In this document: positions 1 through 61,846 of the stretch, in pieces
Layout: each line of letters begins with the position of its first letter
How positions within the stretch are numbered: the first letter of the stretch is position 1
Source of the DNA: Paracoccus sp. UBA889
GTDB lineage: Bacteria > Pseudomonadota > Alphaproteobacteria > Rhodobacterales > Rhodobacteraceae
Length of the DNA: 61,846 nucleotides
Direction of reading: 5' to 3'
Assembly: GCA_002294185.1 (NCBI GenBank)
Contig: DBFD01000005.1
Location: forward strand, 1 to 61,846
The notes under the pieces: model-generated
The model's database searches: none
Told to the model about the DNA's origin: nothing
Seen by the model: the letters and a program-made list of their open reading frames with translations, nothing else
Translations under genes and position numbers: made by a program

Positions 1-188
1 ACATAGGTCAAGCTGGCACCAGTTGTTTGACGCTCAAAGACTGAGATGCCGAGAAATTCTTCGACTTTGTGTACCCGACGAGAAACAGCGGATTGACCTA
101 TACCAAGCTTCTGCCCTGCTTTGCGAAAGCTACCCGCGGCAGCCACAACGCGAAGTATTTCCAGATCACGCAGATCAATGCCGATCAC
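1..188 (-). CDS. LysR-type transcriptional regulator, N-terminal fragment (cut by window edge)
   Basis: Read leftward from a GTG at 188, this gives about 62 residues of a LysR winged helix-turn-helix: a short lead, IDLRDLEILRVVAAAGSF, then the recognition segment GQSAVSRR and an F-G-S/T-LT type end. AAGGAGAA lies about 7 nt before the GTG, which decides the start; no ATG is better placed. The effector-binding domain lies beyond the left edge, so neither ligand nor target can be inferred. It is the third gene of a low-GC leftward run with the CMD and aldo/keto reductase genes. The HTH family is clear; the length and exact role are not. Confidence 0.8.
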   Translation of the reverse strand, partial: MIGIDLRDLEILRVVAAAGSFRKAGQKLGIGQSAVSRRVHKVEEFLGISVFERQTTGASLTY

Positions 189-220
189 CGGAATTTCTCC
201 TTAGTTCGCAATCGACTGCC

Positions 221-240
221 TTCAGCTTGAGAGAGCTGAA
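221..240. repeat. Short hairpin between CMD gene and LysR gene
   Basis: TTCAGCT and AGCTGAA form a 7-bp inverted repeat with a 6-nt loop in the 95-nt gap between two leftward genes. On the minus strand no T-run follows it, so it is a weak terminator candidate at best. Confidence 0.3.
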
Positions 241-283
241 AGAGCTTTTGGCAACATGGAAGCCAAAACCGCTTAACATCAAA

Positions 284-667
284 TCAGACGCTGATGTTCG
301 CAAAGGCGGCTTTTGCTGCAGTAACGGCGTTCATCGCAGCGGGAACGCCAGCATAAACCGATACTTGCAGGACGATTTCGACGATTTCTTCTCGCGTCAC
401 GCCCGTATTCATCGCGGCTCTTATATGGAACTCAAGCTGCCCCTGAGCGGTGCCCATGGCCGCCAGCATGGCAACGGTGAGCATTTCACGCGTGCGTAGA
501 TCAATTCCATCACGGCTGACGATATCGGAGAAGGCATAGCCCAGAATGAGTTCTGCTGCCTCGGGCGAAAAGGCATCAAGATTGGCCTGGACCCGGTTCG
601 GTGCACCCGGCTCAAGCCGTTCAAGCAGGCCCATGGCGGATGCGAGAGGCTCTCTTTCCCGGCTCAT
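284..667 (-). CDS. Carboxymuconolactone decarboxylase (CMD) family protein
   Basis: A 127-aa protein starting MSREREPL. The ATG overlaps the stop of the upstream aldo/keto reductase by 4 nt (ATGA), indicating translational coupling and deciding the start. The body ([13 protein letters not shown], then [16 protein letters not shown], then [16 protein letters not shown]) matches the 4-carboxymuconolactone decarboxylase subfamily, the compact all-helical fold. The conserved histidine of the FHIRAA segment is present and there is no CxxC pair, so it belongs with the decarboxylase-like rather than the AhpD peroxidase-like members. Many such genes next to oxidoreductases do not act in aromatic catabolism, and no protocatechuate genes are visible, so the substrate is unknown. 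Base composition is lower in GC than in the genes right of 4400. Confidence 0.8.
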
Positions 668-1710
668 GCGTTCACCCCTTTCATGCCTTCGACGGTGTAG
701 CGTTCGCCTGAAGCGGCACCGGGCGGGACCAGGCGGTTGAGGTCGTCGAGATCTTCGCGCGTCAGTTCGACAGAAAGTGCGCCAACATTCTGTTCGAGGT
801 ATTTCGAGCGTTTGGTTCCTGGGATGGGAACCATCGAGACGCCATGCTCTTTCCCTTGTGCGATCACCCATGCAAGAGCGACCTGTGCTGGGGTGCAGCC
901 TTTGTCCGACGCCATCGCCTGAACCGCTTGCACGATGAACAGGTTGCGATTGATGCTTTCGTCCGCGAAACGCGGATTGGAACGGCGGAAATCATTGTCG
1001 GCCAAGCCATCGGTCGAGCTCATCGCGCCCGTCAGGAATCCACGACCCAAGGGCGAATATGGCACAAATCCAATCCCCATCTCGCGGCAGGTGTCGAAGA
1101 CTCCGTCTTCGGGATCGCGCGTCCACAGCGAATACTCCGATTGAAGCGCCGTAATCTGATGAACCGCATTAGCCCGGCGAAGCGTTGTGGGACTGGCTTC
1201 GCAGATCCCGATGTGCCTGATCTTGCCCTCATCCACGAGCTGCGACAGTGCCTCCATCACTTCTTCAATCGGCCGTTCTTTCTCGATCCGGTGGATATAG
1301 TAGAGATCGATTGTCTCGACCCCGAGACGCTTGAGCGACTTTTCGCAAGCTTCACGAATGTAAGCGGGATCGTTGGAGATGCCGCGCGCGTAGGCACCAG
1401 GTTCTCGGCGGATGCCGAACTTCGTGGCGATCGTCATGGCATCGCTTCCGCGTTCGGCAATCAGGCGGCCGATCAATTCTTCGTTGTGACCGAGGCCATA
1501 TGTCTCAGCTGTATCAAGAAAGCTCACGCCAAGGTCGATGGCCCGATTGAGCGTCGCTAAAGACTGCTCGTCGTCGCGGGGGCCGTAGAATTCACTCATG
1601 CCCATACAGCCGAGACCGAGGGCGGAGACGGTCAATGGGTTTTCGGCAGACCCAAGCTGAACTGTCGAAATCGATGTTGATTCTGGTGTCATTGGTGATG
1701 CTCGCTCCAT
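664..1710 (-). CDS. Aldo/keto reductase
   Basis: About 348 aa, NAD(P)H-dependent (alpha/beta)8 reductase of carbonyl compounds. The catalytic tetrad is visible at about D66, Y71 (FLDTAETYG), K97 (IATKFGI) and H140 (LYYIH). The YakC/AKR13-like opening [12 protein letters not shown] is present, as is a C-terminal cofactor segment ([14 protein letters not shown]). The start is taken at the ATG at 1710; a TTG at 1728 and an ATG at 1692 are alternatives. It lies first in a leftward pair with the CMD gene and is divergent from a LysR gene, a typical local-regulator arrangement. The physiological substrate is unknown. Confidence 0.88.
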
Positions 1711-1765
1711 ATCCTGTGGTTTATCCAAACCTAGACCTGCATGATGTGGACTTGTAGAGAACCCA
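1711..1765. promoter_or_regulatory. Divergent control region, aldo/keto reductase versus lysR
   Basis: This 55-bp gap is the only non-coding DNA between the two divergent starts, so both promoters and the LysR binding site must be here or overlap the gene starts. I see no convincing -35/-10 pair and only weak dyad symmetry. The assignment is by position. Confidence 0.4.
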
Positions 1766-2704
1766 ATGCATCCCTATGCTGCAAATATGCAGCACTCTGA
1801 CTGGAACACCATTCGGGATTTTCTAGCGGTCGCGCGAGGCGGTAGCCTCAATCAGGCCGCCAACACACTGGGTGTCAATGCAACCACCGTTGGCAGACGC
1901 GTAGAGTCATTAGAGGCAGCCTTGGGTGTACGCCTCTTCCAAAGGGCGCAAACAGGATTCGTTCTCACCGACGAAGGTCGCGATCTTGTCGATCGCGCCG
2001 AGAAGGTTGAGGATGCCGCACTGGCGTTCGAGCGCCGCGCTGAGCCTACTGATACAGTAAGCGGTCACGTTCGACTGGCGACAGCCGAAAACCTCGCCAA
2101 CTTTATCATCCTCCCAGCGTTGAGTTCGCTGCGCAGAAAGCACCCCAATCTAGTGGTTGAGGTCTTGACCGACATTCAATCCGCCAACCTTCATCGACGG
2201 GAAGCGGACCTCGCGCTTCGGTTGGTCCGCCCAACCCAGGGCAACGTCACGATCAAACGGTTGGGTGAAATGCGCTATGGCCTCTACGCATCGTCCGAGT
2301 ATCTCTCTCAACAGGGCGGTACTGAAGTTAGGAGCGACGCGGGCCGTCTTGATACGGATCACTTCATCGCGTGGTCGGATAGCTACCAGGACCTTCCGGC
2401 AGCAAAATGGGTTGAACGAACACTTCAGGGCAGAAGTCCGGCACTTGTCGTAACCAGTCTCTATGCACAGCTAGTCGCCGCTCGCGAGAGTCTTGGGATG
2501 GCGGTCTTGCCGTGCTTTCTAGCGGCGAACGAGCCCTCCCTGCGCCACGTGCCAAGTGAGGCGGATACCATCAAACAAGACCTATGGCTTGTCCTGCACT
2601 CAGACTTGGTCGCATCGGCCCGGGTCAGAGCGGTTGCTGACTTTGTGGAAGAGATCGTGAGCAACAGCATTGGACAACTCTCGAAATTCAGCGAGAAACA
2701 TTGA
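1766..2704 (+). CDS. LysR-family transcriptional regulator
   Basis: A 312-aa protein. Residues about 8-70 form the winged HTH ([20 protein letters not shown], then [21 protein letters not shown]). A periplasmic-binding-like effector domain follows from about residue 95 ([18 protein letters not shown]). The start at 1766 has a GAGA-like site; an ATG at 1787 would give the more usual LysR N-terminus. Divergence from the aldo/keto reductase-CMD pair suggests it controls that operon. It is the last gene before the tRNA-Arg boundary and shares the lower GC of the left block. Confidence 0.88.
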
Positions 2705-2899
2705 AGAGTTTTGCCGAGGTGACCTGAGGCTGCGCATTTATGAGCCGCGACGCGAACCTCTGTGATGGCAGGCATCGAACACTGTGGTTACCTTCATGCA
2801 TCTTCTGCGAAAGTCTGCTCCAAAAGTGCCAAGTAAGCAGCGCGTAAGCAGGTGTTACCGAAGCTGCCCAATTCTATCTATATGATTTTATTGAAGAAA

Positions 2900-3296
<397 letters not shown>

Positions 3297-3716
3297 TAAT
3301 GTCAACTTTTTTGTCCACTCGCACGACGGGGGCAAAACTGAACCGGATCTCGCGCCCCAGACTGAATCGACAGCTCGGATTTTCGCCGCCCGAACGGTGG
3401 CATCCATTCTTGATGGGAACCTGGTGTATTCTCAAGGTCTCGTGCTCTTGTCCGCTCCCCGGGTCACTGTTTCATTTGAGGCTCATCTTCCGGATGAAGC
3501 TGCAACGAATGCCTTTGTAAGGTGGCCGTCGTTCCAGATCAGCCATGGAAGCCTCGGGCGTCTGGATAACCCCGGACGGCATTCTGTGCAATTCGCAGGG
3601 CTGCGAAATTCCGACATCGCCTCGCCCGCCTGACGGCGGTGGTGTCATGAGCTTGACTGGCAGGACTGACCCTGCGCGCCGCTGCCGACGTTTCGACAGG
3701 ATGGCTTTTGCAGGGA
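3297..3716. other. Gene-free stretch with no assignable feature
   Basis: Roughly 420 bp between the tRNA repeats and the TetR gene. On the plus strand a frame stays open from about 3300 to 3633, but it has no credible start and its translation resembles no family I know. Codon use is not like the neighbouring genes. It could be gene debris. No RNA gene or terminator is evident. Confidence 0.4.
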
Positions 3717-4325
3717 TCAGCGATCTGCCAATCGCTCGATGTCTCGGGCGATGTCCTCGGCGAGGCGGGCAACCTTGTCCTGCGCGTCGCTACGTTGCGC
3801 ATAGGCCCGCAGACCGAAAATCTCGGCCTGCAACCGGCAGGCCAGACGTTCGGGATCAGTGCCGTCGGGCAGTTCGCCGGCAGTCTGGGCTGCGCGGAAT
3901 GCGGTGGCAAACTCTGCCTCCATTCCCTCCATGATCTCTTCGGTCAGACGGCGCAGGACCGTGTCGTCGTCAGGCGTCTCCAGCAGCGTCTTGACCAGCA
4001 TGCAGGCGCGCGAGGGCACCGCGTCGGCCTGAATGCAGCCCAACGCCCGCACATAGGCTGCAAGTCCGGCCAATGGCGATGCTTTCGCGACCCTTGCCTG
4101 TCGAAGCTGTTCGCGCGATCGCCGTGCGTAGATGTGAAGCGTCTCGGCAAACAGCGCCTCCTTGGACCCGAAGGCCGCATAGATCGAGCCGGGTCGCATG
4201 TTCAAGGCCGCTTCGAGGTCCTTCAGCGACGTCGTGTGATAGCCCTTGCGCCAGAACAGCGCCTGTGCCCTGGCAAGCACCTCGTCCCTGTCATAGCCGG
4301 CTCGCCTGGCCATCCGCGCACCCAT
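3717..4325 (-). CDS. TetR/AcrR-family transcriptional regulator
   Basis: A 202-aa one-component repressor. The N-terminal HTH lies at about residues 15-60 (ALFWRKGYHTTSLKDLE, then MRPGSIYAAFGSKEALF). The helical ligand domain contains cysteines in LGCIQADAVPSRACMLVKT, as in the TetR subgroup linked to reactive electrophile stress. The start is the first ATG; an ATG 12 nt downstream (4313) is possible and neither has a strong ribosome site. It is divergent from a stress-reductase operon, with a palindrome-rich gap between, so it very likely represses itself and that operon. The inducer is unknown. Confidence 0.92.
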   Translation of the reverse strand: MGARMARRAGYDRDEVLARAQALFWRKGYHTTSLKDLEAALNMRPGSIYAAFGSKEALFAETLHIYARRSREQLRQARVAKASPLAGLAAYVRALGCIQADAVPSRACMLVKTLLETPDDDTVLRRLTEEIMEGMEAEFATAFRAAQTAGELPDGTDPERLACRLQAEIFGLRAYAQRSDAQDKVARLAEDIARDIERLADR

Positions 4326-4336
4326 CCGTTCGATTC

Positions 4337-4418
4337 ATGAGCAAGTGTTCAAAAATAACTTGAACAAGTGCTCAAGTAAAGCTACTTGCCAAGTCGAACA
4401 CTTGATCGATCACTCAAG
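4337..4418. promoter_or_regulatory. Probable TetR operator cluster
   Basis: An imperfect 20-bp palindrome ACTTGAACAAGTGCTCAAGT lies at 4358-4377. A related half (TGAGCAAGTGTTCAA) lies at 4338-4352, and further CACTTGA/ACTCAAG words lie at 4399-4417. The repeated ACTTGA/TCAAGT elements fill the gap between the divergent TetR gene and the AhpD-like gene and probably cover both promoters. Confidence 0.7.
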
Positions 4419-4431
4419 AAAGGACGATCCG

Positions 4432-4998
4432 ATGGCCGATTTCACTCTTCACACGCTGGAAAGCGCCCCCGAGGAAAGCCAGGCGCTTCTTGAAGACAGC
4501 CGCAAGGGCTTTGGCCGCGTTCCCGGTCTGCATGCGGTGATGGCAGAGGCTCCGGCCCTTCTGGACGGCTACAAGCATCTGCATCAACTCTTTGCGCAAA
4601 AAACCAGCTTCAACAAGGACGAGATGACGGTCGTCTGGCAGACCATCAATGTCGAGCATGGATGCCATTATTGCGTGCCCGCACATACCGGGATCGCCAA
4701 GATGATGAAGGTGGACGACGCGATCACCGAGTCGCTGCGAAACGAAACGCCGCTGCCCGATGCGCGTCTCGAAGCCTTGCGGACCTTCACGCTGCAGGTG
4801 GTGCGCCAGCGCGGCGATCTCGGCGAGGACCAGGTGCAGGCATTTCTTGAAGCGGGCTACACCAAGCGCCAAATCCTCGAAGTGGTCCTGGGCGTGGCGC
4901 AGAAGGTGATGTCGAACTACACCAATCATCTGGCACAAACACCGGTGGACGAGCCAATGAAGGCTTTCGCCTGGACCAAGGCTTCCGCAGCCGCCTGA
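4432..4998 (+). CDS. AhpD-like carboxymuconolactone decarboxylase-family protein
   Basis: A 188-aa protein starting MADFTLHTLES, chosen because AGAAAGGA lies about 7 nt before this ATG. It carries the AhpD-type redox motif E75-x2-C78-x2-C81-x3-H85 (EHGCHYCVPAH), which supports peroxidase or disulfide chemistry, unlike the cysteine-less CMD protein at 284-667. It is first in a rightward group with an MDR reductase, a DJ-1/PfpI protein and an NAD(P)-binding protein, under the divergent TetR regulator. A role in peroxide or electrophile defence is inferred from motif and context. Confidence 0.87.
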   Translation: MADFTLHTLESAPEESQALLEDSRKGFGRVPGLHAVMAEAPALLDGYKHLHQLFAQKTSFNKDEMTVVWQTINVEHGCHYCVPAHTGIAKMMKVDDAITESLRNETPLPDARLEALRTFTLQVVRQRGDLGEDQVQAFLEAGYTKRQILEVVLGVAQKVMSNYTNHLAQTPVDEPMKAFAWTKASAAA

Positions 4999-5132
4999 GG
5001 CTCGATGCAGCCGTGCGATAATGTCGCATCGGACGGGTCCGAACTCGGGCCCGTCTTCCTGCGTTCGACAACGATCCGCCCCGCCGCTCTTGCGCGCCGT
5101 CCCGACCGGACGCCGAGAAAAGGACCCGACCC

Positions 5133-6164
5133 ATGCCCCGATCCGATACCCTGAACCGCAGATTCGTCCTGGCCGAACGCCCAAGAGGCGAGCCGGATGA
5201 CAGCACGCTGCGGCTGGAAACCGGCGATGTGCCGGCGCCCGGCAAGAACCAGATGCTGCTGCGCAACGAATATCTGTCGCTCGATCCCTACATGCGCGGT
5301 CGGATGAGTGACGCGCCCTCCTACGCCGCGCCTGTCGGAATCGGAGAGGTCATGGTCGGCGGCACCGTCGCGCAGGTCGTCAGTTCGGATATCGACGGCT
5401 TTGACGAAGGCGACTGGGTTCAGGCCTTCGGTGGCTGGCAGGATTATGCGCTGTCCGACGGTACCGGTGTCCTGAACATGGGCAAGAACCCCGAAAATCC
5501 GTCCTGGGCGCTCGGGGTTCTGGGCATGCCGGGGCTGACCGCCTGGGCCGGCCTGACCCGGATCGGTCAACCGAAGGCCGGCGAGACGCTGGTCGTTGCC
5601 GGGGCCAGCGGCCCTGTGGGTGCGACGGTCGGCCAGATCGGCAGGATCCTCGGGCTTCGTGTCGTGGGCATCGCTGGCGGTCCCGAGAAATGCGCCCATG
5701 TGGTCGATGCCCTCGGGTTCGACGACTGCATCGACTACAAGTCCGAGGGCTTTGCGCAGGCTCTGGAAAAGGCGGTTCCGGGTGGAATCGATATCTATTT
5801 CGAGAATGTCGGCGGCGCGGTGTTCGATGCCGTCATGCCGCTTTTGAACCCGTCCGCGCGGATCCCGGTCTGCGGGTTGATTTCGCAATACAACGCCACC
5901 TCGCTGCCGGATGGCCCGGACCGGCTGAATCTGCTTTTGGGAACCATCCTGCGCAAGCGGATGACCATGCGCGGCTTCATCGTCTTCGATGATTTCGGCC
6001 ATCTCTATCCCGAATTCGCCGAACAGATGCGCGCATGGGTGAAGGAGGGGAAAATCAAGTATCGCGAGGAGGTCATCGAAGGTCTGGAACAGGCCCCGCG
6101 CGCATTCGTTGGCTTGTTGCGGGGCGAGGCCTTCGGCAAGCGCGTCATCAAGCTGAATCGCTGA
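5133..6164 (+). CDS. NADP-dependent oxidoreductase, zinc-independent MDR family (CurA / prostaglandin-reductase type)
   Basis: A 343-aa medium-chain reductase that would reduce alpha,beta-unsaturated carbonyls with NADPH. The GroES-like N-terminus carries LSLDPYMRGRM, typical of leukotriene B4 dehydrogenase/CurA proteins. The nucleotide-binding loop follows at about residue 155 (VVAGASGPVGATVGQIG), then IDIYFENVGG. No structural zinc cysteine cluster is visible. A GAGAAAAGGA ribosome site precedes the ATG. It lies 134 bp after the AhpD-like gene and 26 bp before the DJ-1-like gene, consistent with one detoxification unit. Confidence 0.9.
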   Translation: MPRSDTLNRRFVLAERPRGEPDDSTLRLETGDVPAPGKNQMLLRNEYLSLDPYMRGRMSDAPSYAAPVGIGEVMVGGTVAQVVSSDIDGFDEGDWVQAFGGWQDYALSDGTGVLNMGKNPENPSWALGVLGMPGLTAWAGLTRIGQPKAGETLVVAGASGPVGATVGQIGRILGLRVVGIAGGPEKCAHVVDALGFDDCIDYKSEGFAQALEKAVPGGIDIYFENVGGAVFDAVMPLLNPSARIPVCGLISQYNATSLPDGPDRLNLLLGTILRKRMTMRGFIVFDDFGHLYPEFAEQMRAWVKEGKIKYREEVIEGLEQAPRAFVGLLRGEAFGKRVIKLNR

Positions 6165-6190
6165 AAAGATCAGGAAAAGGAAAGATTCCG

Positions 6191-6865
6191 ATGAAGATAC
6201 TCATGGTTCTCACATCCCACGACCGGTTGGGCGATACCGGCAAGAAGACCGGCTTCTGGCTGGAAGAATTTGCGGCCCCCTATTACGTCTTCAAGGATGC
6301 CGGTGCCGAGATCACGCTGGCCTCGCCCAAGGGTGGCCAGCCGCCGCTGGATCCGTCAAGCGATTCCGAGGACGCGCAGACCGAGGCCACGAAGCGGTTC
6401 AAGGCCGATGACGCGGCCCAACGCGCGCTGGCCAACACCGCCGTGCTGTCCACCGTTTCGGCCGACGGATTCGACGCCATTTTCTATCCCGGCGGCCACG
6501 GTCCGCTCTGGGATCTGGCCGAGGATGGCGACAGCAGGTCGCTGATAGAAGCCTTCGCCGCGAACGACCGTCCCATCGGCGCGGTTTGCCATGCCCCGGC
6601 GGTGTTCCGGCATGTCGAGGGTTCGGACGGCAAGCCGCTTGTTTCCGGCAAGAAGGTCACAGGCTTTGCCAACACCGAGGAAGACGGTGTCGGCCTGACC
6701 GATATCGTGCCGTTCCTGGTCGAGGACATGCTGAAGAAGAACGGCGGCGACTACCAGAAGGGCGATGATTGGACCTCGTTCGTGGTGACGGATGGAAAGC
6801 TGGTGACCGGCCAGAATCCGGCCTCGTCAGAGGCTGCCGCACACAAGCTGCTGAGCCTTCTGTAA
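6191..6865 (+). CDS. DJ-1/PfpI superfamily protein (type 1 glutamine amidotransferase-like, Hsp31-like)
   Basis: A 224-aa protein starting MKILMVLTSHD behind AGGAAAAGGAAAG. The family features are a glutamate near residue 25 (GFWLEEFAAPYY), the turn YPGGHGP at about 99-104, and the nucleophile elbow GAVCHAPA with Cys133. This layout resembles Hsp31/glyoxalase III-like members, which act on glyoxals or as stress chaperones. Deglycase claims for the family are debated, so the reaction is left open. The context with a TetR regulator and carbonyl reductases fits aldehyde or electrophile stress. Confidence 0.88.
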   Translation: MKILMVLTSHDRLGDTGKKTGFWLEEFAAPYYVFKDAGAEITLASPKGGQPPLDPSSDSEDAQTEATKRFKADDAAQRALANTAVLSTVSADGFDAIFYPGGHGPLWDLAEDGDSRSLIEAFAANDRPIGAVCHAPAVFRHVEGSDGKPLVSGKKVTGFANTEEDGVGLTDIVPFLVEDMLKKNGGDYQKGDDWTSFVVTDGKLVTGQNPASSEAAAHKLLSLL

Positions 6866-6955
6866 AATGCAAAGGCGGGGCGGTGTTGCCGGCCTTCCCG
6901 CCATGCCGGGCCCGTGCCCGGGGGCGCGCACGCATTCCGACCAACGGAGAAAACG

Positions 6956-7552
6956 ATGAACATCCTTGTTGCCGGCGCCACTGGCCAGACCGGTCTGCGC
7001 CTGATCCAGGCGTTGAAGACGAAGGGCCATTCCCCGATCGCGTTGGTGCGGGATTCGTCCGACACCGGCCAGCTTCCCTCCGAGGTGCAGATCCGCCGGG
7101 GCGATCTGACGGACCTGCGGGACGGGATCTGCGAGGGCTGCGAGGCGGTGATTTTCGCGGCGGGCTCGGGCAGTTCCACCGGACCCGAGATGACTGACAA
7201 GGTCGATCGCGACGGCGCCAGGCGTCTGGTGGACCTGGCTGTCCGGGCGGGCGTGCGGCGCTTCGTCATGCTCAGTTCCGTCGGCGCCGACAATCCCGAC
7301 GGGGACAGCAAGCTTGGACACTACCTTCAGGCCAAGCACGATGCCGACGAGCATCTGATCTCTTCGGGGCTTGAATTCGCCATTCTCCGCCCTGTCGCGC
7401 TGACCGACGACGAGGGCACGCGAAACATGCGCTTTGGCGATGAAGTCGACGTGACCGGCAAGGCCGCACGAGGCGATGTCGCCGCCGTCCTGGCCGACGC
7501 GGTTGACAACCCGGAATGGACCGGAAAGGTTCTGACCATGCAGTCGATCTAG
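6956..7552 (+). CDS. NAD(P)H-binding Rossmann protein (atypical SDR)
   Basis: A 198-aa protein. MNILVAGATGQTG gives the GxxGxxG nucleotide motif at residues 7-13; the start follows CGGAGAAAACG. The downstream segments RFVMLSSVGAD and LEFAILRPVALTDDEGT are those of the YwnB/NmrA-like atypical SDR group, which often lacks the YxxxK catalytic pair and may act as a redox sensor or a flavin/quinone-type reductase. It ends the TetR-linked rightward group. The substrate is unknown. Confidence 0.87.
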   Translation: MNILVAGATGQTGLRLIQALKTKGHSPIALVRDSSDTGQLPSEVQIRRGDLTDLRDGICEGCEAVIFAAGSGSSTGPEMTDKVDRDGARRLVDLAVRAGVRRFVMLSSVGADNPDGDSKLGHYLQAKHDADEHLISSGLEFAILRPVALTDDEGTRNMRFGDEVDVTGKAARGDVAAVLADAVDNPEWTGKVLTMQSI

Positions 7553-7588
7553 GCGCAGCGATCCGGCGCCGACCGGCCCATGTCTTGG

Positions 7589-7945
7589 CTATGTCTCAAC
7601 GGCGCTCAGGTAGGCTTTCAGCGCCACCGCGTTGTTGTGTTCGTCATCTTTCGCGCCATAAACCAGCGTGACCCGGCCCGATTCCAGTCGCTGGCGCAAC
7701 GCTGCGACAAGATCGTGGTTTGCATCCAGTTCGCCCGCATAGCGGCGCTTGAATTCCTGCCACTTGTCCGGGTCGTGATCGAACCAGTCGCGCAGGCCGT
7801 CACTTGGCGCGATGTCCTTCATCCAGTCATCCAGTTCCAGCGCCTCTTTCGAGACGCCGCGCGGCCAGATGCGATCCACGAGGATCCGCTGTCCGTCGGA
7901 TGGGCCGGGCTTTTCATAGGCACGTCTCAACCAGATTTGGGTCAT
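7589..7945 (-). CDS. DUF488 family protein (YeaO-like)
   Basis: A 118-aa soluble protein. The family signature ILVDRIWPRGVSKE is near the N-terminus, followed by the AP.LR.WF..D..KW.EF.RRY pattern (APSDGLRDWFDHDPDKW) and TLVYGAKD near the end. The ATG overlaps the stop of the upstream folate gene by 4 nt (ATGA), so the two are translationally coupled. The biochemical function of the family is not established. Confidence 0.88.
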   Translation of the reverse strand: MTQIWLRRAYEKPGPSDGQRILVDRIWPRGVSKEALELDDWMKDIAPSDGLRDWFDHDPDKWQEFKRRYAGELDANHDLVAALRQRLESGRVTLVYGAKDDEHNNAVALKAYLSAVET

Positions 7946-8616
7946 CTTTCCTCCTTCGGCATATCGCCCGCTCCGGTCAGCACCATGTCCATCGGAATGT
8001 CGTGGGGCTGCGGATAGATCGTGGCGATGGCGGCAACGGGATGACCCACACCGATGAATATCGGCCTGGACGGCAATGCCGCCAGTGTCCGGTCGAAAAA
8101 CCCGCCGCCATGGCCCAGCCGGAAAAGCCTGCGGTCGTAGCCGACCACGGGCGCGATGAGGATGTCCGGCACGACCTCGTCCGTTCCGACCGGGTTCGGA
8201 ATGTTCCAGACGCCGCGTTCCCAGCGGCAATCGGGTCGCCATTCGCGGAACGCCAGGGGCTGGCCCTCGGCGACGACGACCGGCAATGCGGCGCGCGATC
8301 CCTGCGTGCAGGCCCGCTCCATCCAGCCGCGCAGATCGAGTTCGCCGCGAAAGGGCCAGTAGAGGCTGATGACGGTATCGGGACCGTGATCGACGATTCG
8401 GTCAAGCTCTGCACCGACCGCGACGGCAACCCTGGCCCTTTCTGCCGCCGAAACCCCGAGGCGCAGGTCGATGAGGCGCGCGCGCTCGGCCTTGCGCCAG
8501 CGGGCGACGTCGCGTTTCTGAACCGGATCGACGGCCGCAATGCCGTCTTGCATGGTCTCCAGTTCGTGGGCGAAGCAGGGTGGCGAGGCGTATCCATCCG
8601 CCGGGGTTCGGTTCAT
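7942..8616 (-). CDS. 5-formyltetrahydrofolate cyclo-ligase
   Basis: A 224-aa enzyme converting 5-formyl-THF to 5,10-methenyl-THF with ATP in the cytosol. The family's C-terminal glycine-rich signature is clear: RLGHGGGFFDRTLAAL near residue 185, preceded by DILIAPVVGYDRR. The N-terminal region has the usual RRK...R basic helix (RDVARWRKAERARL) at about 37-50. The start MNRTPADG is preferred over an upstream in-frame alternative because it is closer to the family's length. It heads a two-gene leftward unit with DUF488. Its 142-nt leader is discussed under findings. Confidence 0.9.
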   Translation of the reverse strand: MNRTPADGYASPPCFAHELETMQDGIAAVDPVQKRDVARWRKAERARLIDLRLGVSAAERARVAVAVGAELDRIVDHGPDTVISLYWPFRGELDLRGWMERACTQGSRAALPVVVAEGQPLAFREWRPDCRWERGVWNIPNPVGTDEVVPDILIAPVVGYDRRLFRLGHGGGFFDRTLAALPSRPIFIGVGHPVAAIATIYPQPHDIPMDMVLTGAGDMPKEER

Positions 8617-8758
8617 CGGCTCGCTCCTTGCTGCCGGTCGAAAATCAACCCGTCCGAAAGGGTCATCCCGGCGTGACAGGCATCGTCTCGGCAAGCATCA
8701 ATGACTGACGTTGACGCGAGACAGGAACCGGGCGCCGCCGGCGGAACCGGAATTCCGA

Positions 8759-9229
8759 TCATGCCGGCCTCAGGCTCGGTGGCGTCGATCGGCCGTATCC
8801 GCCGCGCCAGTCCACAATATTACCGTGAATCGATGCGGCGATGCGGCTGGCACGCTCGATCACATGCGCCGCACCTTCCGGCGGACAGGTTTCGCGGGCG
8901 GTCTGTGAAAACAGATCGAGCCAGCGATCGAAATGTGCTTGCTCCACCGGCAGCCCAAGATGCGCCTGCATCGGAGAGCCGTGGTAGCGACCTGTCATCA
9001 GGGCCACGGAAGACCAGAAATCGACCATCCGGTCGAGATGCGGCGGCCAGTCGGTGATCCGTTCGGCGAAGATCGGACCCAGAAGCGCGTCTCGCCTGAT
9101 CCGGTCGTAGAATCCGTGAACCAGACGGGTCAGAACAGCGTCATTCAGCCCTGTCCGGTCCATCAGGGCCGATGTGATCTCTGGCCTGAGGGTGACGGTT
9201 GCTTTGGGCGTCGCTAGGGGAGGGGGCAT
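8759..9229 (-). CDS. Group III truncated haemoglobin
   Basis: About 156 aa of 2-on-2 globin. The B-helix FYDRIRRDALLGPIF, a CD/E region with DFWSS and GRYHGSP, the proximal histidine in MQAHLGL and the group-III tryptophan in FDRWLDLF are all visible. Such proteins bind O2/NO and are tied to nitrosative stress or microaerobic growth. An ATG start (9229) is used; a GTG at 9238 in the same frame is possible and neither has a clear ribosome site. It is divergent from nsrR with an 80-bp gap, pointing to NsrR control. Confidence 0.93.
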   Translation of the reverse strand: MPPPLATPKATVTLRPEITSALMDRTGLNDAVLTRLVHGFYDRIRRDALLGPIFAERITDWPPHLDRMVDFWSSVALMTGRYHGSPMQAHLGLPVEQAHFDRWLDLFSQTARETCPPEGAAHVIERASRIAASIHGNIVDWRGGYGRSTPPSLRPA

Positions 9230-9248
9230 GTCATTCACACTTGAATAG

Positions 9249-9261
9249 GCATTTTCAATGC
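9249..9261. promoter_or_regulatory. Inverted repeat in the trHb/nsrR divergent promoter (candidate NsrR site)
   Basis: GCATT-TTC-AATGC is a perfect 5-bp inverted repeat, embedded in an A/T-rich stretch (TTGAATAGGCATTTTCAATG) that stands out from the GC-rich flanks. GCATT arms resemble the NsrR half-site, but the spacing is shorter than the published symmetric motifs, so the protein assignment is tentative. Confidence 0.45.
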
Positions 9262-9309
9262 TGTTTTATAGAGCCGACACGCCCACGTAAACCCCGACGA
9301 GATTTTCTG

Positions 9310-9744
9310 ATGCGTCTGACCGCCTTCACCGATTTCGGCCTCCGGGCGCTGATGCGGATCGCCAGCGAACCGGAACGCGCCTTTTCGACCGCCGAGATCG
9401 CCGATGAGTTCGGCATATCCCGCCATCACCTGACCAAGACCATGGCGGCGTTGGCCAATGCGGGTTTTCTGACAACGAGACGTGGTGCCGGAGGCGGGGC
9501 GATGCTGGCCCGACCGGCGGCGCAGATCGGACTGGGCGAGGTGGTGCGGGTTCTGGAACGCGATCAACCGCTTGTCGAATGCTTTCGGGTCGATGGCGGG
9601 GCCTGCGTGATCACGCCGCAATGCCGTCTGAAATCCTTTCTTTTCGCAGCCGAAGCCGCGTTTCTGGACCGGCTCGACCATTTCACCCTGGCCGATTGCG
9701 CGCTGGATCCGCGCGGTCGGCCTGTAAAGGAGGCATTGTCGTGA
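9310..9744 (+). CDS. nsrR: Rrf2-family NO-sensing repressor NsrR
   Basis: A 144-aa protein opening MRLTAFTDFGLRALM, the characteristic NsrR N-terminus. The winged HTH (STAEIADEFGISRHHLTK) is followed by GAGGGAMLARPA. Three cysteines at C91, C99 and C105 can ligate an Fe-S cluster. NsrR derepresses NO-detoxification genes when NO attacks the cluster. It faces a truncated haemoglobin and is followed in overlapping frames by a small protein and NnrU, a coherent nitrosative-stress unit. Of the Rrf2 family, NsrR fits better than IscR on N-terminus and neighbours. Confidence 0.88.
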   Translation: MRLTAFTDFGLRALMRIASEPERAFSTAEIADEFGISRHHLTKTMAALANAGFLTTRRGAGGGAMLARPAAQIGLGEVVRVLERDQPLVECFRVDGGACVITPQCRLKSFLFAAEAAFLDRLDHFTLADCALDPRGRPVKEALS

Positions 9745-9992
9745 AGCTGAGGCTGACCGAAACGGGCGTCGAAGTCGCCGCGGAAGACCTTGCCCCGCTT
9801 CTGGAACTGGATCCGTCCGATCTGCGCCGTCAGATGCGCGACGGAGCGGTGACAACCCGGTACGAGGTCGGCCAGGACGCGGATGCGGGCCGGTTCCGTG
9901 TCACCTTTCAATCCGCCGATTGGCGGGTCAGGTTCACATGCGCCAGCGATGGAACCGTGCTGAAACGACTGCGCAACAGGCGCGGCGGATGA
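9741..9992 (+). CDS. Small conserved protein (possibly DUF6522)
   Basis: 83 aa starting at a GTG whose last two bases begin the nsrR stop (GTGA overlap), with AAGGAGG about 8 nt upstream; this decides the start. The sequence (KLRLTETGVEVAAEDLAPLL, then QMRDGAVTTRYEVGQD) is an all-soluble, beta-rich small domain of the kind seen beside NO-response genes in Rhodobacteraceae. The DUF6522 label is from memory. Function is unknown; coupling to nsrR and nnrU suggests a role in NO response. Confidence 0.75.
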   Translation: MKLRLTETGVEVAAEDLAPLLELDPSDLRRQMRDGAVTTRYEVGQDADAGRFRVTFQSADWRVRFTCASDGTVLKRLRNRRGG

Positions 9993-10696
9993 TGTCGTCC
10001 GGGACAGCGGTTGCGTCCGAAGTCATGACAGGCTGGATCGAATTCGCCGCCGCGATCGCGGTGTTCTTTCTCAGCCATTCGCTGCCGATGCGTCCGGCCG
10101 TCCGCGCGCGTGGCGTCGAATATCTGGGCCGCGGCGGCTTTGGCCTGCTGTATTCGGCGCTGTCGATTGCGGCGCTGGCCTGGATGATCGGCGCCGCGGG
10201 TCGCGCGCCCTTCGTGCAGCTTTGGCCGCGGCAGACCTGGCAAACCCTGGTGCCGTTGATCGCGATGGCACTGGCATGCCTGATTGCCGCCTTCTCCATC
10301 GCCCGGCCCAATCCCTTTTCCTTCGGCGGCGGGTCTTCGGGTTTCGATCCCGCCAGGCCGGGGATCGTGCGCTGGCTGCGGCACCCCATGCTGGCGGCGC
10401 TGGCATTGTGGGCTGCAAGCCACATGGTGCCCAACGGCGATCTGGCGCATGTCCTGCTTTTCGGCATATTCGCGGCCTTCGCCGTTCTGGGAATGCGCCT
10501 CGTGGACCGGCGCAAGCAGCGCCAGATGGGTGTCGCGCAGTGGGCCGCGCTGCGACGCGCGGCGGGGACCGGACCCTTCGTGCCGCGTCCTGTCTCGTCC
10601 GCCCATGCCGCGATCCGCTTTGGGATCGCGGCGGCTCTGTATGTGACGCTGATCGTGTTGCATCCGGTGGTGATAGGCGTGTCGCCTCTGCCCTGA
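9989..10696 (+). CDS. NnrU family membrane protein
   Basis: About 235 aa from the ATG overlapping the previous stop (ATGA); MTGWIEFAAAIAVF at 10025 is an alternative start nearer the usual family N-terminus. About six hydrophobic segments, the loop RARGVEYLGRGGFGLLYS and the RHPM and NP-F-FGG motifs are those of NnrU, a membrane protein tied to nitric-oxide metabolism and denitrification regulators. The third frame of an nsrR operon is a natural place for it. Its biochemical activity is not established. Confidence 0.85.
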   Translation: MMSSGTAVASEVMTGWIEFAAAIAVFFLSHSLPMRPAVRARGVEYLGRGGFGLLYSALSIAALAWMIGAAGRAPFVQLWPRQTWQTLVPLIAMALACLIAAFSIARPNPFSFGGGSSGFDPARPGIVRWLRHPMLAALALWAASHMVPNGDLAHVLLFGIFAAFAVLGMRLVDRRKQRQMGVAQWAALRRAAGTGPFVPRPVSSAHAAIRFGIAAALYVTLIVLHPVVIGVSPLP

Positions 10697-10923
10697 CAGG
10701 GATCGGTCTGGCCGTTTGCGCGAAAAGATGCGTCTCCGAAAGACCTGTCTGCCGCGCAGGATTGCAGAATTGCGCCCGTGGATGTCGGGTGACGCTGGTG
10801 CCGTGCGGCGGGAAGGTTGCATAGAGAATGGCAGGCGAATAAATTGACATCCATGATACCGATTTACGGCGGCCCGTGACGCCGTAGAATGACAGGGACG
10901 GTCGAGGACGGACGGAGCGACAT

Positions 10924-11646
10924 ATGCGCATGGACATTCACAACGCCGACGTCCCCGTGCTGTGTCGCGCCTGCGAAGCACGGCATCGCGGAATCTGTGG
11001 CGCGCTTGATGCGCCGGAACTGTTGCGGCTGGGTCGGACCAGCAGCAGACACGAATACGGTGCCGGAACGACCCTTGTCGCCGCCGGGGAACGCCCCGAA
11101 CATTGTTCGAACATCCTCAGCGGAGTCGTGAAGCTTTCCAAGCTTCTGCCCGACGGGCGCCAGCAGGTCGTCGAGTTGCAGTTCGCGCCGGATTTTCTGG
11201 GCCGGCCGTTCGGCGGCGAAAGCGATGTCCTGGTCGAGGCGGCGACCGATGTGCGGCTGTGCTCGTTCCCGCTCGACATGCTTCAGACGATGATGGCCGG
11301 GTCGGCGGCCTTCGAGACGCGGATGCATCGCCAGGCGCTGCGTCAGCTGGACGATGCCCGCGACTGGATGATGACGCTGGGTCGCAAGAACGCGGCCGAG
11401 AAGGTGGCCTCGTTCCTGCTGATGCTTTCGCGCCATGTCCGTCCTCAGCAAGAGGGGTATTCAACCTCCTTCGCGCTGCCGATGGGGCGATCGGACATCG
11501 CCGATTTTCTCGGCCTGACGACCGAGACGGTCAGCCGCCAATTGACCAGGTTGCGAAAGGACGGCGCCATCGCGATTGAAAGAACGCGGCATGTCGAGGT
11601 TCTGGACCTGGACGAATTGAAAGAGGTCGCGGCGGGCGGAACCTAG
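10924..11646 (+). CDS. fnrL: Crp/Fnr-family oxygen sensor, FnrL/FnrP type
   Basis: A 240-aa protein with GGAG 6 nt before the ATG. Four cysteines suited to an O2-labile [4Fe-4S] cluster are present at C14, C17, C25 (CRACEARHRGIC) and C113 (RLCSF), as in FNR. A cNMP-binding-like beta roll and dimer helix follow, then the HTH (MGRSDIADFLGLTTETVSRQ) with the E-SR residues that read TTGA half-sites. It lies 4 kb from no other regulator and next to hemerythrin and cbb3 oxidase genes, whose shared gap carries a perfect FNR box. Its stop overlaps the convergent hemerythrin stop (shared CTAG). Confidence 0.92.
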   Translation: MRMDIHNADVPVLCRACEARHRGICGALDAPELLRLGRTSSRHEYGAGTTLVAAGERPEHCSNILSGVVKLSKLLPDGRQQVVELQFAPDFLGRPFGGESDVLVEAATDVRLCSFPLDMLQTMMAGSAAFETRMHRQALRQLDDARDWMMTLGRKNAAEKVASFLLMLSRHVRPQQEGYSTSFALPMGRSDIADFLGLTTETVSRQLTRLRKDGAIAIERTRHVEVLDLDELKEVAAGGT

Positions 11647-12110
11647 TCGCGCCGCGACAGCGCCTGCCGGTAGAGAGGCAGGATCACGTCCCGATCGAAA
11701 GCCGAGTGCCGCATCAGCGGCCGGAACAGGCCGCGCAGGAGATAGCCGAGCTGATCGGCCTCCGCATGTCTCCGCGACCGGACGAAGCGCATGATGGCTT
11801 CGGCGACGATGGCGGCGTGATCCTCGTCCTCGACATGTTCCGCCCGCAGCCGGTCCAGCGTCGGGCCGATCGACGCTTGCCACGTCAGGATCGCCGGAAA
11901 CACGTGGGTTTCTTCAAGATCCTGGCAGGCCCGCAAGGTCGGATGAAGCGCGTCGGCCAGCATCTTGGCCGCCAGCGTATCGATCCGGTCGGGAAGGTCG
12001 TCGGCCAGCGATTCCAGATCGCGGCACATCCGTTCCTGCCGCGAAATGAGAGCCTCGAAATGCTGCGAAAGGCGGTTGCGTTCCAGGGTGATGTCGATGG
12101 GCACTTGCAC
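11643..12110 (-). CDS. Hemerythrin-domain protein
   Basis: 155 aa from a GTG with AGGAGG 8 nt upstream. Four predicted helices carry the di-iron histidine/glutamate pattern: SQHFEAL, ALHPTLRACQDLEETHVFPA and HVEDEDHAAI, with a further RHSAFDRDVILP at the end. This is the HHE-type cation-binding domain that binds O2 or NO or senses redox. It is divergent from ccoI across a perfect FNR box, so microaerobic induction together with the cbb3 operon is likely. No signal peptide or fused domain is seen. Confidence 0.87.
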   Translation of the reverse strand: MQVPIDITLERNRLSQHFEALISRQERMCRDLESLADDLPDRIDTLAAKMLADALHPTLRACQDLEETHVFPAILTWQASIGPTLDRLRAEHVEDEDHAAIVAEAIMRFVRSRRHAEADQLGYLLRGLFRPLMRHSAFDRDVILPLYRQALSRRD

Positions 12111-12176
12111 CCGATCGCCTCCTGCGACGACATGACGTGCGATGGCATCAGGCTATGCAATCAATCCTTCGCCAAC

Positions 12177-12190
12177 TTGATCCAGATCAA
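12177..12190. promoter_or_regulatory. Perfect FNR box (TTGATCCAGATCAA)
   Basis: This is an exact match to TTGAT-N4-ATCAA. It lies between the divergent hemerythrin start (12110) and the ccoI start (12246), 67 and 56 bp away, so a single dimer could activate either or both promoters at about -41.5. The FnrL-type gene lies 530 bp to the left. Confidence 0.9.
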
Positions 12191-12245
12191 GAAATGGTGA
12201 CGACGCGGCACTAGGAGTTGATGGCCAAATCGTTGGGTCTTTCCG

Positions 12246-14444
12246 ATGCCTGCCTCTGCCGCCCTCCATTCGACAGGTTCTCGAACCGTGACCCTGTCCG
12301 CACCGACGATCCGCTGCGGCGGCTGCGTTGCCGCGATCGAACGCGCCCTTGTCTCGCGCCCCGATGTCGATCGCGCGCGCGCCAATCTGACCCTGCGCCG
12401 GATCAGCGTCACACCCTCGCCCGCAGCGGCCGATCTGTCCGGGATTCTGGCCGCGCTGGACCGGATCGGCCATCCGGCGACCCCGATCGACGCGGCTGAT
12501 CTGTTCGTCGAGGCCGGCGACCGGACCGGTCAGGCGCTGCTGCGCGCGGTCGCCGTGGCGGGGTTCGGCGCGATGAACGTGATGCTGCTGTCGGTGGCGG
12601 TCTGGTCCGGCGCGACCGGGGCGACGCGGGACAGCTTTCATCTGATCTCGGGGCTGATCGCGGTGCCGATCGTGGCCTATGCGGGGCGGTTCTTTTTCGT
12701 TTCAGCCTGGCGCGCACTGCGCCGGGGCGGCGTGAACATGGATGTGCCCATCGCGCTGGCCATCGCGCTGGCCACGACGCTGAGCCTGTACGAAACCGCG
12801 CGCGGCGGGGACCAGGTATTCTTTGACGCGGCCGTGACACTGACCTTCTTCCTGCTGATCGGTCGCTGGCTGGACCACCGGATGCGGGACCGGGCGCGCA
12901 GCGCGATGACGGGTCTGGCACGTCTTGCCGTGCGCGAGGCGGTCGAGGTTGCGCCCTCGGGCGCGACGCGCGCGGTCACGGTCGATGCCATCGTTGCGGG
13001 CATGGTCCTGCGGATCGCGCCGGGCGAGCGGATCCCGGTCGATGTCCGCATCCTTGCCGGTGCCTCCGATCTGGACCGGTCGCTCGTCACCGGAGAATCG
13101 CGTCCCGTCAGCGTGGGTGCCGGCTGCGAGGTCGAGGCCGGGGCGCTGAACCTGACCGGCCCCGTGGACGCGGTGGCCCTGCGCCCCGTCAGCGACAGTT
13201 TCCTGGCGCAGATGATGGCGATGCTGGCCACGGCCGAGGAAGGGCGCGGCCGCTATGTGCGCATCGCCGACCGCGCGGCGCGGCTTTATGCGCCGCTGAT
13301 CCATCTGCTGGCGCTGGCGACGTTCATCGGCTGGATGGCCGTGACCGGCGATTGGCAGGTGGCGGCGTTCGTGGCGATCAGCGTGCTGATCGTGACCTGC
13401 CCCTGCGCGCTGGCCCTGGCCGTTCCGGTCGCCCATGTCGTCGCCGCCGGCCGGTTGATGGCCGATGGCATCCTGATGAAGGACGGATCGGCGTTGGAAC
13501 GGCTGGCGCATATCGACCGCGTGGCCTGGGACAAGACCGGCACGCTGACAACCGGCGAACCGACGATCCGTGCATGGCCCGACATGGATGCCGCGTCGCG
13601 AAGGGCGGTTACGTCGCTGGCCGCACGGTCGGCGCATCCGGCGGCGCGCGCGATCGCAAGGCGCCTTGTCGCGCCCGCCATGATGTCGGCGGATGTGCCG
13701 ATGGATGTGGTGGAACGCCCCGGATTCGGCGTCGAGGGTGTGATCGCCGGCCAGCGGGCGCGGCTGGGGCGGGCCGTCTGGGTCGGCGAGATCGCGGCCG
13801 ATATGGCAACCGGGGACGGTCCCGCCTTTGCCTTCGACGGAGGCGCGATGCTGCGGTTTGCGCTGGACGAAGACCTGCGCGACGGCGCGGCGGATGCCGT
13901 GGCGACCCTGGCCGGGATGAACCTGGCCGGCGAGATCCTGTCCGGCGACGCGGCCCCGGCCGTGGAACGGGTCCGGCGCCTCCTGGGGCTGGGCGGGGCG
14001 CAATCGGGCATGAAGCCCGCGGACAAGATCGCCCGGCTCGACGACCTGCGCGCGCAGGGCATCCGGGTGCTGATGGTGGGCGACGGGCTGAACGACACCG
14101 CGGCGCTGGCCGCCGCACATGTGTCGATGGCGCCGGCAACGGCATCGGATGCGGGCCGGGCCGCCGCCGATCTGGTGTTCCTTCGCGACGATCTGCGCGC
14201 GGTGCCGCAGGCCGTCGGCCTTGCCCGCCGCACCGGCCGCATCGTCCGGCAGAATTTCGGCCTGGCGATCCTCTATAACAGCATCGCGGTCCCGCTGGCG
14301 GTCGCGGGCCTTGTCACGCCGCTGATCGCCGCCATCGCCATGTCGGCCTCCTCGGTCGCGGTGGTGGCCAATTCGCTGCGCCTGAACCGGCGCAGGGCGC
14401 CGATTGCGGCACCCGGTGCGGTGCTTTGCGAGGTGCCGGCATGA
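12246..14444 (+). CDS. ccoI: Copper-translocating P1B-type ATPase CcoI/FixI
   Basis: A 732-aa membrane pump supplying copper for cbb3 oxidase assembly. An N-terminal metal-binding domain carries C24-x2-C27 (RCGGCVAAIE). TM segments follow, then the ion-path motif CPC at about 385-387 (VTCPCALALAVPVA), phosphorylation D429 (DKTGTLTTGEP), and the hinge GDGLNDTAALAAAHVS. The start has only a weak ribosome site; a GTG at 12288 is an alternative. It is first in the operon, behind the FNR box, and its stop overlaps ccoS (ATGA). Gene order and the FixI-like length separate it from general CopA pumps. Confidence 0.93.
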   Translation: MPASAALHSTGSRTVTLSAPTIRCGGCVAAIERALVSRPDVDRARANLTLRRISVTPSPAAADLSGILAALDRIGHPATPIDAADLFVEAGDRTGQALLRAVAVAGFGAMNVMLLSVAVWSGATGATRDSFHLISGLIAVPIVAYAGRFFFVSAWRALRRGGVNMDVPIALAIALATTLSLYETARGGDQVFFDAAVTLTFFLLIGRWLDHRMRDRARSAMTGLARLAVREAVEVAPSGATRAVTVDAIVAGMVLRIAPGERIPVDVRILAGASDLDRSLVTGESRPVSVGAGCEVEAGALNLTGPVDAVALRPVSDSFLAQMMAMLATAEEGRGRYVRIADRAARLYAPLIHLLALATFIGWMAVTGDWQVAAFVAISVLIVTCPCALALAVPVAHVVAAGRLMADGILMKDGSALERLAHIDRVAWDKTGTLTTGEPTIRAWPDMDAASRRAVTSLAARSAHPAARAIARRLVAPAMMSADVPMDVVERPGFGVEGVIAGQRARLGRAVWVGEIAADMATGDGPAFAFDGGAMLRFALDEDLRDGAADAVATLAGMNLAGEILSGDAAPAVERVRRLLGLGGAQSGMKPADKIARLDDLRAQGIRVLMVGDGLNDTAALAAAHVSMAPATASDAGRAAADLVFLRDDLRAVPQAVGLARRTGRIVRQNFGLAILYNSIAVPLAVAGLVTPLIAAIAMSASSVAVVANSLRLNRRRAPIAAPGAVLCEVPA

Positions 14445-14617
14445 CGATCCTCTATCTGCTGATCCCGATCACGCTGGTCATGGGTGCCATCGGCCTTGGC
14501 GCCTTCTTCTGGAGCCTTCGCAGCAGCCAATACGACGATCTGGCGGGCGATGCCGAACGCATCCTGCATGACGACGGCGACACCCCGCTTGTCCCGAACA
14601 AGGAGACCCCACGATGA
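14441..14617 (+). CDS. ccoS: cbb3-type oxidase assembly protein CcoS
   Basis: A 58-aa protein with one TM helix (ILYLLIPITLVMGAIGLGAF), then the family tail FFWSLRSSQYDDLAGDAERI. It is required for cofactor insertion into cbb3 oxidase in Rhodobacter. It overlaps ccoI by 4 nt at its start and ccoN by 4 nt at its end, so expression is tightly coupled. Confidence 0.95.
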   Translation: MTILYLLIPITLVMGAIGLGAFFWSLRSSQYDDLAGDAERILHDDGDTPLVPNKETPR

Positions 14618-16266
14618 TAAAGCGTCTGACCATAGCCGAACGGCAGACCGCGATGCTGCTTTCGGTCCTGATCGCCCTGGCAGGCTTTGCCATGGCCGTC
14701 ATCGGGCGGGGCGATCCGATGGGGGTGCATGGCTGGATCGTGCTGATCCTTGCCGGGGCGCTGTTCTTCGCTCTGGCCAGCGCGCTCTACGAACCCGAGC
14801 CGACCGAGGATCGCGCGGTCTCCTATTATGATGATCCCACCAAGGTCGGAATCCTGCTGACGCTGGTCTGGGCGGTCGCGGGCATGGGCATGGGGGTCTG
14901 GGTCGCGGCGCAACTGGCCTGGCCCGACCTGCGCTTTGACGCGGCCTGGTCCAGCTTCGGGCGCATCCGGCCGGTCCATACGTCCGGCGTGATCTTCGGC
15001 TTCGGCGGCAATGCCCTGATCGCCACCTCGTTCCACATCATGCAACGCACCAGCCGCGCGCGCATGGCGGGCCACATCTCGCCCTGGTTCGTGCTGCTGG
15101 GCTTCAATCTGTTCTGCATCATCGCGGCCACCGGCTATCTGATGGGCGTCACCCAGTCCAAGGAATACGCAGAGCCGGAATGGTATGCCGACATCTGGCT
15201 GGTGATCGTCTGGATCGTGTATTTCGTGCTCTATATCCGCACGCTGGCCCGCCGGAACGAGCCCCATATCTATGTTGCCAACTGGTATTACCTGGCCTTC
15301 ATCCTGGTCGTGGCGGTGCTGCACATCGTCAACAACCTGGCCGTCCCGGCATCCTTCGGCGCAGCCAAAAGCTATTCGGCCTTTTCAGGCGTGCAGGATG
15401 CCATGACGCAATGGTGGTATGGCCATAACGCGGTGGCCTTCTTCCTGACGGCAGGCTTCCTTGGAATGCTCTACTATTTCCTGCCCAAGCGGGCCGAGCG
15501 GCCGATCTATTCCTATCGCCTGTCGATCCTGTCCTTCTGGGGGATCACCTTCTTCTATATCTGGGCGGGATCGCACCACCTGCACTATACCGCCGTTCCG
15601 GAATGGGTGCAGACGCTGGGCATGACCTTTTCGGTCATGCTGCTGGTGCCGTCCTGGGCCAGTGCCGGCAACGCGCTGATGACGCTGAACGGGGCCTGGC
15701 ACAAGGTCCGGGACGACGCCACGCTGCGGTTCATGATGGTGGCGGCGGTATTCTATGGCCTGTCCACCTTCGAGGGATCGTTCATGGCGATCCGCCCGGT
15801 CAATTCGCTGTCGCATTATACCGACTGGACCGTGGGACATGTGCATGCGGGGGCGATGGGCTGGGTCGCGCTGATCACCTTCGGGTCGATCTATGCGCTT
15901 GTTCCGGTGCTGTGGCGCAAGCAGACGATGTATTCCTGGAAGCTGGTGGAATGGCACTTCTGGCTCGCCCTGGGCGGGACCGTCGTCTACGTCTTCGCGA
16001 TGTGGAACAGCGGCATCACCCAGGGGCTGATGTGGCGCACCTATACCGAAAGCGGCACGCTGGCCTATTCCTTCACCGACACGCTGGTGAAGATGCACCC
16101 CTATTACATCGCGCGCGCCATAGGCGGGGCGATGTTCTTTGTGGGTGCCGTGATCGGGGCGTTCAACGTCGTGATGACGATCCGCAGCGTCGGCCATCAG
16201 GCACAGCAACTTGACTATCCCACCGGGTCGGAGGCCAACGAGCCTGCCGTTCCGGCGGCGGAGTAG
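14614..16266 (+). CDS. ccoN: cbb3-type cytochrome c oxidase subunit I
   Basis: The 550-aa catalytic subunit of the proton-pumping, high-affinity O2 reductase. It has about 12 or more TM helices; the low-spin haem ligand histidine near RPVHTSG; the CuB/cross-link region WWYGHNAV; the HH pair in GSHHLHYT; and the high-spin haem histidines in VGHVHAGAMGW. The ATG overlaps the ccoS stop. It lies in the FNR-box-led operon with ccoO, ccoQ and ccoP immediately after. Confidence 0.97.
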   Translation: MIKRLTIAERQTAMLLSVLIALAGFAMAVIGRGDPMGVHGWIVLILAGALFFALASALYEPEPTEDRAVSYYDDPTKVGILLTLVWAVAGMGMGVWVAAQLAWPDLRFDAAWSSFGRIRPVHTSGVIFGFGGNALIATSFHIMQRTSRARMAGHISPWFVLLGFNLFCIIAATGYLMGVTQSKEYAEPEWYADIWLVIVWIVYFVLYIRTLARRNEPHIYVANWYYLAFILVVAVLHIVNNLAVPASFGAAKSYSAFSGVQDAMTQWWYGHNAVAFFLTAGFLGMLYYFLPKRAERPIYSYRLSILSFWGITFFYIWAGSHHLHYTAVPEWVQTLGMTFSVMLLVPSWASAGNALMTLNGAWHKVRDDATLRFMMVAAVFYGLSTFEGSFMAIRPVNSLSHYTDWTVGHVHAGAMGWVALITFGSIYALVPVLWRKQTMYSWKLVEWHFWLALGGTVVYVFAMWNSGITQGLMWRTYTESGTLAYSFTDTLVKMHPYYIARAIGGAMFFVGAVIGAFNVVMTIRSVGHQAQQLDYPTGSEANEPAVPAAE

Positions 16267-16270
16267 ACCC

Positions 16271-17050
16271 ATGTTCAGAACACTTCTCGGACCGTTTGCC
16301 CGGTTCTTCGAATTTCACGCCAAGACCCATTACCGGGCCGAGCGGCATTCCATGGCCCTTGCCGGGGGCATCCTGCTGGCCGCAAGCATCGGCGGCTTCA
16401 TCGAGATCGCGCCGCTGTTCACCATCGACGACACGGTCGAGGCCGCGCCCGACATGCGGCTTTATACGCCGCTCGAACAGGCCGGGCGCGACATCTATAT
16501 CCGCGAAGGCTGCTATGCCTGCCACAGCCAGATGATCCGCACGCTTCAGGATGACGTGGACCGCTACGGCCCCTATTCGCTGGCGGCGGAAAGCAAGTAC
16601 GACCACCCGATGCTGTGGGGATCGAAACGCACCGGGCCGGATCTGGCACGCGTGGGCGAGAAATATTCCGACGACTGGCAGGTGCGCCATCTGGCCGATC
16701 CCCGCGCCCTGGTGCCGGAATCGGTCATGCCGCAATACGCCTTTCTGCTCGACACCCCGCTGGAAACCGAAAGCCTTCCGGGCCGTCTGGCCGCCCTGCG
16801 GGCCGTGGGCGTGCCTTATTCCGACGCCCAGATCGCAAACGCGGCCAGCGACGCCTTCGGTCAGGCCATGCCCGACAGCGACCGCGCGGGGGGCGTTCTG
16901 GACCGCTATGGCGAGGAAACCAACCTGCGCATCTTCGATGGCCGCCGCGACCGCCTGACCGAGATGGACGCACTGGTCGCCTATCTTCAGATCCTGGGCG
17001 GCCTGACCGATCTGGCGGCCCGGACGCAACCGGCCAGAGGAGAGAACTGA
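16271..17050 (+). CDS. ccoO: cbb3-type cytochrome c oxidase subunit II (monohaem)
   Basis: A 259-aa membrane-anchored c-type cytochrome. The N-terminal TM anchor is at about residues 28-48; the haem motif CYACH is near residue 78, and methionines that can serve as the sixth ligand are present (ESVMPQY). The start MFRTLLGPF lies 4 bp after ccoN. The stop overlaps ccoQ (TGATG). It passes electrons from CcoP to CcoN. Confidence 0.96.
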   Translation: MFRTLLGPFARFFEFHAKTHYRAERHSMALAGGILLAASIGGFIEIAPLFTIDDTVEAAPDMRLYTPLEQAGRDIYIREGCYACHSQMIRTLQDDVDRYGPYSLAAESKYDHPMLWGSKRTGPDLARVGEKYSDDWQVRHLADPRALVPESVMPQYAFLLDTPLETESLPGRLAALRAVGVPYSDAQIANAASDAFGQAMPDSDRAGGVLDRYGEETNLRIFDGRRDRLTEMDALVAYLQILGGLTDLAARTQPARGEN

Positions 17051-17220
17051 TGGAACTGAGCTATGAATGGACATCGGCCTTCGCCCAGTCCTTCGGTCTG
17101 ATCTACCTGATGGTCCTGTCGGTGGCGATCGCCGTCTATGCGTTCTGGCCCAGCCTGGGCAAGCGCTTCGACAAGGCCGCCAAGAGCATCCTGAACGATG
17201 AGGACGGCCCATGTCGGTAA
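17050..17220 (+). CDS. ccoQ: cbb3-type oxidase subunit CcoQ
   Basis: A 56-aa, single-TM protein (FGLIYLMVLSVAIAVYAFWP) followed by GKRFDKAAKSILNDED, the usual CcoQ tail. The start codon overlaps the ccoO stop and its end overlaps ccoP by 10 nt. CcoQ stabilises the CcoNO-CcoP interaction. Confidence 0.94.
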   Translation: MELSYEWTSAFAQSFGLIYLMVLSVAIAVYAFWPSLGKRFDKAAKSILNDEDGPCR

Positions 17221-18089
17221 AGGAACGCGATCCGCTGACCGGTCACCAGACGACCGGCCATGAATGGAACGGCATCACCGAACTGAACACGCGCGTGCCC
17301 CGTGCGGTCTGGTTCTTCATCGCCGTCACGCATATCTGGGCGCTGGTCTATTGGGTGCTGATGCCGGCATGGCCGTTGGTCACGACCTATACCAAGGGCC
17401 TGCTGGGCTATGACGACCGGACACGGGTCGAACGGCAACTGATGGCGGCCAATGCGCAACGCGCCGACTGGACCCAGGCGCTGGCCACGCTGCCGGCCGA
17501 GGACATCCGCCAGGATCCCGCATTGATGGCGCGGGTCGCACAGACCGCACCGGCGCTTTTCGGCGACAATTGCGCCGCCTGCCACGGGACGAATGCCGCC
17601 GGCGGGCCGGGTTTCCCCAGCCTTGTCGACGATGCCTGGCTGTGGGGCGGTGATACTGCCACGATCATGGAAACCCTGCGCGTGGGGATCAATGCGCCCC
17701 ATCCCGACAGCCGCAGTTCCCAGATGCTTGCCTTCGGCGAGACCGGGATCCTGACGCGGCCGCAGATCCGCACCGTCGTGAACTACGTCCAGTCCCTGTC
17801 CGGCCGAGAAACGCAGGCCGATGCGCAGCAACTGGCCGAGGGCGCAACGATCTTTGCCGAGAACTGCGCCAGTTGTCATGGCGAGAACGCCATGGGCAAC
17901 CAGGACATCGGTGCGCCGAACCTGACCGACGATTTCTGGATCTATGGCGGCGACGATGCCGCGATGTTCACGACGATCGACCTGGGCCGGCAGGGCTGGA
18001 TGCCCGCCTGGGAGGGCCGGCTGACAACGGCCGAGCGCATGGCGCTGACGATCTACATCCAGGATCTTGGCGCGGAGCAAGGCAAATGA
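17211..18089 (+). CDS. ccoP: cbb3-type cytochrome c oxidase dihaem subunit III
   Basis: A 292-aa protein with an N-terminal TM helix (VWFFIAVTHIWALVYWVLMP) preceded by the GHEWNGI.ELN signature. It has two periplasmic c-type domains with CAACH near 122 and CASCH near 221. It accepts electrons from soluble cytochromes. The start overlaps ccoQ by 10 nt. The stop overlaps a 56-aa membrane protein gene (ATGA). Confidence 0.97.
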   Translation: MSVKERDPLTGHQTTGHEWNGITELNTRVPRAVWFFIAVTHIWALVYWVLMPAWPLVTTYTKGLLGYDDRTRVERQLMAANAQRADWTQALATLPAEDIRQDPALMARVAQTAPALFGDNCAACHGTNAAGGPGFPSLVDDAWLWGGDTATIMETLRVGINAPHPDSRSSQMLAFGETGILTRPQIRTVVNYVQSLSGRETQADAQQLAEGATIFAENCASCHGENAMGNQDIGAPNLTDDFWIYGGDDAAMFTTIDLGRQGWMPAWEGRLTTAERMALTIYIQDLGAEQGK

Positions 18090-18256
18090 CCCGCCCGCGT
18101 CTTGTCGCCTTCGGCTCTGCCGGGTTGCTGGTTGCGGGGTTTGTCGCGGCCAATGCCCATCTCGTTCTGACCGCGATCGGCTCGCAGCCCGATTGCGTCC
18201 TCGAAGCCCCACCGAAAGAAGGCGCCGCGCCCCGAGCGGCGGAACCGTCATGCTGA
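18086..18256 (+). CDS. 56-aa single-TM protein in the cbb3 operon
   Basis: MTRPRLVAFGSAGLLVAGFV gives one N-terminal TM helix, followed by NAHLVLTAIGSQPDCVLEAP and a low-complexity tail ending in Cys. Both ends overlap neighbours (ATGA with ccoP, 7 nt with the DUF2189 gene), which argues for a real coupled gene. It sits where ccoG or ccoH normally lie but is far shorter than CcoH and has no domain I recognise. A role in oxidase assembly is only an inference from position. Confidence 0.7.
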   Translation: MTRPRLVAFGSAGLLVAGFVAANAHLVLTAIGSQPDCVLEAPPKEGAAPRAAEPSC

Positions 18257-19131
18257 GCGACCGCACCGATCCGCCCCCGCCCGACAACCCCCATGCGGGG
18301 GGCGTCATCCCCAAGGTGGTTCCACCTCTCCCGCGCGAGAACCCGCACGCCCGCAACCTGCCATGGCGGACAGCCCTGCGCTGGCTTCGGGCGGGCTGGT
18401 CCGATCTGTGGACCAATCCCGTGCCCAGCCTGCTTTACGGCGCGGGTGTCTTTGCGGTTTCGCTGCTGGTGGTCCTGGCGCTGTTCCAGTTCCGCTATGA
18501 ATATGCGCTGTTCCCGGCGCTGGCGGGATTCATGGTCCTGGGTCCGCTGATCGCGAACGGCCTCTACGAAAAAAGCCGCCGACGGGAGACGGGCGAAAAG
18601 ATCGGGCTGGGCGGCATGATCTTCGTGCGCCCGCGTTCTGGCTATCAGGCGCTTTTCATGGGCGTCATGTTGCTGGGGCTGTTCCTCTTGTGGCTCAGGG
18701 CGGCGGTGCTGATCTATGCGCTGTTCTTCGGCATGGTGCCGTTTCCGGGCACCGATGAACTGGTCCCGATGCTGTTTCTGACCCCGACGGGCTGGGCGCT
18801 GCTTCTGACGGGCAGTGCTGTCGGCGCGCTTTTCGCGGCCTTCGCCTTCGCGATCAGCGTCTTCGCCGTGCCGATGCTGCTGACCGAACGCACGGACGCG
18901 CTGTCGGCCATGGGCATTTCCATGGCGATGGTCTGGGCCAACCTGCCCGTCATGTTGGCCTGGGGCGCGATCGTGCTGGGGCTTTTCCTGGTCTCGATCG
19001 CAACGGCGTTCGTGGGACTGATCGTGGTCTTTCCGATGCTTGGTCACGCGACATGGCACGCCTACCGCGCCATCCGTCCCGTTGATCGCCAGCAGGGCGA
19101 TGCCGAACGCATGTTCATCCGTCCGGCCTAG
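18250..19131 (+). CDS. DUF2189 multi-pass membrane protein
   Basis: 293 aa from MLSDRTDPPPPDN. After a proline-rich cytoplasmic N-terminus comes the family opening LRAGWSDLWTNPVPSLLYGA, then about six TM helices in three pairs, matching DUF2189 integral membrane proteins often found beside cytochrome oxidase genes. The overlap with the 56-aa gene puts it on the cco transcript. Function is unknown; assembly or metal/haem handling for cbb3 is plausible given that ccoG and ccoH are missing. Confidence 0.83.
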   Translation: MLSDRTDPPPPDNPHAGGVIPKVVPPLPRENPHARNLPWRTALRWLRAGWSDLWTNPVPSLLYGAGVFAVSLLVVLALFQFRYEYALFPALAGFMVLGPLIANGLYEKSRRRETGEKIGLGGMIFVRPRSGYQALFMGVMLLGLFLLWLRAAVLIYALFFGMVPFPGTDELVPMLFLTPTGWALLLTGSAVGALFAAFAFAISVFAVPMLLTERTDALSAMGISMAMVWANLPVMLAWGAIVLGLFLVSIATAFVGLIVVFPMLGHATWHAYRAIRPVDRQQGDAERMFIRPA

Positions 19132-19334
19132 CGGGATCATGGTCTGCCGATCTGCACGGACGGGCCTTGCGTTTCAGTGCGGCGAAAACGATGGCTATCG
19201 CTGCCTGCGCCGGTGTCCGGCCCCGACGGCATCAGGCCGGCTTCACGCGATCTCGTCGCGTGCCCGCCCGCCGGCCCGGCCGCAGATTGCGCTCGGCAGC
19301 CCTGCCGATCGCTGGCCGGTCGGGGCCGGTTCGC

Positions 19335-21539
19335 CTAGCGCAGCGTGACAAGGACCGAGGCCGTCTTGTCTCGCAGCCTTGCGTCAAGCCGGATGGTGCC
19401 GGTCTCGCCAGTCGGGCGCAGCCAGCAGCCGGTGCTGCCGCCTTGCAGCACCGGGCAGGCCGGACCGATCAACCGGGCCGGACCGGCGAGGTCCAGAAAG
19501 ACCGGCTCGTTCAGGAAATGCAGCCGGTTGCCAGCCTGATCCAGCGCGCGGACGATCACCCGGATCTCGTCGCTGGGATCGGCGGCGGCTTCGGTCACGT
19601 CCGCGGCCAGAACCAGCCGGTCGAACACCGCTCCTGCGGGAAAGTGACGTTCGGCCACCAGCTCGCCGTCGCGATAGCCGCGCAAAAGGCCCGAATGCCA
19701 GCTTTCGCCCCAATCGCCCAGTTCCTCGGCCGAGAAATGGCGGTGGTCGATGATCACCGGCGGGTGGGGCAGATGCGGGAACCGCTCGCGGTCGGGGCTG
19801 ACACGCCTGGTCACGCGGGCATGGGACAATTCCACCTCGTCGCAATTCGTCAGCACGATCAGCGGCAGAACGCCGCCGATATTGCGCTCGCCGCGCGCCC
19901 AGACGGTGACGGGCTCCATCACGATGCCGTCCCCGGGGTCGCGCTGGCTGGCATAGGCATGGGCGGCGAATTTCGGCTCGCGGAAGATCGTCATCACGCC
20001 GTGATGGCAGATCCGGTCGCCGGCACCGAAATCCTTGTGGGTATTGTAATCGAACATGCACCAGCCGATGCAGCCGGCCAGTCCCGCGGCCGGGTCGTGA
20101 GCCGCATCCAGCACCTCGAGATGGCGCAGGACGTGTTCGTGCTGGCGATGTTCGGGATCGCCCGCCTTGGTCGGAAACATGTGCCCGTTATATTCGGTCA
20201 CCAGATAGGGCACTCGGGCGGGCAGGCCGGTGACCTCCTGCTGATCGCGCAGCGCGGTGCGCGGCCGGTTCGAAAAGGGCGTCTCGAAATCGCCGAGGAT
20301 GAAATCATTCATCGTATAGACGTCTTCCAGAAGCTGGCTGTCGGGGATGCAGCGAACGCCGCCGGTCGGCCGGGTCGGGTCCAGATCGCGCGCCAGCGCG
20401 TTGGTGCGGCGATAGAAATCCTCTGCATCAGGGCTTTCGTTGATGCGTACGCCCCAGATCACGATCGAGGGATGGTTCCAGTCGCGCCTGATCATCCTTT
20501 CCACGTTCAGCACCGATTCATCCTGCCAGCCGGGCCCGCCGATATGCTGCCAGCCGGGAATTTCCTCGAAGACCATCAGCCCGATTTCGTCGCAGCGGTC
20601 CAGGAACCACGGGCTTTGCGGGTAGTGCGAGGTGCGCGCGATGTTGCAGGCCAGATCGAAGCGCAGGATTTCGGCGTCGCGCTGCTGGCTGCGCCTGCCC
20701 TGCGCGTAGCCGGAATAGGGAAAGCTCTGATGCCGGTTCAGTCCGCGCAGGATGACGCGCGCGCCGTTCAGAAAGAACCCCTCGGGCGTGAAGCGCGCGT
20801 CGCGAAAGCCGAAGCGTTGGCTGAGGCGGTCGCCGCTGTCGGGCAGGGACAGCGTCAGCGTGTAAAGCGCGGGCGTATCGGGCGACCACAGCGTGATGCC
20901 TTCCAGCCCCGCAAGGCAGATCTCGCCCTGGCCGGTGGCATGCGCGATCTGGCGGCCGGACGCGTCCGACAGCACCGCCTCCACCGGGCCCGGCTGCGTG
21001 ACCTCGATCCGGGCAAGGACCGTCTTGCCGTCGGCCAGCACCTCGGGCGTCTCGATCTTGACGGCGGCGATGTGGCGTTCGGGCAGCACCTCCAGCCAGA
21101 CATCGCGATAGATCCCGGCATAGGTGAGATAGTCGATGCGCCCGCCGAAAGGCGGGATTTCCGGATTTTCCGATCCGTCGATTCGCACCGTCACCAAGGC
21201 TGAGCCGCCATCGAAACAGCCGGTGAGATCGACGGTGAAGGGCGTATAGCCGTCGCGGTGCCGCGCGACCCGCACCCCGTTCACCCAGGCCGTGGCATCG
21301 GCCATCGCCGCGTCGAAGCGCAGCCTGACGATCCGGCCCTGCCAGGCCGGTTCCCAGGCGATCTGGCGCTGATAGGTGAAGGGGCGCTGAAAATCGCCCT
21401 CGTCGAAATAGCTCAGCGGAAGATCGGCGGCGTTGTGGGGCAGGGTGACCGGTATGCCCGCCATCGACGCCGCGATATGGGCCTTGTCGAATCCGGGCGC
21501 AAAGCGCCAGCCGGCGTTCAGGGTGCGGATCTCTCTCAT
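19335..21539 (-). CDS. Glycoside hydrolase family 2 protein (beta-galactosidase-like)
   Basis: A 734-aa enzyme starting MREIRTLNAGWRF, chosen because that matches GH2 N-termini and it follows dgoD by 2 nt. The domain order is sugar-binding jelly roll (about 10-170), immunoglobulin-like (about 170-265), TIM barrel (about 265-570) and C-terminal beta domains. The acid/base is about E368 (GVRINESPD) and the nucleophile about E449 (TEYNGH). No signal peptide is seen, so it would act in the cytosol on imported oligosaccharides. Beta-galactosidase activity is favoured by the galactose genes around it; beta-glucuronidase or mannosidase cannot be excluded from sequence. Last gene of the leftward arm. 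Confidence 0.9.
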   Translation of the reverse strand: MREIRTLNAGWRFAPGFDKAHIAASMAGIPVTLPHNAADLPLSYFDEGDFQRPFTYQRQIAWEPAWQGRIVRLRFDAAMADATAWVNGVRVARHRDGYTPFTVDLTGCFDGGSALVTVRIDGSENPEIPPFGGRIDYLTYAGIYRDVWLEVLPERHIAAVKIETPEVLADGKTVLARIEVTQPGPVEAVLSDASGRQIAHATGQGEICLAGLEGITLWSPDTPALYTLTLSLPDSGDRLSQRFGFRDARFTPEGFFLNGARVILRGLNRHQSFPYSGYAQGRRSQQRDAEILRFDLACNIARTSHYPQSPWFLDRCDEIGLMVFEEIPGWQHIGGPGWQDESVLNVERMIRRDWNHPSIVIWGVRINESPDAEDFYRRTNALARDLDPTRPTGGVRCIPDSQLLEDVYTMNDFILGDFETPFSNRPRTALRDQQEVTGLPARVPYLVTEYNGHMFPTKAGDPEHRQHEHVLRHLEVLDAAHDPAAGLAGCIGWCMFDYNTHKDFGAGDRICHHGVMTIFREPKFAAHAYASQRDPGDGIVMEPVTVWARGERNIGGVLPLIVLTNCDEVELSHARVTRRVSPDRERFPHLPHPPVIIDHRHFSAEELGDWGESWHSGLLRGYRDGELVAERHFPAGAVFDRLVLAADVTEAAADPSDEIRVIVRALDQAGNRLHFLNEPVFLDLAGPARLIGPACPVLQGGSTGCWLRPTGETGTIRLDARLRDKTASVLVTLR

Positions 21540-21541
21540 GC

Positions 21542-22690
21542 CTACCACTCCGCGAAACTGCCATCGGCGTGGCGCCAGATCGGATTGCGCCAGCGATGCC
21601 CCCCGGCCGCTTCCTGCCGGACCCGGTCTTCGTTGACCTCGATGCCCAGGCCGGGGCCGTCGGGGATGGCGACGAAGCCGTCGCGATAGTCGAAGACGCC
21701 GGGATTCGTCAAATAATCCAGCAAATCCGATCCCTTGTTGTAGTGGATGCCCAGCGATTGTTCCTGGATGAAGGCGTTGTAGCAGACCGCATCCAGTTGC
21801 AGATTTGCGGCCAGCGCGATCGGCCCCAGCGGACAATGCAGCGCCAGCGCCACGTCATGCGCTTCGGCCATGGCGGCAATCCGGTAGGTTTCGGTGATGC
21901 CGCCCGAATGGCTGGGATCGGGCTGGATGATGTCCACATAGCCGCCATGCAGGATCTGCTTGAAGTCCCAGCGGCTGTAAAGCCGTTCGCCAAGCGCGAT
22001 CGGGGTTGCGCAATGATTGGCGATCTCGCGCAGCGCTTCGGCATGTTCGCTGAGCACGGGTTCCTCGATGAACATCAGATTGAAGGGCGCCAGCTCGCGT
22101 GCAAGCTGCTTGGCCATGGGGCGATGGACGCGACCGTGAAAATCCACGCCGATGCCGAAATCGGGGCCCATCTCGTCGCGGATCGCCTGCACGCGGGCCA
22201 GAACGGCGTCGATCCTGGCATGGCTGTCGATGAACTGCATCTCTTCGGTGCCGTTCATCTTGACCGCGGTAAAGCCGCGATCGCCGCATTCGCGCGCCAT
22301 GCGCGCGGTGTCGCCCGGCCGGTCTCCGCCGATCCAGCTATAGACCCGGATCCGGTCGCGCTGCCGCCCGCCCAGCAGCGCGTGGACCGGCACCCCAAGT
22401 GCCTTGCCCTTGATGTCCCACAGCGCCTGGTCGATCCCGGCGATGGCCGACATGTGGATGCCGCCGCCGCGATAGAAGCCGCCGCGATACATCACCGTCC
22501 AGTGGTCCTGGATATGGCCCGGATCGCGGCCGATCAGATAGTCGGACAATTCCTCGACGCAGGCGGCGACGGTGGCGGCGCGGCCTTCCAGCACCGGTTC
22601 GCCCCAGCCCGAAATCCCTTCATCGGTGCAGATCTTCACAAAGCACCAGCGCGGCGGCACGATGAATGTCTCGATGGTGGTGATTTTCAT
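21542..22690 (-). CDS. dgoD: D-galactonate dehydratase
   Basis: A 382-aa enolase-superfamily enzyme making 2-keto-3-deoxy-D-galactonate from galactonate. Mg2+ ligands and catalytic residues are visible: VDFHGRVHRP (Asp and His), FIEEPVL (Glu), ALGERLYSRWDF (Glu), and the C-terminal His in LHCPLGPIALA. MKITTIETFIVPPRW is the typical start. It overlaps galM by 4 nt and is followed after 2 nt by the GH2 gene. It is step three of the oxidative galactose route coded in this block. Confidence 0.95.
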   Translation of the reverse strand: MKITTIETFIVPPRWCFVKICTDEGISGWGEPVLEGRAATVAACVEELSDYLIGRDPGHIQDHWTVMYRGGFYRGGGIHMSAIAGIDQALWDIKGKALGVPVHALLGGRQRDRIRVYSWIGGDRPGDTARMARECGDRGFTAVKMNGTEEMQFIDSHARIDAVLARVQAIRDEMGPDFGIGVDFHGRVHRPMAKQLARELAPFNLMFIEEPVLSEHAEALREIANHCATPIALGERLYSRWDFKQILHGGYVDIIQPDPSHSGGITETYRIAAMAEAHDVALALHCPLGPIALAANLQLDAVCYNAFIQEQSLGIHYNKGSDLLDYLTNPGVFDYRDGFVAIPDGPGLGIEVNEDRVRQEAAGGHRWRNPIWRHADGSFAEW

Positions 22691-23625
22691 GAAAGCCTCG
22701 CGGTGAAATCCAGCCGGATGGTGTTGGTATAGATCTGTCCCGGCCGCAGGATGGCGTCGGGAAAGTCGTTGCGGTTGGGCGCGTCGGGCCAGGCCTGCGG
22801 CTCCAGGCACAGGGCCTCGGCGGCGGGCAATCGGGCCAGAAAGACCTGCAAGCCCGGCTGGTCGGTCGAAAGCCGCATCGCCCGCCCCGAGGCGCGATCC
22901 TCCAGCCACGCCACCGGGCGCAGGCCCGGCCCGTGATCGAGGCAGAGGCAATGGTCCAGGCCCGGCGCGTCCGGTCCGGGCAGCGGGCGAAAATCGCGAA
23001 AGTCGAAGCGGGTGCCCGCGACGGGCCGGGCCGGGCCTTTGGGGATCAGCGCCGCATCCACGGGCAGATAGCGTTTGGCGGCGACGCGCAGCCGGTGGTC
23101 CCGGACCGGCCCGCCGCCCGCGAGGTTGAAGAACCCGTGCGAGGTCAGCGAAACCGGGCAGGGGGCGGTGACCGTCGCGCGATAGGTCACCGTCAGGCTG
23201 CCGGGATCGTCCAGCGCAAAGTCCGCCCGTGCCTGCAACGCGCCCGGAAAGCCCTGATCGCCGTCCGGGCTGTCGAGACCCAGAACGACCGAGCGCGGGC
23301 CGCGATCCAGGACCTGCCAGTCGCGCCGGTCGAAACCCTCGGCGCCGCCATGCAGCGTATTCGCGCCCTCGTTCGCGTCCAGCCTAACCTGCCGGCCGTC
23401 CAGCATGAAGCCGGCGCCGCCGATGCGATTGGCATAGCGGCCGATGCTGCTGCCCCGGAACAGGCGTTCCCCGCGGTGATCGGCCGGCCGGGGTGGGCCG
23501 ATCAGCACCTCGCCGGGATGGCCGTCCGGGCCCGGAACGCGCAGGCTGGCCAGCGTCGCGCCATGGGGCAGGATCGTCGCGGAAAGGCCCGAGGGCAACG
23601 CAATGGTGCAGGCCGGTTCAGCCAT
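22687..23625 (-). CDS. galM: Aldose 1-epimerase (mutarotase)
   Basis: A 312-aa beta-sandwich enzyme interconverting alpha and beta sugar anomers. IGRYANRIGGAGF, the NTLHGGAEGFDRR histidine motif, SLTSHGFFNLAGG (second catalytic His) and the acid near RFDFR are all present. It overlaps the galactose dehydrogenase by 8 nt and dgoD by 4 nt. Feeding the beta-anomer to the 1-dehydrogenase is its obvious role here. Confidence 0.92.
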   Translation of the reverse strand: MAEPACTIALPSGLSATILPHGATLASLRVPGPDGHPGEVLIGPPRPADHRGERLFRGSSIGRYANRIGGAGFMLDGRQVRLDANEGANTLHGGAEGFDRRDWQVLDRGPRSVVLGLDSPDGDQGFPGALQARADFALDDPGSLTVTYRATVTAPCPVSLTSHGFFNLAGGGPVRDHRLRVAAKRYLPVDAALIPKGPARPVAGTRFDFRDFRPLPGPDAPGLDHCLCLDHGPGLRPVAWLEDRASGRAMRLSTDQPGLQVFLARLPAAEALCLEPQAWPDAPNRNDFPDAILRPGQIYTNTIRLDFTARLS

Positions 23626-24550
23626 GCCCGGTCTCGTCGAAGGGTGCGACGAGGCGGCGTCTGCCACAGAGGAACGCATCCGCGACCAGCCGCAGCGGAG
23701 CCAGATCGACCGCGCTTCTGCCAGCGGCGACAAGGTCGCGAAAGCCCTCGTAGAGCCGGCGATATTCCACGTCCTCGCCGCCGATGGCCGGCTTTCCGTC
23801 GGCCTCGAAGACCGCGCCGCCGTCACGCAGGCAGGCGGTGCCGTTCGTGGTCTCGAAGCCGATCTGCCAGGTTTCCCCGCCTTGTTCGCGCCAGTCGAAC
23901 TCGGCATCGATCGCAACCGCTCCGGCGGACAGCGCAAGCTGCGCCGCGATCGGGGTCTGGCGGCCCTCGGGAATGTCCAGGCCGGCCGCGCGCAGGATCA
24001 CCGGGTCTGCCATCAACGTCGTCAGCAGCGACAGCGCGTTGATGCCGGGATCGAAGACGCCCAGCCCCCCCGGCTGCCAGATCCAGTCCTGACCGGGATG
24101 CCATTTGCGCACATCCTCTCGCCAGTCGATGCGGACCTGCCGCACCTTGCGGACCGACAGCCAGCGGCGCGCGGCGTCCACCGCACGACCCTCGCGGCTG
24201 TGCCAGGTGGCGAAGATCGTCAGCCCGCGCCGTCCGGCCTCGTCGCGCAGGATCTCGGCCTCGGTCAGGGTCGCGGCAGGGGGTTTTTCCAGCATCAGAT
24301 GCCGCCCCGCGCGCAGGACCTGCATCGCCTGATCGAACCGTCCCTGTGGCGGCGTGCACAACGACACCGCCGCAAGGCCGGGTTCGGCCGCCAGCATCGC
24401 GGCCAGATCGGGGTAGGAGGGGCAATCCGGCAGGCTGGCGTTGCGGCTGGCGATGGCGGCCAGATGCACGCCGCCGGTCGCGGCGATGGCGGGCAGGTGC
24501 TGGGCACGGGCAATGGCGCCCAGTCCGACAAGACCGATGGCCAGCGACAT
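23618..24550 (-). CDS. gal: D-galactose 1-dehydrogenase (Gfo/Idh/MocA family)
   Basis: A 310-aa NAD(P)-dependent oxidoreductase. IGLVGLGAIARAQHLP is the Rossmann loop, EKPPAATL the conserved lysine motif, and WHSREGRAVDAARRWL and DPGINALSLLT are characteristic of galactose/arabinose 1-dehydrogenases of the De Ley-Doudoroff route. It makes galactono-lactone. Neighbours supplying the mutarotase, lactonase and galactonate dehydratase support the assignment over other Gfo/Idh enzymes. It overlaps the ABC ATPase stop by one base. Confidence 0.92.
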   Translation of the reverse strand: MSLAIGLVGLGAIARAQHLPAIAATGGVHLAAIASRNASLPDCPSYPDLAAMLAAEPGLAAVSLCTPPQGRFDQAMQVLRAGRHLMLEKPPAATLTEAEILRDEAGRRGLTIFATWHSREGRAVDAARRWLSVRKVRQVRIDWREDVRKWHPGQDWIWQPGGLGVFDPGINALSLLTTLMADPVILRAAGLDIPEGRQTPIAAQLALSAGAVAIDAEFDWREQGGETWQIGFETTNGTACLRDGGAVFEADGKPAIGGEDVEYRRLYEGFRDLVAAGRSAVDLAPLRLVADAFLCGRRRLVAPFDETGHG

Positions 24551-25605
24551 CAGCGCAGCCGCTGACCGGTCTGGGCATCGAAGATCAGCGCGCAGGCGGG
24601 ATCGAAGCCCGCGCCGATCGCGTCGCCGATCCGGACGGCGACCTTGTCGCGATCCTCGATGACCAGTTTTTCGCCGTTCTCGGCCGAGGCATGGACGTAG
24701 GAGACGCCGCCAAGCGCCTCGACCATGTCGACGCTCAGGCTGTCGCCGCCGTCGATCTTCAGGAATTCCGGGCGCAGGCCGACCGTTACCGCGGTCCCCT
24801 CGGCCGGCAGAGCGACAGGGCTGGGGATGCTGCGGCGCATGGTCGGGATCGCGATCTCGCCGTCCTTGACCCGCCCTTCCATGAAATTCATCGAGGGCGA
24901 GCCGATGAAACCCGCCACGAAGCGGTTGTCGGGATCATCATACAGGTCCATCGGCCGGCCGACCTGTTCGATATTGCCCGCGCGCAGGACGACGATCTTG
25001 TCGGCCATCGTCATCGCCTCGACCTGGTCATGGGTGACATAGATCATCGTCGCGCCGATCTCGCGGTGCAGGCGGGCGATCTCGGCCCGCATCTCGACGC
25101 GCAATTCGGCATCCAGGTTCGACAGCGGCTCGTCGAACAGGAACACCTCGGGGCCGCGGGTGATGGCCCGGCCGATGGCGACGCGCTGACGCTGGCCGCC
25201 CGACAAGGCCGCAGGCTTGCGATCCAGCAGCGGTTCCAGCTTCAAGATCTGCGCCGCCTCCTGCACCTTGGCGGCGATCTCGGTCCGCGGATGGCCGTTC
25301 ATCTTCAGCCCGAAACCCATGTTTTCGGCCACTGTCATGTGCGGATAGAGGGCATAGGTCTGAAACACCATTGCGATGCCGCGATCGGCCGGCTCGGCGC
25401 CGGTCACGTCGCGTCCGCCGATGCGGATCGCACCACCCGTCGTCTCTTCCAGCCCGGCGATCATCCGCAGCAGCGTGGACTTGCCACAGCCCGAAGGGCC
25501 GACGAAGACGCAGAACTCGCCCGGCTCGACCTGCAGATCGACGCCGTGGATGACCTCGGCATCGCCGAATTTCTTGACGATCTTTTCCAGTCCGACTCCG
25601 CTCAC
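24550..25605 (-). CDS. Sugar ABC transporter ATP-binding protein (MsmK/UgpC type)
   Basis: 351 aa from a GTG with GGGAGGA 7 nt upstream, which decides the start; upstream in-frame residues are not family-like. Walker A GPSGCGKST, Q-loop VFQTYALYPHMT, signature LSGGQRQR, Walker B VFLFDEPLSN and H-loop VTHDQ are present, followed by the TOBE/regulatory domain common to CUT1 importers. It is the only ATPase in the locus, so it should energise the permeases encoded on the opposite arm. That split across divergent operons is mildly unusual. Confidence 0.95.
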   Translation of the reverse strand: MSGVGLEKIVKKFGDAEVIHGVDLQVEPGEFCVFVGPSGCGKSTLLRMIAGLEETTGGAIRIGGRDVTGAEPADRGIAMVFQTYALYPHMTVAENMGFGLKMNGHPRTEIAAKVQEAAQILKLEPLLDRKPAALSGGQRQRVAIGRAITRGPEVFLFDEPLSNLDAELRVEMRAEIARLHREIGATMIYVTHDQVEAMTMADKIVVLRAGNIEQVGRPMDLYDDPDNRFVAGFIGSPSMNFMEGRVKDGEIAIPTMRRSIPSPVALPAEGTAVTVGLRPEFLKIDGGDSLSVDMVEALGGVSYVHASAENGEKLVIEDRDKVAVRIGDAIGAGFDPACALIFDAQTGQRLR

Positions 25606-25639
25606 GGGGTCCGTCCTCCCTTGTTCCGCGAACCCGCCT

Positions 25640-26443
25640 TCAGCCGGGCCGCTTCTGTTCCGGAAAGCGCCAGTCGCTGGCGGCTTTCGCAATCTTGTCC
25701 GCCGTGTCCAGGATCAGCGGGACGTGGCGTTCCAGCCGGTCATGTTCGGCGCGCTGGCCCGAGGTGATCGACAGCGCGCCCAGCACCCGGCCCTGCGGCG
25801 ACAGGATCGGCGCGGCGATACAGCGGATGCCGGGTTCGTGTTCCTCGTTGTCCCAGGCGATGCCGCATGCGCGGATGTCGCGCAGCTCGGCGCAGAGGCT
25901 TTCGGCATTCCTGTGCGTCTTGTCGGTGAAGCGGTGAAAGCTTTGCCGGGCCAGCGCGTCCCGCAGGGCGGGTTCGGGCAGAAAGGCCAGCATCGCCTTG
26001 CCGACGCCGGTGCAATAGGCCGGCCCGACCTTGCCCGATTGCGAGAACATCTCGACCGGGCGGGCGGCGTTGCGTTTGTCCACATACAGCACCATGCCCT
26101 GATCCAGCTGCGCCAGATGCAGTGTCTCGCCGGTAAGATGCGAAAGCTGGTCCAGATGGCACGCCGCGATCGGCGCCAGCGCGCTTTGCGACCAGGCCGC
26201 ATGAGCCAGCCGCACCAGGCGCAGGCCCGGCGCATAGGTCTGGCGATCGGCATCGAAGGCCAGCATCCCCTGCTTCGTCAGGGTCCGGAGAAAGCGGTAC
26301 AGCGTGGCCTTGGGCAGGCCGGATACGGGCAGCAATTCGGCAAAGCGCACCGGCCGGCCGAATTCGGCCACGCGATCCAGCACCGCCAGCGTGCGCCCGA
26401 CCGTGCCGTCCGTGCTGTCGGGCGCCGCAATCGCCTTGTTCAT
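25640..26443 (-). CDS. IclR-family transcriptional regulator
   Basis: A 267-aa protein. The winged HTH at about 12-75 (TLAVLDRVAEFGRPVRFAEL, LPKATLYRFLRTL) and the effector domain with GTRCIAAP-like GIRCIAAPILSPQGRVLGAL and the AYCTGVGKAMLA motif identify IclR. It is first in the leftward arm and divergent from the binding-protein gene. Two 15-bp repeats 20 bp apart in the gap are its likely target. A sugar or galactonate pathway intermediate is the probable inducer, by context only. Confidence 0.93.
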   Translation of the reverse strand: MNKAIAAPDSTDGTVGRTLAVLDRVAEFGRPVRFAELLPVSGLPKATLYRFLRTLTKQGMLAFDADRQTYAPGLRLVRLAHAAWSQSALAPIAACHLDQLSHLTGETLHLAQLDQGMVLYVDKRNAARPVEMFSQSGKVGPAYCTGVGKAMLAFLPEPALRDALARQSFHRFTDKTHRNAESLCAELRDIRACGIAWDNEEHEPGIRCIAAPILSPQGRVLGALSITSGQRAEHDRLERHVPLILDTADKIAKAASDWRFPEQKRPG

Positions 26444-26489
26444 GACTCCTCCTCAGGGCTGTTGACAGGATGAGAGATTCGCGGCAGCA

Positions 26490-26535
26490 TTTCAATATGT
26501 AAAATCAAGTTCCAGCATGTGAAACAAGATGCTGG
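26490..26535. promoter_or_regulatory. Likely IclR operator: direct and inverted repeats between divergent sugar operons
   Basis: TTTCAATATGTAAAA (26490) and TTCCAGCATGTGAAA (26510) are related 15-mers exactly 20 bp apart, on one face of the helix. CCAGCAT (26512) and ATGCTGG (26529) form an inverted repeat over the second copy. The A/T richness also suggests promoter elements. It lies between iclR and the binding-protein gene. Confidence 0.65.
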
Positions 26536-26569
26536 CTGTTTTACCGGCGAAAATGGGGAGGAGACCCGA

Positions 26570-27805
26570 ATGACGATGCCAAGAACCACCGCGCTGACGG
26601 CGCTGATGGCCGCGCTTGCCTTGCCCGCCATGGCCCAGCAACGCGATCTGACCCTGTTCACCGATGCCTCCGATCCGGCACCCAAGGCCGCCTTCGAGCA
26701 ACTGGTAAAGGGGTTCGAGGAGGAAAACCCCGATGTGAAGGTCACGGTCAACACCTTCGATCACGAAGGCTACAAGACCGCGATCCGCAACTTCCTGACC
26801 GCCGACAGCCCGGATCTGGCCAACTGGTATGCAGGCAACCGCATGGCGCCCTTCGTCAATGCCGGACAGTTCACCGATGTCTCGGATGTCTGGGAGGAGA
26901 ACGGGCTGAAGGAATCGCTGGCGCCGGCGCTGTCGTCGATGACCATCGACGACAAGCAATGGGGCGTGCCCTACACCTATTACCAGTGGGGCATCTACTA
27001 CAACAAGGATGTCTACAAGCAGGCCGGCGTCGAGGTGCCCAAGACCTGGGACGACTTCATCGCGAATTGCGAGAAGTTCAAGGAAATCGGCATCGATTGC
27101 CTGACCACCGGGACCAAGGCGCTGTGGCCCGCCGCCGGAATCTTCGACTATCTCAACCTGCGCACGAACGGCTACGATTTCCACATGCAGCTGACCAACG
27201 GCGAGATTCCCTGGACCGACGACCGCGTGCGCAAGGTCTTTGCCGAATGGGCCAGGGTTTTGCCCTATACCACGCCCAACGTCGCCGCGATCGATTGGCA
27301 GGACGCGGTGTCCAACATCGTGCAGGGCAAGGCCGCGAACTACGTCATGGGCAATTTCGCCGTCGCCACCTTCCGCGATGGCGGGATGACGGACGAGACG
27401 CTGGGCTTCATGGACTTTCCCGAGATCACGCCGGGCATCCCGCGTGCCGAAGAGGCGCCGACGGACACGATCCACATCCCGGCAGGCGCCAAGAACGTCG
27501 AGGATGCCAAGAAATTCCTGGCCTATGTGGCGCGCGCCGATGTGCAGACCGCGATGAACGAAACGCTGGGCCAGTTGCCGATCAACGTCAATTCGACCGT
27601 GGGGGACGATCCGTTCCTGAAACAGGGCTTCGAGGTGCTGTCCACCGCCGAGGGCGGCATCGCCCAGTTCTTCGACCGCGACGCGCCAGCGCAGATGGCC
27701 AAGGCCGGGATGGAGGGATTCCAGGAATTCATGGCCTATCCCGACCGTCTGGACGCGATCCTGGAACGGCTCGAATCGGTCCGCCAGCGCGTCTACAAGA
27801 ACTGA
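26570..27805 (+). CDS. Sugar ABC transporter substrate-binding protein (CUT1)
   Basis: A 411-aa periplasmic protein. A signal peptide (MTMPRTTALTALMAALALPAMA) ends at an AMA-Q cleavage site. The mature part begins LTLFTDASDPAPKAAFEQL and has WYAGNRMAPFV and YYQWGIYYNKDVYKQ segments typical of family 1 extracellular solute-binding proteins. GGGGAGGAG lies upstream of the ATG. The ligand is inferred to be a galactoside oligosaccharide from the alpha- and beta-galactosidase genes of the locus. A strong hairpin follows the gene. Confidence 0.93.
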   Translation: MTMPRTTALTALMAALALPAMAQQRDLTLFTDASDPAPKAAFEQLVKGFEEENPDVKVTVNTFDHEGYKTAIRNFLTADSPDLANWYAGNRMAPFVNAGQFTDVSDVWEENGLKESLAPALSSMTIDDKQWGVPYTYYQWGIYYNKDVYKQAGVEVPKTWDDFIANCEKFKEIGIDCLTTGTKALWPAAGIFDYLNLRTNGYDFHMQLTNGEIPWTDDRVRKVFAEWARVLPYTTPNVAAIDWQDAVSNIVQGKAANYVMGNFAVATFRDGGMTDETLGFMDFPEITPGIPRAEEAPTDTIHIPAGAKNVEDAKKFLAYVARADVQTAMNETLGQLPINVNSTVGDDPFLKQGFEVLSTAEGGIAQFFDRDAPAQMAKAGMEGFQEFMAYPDRLDAILERLESVRQRVYKN

Positions 27806-27815
27806 TCCTGCGCGT

Positions 27816-27849
27816 GGCGGGCGGTTCCCGGAACCGGGTGCCGCCCGCC
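27816..27849 (+). terminator. Strong GC hairpin between binding-protein and permease genes
   Basis: GGCGGGCGG (27816) pairs perfectly with CCGCCCGCC (27841). An inner CCCGG-AA-CCGGG stem extends the fold, and TTTCCCCCC follows. It lies inside an operon, so it probably works as a partial terminator and/or 3' stabiliser, raising binding-protein mRNA over permease mRNA. Confidence 0.8.
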
Positions 27850-27881
27850 TTTCCCCCCTTCCTGATCCGAGGAGTGCGACG

Positions 27882-28811
27882 ATGACCGTCTCGCCCGCCG
27901 CCGCGCTGCCGCCAAATGGCCCGCCCGCGCCGCGCCGCCGCAGGCTGGGGCGCAAGCTGGCGCCCTGGCTGTTCCTGGCCCCCGGCGCGATCATGTTCCT
28001 GGTCTATGTCATCATCCCGATCGGCCAGTCGATCCGGATCTCGTTCTTCGACTGGGACGGGCTCAGCCCGAAGGTCTGGACGGGGCTTTCCAACTATGCC
28101 GAGCTGTGGGGCGATCCGGCCTTCTACACCAGCCTCAAGAACAACGTGATCTGGCTGGTCCTGTACATGCTGGCGATCCCGGCCGGCCTGGCCATTGCGC
28201 TGTTTCTGAACCAGACCGTGCGCGGCATCCGCATCTACAAATCGCTGTTCTTCTTTCCCTTCGTGATTTCGCAGGTCGTGGTCGGCCTGATCTTCTCGTG
28301 GTTCTACGCGCCCGGTTTCGGGCTGTTCTTCGAGATGACGAAATGGTTCGGCGGCGAGGGCGTGGCGGTGCTTGCCAACCCCGATACCGTGACCTACGGC
28401 ATCATCGCCGCAGGTCTTTGGCCGCAGATCGCCTATTGCATGATCCTGTATCTGACCGGCCTGAACGCGGTCGCCCCCGACCAGATCGAGGCCGCCCGGC
28501 TGGACGGCGCCAAGGGGCTGAAGATGCTGTGGTACGTGGTGCTGCCGCAGCTTCGGCCAGCGACCTTCATCGCCGTCGTGGTGACCGTCATCGGCGCCCT
28601 GCGCAGCTTCGATCTGGTGTCGATCATGACTGATGGCGGACCGTTCGGATCGTCGCGGGTGCTGTCCTTCTACATGTATGAACAGGCGCTGTCGGAATAC
28701 GGCTATCGCATGGGATACGGCGCGGCCATCGCGGTGGTCCTGTTCGCGATCATGATGATCTTCATCTCGGGCTTCATCTGGAAGATGTGGCGCGACGAAA
28801 AGGGGCTTTGA
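27882..28811 (+). CDS. Sugar ABC transporter permease 1
   Basis: A 309-aa protein with six predicted TM helices, the first after a basic N-terminus (APWLFLAPGAIMFLVYVIIP). The EAA loop contacting the ATPase is visible (QIEAARLDGAKGLKMLWYVVLPQLRP). MalF/UgpA-like. GAGGAGTG lies before the ATG. One base separates its stop from the second permease gene. Confidence 0.94.
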   Translation: MTVSPAAALPPNGPPAPRRRRLGRKLAPWLFLAPGAIMFLVYVIIPIGQSIRISFFDWDGLSPKVWTGLSNYAELWGDPAFYTSLKNNVIWLVLYMLAIPAGLAIALFLNQTVRGIRIYKSLFFFPFVISQVVVGLIFSWFYAPGFGLFFEMTKWFGGEGVAVLANPDTVTYGIIAAGLWPQIAYCMILYLTGLNAVAPDQIEAARLDGAKGLKMLWYVVLPQLRPATFIAVVVTVIGALRSFDLVSIMTDGGPFGSSRVLSFYMYEQALSEYGYRMGYGAAIAVVLFAIMMIFISGFIWKMWRDEKGL

Positions 28812-28812
28812 G

Positions 28813-29658
28813 ATGTTTCCCAGACCCGTCCAGTCCATGAGCCCGGCCGCGCGGACCACCTACCAGATCGCATTGCCGGTGATGCTGATCCTGTGGCTTC
28901 TGCCGCTGCTGGGCGTGGCCCTGACCTCGGTCCGTCCCTCAAGCGATCTGGCGCAGGGCAATTATTTCGGGGTGCCGTCCTACCTGGCGTTTTCGAACTA
29001 TCTCGACGTGTTCCGCAATTCGCCCTTCGCCAGCTACATGCTGAATTCTTTCCGGGTGACGATCCCGACGGTGATCGGGGCGGTGGCGCTGTCCTGCCTG
29101 ACCGGCTATGCGCTGGCGGTCTACAGGTTCAGGGGCAACCTGATCGTCTTCTTCCTCTTCGTGGCGGGCAATTTCGTGCCCTTCCAGATCCTGATGGTTC
29201 CGGTGCGCGACCTGACGGTGACGATGGGATTATACAATACCATTACCGGGCTGGCGCTGTTCCACATTGCCTTCCAGACCGGGTTCTGCACGCTGTTCAT
29301 GCGCAATTTCATCAAGGCGCTGCCGCGCGAACTGATCGAGGCCGCCCGCGTCGAGGGCGTCAGCGAATGGCAGATCTTCTGGCATGTCGTGCTGCCGCTG
29401 GTGCGGCCCGCCATCGCGGCCCTGTCGGTGCTGGTCTTCACCTTCATCTGGAACGATTATTTCTGGGCAACGGTGCTGACGACCGGGGCCGGCACGCAGC
29501 CGATCACCGCCGGACTGCAATCGCTGAACGGGCAATGGGTGGCGGCCTGGCAACTGGTTTCGGCCGGATCGATCCTGGCCGCATTGCCGCCGGTGGCGAT
29601 GTTCTTTCTGATGCAGAAACACTTCATCGCGGGGCTGACGCTGGGGGCGGTGAAGTAA
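28813..29658 (+). CDS. Sugar ABC transporter permease 2
   Basis: 281 aa, MalG/UgpE-like, with six TM helices and the EAA loop LIEAARVEGVSEWQIFWHVV. It pairs with permease 1 and the ATPase encoded on the opposite arm. Its TAA stop shares a base with the ATG of the alpha-galactosidase gene. Confidence 0.94.
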   Translation: MFPRPVQSMSPAARTTYQIALPVMLILWLLPLLGVALTSVRPSSDLAQGNYFGVPSYLAFSNYLDVFRNSPFASYMLNSFRVTIPTVIGAVALSCLTGYALAVYRFRGNLIVFFLFVAGNFVPFQILMVPVRDLTVTMGLYNTITGLALFHIAFQTGFCTLFMRNFIKALPRELIEAARVEGVSEWQIFWHVVLPLVRPAIAALSVLVFTFIWNDYFWATVLTTGAGTQPITAGLQSLNGQWVAAWQLVSAGSILAALPPVAMFFLMQKHFIAGLTLGAVK

Positions 29659-31730
29659 TGATCCGAACCTGGTCGCTGGACGATGCGCGGCAAAGCCTGG
29701 TCCTGGCCAGCCGCGACGCCCGCCTGCCCGAGATCGTCTATTGGGGCGCGCCCCTGCCGCCGGACGAGGATCTGGCGGCGCTGGCCCGCTCGGGGTTGGC
29801 CGATGTCACCGGCGGGATGCTGGATCGGCTGCCCGAATTGTCGATCTGCCCGGAAGCCTCGCAAAGCTTCCCGGGCGAGCCGGGGCTGATCGCGCGCGAT
29901 CTACAGGGCCGCCCGCTGCGCCCCGCCTTCCGCCTTCAGGGCGACGAGACGGCCGAAGGGCGGCTGGCGCTGTCCTATCGTTGCGCGGCCACCGGCATCG
30001 GCTATCGCGCCAGCTTTGCGCTGGACGCGGATACAGGTCTGGTCGCGGCGCAGGCCGAAATCGACAGCGATCGGCCGATCATCCTGCACTGGCTGGCCGC
30101 GCCGGTCTTTCCGGGCCCGCAACTGGCCGACGAGATGCTGGAAATTTCCGGCCGCTGGTGCGGCGAATTCCAGATCGCGACGTCAGCCTGGCGCCCCGGC
30201 CAGCGCGTGCGCGACAATCATACCGGCCGCACCGGGCACGAACATTTCCCCGGCCTGATCCTGCCCGACCGCGGCGCCGCCAAGACCACGGGCGAGACCC
30301 GCGCCTTCCATTACGCCTGGTCGGGCGGGCACCGGATGCTGGCCGAGGAATTGCCAGACGGCCGCCGCCAGATCCAGTTCGGCCACGCTTCGGGCGCCGA
30401 GCCGGGGCCGGGACGGCATTTTCGCACCGCGACGCTTTACGCGGCCTTTTCGGATCAGGGCTCGAACGGCTGCGCGGTGGCGTTCCAGCGGTATCTGCGC
30501 GCCCGCGCGCCGCAGGCCCGCCCGCGCCCGGTCCACTATAATTGCTGGGAGGCAGTCTATTTCGATCACGATCTGGCCGCGCTGAAAGACATCGCCAGCC
30601 GCGCCGCCGCGCTTGGCGCGGAACGATTCGTGCTGGATGACGGCTGGTTCGGCCGGCGCGACGACGACACGACCAGCCTCGGAGACTGGCAGGTCGATCC
30701 GCGCAAGTATCCCGACGGGCTGGGTCCGCTGATCGCGCATGTGCGCGGGCTGGGCATGGATTTCGGCCTCTGGTTCGAACCCGAGATGGCCAACCGCGAC
30801 AGCGAACTGGCGCGCGCCCATCCCGACTGGATCCTCGGGGCCGGGGATCAGATCGAGGGCCGCGGCCAATGCGTGCTGGACCTGTCGCGGCCCGTGGTCC
30901 GCGACCATCTTTTCGCAGCCGTCGACGCCGTTCTTTCGGCTCACGCGATCGGCTATGTGAAATGGGATCATAACCGGGTGCTGCCGCATACGGACGCGGC
31001 GCAGGCGCGCGGACTTTATGACGTGCTGGACCGGCTGCGTGCGGCCCATCCGGGCGTCGAATTCGAAAGCTGCGCCTCGGGCGGGGGGCGGATCGATTTC
31101 GGCATTCTCGAACGCGCCGCACGGGTCTGGCTGTCGGACAGCAATGACGCGCTGGAACGGCTGCGCATCCAGCACGACGCAGCGCTGTTCCTGCCCGCCT
31201 GCGTCACCGGCAGCCATGTCGGCCCCCGCATCTGCCACACGTCGGGGCGCGAGATCGACATCCACACCCGCGCCTGGACCGCGGCCCAGCGGCACATGGG
31301 ATTCGAGATGGACCCGCGCGAACTGACCGATGACGAGGCGCGGGTGCTGCGCGACGTGACCGCGTGGTGGAAGGCGGGTCGCGACTGGCGGATGGAGGCC
31401 GATATCCTGCGGCTGGACAGCGCCGATCCGGCCGTTCTGGCCGAAATGCAACTGGCCCGCGACGGCCGCCGCTTCGTGGCCTTCGCCGCGCAGATGGCCA
31501 GTTCGGCGCCGATCCTGCCCCGGCCGCTGCGGCTGGCCGGGCTGCAGCCGGATGCCCGCTATCGGCTGCGCTTGCTTGATACCGGGCAGGGCACGCGGCT
31601 TTCGCGCGGGCTGCCGGCGCTGAAGGCCGGGCCGGTCACGGCCAGCGGTCAGGCGCTGATGCGGCGCGGCGTCACCCTGCCATGGACCTTTCCACAGCGG
31701 ATCCGGGTGATCGAAGGAGAAAGGGCATGA
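29658..31730 (+). CDS. Alpha-galactosidase, GH36
   Basis: A 690-aa enzyme starting MIRTWSLDDARQ, set by the overlap with the permease stop. An N-terminal beta domain (about 1-300) is followed by a TIM barrel with FVLDDGWFGRRDDD, GDWQVDPRKYPDGL, the nucleophile about D437 (VKWDHNR), ESCASGGGRIDFG, and the acid/base about D494 (WLSDSNDALERL). There is no signal peptide, so it hydrolyses imported alpha-galactosides in the cytosol. It releases galactose for the oxidative route encoded on both arms. It overlaps dgoK by 4 nt. Confidence 0.95.
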   Translation: MIRTWSLDDARQSLVLASRDARLPEIVYWGAPLPPDEDLAALARSGLADVTGGMLDRLPELSICPEASQSFPGEPGLIARDLQGRPLRPAFRLQGDETAEGRLALSYRCAATGIGYRASFALDADTGLVAAQAEIDSDRPIILHWLAAPVFPGPQLADEMLEISGRWCGEFQIATSAWRPGQRVRDNHTGRTGHEHFPGLILPDRGAAKTTGETRAFHYAWSGGHRMLAEELPDGRRQIQFGHASGAEPGPGRHFRTATLYAAFSDQGSNGCAVAFQRYLRARAPQARPRPVHYNCWEAVYFDHDLAALKDIASRAAALGAERFVLDDGWFGRRDDDTTSLGDWQVDPRKYPDGLGPLIAHVRGLGMDFGLWFEPEMANRDSELARAHPDWILGAGDQIEGRGQCVLDLSRPVVRDHLFAAVDAVLSAHAIGYVKWDHNRVLPHTDAAQARGLYDVLDRLRAAHPGVEFESCASGGGRIDFGILERAARVWLSDSNDALERLRIQHDAALFLPACVTGSHVGPRICHTSGREIDIHTRAWTAAQRHMGFEMDPRELTDDEARVLRDVTAWWKAGRDWRMEADILRLDSADPAVLAEMQLARDGRRFVAFAAQMASSAPILPRPLRLAGLQPDARYRLRLLDTGQGTRLSRGLPALKAGPVTASGQALMRRGVTLPWTFPQRIRVIEGERA

Positions 31731-32635
31731 GCCACGCCAACCCCGACTGGATCGCCGCCGATTGGGGCACGACGCATCTGCGGCTGTGGGCCATGAATGG
31801 CGACCGGGTGCTGGATCGCCGTGTCTCGGATCAGGGGATGGGCCGTCTGGCGCCCTCGGAATTCGGCCCGGTGCTGGAATCGGCGCTGCGGGGATGGGGG
31901 GTGGCCCCGGTCGTCGCCTGCGGCATGGTCGGCGCGCGCCAGGGCTGGTTCGAGGCGCCCTATACGCCGGTGCCCTGTCCGGCGCGGCCGCGGCTGGTCA
32001 GGGTGCCGGGGCACGCCGCGCGGCCGGTCTTCATCGCCTGCGGCCTGCGTCAGGACAGCCCGCCCGACGTGATGCGCGGCGAGGAAACCCAGATTGCCGG
32101 CCTGAGCCTGCGCGATCCGGATTTCGACGGCGCGGTCTGCCTGCCGGGGACCCATACCAAATGGGTCACGATTGCGGGCGGGCGCGTTGCCTGTTTCCGC
32201 AGCTGCATGACCGGCGAGATCTTCGATCTGCTCGCCCATCGTTCGATCCTGCGGCACATGCTGGGCGCGGGAGGTGACGACATGGCCGCCTTCGACGCGG
32301 CCTGTCAGGCGGCGCTGACCGATCCGGCCGCGGCCTATGGCGCGCTGTTCGGTCTGCGGGCCGGGGCATTGCTGAACGATCTCGCCCCCGCGACCGCTGC
32401 CTCGCGTCTGTCCGGGCTGCTGATCGGCTGGGAACTGGCCGCGACGCGCGATCTGTGGGCGGGCCGAACGGTGGCGCTGATCGGCAGCCGCGTGCTCAGC
32501 CCGCTTTATGCCCGGGCGCTGGCGACCCGCGGGATCGCCGCCACCGTCCATGACGCCGAATATCTGACCCTCGCCGGGCTTTTTGCCGCGCGCCACAGCC
32601 TGGAAATTTCCCATGACACCGGAGCCCAGCCATGA
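31727..32635 (+). CDS. dgoK: 2-dehydro-3-deoxygalactonokinase
   Basis: A 302-aa kinase phosphorylating 2-keto-3-deoxygalactonate. The opening WIAADWGTTHLRLWAM is the phosphate-binding loop of the ASKHA fold. VACGMVGARQGWFEAPY, CLPGTHTKWV and CMTGEIFDLLAHRSIL are family blocks. The ATG overlaps the alpha-galactosidase stop and its own stop overlaps dgoA (ATGA both times), tying expression together. Confidence 0.95.
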   Translation: MSHANPDWIAADWGTTHLRLWAMNGDRVLDRRVSDQGMGRLAPSEFGPVLESALRGWGVAPVVACGMVGARQGWFEAPYTPVPCPARPRLVRVPGHAARPVFIACGLRQDSPPDVMRGEETQIAGLSLRDPDFDGAVCLPGTHTKWVTIAGGRVACFRSCMTGEIFDLLAHRSILRHMLGAGGDDMAAFDAACQAALTDPAAAYGALFGLRAGALLNDLAPATAASRLSGLLIGWELAATRDLWAGRTVALIGSRVLSPLYARALATRGIAATVHDAEYLTLAGLFAARHSLEISHDTGAQP

Positions 32636-33240
32636 GCCGCCCCCTGATCGCCATCCTGCGCGGAATCACCCCGACCGAGGCGCTGCCCGTGGCCGGGGCA
32701 CTGATCGAGGCGGGCGTGACCCGGATCGAGGTGCCGCTGAACTCGCCCGAACCGCTGGACAGCATCGCCCGCATGGTCACGGCCTACGGGTCGGATGCGC
32801 TGATCGGCGCGGGCACGGTGCTGACCCCCGGTCAGGTGCGCGAGGTGGCCGCGACCGGCGCGCGGCTGATCGTCTCGCCCAATTGCGATCCGGCGGTGAT
32901 CGCGGCCAGCAAGGCCGCCGGGATGGACAGCTTTCCCGGCGTGATGACCCCGACCGAGGCTTTTGCCGCGCTGGCCGCAGGGGCGGACGGTCTGAAGCTG
33001 TTTCCCGGCGAATTGATCGGCCCGGCGGGACTGCGCGCAATGCGCGCCGTGCTGCCGCCGGAGGTGCCGCTGTTCGCGGTGGGCGGCGTCTCGGCCGACA
33101 ACATGGCCGATTGGCACCGCGCCGGTGCCGCCGGATACGGGATCGGATCGGCGCTCTACAAGCCCGGCGACAGCGCCGCGACCGTCGCCGCGAGGGCGCG
33201 CGAGCTGATAGCCCGCTTTGACGGGGCGTGCGCGGCATGA
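32632..33240 (+). CDS. dgoA: 2-dehydro-3-deoxy-6-phosphogalactonate aldolase
   Basis: A 202-aa class I aldolase giving pyruvate and glyceraldehyde-3-phosphate. AILRGITPTEALPV, the Glu in RIEVPLNSPE, GAGTVLT and the Schiff-base lysine in LKLFPGE are visible. It overlaps dgoK upstream and the lactonase gene downstream by 4 nt each. The galactonate version rather than the gluconate KDPG aldolase is chosen from the flanking dgoK and dgoD. Confidence 0.94.
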   Translation: MSRPLIAILRGITPTEALPVAGALIEAGVTRIEVPLNSPEPLDSIARMVTAYGSDALIGAGTVLTPGQVREVAATGARLIVSPNCDPAVIAASKAAGMDSFPGVMTPTEAFAALAAGADGLKLFPGELIGPAGLRAMRAVLPPEVPLFAVGGVSADNMADWHRAGAAGYGIGSALYKPGDSAATVAARARELIARFDGACAA

Positions 33241-34091
33241 CGGCGGGGATCCTTGATGGCCGCGCCTGTTTTCTGGGCGAAGGACCTTTGTGGCACCCGC
33301 TGCGCGGTCAGCTGTTCTGGTTCGACATCCTCGACGGACGGCTGCTCAGCCGCGACGCGCAGGGCGCGCGGGAATGGCCGATCGGCCAGATGGCCGCCGC
33401 CGCCGCCTGGGTCGATGCCGACACGCTGGCGATTTCAACCGAGACCGGGCTGCGGCTTTTCGACATCGCCAGCGGCGCGCACGAGCCGCTGGCCGGAATC
33501 GAGGCCGACAACGCTGCGACGCGCTGCAATGACGGACGGGCCGATCCGATGGGCGGGTTCTGGGTCTCGACCATGGGCAAGCGGGCCGAACCGGGGGCGG
33601 GGGCGATCTATCGCTATTACCGGGGGGCGGTCGCGCCGCTGTTCACCGCGATCACCATCCCCAATGCGATCTGTTTCGCCCCGGATGGACGCCGCGCCTA
33701 TTTCGCCGATACCCCGACCGGCCGGATCATGACGGTCGCGCTGGATGCGCAGGGCTGGCCCGATGGCGCGCCCGAAGTCTTCGCCGATCTTGCCGCGGAA
33801 GGACTGAACCCCGACGGCGCCCAGACCGATGCCCAGGGCGGGGTCTGGAACGCGCAGTGGGGCGCCGGGCGCGTGGCCCGCTATCGCCCCGATGGCAGCT
33901 TCGATCGGGCCATCGCGGTGGGCGGGCGGCACGCATCCTGTCCCGCGTTCGGCGGGCCGGATTTCGCGACCCTGTTCGTCACCACCGCGCGGCAGGGAAT
34001 CGAGGCACCGGATGCGGGGCAGGGCTGTGTCTATCAGGCGCCCGCCGGAATCGCAGGCCGCGCCGAGCCCGCACTGCTGCTGGGCCGCTGA
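33237..34091 (+). CDS. SMP-30/gluconolactonase family lactonase (probable galactonolactonase)
   Basis: A 284-aa six-bladed propeller. Metal-site residues are recognisable: Glu15 in FLGEGPLWH, the Asn in RCNDGRADPMGGFWV, and PNAICFAPDGR and GLNPDGAQTDAQGG loops. It would open galactono-1,4- or 1,5-lactone to galactonate, between the dehydrogenase and DgoD steps. It ends the rightward operon. Start set by the ATGA overlap with dgoA. Confidence 0.9.
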   Translation: MTAGILDGRACFLGEGPLWHPLRGQLFWFDILDGRLLSRDAQGAREWPIGQMAAAAAWVDADTLAISTETGLRLFDIASGAHEPLAGIEADNAATRCNDGRADPMGGFWVSTMGKRAEPGAGAIYRYYRGAVAPLFTAITIPNAICFAPDGRRAYFADTPTGRIMTVALDAQGWPDGAPEVFADLAAEGLNPDGAQTDAQGGVWNAQWGAGRVARYRPDGSFDRAIAVGGRHASCPAFGGPDFATLFVTTARQGIEAPDAGQGCVYQAPAGIAGRAEPALLLGR

Positions 34092-34289
34092 ACGCCGCGC
34101 GGGGCGTCGTCCGATCGGGCGGTGGCAATCGCAGCCGGTCCCGGTCCGGCGCGCCGCCTGCAACAGGAACCGGTCCGGCAGGTGCTGCGCAGGATCGGTT
34201 GCCACGGCATCCAGGCAGGCACCGGCACGACATCCGGCGACGGCATCGGCTGGTCCGTCCTGTCCGCCCGCGCGATCAGGGCCGGTCGG

Positions 34290-35150
34290 TCACGGCCCGG
34301 CCTCGAACCAGTCCAGCATCGCCGTCGCCCAGCCCTTCGGCACCACATGGCCGCCCGGATGCAGCGCGAGGACCAGCGATGCGCCGGGCGCGCAATCGCT
34401 CCACCGCCGGATCTGGAACGACGGATCGCCCGCGAAACCGTCGGGCTGGCTGCGCGGGCAGCGGTTCGCCGCGCGCCAGATCGCCATGGCGGCGAAGACA
34501 TCGCCCTGCACCGCCGTGCCGCCACCGACCGCGCGACCCTCCAGCGGGACGGTGCCGTCGCGCCAGCCATGGGTGTGGAACAGCCGCACCGGACCGGCGC
34601 AGGCGCGCGGCATCGGTCGCCAGAAACTGCCGCCGACCGGGGCATAGGCGGCGAAACTGCCGGGCGTGTCGCAGGCCACGTAACTGACCATCGAGCCGCC
34701 GACCGAAAATCCCGCGAGAACCATCCGCGCCCGGTTCAGGCCCTGGCGGCGGGCGGCATCGTTGGCCACGGCGCGCAGGAACGCGCCCTCGTCACGGCCA
34801 GCCGCGCGCCCCTGGCGCGGAAACAGCCATTGCCGCCCGTCGCGCCCCTCGCGCGGGCTGCCATCCGGGGCGATCACCGCATAGCCACGCCCGGTCAGCT
34901 CGCGAACCACCCCGGACATGGCCAGGATCCCGGATCCGTCACTGCCCCAGCCATGCAGCATCACCACCGCCGGCCAGCCACCGGGCGGCGCCTCGCCCCC
35001 GGGCAGGACCAGATGATAGCTGCCTGAAACCGCGCCCGCCTGAACCTGGCAGGCCGCCTTCCGGTCGGCGCATCCGGCCCGCGCCAGACCCGGCAGCGCC
35101 AGCGCCAGCATCACCAGCGAAATCAGCAGCCCGATCTGCCGCCGGATCAT
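34290..35150 (-). CDS. Secreted alpha/beta-hydrolase (polyhydroxybutyrate depolymerase / LpqC-type esterase family)
   Basis: A 286-aa protein with a signal peptide (LLISLVMLALALPGLARA). The oxyanion region is VVMLHGWGSDG, the nucleophile elbow GFSVGGSM, and the C-terminal His lies in LALHPGGHVVPKGW; paired cysteines suggest export. Its ATG overlaps the OpgC-like gene stop by 4 nt. It resembles the PHB depolymerase/feruloyl-esterase-like family. In this context a carbohydrate acyl-esterase is as plausible as a polyester hydrolase; the substrate is not shown by sequence. Confidence 0.82.
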   Translation of the reverse strand: MIRRQIGLLISLVMLALALPGLARAGCADRKAACQVQAGAVSGSYHLVLPGGEAPPGGWPAVVMLHGWGSDGSGILAMSGVVRELTGRGYAVIAPDGSPREGRDGRQWLFPRQGRAAGRDEGAFLRAVANDAARRQGLNRARMVLAGFSVGGSMVSYVACDTPGSFAAYAPVGGSFWRPMPRACAGPVRLFHTHGWRDGTVPLEGRAVGGGTAVQGDVFAAMAIWRAANRCPRSQPDGFAGDPSFQIRRWSDCAPGASLVLALHPGGHVVPKGWATAMLDWFEAGP

Positions 35151-36460
35151 GGCCGCGCCGCCGCGATAGCGGCGCCGGCGCCATGCCCGCCGGCCTGAAC
35201 CCTGGCCGGCGCGGTCTTCCCCGCCGGCTGCCGCCAGGGCTGCCGCTTCAGATAGCCGACGAAATAGGCGATGGCGGTGATGATCGCGGCCCCCAGCAGG
35301 TTGACCAGCGCCACGCTGGCCAGGTTCCGGCCCAGAAGATCCAGCATCACCCCCAGCAGCCGCGCCAGCACCATCGACGACATGAACACCGCCAGCGATT
35401 GCTGCCCGACCTTGCGCACGACGCCGACGATCCCGTTTCGGAACCGCCCGCCAGACAGCCTTGCGCCGCCCGGCCCGGCCGCGATCCAGGCCAGATAGGC
35501 CAGCGCCAGGAAATGGACATAGCGCAGCAGCCCGAAATGGGTCTTGTCGATCAGGATTTTCCACTCGTCGCGCCACTCGCGCACGAAATCCGAGACGCCG
35601 ATGATCCGGAACCAGGCAAAGGGAACCGTCGCCACGATCACAACGATGGCCAGCGCGATCAGCCAGCCCCTGACAGGCGGCGCGGGCAGCCAGCCCGACA
35701 TGAAGGCAAAGCCGGTAAAGAACACGAGCTGCCAGGCGAAGGGGTCAAAGAACCATTGCCGGTCGCTGGGGGGCTGGAACCACAATTCCGCCGGCAGTCC
35801 GACCCCCTTGAGCGAACCCGCCATCCACAGCGCCACCGAGGCCGCCATTGCCAGCGCGACGTGAATCCGCGCCAGCCCGATGATCACGGGGATCAGCGCC
35901 AGAATGACCAGATACATCGGCAGGATGTCGAAGTAATTGGGCACATAGGTCAGCGTCAGCAACCCGACCAGATTCGGCCCCGGATCGTTCAGGAACGGAT
36001 AAAGGTTCAGCGCGCCGACGTAATCCCTTTCGAACCAGCCGGTCATGTTCAGCGCCACCATGCAGAACAGCGTGACCACGAAAACCCCGATATGGGCCCA
36101 ATAGACCTGCCAGACCCGGTGTGCGACACGCAATGCGCCCAGTGCCATCCCGGCCCGGGCGAAAACCGCGCCGAAGGCCATGGCCGAGGCCATGCCCGAC
36201 GAGAAGACAAAGATCTCGGTCGCGTCCGAAAAGCCGAAACGGGCGGGAATCCACAGGGTCCAGGGATTGCCGGGGATATGGGCGATCAGGATGATATACA
36301 TCCCGAGGCCGCGAAAGAAATCCAGCCGTGGATCGCGCGCCCTGGCCGGCGTGCCGGACAGGGCCAGCGCCTGCGAACGGTCGGCATCGGCGGAACCCGC
36401 GGACGGGGTGGCGGGCCGGGCGGCGGGCTGGATGGCAGCGGCAGGCGGCGGGGCGGTCAT
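35147..36460 (-). CDS. OpgC-domain membrane acyltransferase
   Basis: 437 aa. After a 40-residue polar leader comes DPRLDFFRGLGMYIILIAHIPGNP, then FSDATEIFVFSSGMASAMAFG, and about ten TM helices, the OpgC_C fold that transfers succinyl or other acyl groups to periplasmic glucans. A proline-rich tail follows. No opgG/opgH is nearby, so its acceptor may differ from osmoregulated glucans. It is coupled to a secreted esterase, an acylation/deacylation pair. Confidence 0.87.
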   Translation of the reverse strand: MTAPPPAAAIQPAARPATPSAGSADADRSQALALSGTPARARDPRLDFFRGLGMYIILIAHIPGNPWTLWIPARFGFSDATEIFVFSSGMASAMAFGAVFARAGMALGALRVAHRVWQVYWAHIGVFVVTLFCMVALNMTGWFERDYVGALNLYPFLNDPGPNLVGLLTLTYVPNYFDILPMYLVILALIPVIIGLARIHVALAMAASVALWMAGSLKGVGLPAELWFQPPSDRQWFFDPFAWQLVFFTGFAFMSGWLPAPPVRGWLIALAIVVIVATVPFAWFRIIGVSDFVREWRDEWKILIDKTHFGLLRYVHFLALAYLAWIAAGPGGARLSGGRFRNGIVGVVRKVGQQSLAVFMSSMVLARLLGVMLDLLGRNLASVALVNLLGAAIITAIAYFVGYLKRQPWRQPAGKTAPARVQAGGHGAGAAIAAARP

Positions 36461-36509
36461 GGTCGGGATTCTCCGTCGGATGTCGGATGGCCGGGCGGCG
36501 GCGGCGCGG

Positions 36510-37856
36510 TCAGACCGCCCGTTCGCGCGCGGCGTTCAGCAGATCCAGCCTGCGCCGGGTATAGCCATCCTCGAAGCCTCCGCGCAATCGGCGGCGTTCG
36601 TGCAGCATCTGTTCGGCCGCATCCGGATAGCCGCCCAGAAGCGCCGATTCGATCGTCAGCCGGGTGAACACGTCGCGCTGCGCATGGCTGCCGCCGATCC
36701 GTTGCAATTCCGGCGCGGCGCCGCGCAGGTTCAGCCAGGCGCGTGCGTAGCTGCCGCTGCCGAAGGCCTGGAGGCCGGCCGCGATCCGCTGCCCCGGATC
36801 GGCAAGAATCGCCGCCGCCTCGCCCTCGCTCGCACGGGCGCTGGCCATGCGCGCGACCAGCCCGGCCGCGGCCTCGTCGCGCCCGCCGCCGATCAGCGAC
36901 AGCAGATAATGCAGGTCGGCGAAGGCCAGGCTGCCATCGCTGGAACGTTTTTCGGACAGATCGGCCAGTTCGTCCCAGCGGCGGCCGACATCGACGCCCT
37001 CGATCTCCAGCCGCGACAGCAGCGAGGCCGCGTTCGAGATGTCGCGGTAATCGTCGGTCCGCTCGGACCGGACCTCGCGGTCGTACAGATCCAGCGCGGC
37101 GTCGAAATCGCCCAGATCCAGATACATCAGCGCCCGGTGCCACCAGACATGGAAGCGGAAATTGTTGCAATGCGCCCAGGACGATTCGCGTCCCGTCAGC
37201 CAATCCAGCCCCTCGCGCGCGCGTCCCGTGCTGTCATGGACATGGGCCACCGCGTGCAGCCCCCAGGCATCGTCCGGAGCCAGGTCCACCCCGTGCTTTC
37301 CGGCCGCCTCGGCGGCGGCGTATTCGCCGGTCTCTTCCAGCGTGAAGGCATGGCAGCCCAGCAGATAGCCGCGCGCCGGGTGATCTTCCCAGTGTGGCAG
37401 CACCGCCTCGACCGAGCGGCGCATCGCCTGCGGGCGGCCCATGATGAAATGGATCGCGTGGACCAGCTTCATCGCCAGCGCGTCGCGCGGATGGTCGTCC
37501 AGGATCTGCTGGACCCGCGCGGCGGCGGCCGAGGGCCGGCCCGACAGCCAAAGTTCCAGCGCCGCGACATAGCCCGCCTCGCGCGGGGTCGGCGGGCGGC
37601 GTCGGGCGGCGGTCCGCGCCCGCGCCATTGCCTCGTGGGCGGTCTGCGTCATCTCGGCACGGCCCAGCATCAGGCAGGACAGGCCCCGGATCGCCTGGGC
37701 CAGCGCAAAGTCGCCGTCGGCCGCGATTACCGCGTTCAGATCGTCTCCGGTGGCGGCTGAATGGGACAGGATGCCGCGGATCACGCGATCCCACAGCGGC
37801 ACCAGCCGCGCGTCGGTCGTGACGTCCATTCCCGACAGGTCCGTCATCGATGCCAT
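36510..37856 (-). CDS. Tetratricopeptide repeat protein (TTC38 family)
   Basis: A 448-aa helical-repeat protein with AGGAGG 5-6 nt before the ATG. Repeated helix pairs are seen throughout (AQAIRGLSCLMLGRAEM, EAGYVAALELWLSGRPSAA, AMKLVHAIHFIMGRPQAM, WGLHAVAHVHDSTGRAREGL). The length and the HAVAHVHDS...GL block match the TTC38 family shared by bacteria and eukaryotes. It has no catalytic domain, no signal peptide and no membrane segment. Function is unknown. It lies alone between the OpgC gene and a divergent YeeE gene. Confidence 0.85.
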   Translation of the reverse strand: MASMTDLSGMDVTTDARLVPLWDRVIRGILSHSAATGDDLNAVIAADGDFALAQAIRGLSCLMLGRAEMTQTAHEAMARARTAARRRPPTPREAGYVAALELWLSGRPSAAAARVQQILDDHPRDALAMKLVHAIHFIMGRPQAMRRSVEAVLPHWEDHPARGYLLGCHAFTLEETGEYAAAEAAGKHGVDLAPDDAWGLHAVAHVHDSTGRAREGLDWLTGRESSWAHCNNFRFHVWWHRALMYLDLGDFDAALDLYDREVRSERTDDYRDISNAASLLSRLEIEGVDVGRRWDELADLSEKRSSDGSLAFADLHYLLSLIGGGRDEAAAGLVARMASARASEGEAAAILADPGQRIAAGLQAFGSGSYARAWLNLRGAAPELQRIGGSHAQRDVFTRLTIESALLGGYPDAAEQMLHERRRLRGGFEDGYTRRRLDLLNAARERAV

Positions 37857-38037
37857 GCTGGCCTCCTGTGATCAAAATCGCGCGTGGCTGGCGCCTGAGG
37901 CCCGGCAACCCCTTTGCATGACACCGCATCCGGGGTTCTATACGAACACCGCCGCCGGAATGTTACAGTTTTTGTCATACAGGGGGCGAACCACTTGCGG
38001 ACGGCGGCAAGAAGCCGCCCCCCGGGGGACAGGCGCC

Positions 38038-39186
38038 ATGCCCAACAAGACCCCACTTCTGCTGTCCATCCTGGCGCTGGCCGCGCTGCTGGCTTCGCAG
38101 GCGATGATGGGGCGGGCCGCGGGCATGGGCGCGGCGCTGGCCGGGTTTCTGGGCGGCTTTGCCTTCTATCACGCAGCCTTCGGCTTTGCCGGAGGCTGGC
38201 GGCGCTGTCTGACACAGGGCGACGGCAGCGGCGTCCGCGCGCAGGTGCTGCTTCTGGCGCTGATCCTGCCGGTCAGCCTGACGCTGATTGCCCTCGGCGG
38301 CGCCTCGGGCTGGGTCGTGCCGGTCGGGGTCGGGTTCCTGGCGGGGGCCGCGATCTTCGGCATCGGCATGGCGCTGGCGGGCAGCTGCGCCTCGGGGACC
38401 CTGTTTGTGGCGGGGGGCGGCAATACGCGGATGCTCGTGACTCTGGCCTTCTTCATCGCCGGATCGCTGCTGGGCACCGCCCATGTGCCGTTCTGGCTGT
38501 CGCTGCCGCGCCTGCCGGCATTGTCGCTGCCGGCAACCTTCGGCACCCCCGGCGCCATTGCCATCAGCCTGGGCCTTTGCGCCGCGCTGGCCTGGCTCAG
38601 CCGCCTGCCCGAGCGCAGCCGCCCCATCCCGGCGTCACGGTCCGTGCCGCCGTTCCGCCTGCTGCGAGGCCCCTGGCCGGCCTGGTTCGGGGCGCTGGTC
38701 CTGGCCATCGCGGCCCTGGGCATGTTTCTGAGCCTGCACCGGCCCTGGGGCGTGACCGAGGCTTTCGCGCTGTGGGGGGCCAAGATCTATCAGGCCCTGG
38801 GGTTTTCGGTCGCGGACTGGCCCTATTGGTCGGGCGGGCGGCGCGCGCAGCTGACGCAGCCGGTGCTGGCCCATGCCACATCGGTCACCAATCTCGCATT
38901 GATCGCGGGGGCGATGGCGGCGGCCTCGCTGGCGGGGCGGTTCCGTCCGGTCTGGACCGTCTCGGGGCGGGAGGTCGCCACCGCGGCACTGGGCGGGCTG
39001 GCGATGGGCTATGGTGCGCGGTTGTCCTCGGGCTGCAATATCGGCGCGCTGATGGGCGGCGTCACCTCGGGCAGCCTGCATGGCTGGGTTTGGGCGGTGG
39101 CGGCCTTTGCGGGCTATGCGCTGATGCTGCGATGGCGGCTGCCGGGCAGGCGGGGCGATGCGCGGGTTCAGAACGCGCCGTCATAG
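38038..39186 (+). CDS. YeeE/YedE family transporter (thiosulfate/sulfur-compound uptake type)
   Basis: A 382-aa polytopic membrane protein with about ten TM helices. Conserved cysteine loops are seen twice, LAGSCASGTLFVAGGG and SSGCNIGALMGG, in the places where TsuA binds thiosulfate through cysteine relays. No TusA-like gene accompanies it. Its 3' end overlaps the convergent ThDP-enzyme gene by 19 nt. A strong start context is not obvious, but the frame before MPNKTPLLLSILALAA is not protein-like. Confidence 0.86.
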   Translation: MPNKTPLLLSILALAALLASQAMMGRAAGMGAALAGFLGGFAFYHAAFGFAGGWRRCLTQGDGSGVRAQVLLLALILPVSLTLIALGGASGWVVPVGVGFLAGAAIFGIGMALAGSCASGTLFVAGGGNTRMLVTLAFFIAGSLLGTAHVPFWLSLPRLPALSLPATFGTPGAIAISLGLCAALAWLSRLPERSRPIPASRSVPPFRLLRGPWPAWFGALVLAIAALGMFLSLHRPWGVTEAFALWGAKIYQALGFSVADWPYWSGGRRAQLTQPVLAHATSVTNLALIAGAMAAASLAGRFRPVWTVSGREVATAALGGLAMGYGARLSSGCNIGALMGGVTSGSLHGWVWAVAAFAGYALMLRWRLPGRRGDARVQNAPS

Positions 39187-40781
39187 GCGCGCGGCCCGAT
39201 CCGCAGCGCCAGCAGGCTGAAATGGTCGCGGTCCAGCGCGGCGCGGGTCTGGACCTCCAGCGTGTCTTCGTCCTCGATCCAGGCGCCATGGCCGCCAAAG
39301 GCACGGGCCAGCGCCGGAAAATCGGTCCGGCCCGCGAAATCGACGCCCAGATTGCCGCGCTGGCTGGCGCGCTGTTTCATCTCGATCAGCGACAGGCTGC
39401 CATCGACCAGCACGCACAGGATCACCGGCAGGCCCAGATCGCGCAGGCTGGCCAGGTCGCCGGCGCCCATCTCCAGCCCGCCATCGCCCAGGATCGCCAG
39501 AACCGGCGTATCCGGCCGGCCCAGTTTCGCCCCCGCCGCCAGCGGCAGCGCGCAGGCCATGGTGCAAAGCGCGCTGGATTGCAGCATCAGCCGCGGCGCC
39601 GGACAGGTCCAGATCTGGCTGGCGAGAATCCGGTGCGCGCCCGAATCCGCCGTCACCACCGTTTCGGGTGGCAGCAGCTGCCGCAGCCTTTGGAACGCCC
39701 GATGCGGCCCCCAGCCCGGCGGCGGATCGAAGGCGCGCTCCAGCGCCCTGCGCGCCTGTCCCGGCGCCCCGTCAGGCCAGCGTGGCGTGGCCACGTCGTG
39801 GCGCAGCGCGGCCAGCGTCGGTGCGATGGCACCGATCAGCAATTCGTCGATGCGGTGCATCCCGTGGCCGCGCGCGACCGGGGTGATCTCGATCGCGGTC
39901 TGGTCGGGCCGCCAGGGGTCGCGCCAGCCGGCCCGCATCTCGATCGGGTCATAGCCGGCCATCACGATCACATCGGCCTGTGCGATCAGCGGCATCAGCA
40001 CCCGGTCGGCGCGCGGCGACAGCCCGGCCCCGCCCAGCGACAGCGGATCGGCCTCGTCCATCAGGCCCTTGCCCTTGTAGCTGGTGATCAGCGGCACGCC
40101 GTGGGCGCGGCAGAAATCGGCAATGGTCGGGCCCGCGCCTTCGTTCACCGCATCGACCCCGGCGATCATCAGCGGCCGCATCGCCCCCGCCAGCGCAGCC
40201 TGCGCCCGCGCCAGCGAGGATGCATCCGGCAGGCCGGGGCGGGCGGGCGGAATCGTTGCGGCTCGGGCCTCGTCGCCGGGGTTCTCGGCCACGCCGATGG
40301 GCACATCGACATGAACCGGGCCGGGCTGGCCGCTGGTCGCGATGGCGATGGCCTTGGCGATCACCGCGCCCACCGCACCCTGATGCAGGCGAAAGCTGGC
40401 CTTGACCACCGGACGCAGCAGCGCCTGATGATCGAGGACCTGATGGGTATAGCTTTCGGCCTCGGCGGCATCGACGCAGCCGGTCAGAACGATCAGCGGC
40501 ACCCGGTCCTGCATCGCGTTGGCGATGACATTGACCGCATTGGCGACCCCGGGCCCCAGGGTCGCCACCAGCACCGGCAGATCGCCGGTCATGTGCCAAT
40601 GCCCCTCGGCGAAGAAGCCGCCGGCATTCTCGTGCCGGACCAGCGTGAAGCCCACGCCCGCGCGGTCCAGCGCCTCGATCAGGGCCAGGACCTCGCCGCC
40701 CGGCACGCCGAAGGCGCGGCTGGCGCCCGCCCCGGCCAGGGCCGCGCCGATGATGTCGGCGCCTGTCGCGGGTCCGGTCAC
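39168..40781 (-). CDS. Thiamine-diphosphate-dependent enzyme (acetolactate synthase-like)
   Basis: A 537-aa protein starting at a GTG that overlaps the CoA-transferase stop (GTGA). The three domains of the POX/ALS fold are present: the N-terminal PYR domain with catalytic Glu in RHENAGGFFAEG, a central domain (SSLARAQAALAGA), and the PP domain with GDGGLEMGAGDLASL for Mg-ThDP. The usual Asn after it is Asp in VLVDGSLSLIEMKQ. Substrate is unknown: the family includes acetolactate synthase, 5-guanidino-2-oxopentanoate decarboxylase and oxalyl-CoA decarboxylase. Coupling to a class III CoA-transferase suggests a 2-oxoacid or acyl-CoA substrate. Confidence 0.87.
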   Translation of the reverse strand: MTGPATGADIIGAALAGAGASRAFGVPGGEVLALIEALDRAGVGFTLVRHENAGGFFAEGHWHMTGDLPVLVATLGPGVANAVNVIANAMQDRVPLIVLTGCVDAAEAESYTHQVLDHQALLRPVVKASFRLHQGAVGAVIAKAIAIATSGQPGPVHVDVPIGVAENPGDEARAATIPPARPGLPDASSLARAQAALAGAMRPLMIAGVDAVNEGAGPTIADFCRAHGVPLITSYKGKGLMDEADPLSLGGAGLSPRADRVLMPLIAQADVIVMAGYDPIEMRAGWRDPWRPDQTAIEITPVARGHGMHRIDELLIGAIAPTLAALRHDVATPRWPDGAPGQARRALERAFDPPPGWGPHRAFQRLRQLLPPETVVTADSGAHRILASQIWTCPAPRLMLQSSALCTMACALPLAAGAKLGRPDTPVLAILGDGGLEMGAGDLASLRDLGLPVILCVLVDGSLSLIEMKQRASQRGNLGVDFAGRTDFPALARAFGGHGAWIEDEDTLEVQTRAALDRDHFSLLALRIGPRAYDGAF

Positions 40782-42028
40782 GGCGCTGATGCGGGCGAGG
40801 GCAGCCCGATCGCCCCGGACGCTTCCAGATCGCGCAGTTCCTCGGCGTCCAGATCCAGATGCCGGCCCAGAACCTCGGCCGTGTGCTGGCCCAACAGCGG
40901 CGGTGCGTTGCCATAGCGGACCGGCGTGTCGCTGAATTTCAGCGGATTGCCGATCAGCTCGACCGCGCCGGCGCCCGCCAGCGGATGCGGCAGGCTGATG
41001 CGCATCTCGCGCGCGGCAACCTGCGGACCTTCGAAGACCTGCCGCAGGTCGTTCACCGGCCCGCAGGGCACGCCGATCGACGCCATCCTGTCCAGCCAGT
41101 CGGCCCGGCTGCGGATCCGGGTCAGCGCCTCGATCCGCGGAATCAGCTGGTCGCGATGGGTCACGCGGGCGGTGTTGGTGGCAAAGCGCGGATCCTCGGC
41201 CATGGCGGGATCGCCCGCCTCGGCGGCAAAGCGGCGGAACTGCGCGTCATTGCCCACCGCCAGGATGAAATCCCCGTCAGAAGCCGGAAAGCTGCCATAG
41301 GGCACGATGGTCGGATGGTCGTTGCCGCGCCGCGGCGGCACCTTTCCGTCGGTCAGATAGCCGACGCCCTGGTTGATCAGCCAGGCCACCTGCGTGTCGA
41401 ACAGGCTCAGGTCGATATGCTGGCCGCGCCCGGTGCGGTGGCGGGCCTGCAAGGCCGCCAGAATGCCGCTGAGCGCATACATGCCGCACATCACATCGGC
41501 CACGCCGACGCCCACCTTCAGTGGCCGGCCATCGGCCTCGCCGGTCAGGCTCATGATCCCGGCCTCGCCCTGGATCAGGAAATCGTATCCCGCCCGCGCC
41601 GCGTTCGGCCCGGTCTGGCCGAAGCCGGTGATGGAACAATAGATCAGCCGTGGATTGCGCCGCGACAGGCTGGCGAAATCCAGCCCGTAGCGCGCCGTGT
41701 CGCCGGTCTTGAGGTTCTCGACCAGGATGTCGGCGCGTTCGGCCAGCCGCCCGATCAGCGCCTGGCCCTCGGGCGTGGCGATGTCGATGGCGACCGATTG
41801 CTTGCCGCGATTGGCGCAAAGGTAATAGGCGCTTTCGCCGGTTGCCGTGCCATCCGCGCCGGTGACGAAGGGCGGACCCCATTTGCGGGTGTCATCACCC
41901 ATGCCGGGGCGTTCGATCTTGATCACCTCGGCGCCCAGATCGGCCAGCGCCTGAGTGGCCGTCGGCCCCGCCAGGATCCGCGACATGTCCAGAACCGTGA
42001 TCCCGTCCAGCGGAGCTTCAGACGACAT
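40778..42028 (-). CDS. Class III CoA-transferase (CaiB/BaiF)
   Basis: A 416-aa enzyme starting MSSEAPLDGITVLDMSRILAGP. The N-terminal motif LADLGAEVIKIERPGMGDDTR, NRGKQSVAIDIATPEG, and the catalytic Asp in VGVGVADVMCGMYALSGI identify the family that moves CoA between carboxylic acids through an Asp anhydride. It is upstream of and coupled to the ThDP enzyme. The pair is reminiscent of formyl-CoA transferase plus oxalyl-CoA decarboxylase, but the ThDP partner is not clearly that enzyme. Confidence 0.9.
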   Translation of the reverse strand: MSSEAPLDGITVLDMSRILAGPTATQALADLGAEVIKIERPGMGDDTRKWGPPFVTGADGTATGESAYYLCANRGKQSVAIDIATPEGQALIGRLAERADILVENLKTGDTARYGLDFASLSRRNPRLIYCSITGFGQTGPNAARAGYDFLIQGEAGIMSLTGEADGRPLKVGVGVADVMCGMYALSGILAALQARHRTGRGQHIDLSLFDTQVAWLINQGVGYLTDGKVPPRRGNDHPTIVPYGSFPASDGDFILAVGNDAQFRRFAAEAGDPAMAEDPRFATNTARVTHRDQLIPRIEALTRIRSRADWLDRMASIGVPCGPVNDLRQVFEGPQVAAREMRISLPHPLAGAGAVELIGNPLKFSDTPVRYGNAPPLLGQHTAEVLGRHLDLDAEELRDLEASGAIGLPSPASAP

Positions 42029-42072
42029 CGGCAGATCTCCCCCACCCTGATGGCGGCATCCGCGCGGCCCGT

Positions 42073-42588
42073 TCAGGCCCGCTGCATCAGCCGCATCACC
42101 GCAACCAGCACGATGCCGTAAAGGACGTGGCCGACCAGCGCAACCCAGGTGATCCCGGTGAAGTTCAGGAAGAAGGGCAGCCCGGCAATCGCGGTGATGC
42201 CGCCGATGGCAAAGACCCACAGCCCGAATCCGTAGACGGCCGAGGCCAGCAGCGCCCCGCCCCGGCCGCCGGTGACGGCGTTCCAGACCGGGCGGAACAC
42301 GAACAGCCAGCCGATCGGATAGCCCAGCAGTCCGACGCCGTAGAAATGCACGAAATATCCCGCGAAATCGCCATTGGGCAGGCCCAGACGGCCCAGCAGG
42401 CTTTTGGCCAGCCCGTGCGGCGACAACGCCGCCAGACCCAGTCCCGGACTGATCAATTGGCCCCACAGGTCGAAGGCCATGGTGGCCACCACGCCCGCGA
42501 TCATCATCATCCCCAGGGTGCGGGCGTTCAGCGGCGGCCAACCGGTTCCGGTGTCGCCGGTGACGGTCTGGATGTCGGGCATGGTCAT
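42073..42588 (-). CDS. Small polytopic membrane protein of unknown function
   Basis: 171 aa with four to five TM helices (MMMIAGVVATMAFDLWGQLI, FYGVGLLGYPIGWLFVF, LLASAVYGFGLWVFAIGG, ALVGHVLYGIVLVAVM). AAGGAC lies before the ATG. Small histidine/aspartate-containing TM proteins of this shape are common in Rhodobacteraceae but I recognise no named family. It follows a YHS-domain protein gene by 46 nt on the same strand and may share its transcript. Confidence 0.72.
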   Translation of the reverse strand: MTMPDIQTVTGDTGTGWPPLNARTLGMMMIAGVVATMAFDLWGQLISPGLGLAALSPHGLAKSLLGRLGLPNGDFAGYFVHFYGVGLLGYPIGWLFVFRPVWNAVTGGRGGALLASAVYGFGLWVFAIGGITAIAGLPFFLNFTGITWVALVGHVLYGIVLVAVMRLMQRA

Positions 42589-42634
42589 GGTCTTGTCCTT
42601 TCCTGTGCTGCGCTGCGAAGGGCGCGGACAGCGG

Positions 42635-43174
42635 TTACCGACCTGCCTGCGGCTCATCGGGGGTGAAATCGGGTATCGCGCGGTCCGAGGCTTTCGCGGG
42701 CTCGATCGCCGGCCAGTTTTCCTCGGCGATGGCGATGTTGCCGGGGATGTCCGCCTGCCAGAGCCCGGCGACGTCCGGGGTGATGTTCAGATACAGCCTG
42801 TCATCGACGATGCGCCACAGATCGGGGTTGCCCGGAACCTTGTTGCCCCTGGCGACGCCATAGGCGCAATGTCCGTCATATCGGGGCGCGTAGCGGGCCG
42901 GGTCGGTCAGGAACCGGTCGCGGTTGGCGGCTGTGGCAAAGGCGAAGACGGCACCGTTGTATTCGGCGGTGATGTCGCGGCGCCCTGGCACGGCCCGGGG
43001 CTGGGGCCGGCCCGCCGGCACCTGTTCCAGATCGCGGTAGGCCACGACATCATAGCCCGAAACGGCAAGTCCCGTCGCGTCCACATATTGCTCGCCGGCA
43101 AGGGCCGCCGCCGGCTTCAGCATCAGGGGCGTCAGCATCAGGACCAGCGCGGCCATCAGATGGATCGGTTTCAT
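42635..43174 (-). CDS. Secreted YHS-domain protein
   Basis: A 179-aa protein with a signal peptide (MALVLMLTPLMLKPAAALA region). The YHS-type core is VSGYDVVAYRDL, EYNGAVFAFATAANRDRFLTDP and YDGHCAYGVARGNKVPGNPD, ending in WRIVDDRLYLN. The domain is linked to metal binding, mainly copper or similar ions, in the periplasm. The His-Cys pair in GHCAYG may be the site. It precedes a small membrane protein gene. Function is otherwise unknown. Confidence 0.87.
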   Translation of the reverse strand: MKPIHLMAALVLMLTPLMLKPAAALAGEQYVDATGLAVSGYDVVAYRDLEQVPAGRPQPRAVPGRRDITAEYNGAVFAFATAANRDRFLTDPARYAPRYDGHCAYGVARGNKVPGNPDLWRIVDDRLYLNITPDVAGLWQADIPGNIAIAEENWPAIEPAKASDRAIPDFTPDEPQAGR

Positions 43175-43358
43175 GCGGCACCTCCGGAATGGCGCGGTCG
43201 CTTTCGCCGACCGCCATATCCGCCATTACGCGGGCCGGACCCCGGACGTTACGGCACGCGACGGCGCTTTTTCGAAGGACAGGCGGATTGCGCAGCAAAT
43301 CCCGCGCTGTCGCGCAGAAGATCTGCATTCTCGGACACGGCTCTGGAAAGCGCCCGCA

Positions 43359-44213
43359 TCAGCGGTAGAGCACGACGGGCACCTTGCACGATCGGATCAT
43401 CTGGGTGGTGGTCGAGCCGATCATCAGGCTGCGGATGCGGCTGTGGCCATAGGCGCCCATGACCAGCAGATCGAATTCCTCATCGGCGATGATCTGCGGC
43501 AATGCGGTTTCGGGCTCGCCCCGGACGAAGCGCGCCTCGGCCTTCCGGCCCGCGTCTTCCAGCACGGCCTGAGCAGCCTCGATCCGGGCCTGGGCGGCGG
43601 GGCCGGGTTCGGACACCGTGATCAGGCTGATCGCCAGGTCGCGATACAGCGGACTGTCGGCGACATGGCGGACAGCCTTCATCGCCGAATCGCCGCCGTC
43701 GAAGGCGATTATCGTGCGGGCGATGGGTCGGAAGGCGCGCGAGGCAACCAGAACCGGCTTGCGGCTGACCCGCGCGATCCGTTCCAGATTCGAGCCCAGG
43801 TGACCCTTGGCGAAATCCGCCGCCACACCGCGCTTGCCGATGACGATGGCGCGGGCCTCGGGCTCCAGCTTGGCGACGGTTTCGATCAGGTCGCCGTGCA
43901 GCAGGCGGGTCCGGACCTCGGTCGCGCCACTCTGGCGGGCCAGTTCGGCCGCATCCTCCAGCATGGCCCGGCCCTGCCGCGTCGCCAGTTTCGACCGCTG
44001 CGCATCCAGTTCGGCCAGTTCCTCGAGCAGCCGGGTCCGCGCACCCAGCCGGATCGCGCCGGACAGATCCTGCGGAACGGCCCCCTCGCGGCGGCCAAGG
44101 ACGTGCAGCAGGTCCACCGGCGCGCCGGTCCGGGCCGAAACCCAGGCCGCATGTTCGCAGACCGAGGCCGCATAGCTCGAGCCGTCGATCAGCGCCACGA
44201 TCGGGTTGGTCAT
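43359..44213 (-). CDS. Universal stress protein (two tandem UspA domains)
   Basis: 284 aa. The N-terminal domain opens IVALIDGSSYAASVCEHA and continues DLLHVLGRREG; the second begins TIIAFDGGDSAMKAVRHVA. The nucleotide loop of the second domain is VMGAYGHSRIRSLMIGSTT. It follows the SulP transporter gene by 13 nt on the same strand; SulP-UspA pairs are common, suggesting a regulatory partner for the transporter. Confidence 0.92.
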   Translation of the reverse strand: MTNPIVALIDGSSYAASVCEHAAWVSARTGAPVDLLHVLGRREGAVPQDLSGAIRLGARTRLLEELAELDAQRSKLATRQGRAMLEDAAELARQSGATEVRTRLLHGDLIETVAKLEPEARAIVIGKRGVAADFAKGHLGSNLERIARVSRKPVLVASRAFRPIARTIIAFDGGDSAMKAVRHVADSPLYRDLAISLITVSEPGPAAQARIEAAQAVLEDAGRKAEARFVRGEPETALPQIIADEEFDLLVMGAYGHSRIRSLMIGSTTTQMIRSCKVPVVLYR

Positions 44214-44226
44214 CGGAAGCGTCTCC

Positions 44227-45732
44227 TCAATGTGCGGCCAGCTTGTCCATCGCGCCGGGCTTGTCGTGGATCGCCAGCTTGTCGACGATGGTCTCGGACG
44301 CCCGGTTCAGCCCGACCAGATCGACCTCGGCCCCGTCACGGCGAAATTTCAGGATCGCCATGTCCAGCGCCTGGACCGAACTGATGTCCCAGATATGGGC
44401 GCGGCTGACGTCGATCACCACCCGGTCCAGAGCCTCGTGGAAATCGAAGGCCGCCATGAAATCCTCGACCGAGCCGTAGAAAAGCTGACCCTCGATCTTG
44501 TAGACCCGCTTGCGTCCGTCGGCCGAGATCGTCGAGGACACGCGGAACAATTGCGCGATCTTGGCGGCAAAGAAGATGCCCGACAGCAACACGCCGACCA
44601 GCACGCCGATGGCGAGGTTGTGGGTGTAGACGACCGTGGCCACCGTCGCCAGCATCACGGCCGAGGATGACCTGGGATGGGTGCCCAGGTTGCGGATCGA
44701 CGACCACGAGAAGGTGCCGATCGACACCATGATCATGATCGCGACCAGCGCCGGCATCGGAATCCGGCTGACCAGATCGCCAAGGCCGGTGACCAGGATC
44801 AGCAGGAATACGCCGGCGACGAAACATGACAGCCGCCCGCGCCCGCCCGATTTCACGTTGATCATCGACTGCCCGATCATCGCGCAGCCCGCCATGCCGC
44901 CGATGAAGCCGGTCGCGGTGTTGGCAAGCCCCTGACCGATACATTCCTGATTGCGGTTGGACCGGGTGTCGGTCAGCTCGTCCACCAGATTCTGCGTCAT
45001 CAGGCTTTCCAGCAGCCCGACCACCGCGACGGCGACCGAATAGGGCAGGATGATTCGCAGCGTTTCCACGTTCAGCGGCACGTCCGGCAGCAGGAAGACC
45101 GGCAGCGTGTCGGGAAGAGCGCCCATGTCGCCGACGGTCCGCACCTCCCATCCGAAGATCAGGCTCAACCCGGTCAGCACGATGATCGTGACCAGCGGCG
45201 AGGGGATCGCGCGCGTGATGAGCGGGAACAGGTAGATGATCGCCAGCCCCGCTGCGACCAGCGGAAAGGTCGGCCAGGGCACCTGGCGCGGGTCCAGTTC
45301 AGGCAGTTGCGCCAGAAAGATCAGGATCGCCAGCGCGTTGACAAATCCTGTCATCACCGATTTCGACACATAGCGCATGACGAAACCCAGTTTCAAAGCC
45401 CCGCAACCGATCTGTATCAGACCGGCCAGAACCGTCGCGGCAAGAAGATATTGCAACCCGTGGTCGCGGACCAGCGTCACCATCAGCACCGCCGTGGCCG
45501 CCGTTGCCGCCGAGATCATGCCGGGCCGCCCGCCCGCGATTGCGGTGATCACCGCGATCGAGAAGCTGGCATAGAGCCCGACCTTGGGATCCACGCCCGC
45601 GATGATCGAGAAGGCGATCGCCTCGGGGATCAGGGCCAGCGCGACGACCAGACCCGAAAGCAGGTCGGCGCGGACATTGCCGGTCCACTGGCGTTTGTAG
45701 GTATCGAATGAGAACATGAAATATCTGTCCAT
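44227..45732 (-). CDS. SulP-family inorganic anion transporter with STAS domain
   Basis: A 501-aa membrane protein. [20 protein letters not shown] is the SulP TM1 signature and [19 protein letters not shown] a later one; 12-14 hydrophobic segments follow. The cytoplasmic STAS domain is at the C-terminus ([20 protein letters not shown]). The substrate may be sulfate or bicarbonate; sequence alone does not say. An ATG at 45717 ([11 protein letters not shown]) is an alternative start. Confidence 0.92.
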
Positions 45733-45880
45733 GACCGGGCCGGTCCCCCGAACCGGCCTCGGCGCGATCCTGTCTGTCGGTTCATGTTGTCCGGCGGATC
45801 AGCGGCCGGAAGAGCCACCCGGAATTGCGCCGGGTCCATGCGATGAGCGCGTGATAGGCGCAATCCCTCCCGGATCGCAA

Positions 45881-45905
45881 CCCCGTGATCCGAAATTGCA
45901 CGGGG
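45881..45905. repeat. Hairpin downstream of trpS
   Basis: CCCCGTG and CACGGGG form a 7-bp stem with an 11-nt loop, 33 bp past the trpS stop on the minus strand. No clear T-run follows, so terminator function is possible but weak. Confidence 0.35.
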
Positions 45906-45937
45906 AATGTGGCCGGTTTCCCGGTCCCGGACCGTCT

Positions 45938-46972
45938 TCAGGGCCGGCTGCGCAGCAGGCCCATGATCTGCTTGGTCTTCTCGAGGATCGGGGTCGCGAC
46001 CGTGTCCGCGCGCAGCGCGCCATCCCCAAGGATGCGGTCGATTTCGGCCGGGTCGTCCATGTATTCGGTCATCTTCGCGGTGATCGGGGACAGGGCCGAG
46101 ACCGCGATGTCGGCCAGCGCCGGCTTGAATGCGCCAAAGCCCTGGCCCTCGAAGCGGGCCAGAACCTGATCGGGGGTCTCATCGGCCAGCGCGGCATAGA
46201 TGTTGACCAGATTGCGCGCCTCGGGGCGGTCCTTCAGCCCGTCGATGGCGCCCGGCAGCGGGTCGGCATCGGTGCGGGCCTTGCGGATCTTCTGGGCGAT
46301 GGTGTCGGCATCGTCGGTCAGGTTGATCCGGCTGGCATCCGAGGGGTCGGATTTCGACATCTTTCTGGACCCGTCACGCAGCGACATGACACGGGTCGCC
46401 ACCCCCTCGATCAGCGGTTCGGTGATCGGAAAATGACCGACGCCGTAATCATGGTTGAACTTGGCGGCGATGTCGCGGGTCAGTTCCAGATGCTGCTTCT
46501 GATCCTCGCCGACCGGCACGGCGGTTGCCTGATAGGTCAGGATATCGGCCGCCATCAAAGCCGGATAGGCCAGCAGTCCGAGGCTGGCGTTTTCGCTGTT
46601 CTTGCCTGCCTTGTCCTTGAACTGGGTCATCCGATACATCCAGCCGACGCGAGCCACTGTGTTGAAAAGCCATGCCATTTCGGCATGGGCGCTGACCTGG
46701 CTCTGATTGAACAGGATCGATTGCGCGGGATCGACGCCCGATGCCATGAAAGCGGCGGCGGCCTCGCGGATGCGGGCGCGCAGCATTTGCGGATCCTGCC
46801 AGACGGTGATCGCGTGCAGGTCGACGATGCAATAGACCGTCTCGGCGCCCTGTCCCTGCAGGGCGGCAAAGCGTTTCAGCGCGCCCAGATAGTTTCCCAG
46901 CGTCAGCCCGCCCGAGGGCTGGATGCCCGAGAAGATGCGCGGCGTAAAGCCCGGATTGATCGGATCGCTCAT
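45938..46972 (-). CDS. trpS: Tryptophan-tRNA ligase
   Basis: A 344-aa class Ic synthetase charging tRNA-Trp. The HIGH-type motif is [15 protein letters not shown], the KMSKS-type motif RKMSKSD, and [15 protein letters not shown] and [13 protein letters not shown] are standard blocks. ATG start at [16 protein letters not shown]. It stands alone on the minus strand, divergent from the rhomboid-like gene by 75 bp. Confidence 0.97.
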
Positions 46973-47047
46973 GTCTGGCCTGCTTGGATTTTCCGTGGCG
47001 CTGGCTTAGCTGTTGGCCGCGACAAGAGCAACCGAGAAGGAAATCCG

Positions 47048-47749
47048 ATGCGCGAGGGACTGACCGAATCGCCGCTGAATCCGCTGCCGATGGCGGTCTG
47101 GCTGCTGGCGCTGCCCATCATCGCCAGCGAGGCCGTTTTCGGGCTGGGCCGGATCGGGCTGATCGGCGGGGCGCAGGGCGTGGGATTGCGGCTGGCGGGA
47201 ATGCAGCTTTCGGCCTATGCGCCCGAGATGGTGCAGCGGATGTGGGATATGGGCGCGATCGACTGGGCCCAGATCTACCGGCTGTTCAGCTATTCCTTCG
47301 TCAATGCCTCTTTCACGCAGTCGCTGTTCGTGCTGGCCTTCACGCTGGCGCTTGGCAACCTGGTGGCGCGTCAGTTCAGGCCCACGGCCCTGATCATGCT
47401 GTTCTTCGGATCGGCGGCGGGCGGCGCGCTGGTCTATACCGTGGCGATGGCCGCGCTGCCGGGGCGCGCGGTGCCGCTGATCGGGGGCTATCCGGCGGTC
47501 TACGGGCTGGTCGGGGCCTTCACCTTCCTGCTGTGGGCGCGGCTGGCCGCGGCCAATGCGAACCGGATGCGTGCCTTCACGCTGATCGGGATGCTGCTGC
47601 TGTTCCAGCTGGTCTTCGGGATGGTCTTCGGCGGCACGGGCTATGGCTGGATCGCCGAGATCGCGGGTTTCGCCGTTGGCTTCGGTCTCAGCTTTCTGCT
47701 GGTCGATGGCGGCGTTGCGCGAGCCATCCGGCAGATCCGCCAGCGATAG
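47048..47749 (+). CDS. Rhomboid-family membrane protein lacking catalytic residues (pseudoprotease)
   Basis: A 233-aa protein with six to seven TM helices in rhomboid order. Features include FSYSFVNASFTQSLFVLAFTL (the usual HAxxxHxxxN loop is altered) and IGGYPAVYGLVGAFTFLLW. The catalytic Ser normally in GxSG is replaced here (Tyr-Pro-Ala-Val-Tyr). The catalytic His region in the last helix reads AEIAGFAVGF instead of AHxGG. Both members of the dyad are therefore absent. ATG follows AAGGAAATCCG. It may bind membrane clients without cleaving them, as iRhoms do. Confidence 0.82.
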   Translation: MREGLTESPLNPLPMAVWLLALPIIASEAVFGLGRIGLIGGAQGVGLRLAGMQLSAYAPEMVQRMWDMGAIDWAQIYRLFSYSFVNASFTQSLFVLAFTLALGNLVARQFRPTALIMLFFGSAAGGALVYTVAMAALPGRAVPLIGGYPAVYGLVGAFTFLLWARLAAANANRMRAFTLIGMLLLFQLVFGMVFGGTGYGWIAEIAGFAVGFGLSFLLVDGGVARAIRQIRQR

Positions 47750-47794
47750 CATCCGGGCGGCCGCCCCGAAAGGCCGCGGCGGGATCGCGACAGA

Positions 47795-49327
47795 TCAGCG
47801 GCCGCGTCTGACGGCGGTCCCGAGATCGCCGAGGCGGTAGGCGCGGGTGAGGAAGGCCAGCGAGAAATAGATCGCGGCGCCGCCGAAGACGAGAATGGCG
47901 AGGCCGGGAATGCGCGCCATCCCGGACGCGGCCAGCCAGTCGCGGATCAGCCAGAGGGCCATCGCCATCAGCGCAGAGGCCAGCACGATCCGGGGCGCGG
48001 TCCGGCGCAGGCGGGCATCGGCGCGGGCGGCCTGTCCCATCGCGCGGGTGCCCCACCAGAGCTGCGCAACCATGACCCAGGCTGCAACGGTGGTGCCAAG
48101 CGCCGCCGCGATGAAGCCCAGCGGCTGCATCAGGCCAAAGGCGACGGCGGCGTTCACCACCATCGACCACAGCGCGAAGCGGAAAGGCGTGCGGGTATCC
48201 TCGCGCGCGAAATACAGCGGTTGCAGGATTTTCTGCAGCACGAAGGCAGGCAGGCCGAGCGCATAGACGACCAGCGCCTTCGCGGTCTGCGCGGTGTCGA
48301 ATGCGGTGAACTGGCCACGCTCGAACAGGGCCGCCACCATCGGCTGGGCGATGACGGCGATCGCGAAGGCGGCAGGCAGGGTCAGGAACAGGCCGAATTC
48401 GGTGGCCCGGCTGTAGGCGGACTGGCCGCCGGCGTGGTCGCCGGCCCGCAGGCGCCGGGCCAGTTCGGGCAGCAGGACGACGGCGACGGCGGCGCCGACG
48501 ACGCCCAGGGGCAGTTGATAGAGGCGGTCGGAATAGGACAGCCAGCCGATCGCGCCGTCAAAGCGCGAGCCGACCTGCCGACCGATCAGCAGGTTCAGTT
48601 GCACGACGCCCCCTGCGAAGGCGGCCGGCAGCGCCACGGCCAGCAGGCGGCGCATGTCGGGCGAAAGGCGCGGCCGGCGGGGCAGAAAGGTCCAGCCGGT
48701 GCGATGCGCGTCCCACCAGACCAGCGCCAGTTGCGAGATGCCGGTGACCGGCGTGGCCCAGGCCAGCGTCAGCCCCAGATCCCAGCCGCGCCAGCGCCCC
48801 AGACCCATCGCCGCGATGAAAAGCAGGTTCAGCAGCACGGGGGCTGCCGCCGCGGCGGTGAAGCGGCCATTGGCGTTCAGCACGCCCGAAACCATGGACG
48901 CCATGGAAATCAGCAGGATATAGGGGAAAGTTATCCTGCCGTATTCAACGGCCAGCGCAAAACGTTCGTCGCCCTGAAAGCCCGAAGCCATCAGCCAGAC
49001 CAGCACCGGCATGAAGATCATTGCCACAGCCGAAAGGATCAGCACGGTCACGAACAGGCCTGAAAACGCCTCGGAGGCGAAGCGCAGCGCGTCGCGGCGA
49101 TTGTCGAGCTTCTTGGAAAAGATCGGCACGAAGGCGGTGTTGAACGCGCCCTCCGCGAAGAAGCGGCGGAACATGTTGGGCAACGACAGCGCGATCAGGA
49201 AAGCCTCGGCCACGGGCCCGGTGCCCAGCCACGCCGCCATCAGGATGTCGCGCACGAAGCCCGAGACGCGCGAGACGAAGGTCCAGATTCCCACCGACAG
49301 GAATCCGCGCACCAAACCGGATTTCAT
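47795..49327 (-). CDS. murJ: Lipid II flippase MurJ (MviN)
   Basis: A 510-aa MOP-superfamily protein with about 14 TM helices. SRVSGFVRDILMAAWLGTGPVA and NMFRRFFAEGAFNTAFVPIF are the MurJ N-terminal signatures, and VLNANGRFTAAAAAPVLLNL follows. It moves lipid II across the inner membrane for peptidoglycan synthesis. It lies 3 bp downstream of glnD on the same strand, the usual alphaproteobacterial order. Confidence 0.96.
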   Translation of the reverse strand: MKSGLVRGFLSVGIWTFVSRVSGFVRDILMAAWLGTGPVAEAFLIALSLPNMFRRFFAEGAFNTAFVPIFSKKLDNRRDALRFASEAFSGLFVTVLILSAVAMIFMPVLVWLMASGFQGDERFALAVEYGRITFPYILLISMASMVSGVLNANGRFTAAAAAPVLLNLLFIAAMGLGRWRGWDLGLTLAWATPVTGISQLALVWWDAHRTGWTFLPRRPRLSPDMRRLLAVALPAAFAGGVVQLNLLIGRQVGSRFDGAIGWLSYSDRLYQLPLGVVGAAVAVVLLPELARRLRAGDHAGGQSAYSRATEFGLFLTLPAAFAIAVIAQPMVAALFERGQFTAFDTAQTAKALVVYALGLPAFVLQKILQPLYFAREDTRTPFRFALWSMVVNAAVAFGLMQPLGFIAAALGTTVAAWVMVAQLWWGTRAMGQAARADARLRRTAPRIVLASALMAMALWLIRDWLAASGMARIPGLAILVFGGAAIYFSLAFLTRAYRLGDLGTAVRRGR

Positions 49328-49330
49328 GAT

Positions 49331-52114
49331 CTATGCCTCTGCCCGTCTTGTCCCGTCGGCGATGGCCTTGCGCAGTTTCTTCTCGAGCGCAAGGCGTTTG
49401 CCATCGCCGTGCAGTTTCAGGCCGAACATGTCCTTGACGTAGAAACTGTCCACGACCTGCGCGCCATAGGTCGCGATCACGGCGCTGACGATCTGGATGT
49501 GGTTGGAGGCCAGCGTCCGGGTCAGGTCATAGAGCAGGCCGGGACGGTCGCGGGTATCGACCTCGACGATGGTATAGATGTCGCTGCCTTCGTTGTCGAA
49601 GGTGATATGGGTCGGGAACCGGAATTCGCGGTTGCGCTTCTTGGGCTTGTCGCGTTCGGCGAAGGCCTCGCGCGCCACGATCTCTCCGCCCAGCGTGCGC
49701 AGGATTGTCTGGCGCAGGCGCGGCAGGCGATCCTCGGCAAAGGGATGGCCATCGGCATCCTGCACCCAGAACACCGCGGTCGCGTAGCCGTCGCGCGTGG
49801 TATAGGTGCGCGCGTCCACGACATTGGCGCCCATCAGCGTCAGCGCCCCGCAGAGCCGCGAGAAGATGCCTGGATGATCGGCCAGAACAAAGGCCGCGCG
49901 GGTGGCGTCGCGGTCATGATCGGCGCGCAGGTCGGTCCTGATCTCGTCCGCGTCTATGCCGCTCAGCAATTCCGCAAAGACCGCCTGCGTCTCGGAGGGC
50001 AGGCCGGGCCAGTAATTGTCGTAGTGGCGCGCGATCTCGGCCCGGATCGCGCGGGCCTCCCAGCCCTTGGCGATCAGCAGGTGGCGCAGGGATCGCTTGG
50101 CCTCGTTCTGGCGCTTGTCACGGTTCAGTTCTTCCAGGCCGTTATCCAGCGCCGTGGCGGTTTCGGTATGCAGCTTGCGCAGCAATACCGCCTTCCAGTT
50201 GTTCCAGACGCCCGGCCCGACGCCGCGAATGTCGCAGACGGTCAGCACCAGCAACATGTCCAGCCGCCGGCGTGTCTTCACCGCCTTGGCAAAATCGCGC
50301 AACGTGCGGGGGTCGGAAATATCGCGTTTCTGCGCCACGTCCGACATCAGCAGGTGATTGCGCACCAGCCATTCGACATTGTCGATATCGTCCTGGGAAA
50401 AGCCGAAGCGGCTGGCCACGCGGCGGGCGAGGCGGGCGCCCAGGATCGAGTGATCCTCGGGGCGGCCCTTGCCGATGTCGTGCAGCAGCGTCGCCAGATA
50501 CAGGACGCGGCGGTTGATGCCCGAATCCATGATCGCGTGGGACAGCGGCAGGTCTTCGGGATGTTCGCCGCGCTCGATCTCGGCCAGGGCGGCGACGCAT
50601 TGGATCGAATGTTCGTCAACGGTGTAGTGATGATAGTGGTTGAACTGCATCATCGCCACCACCGGCTCGAATTCCGGAATGAAGGCTGCCAGCACGCCCA
50701 GCTCGTTCATGCGGCGCAGCGCGCGTTCGGGATTGCCGTGGCGGATCAGCAATTCCATGAACAGTCGGATCGCCTCGGGATCCTGGCGCATCCTGTCGTC
50801 GATCCGGTCCAGGTTGGCGGCGATCAGGCGCATCGCATCGGGGTGGATCAGGATGCCGGTGCGCAACGCCTCTTCGAAGAGACGCAGGATGTTGAGCGGA
50901 TCGGCGAGAAAGCCCGCCTCGTCCTGGATGGCCAGACGGCCAAGCTGATCGACGAAGCCCGCCTTCAGCTTGCGCCGGCGGCGGAAGATGCGGCCCAGGA
51001 TCGGCGCGCTGCGCACATGGCGGGATTCAAGTTCGGTCAGGAAGACGCGGGTCAGTTCGCCGACGCGGGTGGCGTGGCGGAAGTAATCCTGCATGAAATA
51101 TTCGACTCCGCGCCGGGCCTGGGTGTCGTGATATCCCATGCGTCGCGCCACCTCGACCTGCATGTCGAAGGACAGCATGTCAACGGGGCGTCCCGCGATC
51201 AGATGCAGATGGCAGCGCGCGGCCCAGAGAAAATCCTCGGCCTGCCAGAAGGACAGGTGCTCTTCGCGGGTGAAGACACCCAGATCGACCAGTTCCACGG
51301 CGCGATCGACGCGGTGGATGTATTTCGCGATCCAGTAAAGCGTTTGCAGATCGCGCAGGCCGCCCTTGCCCTCCTTGACATTGGGTTCCAGGACATAGCG
51401 CTGCCCACCCTGCCGCTGATGGCGTTGGGCGCGTTCCTCCAGCTTGGCCTCGACGAATTCGGGAACCGATTTCGCGAACAGATCCGACCACAGCCGCTGA
51501 CGCAATTCCTCGGCCAGCGGCGCGTGGCCGGTGACGAGACGATGTTCGACCAGGGAGGTGCGGATCGTCATGTCGGCGGCGCCGAGGCGCAGGCAATCGT
51601 CCACGCTGCGGATCGAATGCCCGATCTTCAGCTTCAGATCCCACAACATGTAAAGCATGGATTCGACCACGCTTTCGGCCCAGGCGGTGATCTTGTAGGG
51701 CGTCAGGAACAGCAGATCGACATCCGAGAACGGCGCCATCTCGGCCCGCCCGTAGCCGCCGACGGCCAGAACGGCCAGACGCTCGCCCTCCGATGCGTTG
51801 CGGACCGGGTGCAGATAGCCGGTGGCGATGTGGTGCACGATGGTGACGATGCCATCCGTCAGGCTGGCGATGGCGCGCACGGTTTCGCGGGCGGCGCGGG
51901 GATGGCTGGCGAATCCGGCCTCGATATCGGCCATGGCGGCGGCGCGGGCACCGGCGAGAAGATCGACCGTGACCGCCCGGATCCGGCGCGGCTCGCCGAT
52001 CCCGTCCAGCGCCCGGTGCAGGTCGGGCAGAAAGGCGTCGGGGTCGAAAACCGCATGCGCCCCGGGCAGGGCGGGGGCGCTTTGCACGATCGGGCCGGTC
52101 GCGGCGGCGGCCAA
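49331..52114 (-). CDS. glnD: [Protein-PII] uridylyltransferase / uridylyl-removing enzyme
   Basis: A 927-aa nitrogen sensor that uridylylates and deuridylylates PII proteins in response to glutamine. The N-terminal nucleotidyltransferase has VGGYGRAEMAPFSDVDLLFL, the HD domain LLHDIGKGRPEDHS, and two C-terminal ACT domains (about 735 and 850). The frame begins at a TTG 2 bp after the upstream lipoprotein gene; the exact start is uncertain because no ATG precedes the first conserved block at a good distance. It is followed by murJ. Confidence 0.94.
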   Translation of the reverse strand: MAAAATGPIVQSAPALPGAHAVFDPDAFLPDLHRALDGIGEPRRIRAVTVDLLAGARAAAMADIEAGFASHPRAARETVRAIASLTDGIVTIVHHIATGYLHPVRNASEGERLAVLAVGGYGRAEMAPFSDVDLLFLTPYKITAWAESVVESMLYMLWDLKLKIGHSIRSVDDCLRLGAADMTIRTSLVEHRLVTGHAPLAEELRQRLWSDLFAKSVPEFVEAKLEERAQRHQRQGGQRYVLEPNVKEGKGGLRDLQTLYWIAKYIHRVDRAVELVDLGVFTREEHLSFWQAEDFLWAARCHLHLIAGRPVDMLSFDMQVEVARRMGYHDTQARRGVEYFMQDYFRHATRVGELTRVFLTELESRHVRSAPILGRIFRRRRKLKAGFVDQLGRLAIQDEAGFLADPLNILRLFEEALRTGILIHPDAMRLIAANLDRIDDRMRQDPEAIRLFMELLIRHGNPERALRRMNELGVLAAFIPEFEPVVAMMQFNHYHHYTVDEHSIQCVAALAEIERGEHPEDLPLSHAIMDSGINRRVLYLATLLHDIGKGRPEDHSILGARLARRVASRFGFSQDDIDNVEWLVRNHLLMSDVAQKRDISDPRTLRDFAKAVKTRRRLDMLLVLTVCDIRGVGPGVWNNWKAVLLRKLHTETATALDNGLEELNRDKRQNEAKRSLRHLLIAKGWEARAIRAEIARHYDNYWPGLPSETQAVFAELLSGIDADEIRTDLRADHDRDATRAAFVLADHPGIFSRLCGALTLMGANVVDARTYTTRDGYATAVFWVQDADGHPFAEDRLPRLRQTILRTLGGEIVAREAFAERDKPKKRNREFRFPTHITFDNEGSDIYTIVEVDTRDRPGLLYDLTRTLASNHIQIVSAVIATYGAQVVDSFYVKDMFGLKLHGDGKRLALEKKLRKAIADGTRRAEA

Positions 52115-52116
52115 GA

Positions 52117-53331
52117 TCAGAACCCGTATCCGCCGAAGCCGCGCGGTGCGGGATCGAGGATCACCACCTGATTGCCGCGCAGCGTCGCCACGGCAAGCGC
52201 GCGTTGCGAGGTGCCGTTGCCGCGCAGGCGGAAGACGCCGCCGACGCCGGAAAATCCCGAACGCTGTGTCAGTCCGGTCGTGGTCAGCGCATTGCGCCTG
52301 CCCGTGCGGACCAGCGAGGCAATGGCGGCCACGCCGTCATAGCCAAGACCGGCCAGTTCGTGCGGCGCCTCGCCATAGGCGGCACGATAACGTGCGTCGA
52401 ATTGCGTCTTCAGGCCCTGATCGGGGATCGCGAACCAGCCGTTCTGAAGCTGCGGCAGGCCGACGCGCGACGGCGGCTGGTCCCAGCGGGTCAGGCCCAT
52501 CATTTGCGTGACCGGCGAACGGATGCCCGAGGCGGCCAGTTTTTCCGTCAGATAGGGCAGCACGGCCTGATTGTTGGCGGTCATGAAGACCGCCTCCACC
52601 CGCCCCGACTGCGCCGCGGCGGCGATCTGCGGGATCACCGCGTCGATGCCGCTGACCGAGACGGGGTGGTTGGTGCGCCCCGCGAGGCGCGCACCGTTGC
52701 GGGCGATGGCGGTCTCGATGGCGCGGCCGCCAAGCTGGCCCGCGACGTCATCTTCGGCCACGACATAGATGTTGCGCTTGCCCTGACGGACGCCATAGCC
52801 GACCAGCCGGTCGGCAACATTGGCGAAACTGTTGCCCAGAATGAAGACGTTGCCGCCGGCGATTTCCGCATTGTTCGAGAAGGACAGCACGTTGATGTTG
52901 CGATCGCGCATGGCGTTGCCGACGGCGTTGGCGGCCTCGGCGAACAGCGGGCCGACGATGATCTGGGCGCCGGCATCGGCGGCGGCATTGGCCTGCTGGA
53001 CGGCCCGTTCGGTGCTGCCCCCGGTGTCATAGACGCGCAGGTCGATGGCCGCACCCTGCGCGTCCGATGCGGCCATGCGCGCCGCGTTCTTCAGGCTTCG
53101 CGACAGCCATTCCAGATTGTCCGATCCGCTGCCGGCAGGTGTCAGAAGGGCGACGCGCACGGGCTGTCCCGGTTCGATCAGCGGCCCGATGGCGGGGCCG
53201 GTCGCGACATCGTTGTCACGGCCTCCGGTCGGCTCGCAGGCGGCAAGGACAAGGGCCGACAGCATCGCGGCTCCGGCTGTGAACAGGCGGCGCAGTCCGG
53301 TGGCGGGCCGGGTTGTGGCGGATGCAAACAT
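52117..53331 (-). CDS. Penicillin-binding protein activator, LpoA-like lipoprotein
   Basis: A 404-aa outer-membrane or periplasmic lipoprotein. The signal ends in a lipobox LVLAAC, placing the lipid on Cys of ACEPTGG. The rest is a type I periplasmic-binding-like fold (VRVALLTPAGSGSDNLEWLS, AQIIVGPLFAEAANAVG, FSNNAEIAGGNVFILG), as in LpoA. AGGGAGG before MFASATTRP decides the start. Its position upstream of glnD and murJ, a cell-wall context, supports PBP activation over solute transport. Confidence 0.84.
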   Translation of the reverse strand: MFASATTRPATGLRRLFTAGAAMLSALVLAACEPTGGRDNDVATGPAIGPLIEPGQPVRVALLTPAGSGSDNLEWLSRSLKNAARMAASDAQGAAIDLRVYDTGGSTERAVQQANAAADAGAQIIVGPLFAEAANAVGNAMRDRNINVLSFSNNAEIAGGNVFILGNSFANVADRLVGYGVRQGKRNIYVVAEDDVAGQLGGRAIETAIARNGARLAGRTNHPVSVSGIDAVIPQIAAAAQSGRVEAVFMTANNQAVLPYLTEKLAASGIRSPVTQMMGLTRWDQPPSRVGLPQLQNGWFAIPDQGLKTQFDARYRAAYGEAPHELAGLGYDGVAAIASLVRTGRRNALTTTGLTQRSGFSGVGGVFRLRGNGTSQRALAVATLRGNQVVILDPAPRGFGGYGF

Positions 53332-53440
53332 GTGGAACCTCCCTGCTTTGTGTTTGTCGTCGCGACGAGTTGCGGGCAGCCTAGGTCCAACCGGATCGCT
53401 TGGCAATCAGCCCGACCGCGTCAGCAGAGGGGGAAATGTC

Positions 53441-54367
53441 ATGGCCACCGGGTCAGGCGGAGACGGCGTGAAAGGCCGCGAGATCGAGCCCGCGCGCCCA
53501 CTGGCCGCGCGGATCGAGGCATCGGCGCTGCAGGCGGGTCTGTATCTGGTCGCCACCCCCATCGGGACGGCGCGCGACATCACCTTGCGCGCGCTGGACG
53601 TGTTGAATTCGGCCGATCTGCTGGCCGCCGAGGACACGCGGGTAATGCGGCATCTGATGGCGATTCACGGCATTCCGCTGCGCGGCCGCCGGGTGCTGTC
53701 CTATCACGACCACAATGCCGAAAAGGCCCGCCCCGCGCTGATGGCGGCACTGGCCCGGGGCCAAAGCGTCGCCTATGCCTCGGATGCGGGCACGCCGCTG
53801 GTGGCGGATCCGGGCTACCGTCTGGCGCGCGAGGCCGCCGAAGCAGGCGCGCGGGTCCATGCGATCCCCGGCCCCTCGGCGCCGCTGGTTGCGCTGAGCC
53901 TGTCGGGCCTGCCCAGCGACCGGTTCCTGTTCGCGGGCTTTCCGCCCCATGCCAAGGCCGCGCGCGCCGCCTGGCTGCGGCAATGGGCCGGCGTGGATGC
54001 CACGCTGATCCTGTTCGAAAGCCCCAGGCGCGTTAAGCAAACATTGGCAGAATTGTGCGAGATTGACGCGAATCGGGTTACAGTGGTGGCAAGGGAACTG
54101 ACCAAGAAGTTCGAAGAGGTGATCCGGGGCCGGGCGGAGGATCTGGCGGTCGATCCGCGGCTGGACGGGCTGAAGGGAGAGGTGGTCATGCTGCTGGACA
54201 GGCCAACAATGCGCGAGGCCGGCGAAGACGATCTGCGCGCGGCCCTGTTGCAGAGGCTGAGCCGAATGAGTGTGAAGGATGCCGCGCGCGAGGTGGCCGA
54301 GGAATTGGGAATGCCGCGGCGGGATGTGTATCAGTTTGCGCTGGCTCTGGGCGCTAAAGGGGAATGA
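53441..54367 (+). CDS. rsmI: 16S rRNA (cytidine(1402)-2'-O)-methyltransferase
   Basis: A 308-aa tetrapyrrole-methylase fold enzyme. LYLVATPIGTARDITLRALDV, the SAM loop YASDAGTPLVADPGY, HAIPGPSAP and LTKKFEEVIRGRAEDL are RsmI blocks. AGAGGGGGA lies before the ATG. It is divergent from the LpoA-like gene across 109 bp and overlaps yraN by 4 nt (ATGA). Confidence 0.96.
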   Translation: MATGSGGDGVKGREIEPARPLAARIEASALQAGLYLVATPIGTARDITLRALDVLNSADLLAAEDTRVMRHLMAIHGIPLRGRRVLSYHDHNAEKARPALMAALARGQSVAYASDAGTPLVADPGYRLAREAAEAGARVHAIPGPSAPLVALSLSGLPSDRFLFAGFPPHAKAARAAWLRQWAGVDATLILFESPRRVKQTLAELCEIDANRVTVVARELTKKFEEVIRGRAEDLAVDPRLDGLKGEVVMLLDRPTMREAGEDDLRAALLQRLSRMSVKDAAREVAEELGMPRRDVYQFALALGAKGE

Positions 54368-54783
54368 TGCTGGATATGGGGCTGGCCTTTGCGCAGCCAT
54401 CAAGGCCCGGCCCACGGCGCGAACGCGGGCGCCGGGCCTGTCTGTCGGGTGCCATGGCGGAACAGGCGGTGGCGCGCAGACTGCGCGCGAAGGGATTTGA
54501 AATCCTGGCGGAGCGCTGGCGCGGGGCGGCGGGCGAGATCGATCTGATCTGCCGCGACGGCGACTGCGTGATCTTCGTCGAGGTCAAGCAGGCTGCCACC
54601 CATGAGGAGGCGGCATCGCGGCTGGGCGCGGGGCAGCAGGGCCGCATCTGCCGGGCGGCCTGTGACTATTGCGAAAGGCTGCCCCTTGGGCAACTGACCG
54701 AGATGCGTTTCGATGTTGCCCTGGTCGATGGTCAGGGCCGGGTCGCGATCCTTGAAAACGCCTTCGGCGACTGCTTCGCCTGA
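54364..54783 (+). CDS. YraN family endonuclease-fold protein (UPF0102)
   Basis: A 139-aa protein whose ATG overlaps the rsmI stop. [19 protein letters not shown] carries the PD-(D/E)XK-like core, after [21 protein letters not shown]. In-frame later ATGs exist, but the coupling overlap favours 54364. The family is often coded next to rsmI and gshB in Proteobacteria. Its cellular substrate is unclear. Confidence 0.92.
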
Positions 54784-54841
54784 GACTTGCATCCGCCCGG
54801 TCGCCGCGCGACAAGCGGGCAAGCAAGGTCAGGGGATGCCG

Positions 54842-55879
54842 ATGAGCCTTTATGTCGCGTTGCAGATGGATCCGGTTCAGCATGTCTCGGTCGATGCCGA
54901 CAGCACCTTCCGGATCGGGCTGGAGGCGCAGGCGCGCGGGCATCGGCTGTTTCAGTATACCGTCGACCAGCTGCGCTATGACGAGGGTCGCGTGATCGCA
55001 CGGGGCCGGCCCGTCAGCCTGCGCAGGAAACAGGGCGAGCACGTGACATTCGGCGATTGGGACGAGGTGGATCTGCGCGATTTCGACGTGGTCTGGCTGC
55101 GCCAGGATCCGCCTTTCGACATGGCTTATGTGACGTCGACGCATCTGCTGGACCGGGTGCATCCCGGCACATTGGTCGTGAACGACCCGTTCTGGGTGCG
55201 GAATTGCCCCGAAAAGCTGATGGTTCTGGATTTTCCCGATCTGACGCCGCCGACCATGATCGCGCGTGACCTCGCGGCCTTCCGCGCGTTCCGGGCACGC
55301 CACGGCGAGATCATCGTCAAGCCGCTTTACGGCAATGGCGGCGCCGGGGTGTTTCATCTGAAACCGGGCGATCCCAACCTGTCCGCATTGCTGGAAACCT
55401 TCGCCGGCATCAACCGTGAACCGATGATCGCGCAGAAATATCTTGCCGCCGTCAGCCGGGGCGACAAGCGCATCATCCTGGTCGATGGCGAACCTGTGGG
55501 CGCGATCAACCGCGTTCCGCAGGAAGGTGAGGCGCGGTCGAACATGCATGTCGGAGGGCGCGCCGAAAAGATTGGTCTGACCGCGCGGGAACGCGAGATC
55601 TGCAAGAGGATCGGTCCGATCCTGCGCGAAAAGGGGCTGATCTTCACCGGCATCGACGTGATCGACGGTTGGCTGACCGAGATCAACGTGACTTCGCCCA
55701 CCGGCATTCAGGAACTGGAACGGTTCGACGGAATCAATGCCGCCGAGGCGATCTGGGTCGCGATCGAGCGGCGCTGGCGGAACGCTGAGGCCGTGGCAGG
55801 GGGCGTCCGCGCCTCACCCCCGAAGGTATCTGGAAAGAGCGTGGGGGCTCAGCCGCCCGCGACAAAGGGCAGGCGATAG
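54842..55879 (+). CDS. gshB: Glutathione synthetase
   Basis: A 345-aa ATP-grasp enzyme joining gamma-glutamylcysteine and glycine. [19 protein letters not shown] is the N-terminal block, [10 protein letters not shown] and [19 protein letters not shown] the ATP site, and [23 protein letters not shown] the metal site. AGGGG is 6 nt from this ATG; one 6 nt earlier is possible. About 30 residues beyond the usual end (after ERRWRN) run into the convergent comM gene and are low-complexity, suggesting a lineage-specific extension. Confidence 0.95.
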
Positions 55880-57363
55880 CTGATCGCCTCGGCCAGATGC
55901 GGAGTCCGGATATCCGCCGACCCGTCGAGGTCGGCGATGGTGCGGGCGGTGCGCAGGATGCGGTGATAGCCGCGCGCGGTCAGGCCCAGTTTTTCGGATG
56001 CCTTGACGATCAGGGCGCGGCCTTCCTCGTCCGGCGTCGCGATCTGGTCGAGGATCGCGCCGGAGGCATCTGCATTCACACGCAATTTCTCGTGATTCTG
56101 AAATCGACGCGCCTGGATTTGACGTGCGGCGGCCACGCGGGCAGCAATGTCGGTCGATCTGTCTCCGGTCGGGGGCAGTTCAAGATCCAGGAAGCTGACG
56201 GCCGGAACCTCGAGTCGCAGATCGAAACGGTCCATCAGCGGGCCGGAGATTTTTCCCAGATAATCGGCGCCGCAATTCGGCACCCGCGCACAGGCGCGGG
56301 CGGCATCGGCCAGATAGCCGCAGCGGCAGGGATTGGCGGCCGCGACCAGCAGGAAACGGCAGGGATAGCGGACATGGGCGTTGGCGCGGGCAACGACGAT
56401 CTCGCCGGTCTCGATCGGCTGGCGCAGGGTTTCCAGGACCGGTCGTGGAAATTCCGGAAATTCGTCCATGAACAGCACGCCGTTATGGGCAAGGCTGATC
56501 TGGCCGGGCTTCGCGCTGCGGCCGCCGCCGACAATCGCGGGCATCGAGGCCGTGTGATGCGGTTCGCAGAAGGGCGGATGGCGCAGGATGCCGCCATTGT
56601 CCAGAATGCCCGCCAGCGAATGGATCATCGAGGTTTCCAGCGCCTCGGCCGGGGACAGCGGCGGCATGATACCGGGCAGGCGGGCGGCCAGCATGGATTT
56701 GCCCGCGCCGGGAGGGCCGACCATCAGCAGGTGATGGCGGCCGGCGGCGGCGATTTCCAGCGCCCGCTTGGCCCGTTCCTGGCCCTTGACCTCGGACAGG
56801 CAGTTGGTCGCGGGGCTGGCCTCGATCAGGCCGGGCCGGGCGCGCGCCAGCGGCGCGCGGTCGGTCAGGTGATCGACCACCTCGCGCAGATTGCCGGGGG
56901 CGAGGACCGGCACGGCCTCGACCCAGGCCGCCTCGGCGCCGCAATCGCGAGGACAGATCAGGGCGCGGTCGTCCTCGGCCGCGGCCATGGCGGCGGGCAG
57001 GGCGCCCGCGACCGGCACGAGACGCCCGTCCAGCGCCAGTTCGCCCAGGGCAACGCAGCGGGCCAGTTCCTCTTTCGGGACGATTTCCAGCGCCGCCAGC
57101 ACCGCCAGCGCGATGGGCAGGTCGAAGTGCGATCCTTCCTTCGGCAGGTCGGCGGGCGACAGGTTCACCGTCAGCCGGCGGTTCGGAAGTGCGATCGAAA
57201 GCGCGCCGAAGGCCGCCTTGACCCGTTCGCGCGCCTCGCTGACCGCCTTGTCGGGCAGGCCCACGATGCCAAAGCCCGGAAGACCGGCCGCGACCGAACA
57301 TTGCACCTCGACCAGACGTGCCTCGACGCCTTCGAAGGCGACCGAATAGGCGATCGCGACCAT
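55849..57363 (-). CDS. comM: YifB/ComM family Mg-chelatase-like AAA ATPase
   Basis: A 504-aa protein starting [20 protein letters not shown]. An N-terminal Lon-protease-like fold (about 1-170) is followed by an AAA+ core with Walker [11 protein letters not shown], Walker [12 protein letters not shown] and NPCRCGYL (zinc-like cysteines), plus [10 protein letters not shown]. ComM is a branch-migration helicase used in natural transformation. A CtrA-type box lies 43-58 bp upstream. Its last 31 nt overlap gshB in the opposite direction. Confidence 0.94.
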
Positions 57364-57405
57364 GTTTCCCCCTGCGCTTGCCGGCAAGGGTTAACGCGGT
57401 GTCGA

Positions 57406-57421
57406 TTAAGGATTGGTTAAC
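57406..57421. promoter_or_regulatory. CtrA-type binding site (TTAA-N7-TTAAC)
   Basis: TTAAGGATTGGTTAAC fits the full CtrA consensus TTAA(N7)TTAAC. A further TTAA at 57391 extends the A/T patch, and the heptamer GGTTAAC occurs twice, at 57389 and 57415. It lies 43 bp upstream of the comM start and 66 bp upstream of coaBC. Confidence 0.75.
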
Positions 57422-57487
57422 AGCGGCGCTTTCCTTGCGGCAGGCCCGCGCCGGGTCTATCTGTTCCAGCGAACCTGCGAGGGCGAG

Positions 57488-58720
57488 ATGACCGGCAAAC
57501 GCATCCTTCTGATCATCGGCGGCGGCATCGCGGCCTACAAGATCCCGCAGCTGATCCGGCTGATCCGGGGCGAGGGCTGGACCGTCAGCCCGGTCCTGAC
57601 CCGCGCGGGTGCAGAATTCACCACGGCGATGACGATTTCGGTCCTGGCGGGAGAGGCGGTTCATGACGGCCTGTTCGACATCGCCAAGGAGGCCGAGATC
57701 GGGCATATCCGGCTGACCCGTGACGCCGACCTGGTCGTCGTCGCGCCCGCGACGGCGGATTTGATGGCGAAGATGGCCCAGGGGCTGGCCGACGATCTGG
57801 CCTCGACGCTGCTGCTGGCATCCGACAAGGGGGTGCTGGTCGCGCCCGCGATGAACGTGCGGATGTGGAATCATCCCGCGACTCAGCGCAACCTGGCAGT
57901 CTTGCGCGCGGATGGCGTGGCGGTGATCGGGCCCGATGAGGGCGACATGGCCTGCGGCGAACACGGCCCGGGACGGATGGCCGAGCCCGAGGCGATCATG
58001 GCCGCGATCCGGGCCAGGCTGGATACCGGACCGCTGCTGCTGGAACCGCAGGCCCAGGTCGCCAGGGGCGCGCTGGCGGGGCGGCATGTGATCGTGACCT
58101 CGGGGCCGACGCATGAACCCATCGACCCGGTGCGCTATATCGCCAATCGCTCGTCGGGGGCGCAGGGGGCGGCGATTGCCGGGGCGCTGCGCGATCAGGG
58201 CGCGCGGGTCAGCTTCGTGACCGGACCGGCGGCGGTGCCGGCGCCCGCCGGGGTTGATGTGATCCGAATCGAGACCGCGCGCGAGATGCGCGACGCGGTC
58301 GAGGCGGCCTTGCCCGCCGATGCCGCCGTGATGGCCGCGGCGGTGGCCGATTGGCGGGTGGTCAATGCCGTCCCGCGAAAGATGAAGAAGGACGGATCCG
58401 GGCGTCCTCCGACCCTGGATCTGGCCGAGAATCCCGATATCCTGGCCTGGGTCAGCGGGCTGGACGGGCGGCGTCCGAAACTGGTCGTGGGCTTTGCCGC
58501 CGAGACGGATGACATCGTGGCCCATGCCACCGCCAAGAGGCTGCGCAAGGGCTGCGACTGGATCGTTGCGAACGATGTCAGCGATGGCACCGGGATCATG
58601 GGGGGGACCGAGAACGCGGTCACGCTGATCGACGAGACGGGCGCCGAGGAATGGCCCCGTCTGGGCAAGGACGAAGTTGCGCGCAGGCTGGCGCGGCGGA
58701 TCGCCGAGGCGCTTGCATGA
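57488..58720 (+). CDS. coaBC: Bifunctional phosphopantothenoylcysteine decarboxylase / phosphopantothenate-cysteine ligase
   Basis: A 410-aa enzyme for two steps of coenzyme A synthesis. The CoaC flavodomain has GGGIAAYKIPQL, the PAMNVRMW motif and ACGEHGPGRM (catalytic Cys). The CoaB part has NRSSGAQGAAIA, AAVADWRV and the KMKKDG lysines. Start MTGKRILLIIGGG behind GAGGGCGAG. Its stop overlaps the cysteine desulfurase ATG by 4 nt. Confidence 0.97.
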   Translation: MTGKRILLIIGGGIAAYKIPQLIRLIRGEGWTVSPVLTRAGAEFTTAMTISVLAGEAVHDGLFDIAKEAEIGHIRLTRDADLVVVAPATADLMAKMAQGLADDLASTLLLASDKGVLVAPAMNVRMWNHPATQRNLAVLRADGVAVIGPDEGDMACGEHGPGRMAEPEAIMAAIRARLDTGPLLLEPQAQVARGALAGRHVIVTSGPTHEPIDPVRYIANRSSGAQGAAIAGALRDQGARVSFVTGPAAVPAPAGVDVIRIETAREMRDAVEAALPADAAVMAAAVADWRVVNAVPRKMKKDGSGRPPTLDLAENPDILAWVSGLDGRRPKLVVGFAAETDDIVAHATAKRLRKGCDWIVANDVSDGTGIMGGTENAVTLIDETGAEEWPRLGKDEVARRLARRIAEALA

Positions 58721-59757
58721 GGGATTACCTGGACTGGAACGCGACCACTCCGCTGCGCGGCGAGGCGATCGCCGCGATGCGCGAGGCGATGGAGATTTCG
58801 GGCAACCCGTCCTCGGTCCATGCCGAGGGCCGGGCCGCGAAGATGGCGCTGGAAAAGGCGCGCGAACAGGTGGCGGCGGCCCTGGGGGCCGAAGGGGCGG
58901 ATGTGGTCTTTACCTCGGGGGCGACCGAGGCGGCGGCGATGGTCCTGGCCGGGCAGGGGATCGCCTGCGCGGCGGTGGAACACAGCGCGGTCAAGGTCTG
59001 GTGCGATCCGGTGCTGGCGGTCGATGGCGAAGGCGTCGTGACCGTTCCCGACCCCGCGCGGGCCAGTCTGCAACTGGCCAATAACGAAACCGGCGTGATC
59101 CAGTCGCTGCCCGACGGGCTGGCCAGCAGCGATCTGACCCAGGCGTTCGGAAAGGTGCCTTTTGCGTTCAACTGGTTGGGTGTCACCGCAGGCTTTGTCA
59201 GCGCGCACAAGCTGGGCGGGCCGAAGGGCGTCGGCGCGCTGATCGTGAAGAAGGGCACCGATGTCCAGGCGATGATTCGCGGCGGCGGGCAGGAACAGGG
59301 ACGCCGGGCGGGCACCGAGAACCTGATCGGCATCGCCGGATTCGCGGCGGCGGCGGCGGCGGCGCAGAAGGATCTGGCTGCGGGCGAATGGGACCGTGTG
59401 GCCGCGTTGCGCGACGCGCTGGAGACGCGGCTGCTGCAGATCGCGCCCCGGGCCCGTATCGCCGGAAAAGGCGCGCGACGGTTGCCGAACACGACCTGCA
59501 TTCTTACATCTGGGTGGAAGGGCGAAACGCAGGTCATGCAGATGGATCTGGCAGGCTTCGCGATCTCGGCGGGCTCGGCCTGTTCGTCGGGCAAGGTCCG
59601 GGCCAGCGGGGCCTTGCAGGCCATGGGTTACGACGACAAGGCGGCGCAATCGGCGATCCGGATTTCCATCAGTCCGGCTTTGGTCGAGGATCAGGTGAAC
59701 CGATTTGCGGATGCTTGGGAAAAGGCGTATTCACGCTGGCGCGAACGGAATGGCTGA
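58717..59757 (+). CDS. Cysteine desulfurase family protein (IscS/NifS-like)
   Basis: A 346-aa PLP enzyme mobilising sulfur from cysteine for Fe-S clusters. Features are YLDWNATTPLRGEA, NPSSVHAEGRAAK, the Asp-x2-Gln near LTQAFGK, the PLP lysine about K165 (SAHKLGGPKGVG), and the catalytic cysteine about C289 in SAGSACSSGKV. It is about 30-50 residues shorter than typical IscS. It is coupled to coaBC and lies 31 bp before sufB, so it is the likely sulfur donor of this suf operon. Confidence 0.92.
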   Translation: MRDYLDWNATTPLRGEAIAAMREAMEISGNPSSVHAEGRAAKMALEKAREQVAAALGAEGADVVFTSGATEAAAMVLAGQGIACAAVEHSAVKVWCDPVLAVDGEGVVTVPDPARASLQLANNETGVIQSLPDGLASSDLTQAFGKVPFAFNWLGVTAGFVSAHKLGGPKGVGALIVKKGTDVQAMIRGGGQEQGRRAGTENLIGIAGFAAAAAAAQKDLAAGEWDRVAALRDALETRLLQIAPRARIAGKGARRLPNTTCILTSGWKGETQVMQMDLAGFAISAGSACSSGKVRASGALQAMGYDDKAAQSAIRISISPALVEDQVNRFADAWEKAYSRWRERNG

Positions 59758-59788
59758 GTGAAACGCTTGGCCGCAGGAAGGATAGAGG

Positions 59789-61309
59789 ATGAACCAGACC
59801 ACCGATCTTGACGTCCGCGAGGGTGTGGACCGCGAAACGGTCGAGACTGTCCAGAACATGGGCAGCTACAAATACGGCTGGAACACCGAGATCGAGATGG
59901 ATTACGCCCCCAAGGGGGTGAACGAGGATATCGTCCGTCTGATTTCGGACAAGAACGGCGAGCCCGAATGGATGACCGAGTGGCGGCTGGAGGCGTTTCG
60001 CCGCTGGCAGACCATGTCGGAACCCCGCTGGGCAATGCTGAACTATCCCCATATCGAGTATCAGGATCAGTATTACTATGCCCGCCCCAAGAGCATGGAG
60101 GTGAAGCCGAAATCGCTGGACGAGGTCGATCCCAAGCTGCTGGCGACCTATGAAAAGCTGGGTATCCCGCTGAAGGAACAGATGATTCTGGCCGGCGTCG
60201 AGGGTGCCGAGGCGGTGCCTGCCGAGGGCCGCAAGGTCGCTGTGGACGCGGTCTTCGACAGTGTCAGCGTCGGCACCACCTTCAAGGACGAACTGGCCAA
60301 GGCCGGCGTGATCTTCTGTTCCATCAGCGAGGCGATCCGCGAGCATCCCGAGCTGGTGAAGAAATATCTCGGCTCCGTCGTGCCGCAATCGGACAATTTC
60401 TTCGCGACGCTGAACAGTGCGGTCTTTTCGGACGGCAGCTTCGTCTATGTTCCACCGGGCGTGCGCTGCCCGATGGAATTGTCGACCTATTTCCGCATCA
60501 ACGCCGAGAATACCGGTCAATTCGAACGGACGCTGATCATCGCGGACAAGGGATCTTACGTCAGCTATCTCGAAGGCTGCACCGCGCCCAAGCGCGACAC
60601 CAGCCAGCTTCACGCGGCGGTTGTCGAAATCGTCGTCCTGGAGGATGCCGAGGTCAAGTATTCAACGGTCCAGAACTGGTTTCCCGGCGACGAGGATGGG
60701 AAGGGCGGCATCTACAACTTCGTCACCAAGCGCGCCGATTGCCGCGAGGCCCGTGCCAAGGTGATGTGGACACAGGTGGAAACCGGTTCCGCCATCACCT
60801 GGAAATACCCGTCCTGCATCCTGCGCGGCGAGGAAAGCCAGGGCGAATTCTATTCCATTGCCATCGCCAATAACTGGCAGCAGGCCGATACCGGGACCAA
60901 GATGATCCATCTTGGCAAGAACACCCGCTCACGCATTGTTTCGAAAGGGATTTCAGCCGGTCAGGCGCAGAATACCTATCGCGGCCTGGTGTCGATGCAC
61001 CCGCGCGCCACCAACAGCCGCAATTACACCCAGTGTGACAGCCTGCTGATCGGCGACAAATGCGGCGCCCATACCGTGCCCTATATCGAGGTCAAGAACA
61101 CTTCGTCCCGCGTCGAACATGAGGCGACGACCAGCAAGGTCGATGACGATCAGCTGTTCTATTGCCGGTCGCGCGGGATGGACGAGGAAGAGGCGGTCGC
61201 GCTGGTCGTGAACGGTTTCTGCCGCGAGGTGTTGCAGGCCCTGCCGATGGAATTCGCCATGGAAGCGCAGTCGCTGGTCGCGATCTCGCTTGAGGGCTCG
61301 GTCGGCTAG
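59789..61309 (+). CDS. sufB: Fe-S cluster assembly protein SufB
   Basis: A 506-aa scaffold subunit of the SufBCD complex. [47 protein letters not shown], and the C-terminal [20 protein letters not shown] with the conserved cysteine are family blocks. GGAAGGATAGAGG precedes the ATG. It is followed by sufC. Confidence 0.97.
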
Positions 61310-61335
61310 TCCGCCGCCTACAGGAATATGACGAT

Positions 61336-61353
61336 GGTGCCGGCTGCGGCACC
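61336..61353 (+). terminator. Hairpin between sufB and sufC
   Basis: GGTGCCG (61336) pairs with CGGCACC (61347) over a 4-nt loop. It begins 27 nt after the sufB stop and ends 25 nt before the sufC ATG, without a T-run. An RNA-stability element or weak attenuator that sets the SufB:SufC ratio is more likely than a full terminator. Confidence 0.45.
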
Positions 61354-61378
61354 GCAGCCACCGTCTGATGAGGAAAAA

Positions 61379-61846
61379 ATGCTGAAGATCGATAACTTGC
61401 ACGTCAAACTTGAAGAAGAGGACAAGCAGATCCTGAAGGGTCTGAGCCTCGAGGTTCCGGCCGGTCAGGTCCATGCGATCATGGGGCCGAACGGGTCGGG
61501 CAAATCGACGCTGTCCTATGTCCTGTCGGGCCGCGACGGCTACGAGGTGACGGACGGCTCGGCCAGCCTCGACGGCGCCGATCTGCTGGACATGGAGCCC
61601 GAGGAGCGCGCTGCCGCCGGCCTGTTCCTGGCGTTTCAATATCCCGTGGAAATTCCGGGCGTCGGCAACATGACCTTCCTGCGCACCGCCGTGAACGCGC
61701 AGCGCAAGGCGCGCGGCGAGGAGGAAATGACTTCGGGCGAATTCCTCAAGGCCATCCGCGAGAAGGCCAGGGAATTGCAGATCGACGCCGAGATGCTGAA
61801 ACGCCCGGTGAATGTGGGTTTTTCCGGCGGCGAGAAGAAGCGCAAC
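61379..61846 (+). CDS. sufC: Fe-S cluster assembly ATPase SufC, N-terminal part (cut by window edge)
   Basis: 156 residues of an ABC-type ATPase: MLKIDNLHVKLEE, Walker A GPNGSGKST, Q-loop LAFQYPVEIPGVGN (SufC-specific), and the signature FSGGEKKR just before the right edge. GAGGA lies 5 nt before this ATG; an in-frame ATG at 61328 is within the intergenic hairpin region and less likely. Walker B lies beyond the window. Confidence 0.96.
   Translation, partial: MLKIDNLHVKLEEEDKQILKGLSLEVPAGQVHAIMGPNGSGKSTLSYVLSGRDGYEVTDGSASLDGADLLDMEPEERAAAGLFLAFQYPVEIPGVGNMTFLRTAVNAQRKARGEEEMTSGEFLKAIREKARELQIDAEMLKRPVNVGFSGGEKKRN

Follow-up and report, generated by a model that had tools for sequence, protein, structure and literature searches.

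Oxidation of galactose by the De Ley-Doudoroff pathway is known from the dgo genes of Escherichia coli and from the galactose dehydrogenases of pseudomonads and rhizobia. Rhizobia also carry lac and alpha-galactoside (agp/mel) loci, which join ABC import to a cytoplasmic GH2 or GH36 enzyme and have separate transporters. Excerpts of published work describe deletion phenotypes for such loci in S. meliloti (PMC4961836) and report the De Ley-Doudoroff pathway in Roseobacter clusters (PMC10675870, PMC12661815). The locus described here occupies positions 19335-34091 of a 61,846-nucleotide stretch of contig DBFD01000005.1 of Paracoccus sp. UBA889 (from this point on, the window). Like other De Ley-Doudoroff systems, it encodes oxidation, lactone opening, DgoD, DgoK and DgoA, leading to pyruvate and glyceraldehyde-3-phosphate, but at a single locus it adds to these an importer, the two galactosidases and an IclR regulator, and it has one importer where the rhizobial loci have separate ones.

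Plasmids in Paracoccus aestuarii and in Falsirhodobacter algicola also carry the GH2 version of this locus, already annotated (alpha-galactosidase, GH2, dgoD etc.), with nearly the same gene content and order. Those copies lack a mutarotase gene between the Gfo/Idh and DgoD genes and differ in being plasmid-borne, whereas the contig of the window is in part similar to large Paracoccus replicons that bear housekeeping genes. Other Rhodobacteral loci, of the order IclR-SBP-permease-GH36/GH4-SDR-DgoK-DgoA-SGL-GH42 (e.g., Ruegeria sp. B32 and Oceaniglobus L004), use the same families of regulator and importer and have the kinase, aldolase and lactonase as well, and the GH36-anchored ones share the operator type. 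GH42 takes the place of GH2 in them, SDR mostly that of Gfo/Idh, and DgoD gives way to IlvD/Edd or to no dehydratase that could be recognised. The new element is the comparison across relatives.

Thirteen genes form two divergent operons that flank the gene of an IclR-family regulator (25640-26443, minus strand; IclR_C and HTH_IclR), which, with that of the importer ATPase, belongs to the minus-strand operon. Twelve identities come from Pfam or NCBIfam matches and that of permease 2 from position and conservation. Import, alpha- and beta-type hydrolysis and the oxidative pathway are all represented, as the sequence-only reading had described. Since most of the gene order recurs in relatives, the locus is not a chance arrangement. 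The esterase and OpgC genes just beyond it (34290-36460) were not retained as members, because neither has a match in any of the 80 GH36-anchored relatives within the flanks compared.

By family assignment, the De Ley-Doudoroff pathway is complete at the locus (Gfo/Idh, SMP-30-type, DgoD, DgoK, DgoA), and the earlier claim of a complete route is thus borne out at the level of Pfam and NCBIfam matches, with DgoD and DgoA above curated cut-offs. The D-galactonate dehydratase DgoD (21542-22690, minus) scores 681 bits with NF010624 (cut-off 311) and 508 bits with 3rr1. The 2-keto-3-deoxygalactonokinase DgoK (31727-32635, plus) matches PF05035 at 303 bits (cut-off 25), and the 2-keto-3-deoxy-6-phosphogalactonate aldolase DgoA (32632-33240, plus) matches NF006600 at 283.6 bits (cut-off 207), its score with the Eda model falling below the cut-off of that model. 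A GalM-like aldose 1-epimerase, or mutarotase (22687-23625, minus; PF01263), reaches 235.7 bits with NF008277, slightly below the cut-off of 240. The Gfo/Idh/MocA aldose 1-dehydrogenase (23618-24550, minus; PF01408) resembles L-arabinose 1-dehydrogenase (6jnj, 328 bits) and D-galactose-1-dehydrogenase (4ew6, 313 bits); galactose is favoured over arabinose as its putative substrate because DgoD, DgoK and DgoA adjoin. The SMP-30/gluconolactonase-like protein (33228-34091, plus; PF08450, 217 bits), from a family that covers no one specified substrate, is the putative galactonolactonase.

The sequence-only reading had also noted that galK, galT and galE are missing. This stands for the locus and, for galK and galT, extends to the genome, a whole-genome search of the assembly having returned no match to either (at 97% completeness, the absence is not absolute); it does not extend to galE, one copy of which scores over cut-off elsewhere (G000:C5). 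Absence of galK and galT is normal for the family, in which 3 of 150 genomes have a galK match over cut-off and 127 a DgoK match. A second DgoK is encoded at G000:C60:9014-9865, with no further seed genes in the surrounding 20 kb, and a second complete dgo locus was discarded on that ground.

Both alpha- and beta-type hydrolases are encoded, as proposed, by matches to families GH36 and GH2. The GH2 beta-galactosidase (19335-21539, minus; 734 aa) carries Pfam GH2 domains and aligns over residues 1-722, at 1118 bits by phmmer, to the beta-D-galactosidase 5ldr/5euv, which we take to be the Paracoccus sp. 32d enzyme. All 11 listed NCBIfam GH2 models score it under their own cut-offs. Its start, placed at the end of the open frame (21836), was corrected to near 21539. 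The beta-galactosidase of strain 32d is reported, in excerpts of its description, to cleave lactose and ONPG (PMC3268748). The GH36 gene (29658-31730, plus), single-copy in the genome, matches PF02065 at 335 bits and AgaB (4fnq) at 284 bits. Two aligned Asp residues (Asp438 and Asp495, numbering from the GTA at 29655), presumably the catalytic nucleophile and acid/base, are invariant in 86 of 86 sequences; by its family domains and kept catalytic residues, the product is a predicted alpha-galactosidase. Its only NCBIfam match, beta-L-arabinopyranosidase, is far below cut-off (81.9 bits versus 1100). Neither the GH2 nor the GH36 protein has a signal peptide visible by eye. Elsewhere in the genome, a short GH42-family match scores 27.2 bits (cut-off 21) over 50 of 376 positions.

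The IclR gene adjoins a conserved palindromic site. A TTGACA -35-like box of the importer operon (26462-26467, plus), recognised by sequence and recurrence in relatives, is followed by a tandem palindrome (26490-26525, plus) conserved across loci. The palindrome occurs within 3 mismatches in 54 of 73 loci (shuffles gave 10 or more), with TTGACA 28-30 bp upstream in 58 of the 73, and it is the single site in its own genome at three or fewer mismatches of the degenerate pattern. The tandem palindrome after TTGACA is likely the IclR operator, as predicted from this conservation.

The importer consists of a periplasmic solute-binding protein (26570-27805, plus; SBP_bac_1, signal peptide by eye), ABC permease 1 (27882-28811, plus; BPD_transp_1), ABC permease 2 (28813-29658, plus; an open frame with no Pfam scan of its own) and a MalK/UgpC-type ABC ATPase (24550-25605, minus; GTG start; ABC_tran, OB_MalK and TOBE_2); the locus holds no second importer. 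Among solved structures, the binding protein is closest to AcbH of Actinoplanes (3oo6, 206 bits, E-value 1.3e-59; next different protein, 6.8e-31), with 125 of 362 aligned residues identical (34.5%). Among the binding proteins of the locus family, 90 positions are conserved, 44 of which are identical in AcbH, a count taken over all conserved positions alike. Unlike the protein here, AcbH is encoded within an acarbose cluster, in the acbGFH operon, and is reported in excerpts as galactose-specific (PMC3364876). Its reported preference is for beta-D-galactopyranose, called exclusive in a paper title quoted in passages and reference lists.

Two samples of relatives were compared. The GH36-anchored sample comprises 80 relatives, 62 with full flanks. 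In all 62, the IclR gene and permease 2 are present and a beta-galactosidase accompanies GH36 (GH42 in 60, GH2 in 2). A transporter-anchored control comprises 60 places (59 genomes) among 150 matches listed, 181 of 395 genomes having matched; the choice was not random but favoured places distant from contig starts and distributed across the ranking. The genome under study, G420 and G108 were among those left out, and 3 of the 60 loci, being incomplete, were dropped before counting (n=57). By the seeds used, 51 of the 57 have both kinds of galactosidase, 3 beta only, none alpha only and 3 neither, so that beta-galactosides look like the core ligand. The alpha slot is held by GH36 in 39 and GH4 in 12. 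DgoK is absent nearby in 10 and DgoA in 10, and six have both galactosidases but neither DgoK nor DgoA nearby. Four slots are filled by different families (GH36/GH4, GH2/GH42, Gfo/SDR and DgoD/IlvD-Edd). The alpha-beta pairing is strongly conserved even though different enzyme families fill the slots, and for this reason the pairing itself seems to be under selection. Because neither DgoD nor IlvD/Edd occurs in 102 of 135 loci, the gene set in the window is unusually complete.

GH2 and DgoD are markers of one clade, which the GH36 tree does not recover; 7 of 12 other GH2 relatives adjoin a different sugar importer. On the permease tree, GH36/GH4 requires a parsimony minimum of 13 changes, no better than shuffled labels (mean 12.66, lowest 10). 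GH36/GH4 thus carries no phylogenetic signal on this tree, and a history of alpha-slot exchange was not adopted as a reading; frequent exchange or tree noise may account for the lack of signal. The GH36 sequences of Paracoccus loci L102-L104 cluster with those of L100/L101 (split 0.993), although these sequences are also simply divergent. GH36 may have been replaced inside Paracoccus, with sequence divergence as the alternative explanation of the grouping.

Taken at the level of gene families, this is very probably an IclR-controlled locus for scavenging galactosides in general. The binding protein would recognise a terminal galactopyranosyl unit, alpha- and beta-galactosides would enter by one shared importer, and cytoplasmic GH36 and GH2 would release galactose, which would pass through galactonolactone, galactonate, 2-keto-3-deoxygalactonate and its 6-phosphate to pyruvate and glyceraldehyde-3-phosphate. 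IclR would act as a repressor at the tandem palindrome, where the importer operon begins, and a pathway intermediate would release it; 2-keto-3-deoxygalactonate is the probable one, guessed at by comparison with KdgR. A mixed-linkage galacto-oligosaccharide of plant or algal origin, which the sequence-only reading took for the true substrate, is plausible but not established, and no such sole substrate is required, since an importer for terminal galactosyl units would equally admit separate alpha- and beta-galactosides. Several points count against a general galactoside function: the lactonase family points to no particular substrate, the dehydrogenase is equally near an L-arabinose enzyme, there is a second DgoK copy, and, by the seeds used, 10 of 57 loci lack DgoK nearby, 10 DgoA and 3 any galactosidase. 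The exclusivity in the AcbH title also fits free galactose better than oligosaccharides. The importer could thus serve mainly free galactose, with the galactosidases acting on galactosides that enter otherwise. AcbH is by far the best solved relative and shares nearly half of the family-conserved positions, yet we consider this unlikely, given that galactosidases without visible signal peptides adjoin the only importer of the locus and that both kinds lie beside the importer in 51 of 57 related loci. That the pathway serves a different sugar (L-arabinose or D-fucose, for instance) is highly improbable. The nearest solved match of the dehydrogenase and the sole, sub-threshold NCBIfam match of GH36 point that way, but DgoD and DgoA are over cut-off, DgoK is present and the nearest relative of GH2 is a beta-galactosidase. 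Neither an arabinose-route aldehyde dehydrogenase nor a DapA-type dehydratase was found among the locus genes scanned, and an L-arabinose route was rejected as the main reading.

A more specific substrate is conceivable within general galactoside scavenging. Digalactosylglycerol (alpha-Gal-1,6-beta-Gal-glycerol), the head group of a plant and algal galactolipid, needs one alpha- and one beta-galactosidase, matching the loci; GH36 or GH4 would take off the alpha cap and GH2 or GH42 the beta-galactose. The greater constancy of the beta enzyme (3 beta only, 0 alpha only) is expected if beta-galactosylglycerol is also used. Many of the listed genera are marine, and the same idea was proposed by Egel for the E. 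coli lac operon (as cited in an excerpt of PMC8333865). However, Pfam scans recognised no lipase or glycerol gene in the locus, the esterase at 34290 is unmatched in all 80 GH36-anchored relatives by flank comparison, and literature on digalactosylglycerol, floridoside, galactosyl glycerol and galactolipids held no such bacterial locus among the matches listed. Such head groups are a doubtful choice as the natural substrate. It is likewise improbable that a locus family found widely in Rhodobacteraceae is dedicated to scavenging mono- and digalactosylglycerol, with selection keeping the alpha-beta pair behind one importer while families are swapped in each slot. Digalactosylglycerol is nonetheless one testable substrate candidate.

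Read as a system for general galactoside scavenging, the locus accounts clearly, at the level of genes, for how a large family of aquatic and soil bacteria can use galactosides in the absence of the Leloir pathway. Regulator and importer are fixed, while alpha-galactosidase, beta-galactosidase, dehydrogenase and dehydratase are exchanged across families, and from such enzyme swaps one can read in genomes which chemistry is required. Should galactolipid head groups turn out to be the substrate, these loci would mark a sink for membrane lipids that are among the most abundant in algae and plants.

The locus at 19335-34091 comprises two divergent operons in which same-strand neighbours mostly overlap or lie a few bases apart. 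Family scans place an IclR protein, an ABC ATPase, a Gfo/Idh oxidoreductase, an aldose epimerase, a galactonate dehydratase (DgoD) and a GH2 enzyme on the minus strand, and a binding protein, permease 1, a GH36 enzyme, DgoK, DgoA and an SMP-30 type lactonase (SGL) on the plus strand; permease 2, also in the plus-strand operon, is assigned by position and conservation. The sequence-only reading was correct in recognizing the oxidative De Ley-Doudoroff pathway, as DgoD (681 bits, cut-off 311) and DgoA (283.6 bits, cut-off 207) exceed their cut-offs and DgoK is matched at 303 bits; its substrates and direction of flow we infer. The GH36 protein is alignable to AgaB (4fnq) and others, and all 86 sequences compared keep both aligned catalytic aspartates. 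L-arabinose (328 bits) and D-galactose (313 bits) 1-dehydrogenases resemble the Gfo/Idh protein to about the same degree. The GH2 protein matches the solved beta-D-galactosidase 5ldr/5euv at 1118 bits over 722 aligned residues, which we take to be the enzyme of Paracoccus sp. 32d. Activity on lactose and ONPG is reported for the 32d beta-galactosidase (PMC3268748).

The earlier statement that galK, galT and galE are missing holds for the locus. In the draft genome (79 contigs, 3.24 Mb, 97% complete) galK and galT have no match either, but one galE scores over cut-off outside the locus. A single short GH42 match (27.2 bits) also lies elsewhere in this genome. Absence of galK is usual for the Rhodobacteraceae, because among 150 family genomes galK exceeds its cut-off in three and DgoK in 127. 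The pathway has already been described in Roseobacter, although not every cluster has it (PMC10675870, PMC12661815). By contrast, Paracoccus zhejiangensis carries a Leloir version within the genus, on plasmid NZ_CP025431.1 (L121, locus 3479-14270), where a LacI-type regulator and a different sugar importer accompany a GH36 gene adjoining galE, a uridylyltransferase gene and galK. A second DgoK of the UBA889 genome (contig C60, 9014-9865; 8981-9925 in the stretch fetched, L091) scores above that of the window; it adjoins a pyridine nucleotide-disulphide oxidoreductase gene, with a CitMHS-type transporter gene nearby, and no other seed gene was found within the 20 kb stretch fetched.

GH36 served to collect relatives; of 584 confirmed, the best 80 were kept, and 62 of these are full, with at least 9.5 kb on each side. 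All 62 full loci carry IclR, the ATPase, the binding protein and the two permeases; DgoK is found in 59, DgoA in 58, SGL in 54, SDR in 57, IlvD/Edd in 10, Gfo in three and DgoD in two. Each of the 62 has one beta-galactosidase family, GH42 in 60 and GH2 in two, never both; across the 80, a beta-galactosidase is found in 75, the remaining five being cut on at least one side. GH42, SDR and IlvD/Edd were verified by Pfam on representative loci. Four GH42 loci with neither DgoK nor DgoA in the stretch fetched (L005, L012, L015 and L038) also contain Gfo/Idh. Convergent with the locus at 34290-36460 are an OpgC gene and a PHB-depolymerase-type esterase gene whose start looks signal-like by eye; neither has a match in any of the 80 relatives within the flanks fetched. 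At 39168-42541, a TPP enzyme gene adjoins a CoA-transferase family III gene, a pair resembling oxalyl-CoA decarboxylase/formyl-CoA transferase.

As a control anchored on the transporter, 60 of 150 listed permease 2 places were sampled, and the 57 of full length counted; a permease 2 relative (E <= 1e-95) occurs in 181 of 395 family genomes. Scored by GH36, GH4, GH2 and GH42 seeds, 51 loci have both galactosidase kinds, three beta only, none alpha only and three neither, these last also missing DgoK and DgoA; a scan of ten genes, drawn from five of the six loci without both kinds, yielded no galactosidase. GH36 serves as the alpha enzyme in 39 loci and GH4 in 12, with no locus having both; GH4 was verified by Pfam on a Ruegeria sp. 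B32 plasmid. GH42 occurs in 54, and GH2, Gfo and DgoD in none. IclR is present in 54, DgoK and DgoA in 47 each, SDR in 45, SGL in 36 and IlvD/Edd in 15. In six loci (L131, L134, L144, L145, L154 and L180) the two kinds of galactosidase are present without DgoK or DgoA nearby; the galactosidase pair is therefore tied more tightly to the importer than the oxidative genes are. Among 135 pooled loci, some of them cut, 102 lack both DgoD and IlvD/Edd and 20 lack both SDR and Gfo; thus the complete gene set of the window is unusual, whereas its alpha and beta pair is not. Near permease relatives in L149, L169 and L171 have no GH36, GH4, GH2, GH42, DgoK or DgoA match nearby, so the importer family may serve further ligands as well; L149 has an IlvD/Edd match, and L171 a phosphodiesterase-family gene downstream.

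A putative regulatory footprint is likewise conserved. For 73 of 84 loci the stretch separating IclR from the binding protein was extracted. It contains a tandem palindrome (TTTCA-N6-AAAAC and GTTTCA-N5-TGAAAC), and in 58 of 73 a TTGACA lies 28-30 bp upstream of the start of this palindrome. Within three mismatches of the 26 fixed letters it is found in 54 of 73 loci and within seven in 69 (shuffles, 10 or more), a count that describes a footprint rather than an independent test, the pattern being derived from the same 73 loci. The copy in the window has two mismatches, and a degenerate form of the pattern occurs once in the genome, at 26490-26525.

When the permeases of 135 loci are placed in one tree, a single clade (0.999) unites the nine GH2 loci, which need one change of beta enzyme. 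Smaller trees give the same grouping (permeases 0.997, IclR plus ATPase 0.996, and DgoK plus DgoA 1.0, the last leaving out the cut locus L003); the GH36 tree does not recover it. A single origin from a GH42 locus is probable for the GH2-DgoD arrangement, and the dehydrogenase is still variable inside the clade, Paracoccus loci L102 and L104 having SDR and no Gfo/Idh match. Lac-like operons are the probable source of the recruited GH2, since among its relatives in 12 other genomes (of 296) seven lie beside a different sugar importer, one in this locus, and four with no other seed gene in the stretch. For the permeases, IclR and ATPase of the window, Celeribacter halophilus and Thioclava indica supply closer relatives than the genus mates do, and the locus is plasmid-borne in other Paracoccus and in Falsirhodobacter. 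To its left, the gene order common to genus mates, cbb3 oxidase genes (COX1, FixO, FixP-type) followed by a DUF2189 gene (14614-19131), stops directly before the locus; beyond DUF2189, the seven stretches fetched of nine other places contain none of the locus's GH36, GH2 or dgo genes, and L183 and L186 show no more than weak importer-type matches (28-45%). Arrival by horizontal transfer is likely on these comparisons.

Mixed-linkage galacto-oligosaccharides had been proposed as the true substrate. GH36 and GH4 are unrelated in fold, and GH2 and GH42 are members of one clan; that an alpha and beta pair persists behind one importer, with members of different families replacing each other, supports the importance of both linkages, but the pairing does not tell whether both occur in one molecule. 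The nearest solved relative of the binding protein is AcbH of Actinoplanes (3oo6; 206 bits, 34.5% identity), the next different protein reaching 111 bits, and 44 of 90 positions strongly conserved in the binding proteins of the locus family are identical in AcbH. AcbH is described as having high galactose affinity, and according to one paper title it prefers beta-D-galactopyranose exclusively (PMC3364876, PMC8233162). This likeness, together with the existence of beta-only but not alpha-only loci, suggests beta-galactosides as the core ligand. Digalactosylglycerol would fit as a substrate, a precedent being what Egel proposed for the lac operon of E. coli (PMC8333865).

Among the open-access matches listed, titles and abstract starts gave no description of this locus family. 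The locus is a well-formed example of a known system whose oxidative route is ordinary for the family, and its modular evolution is notable.
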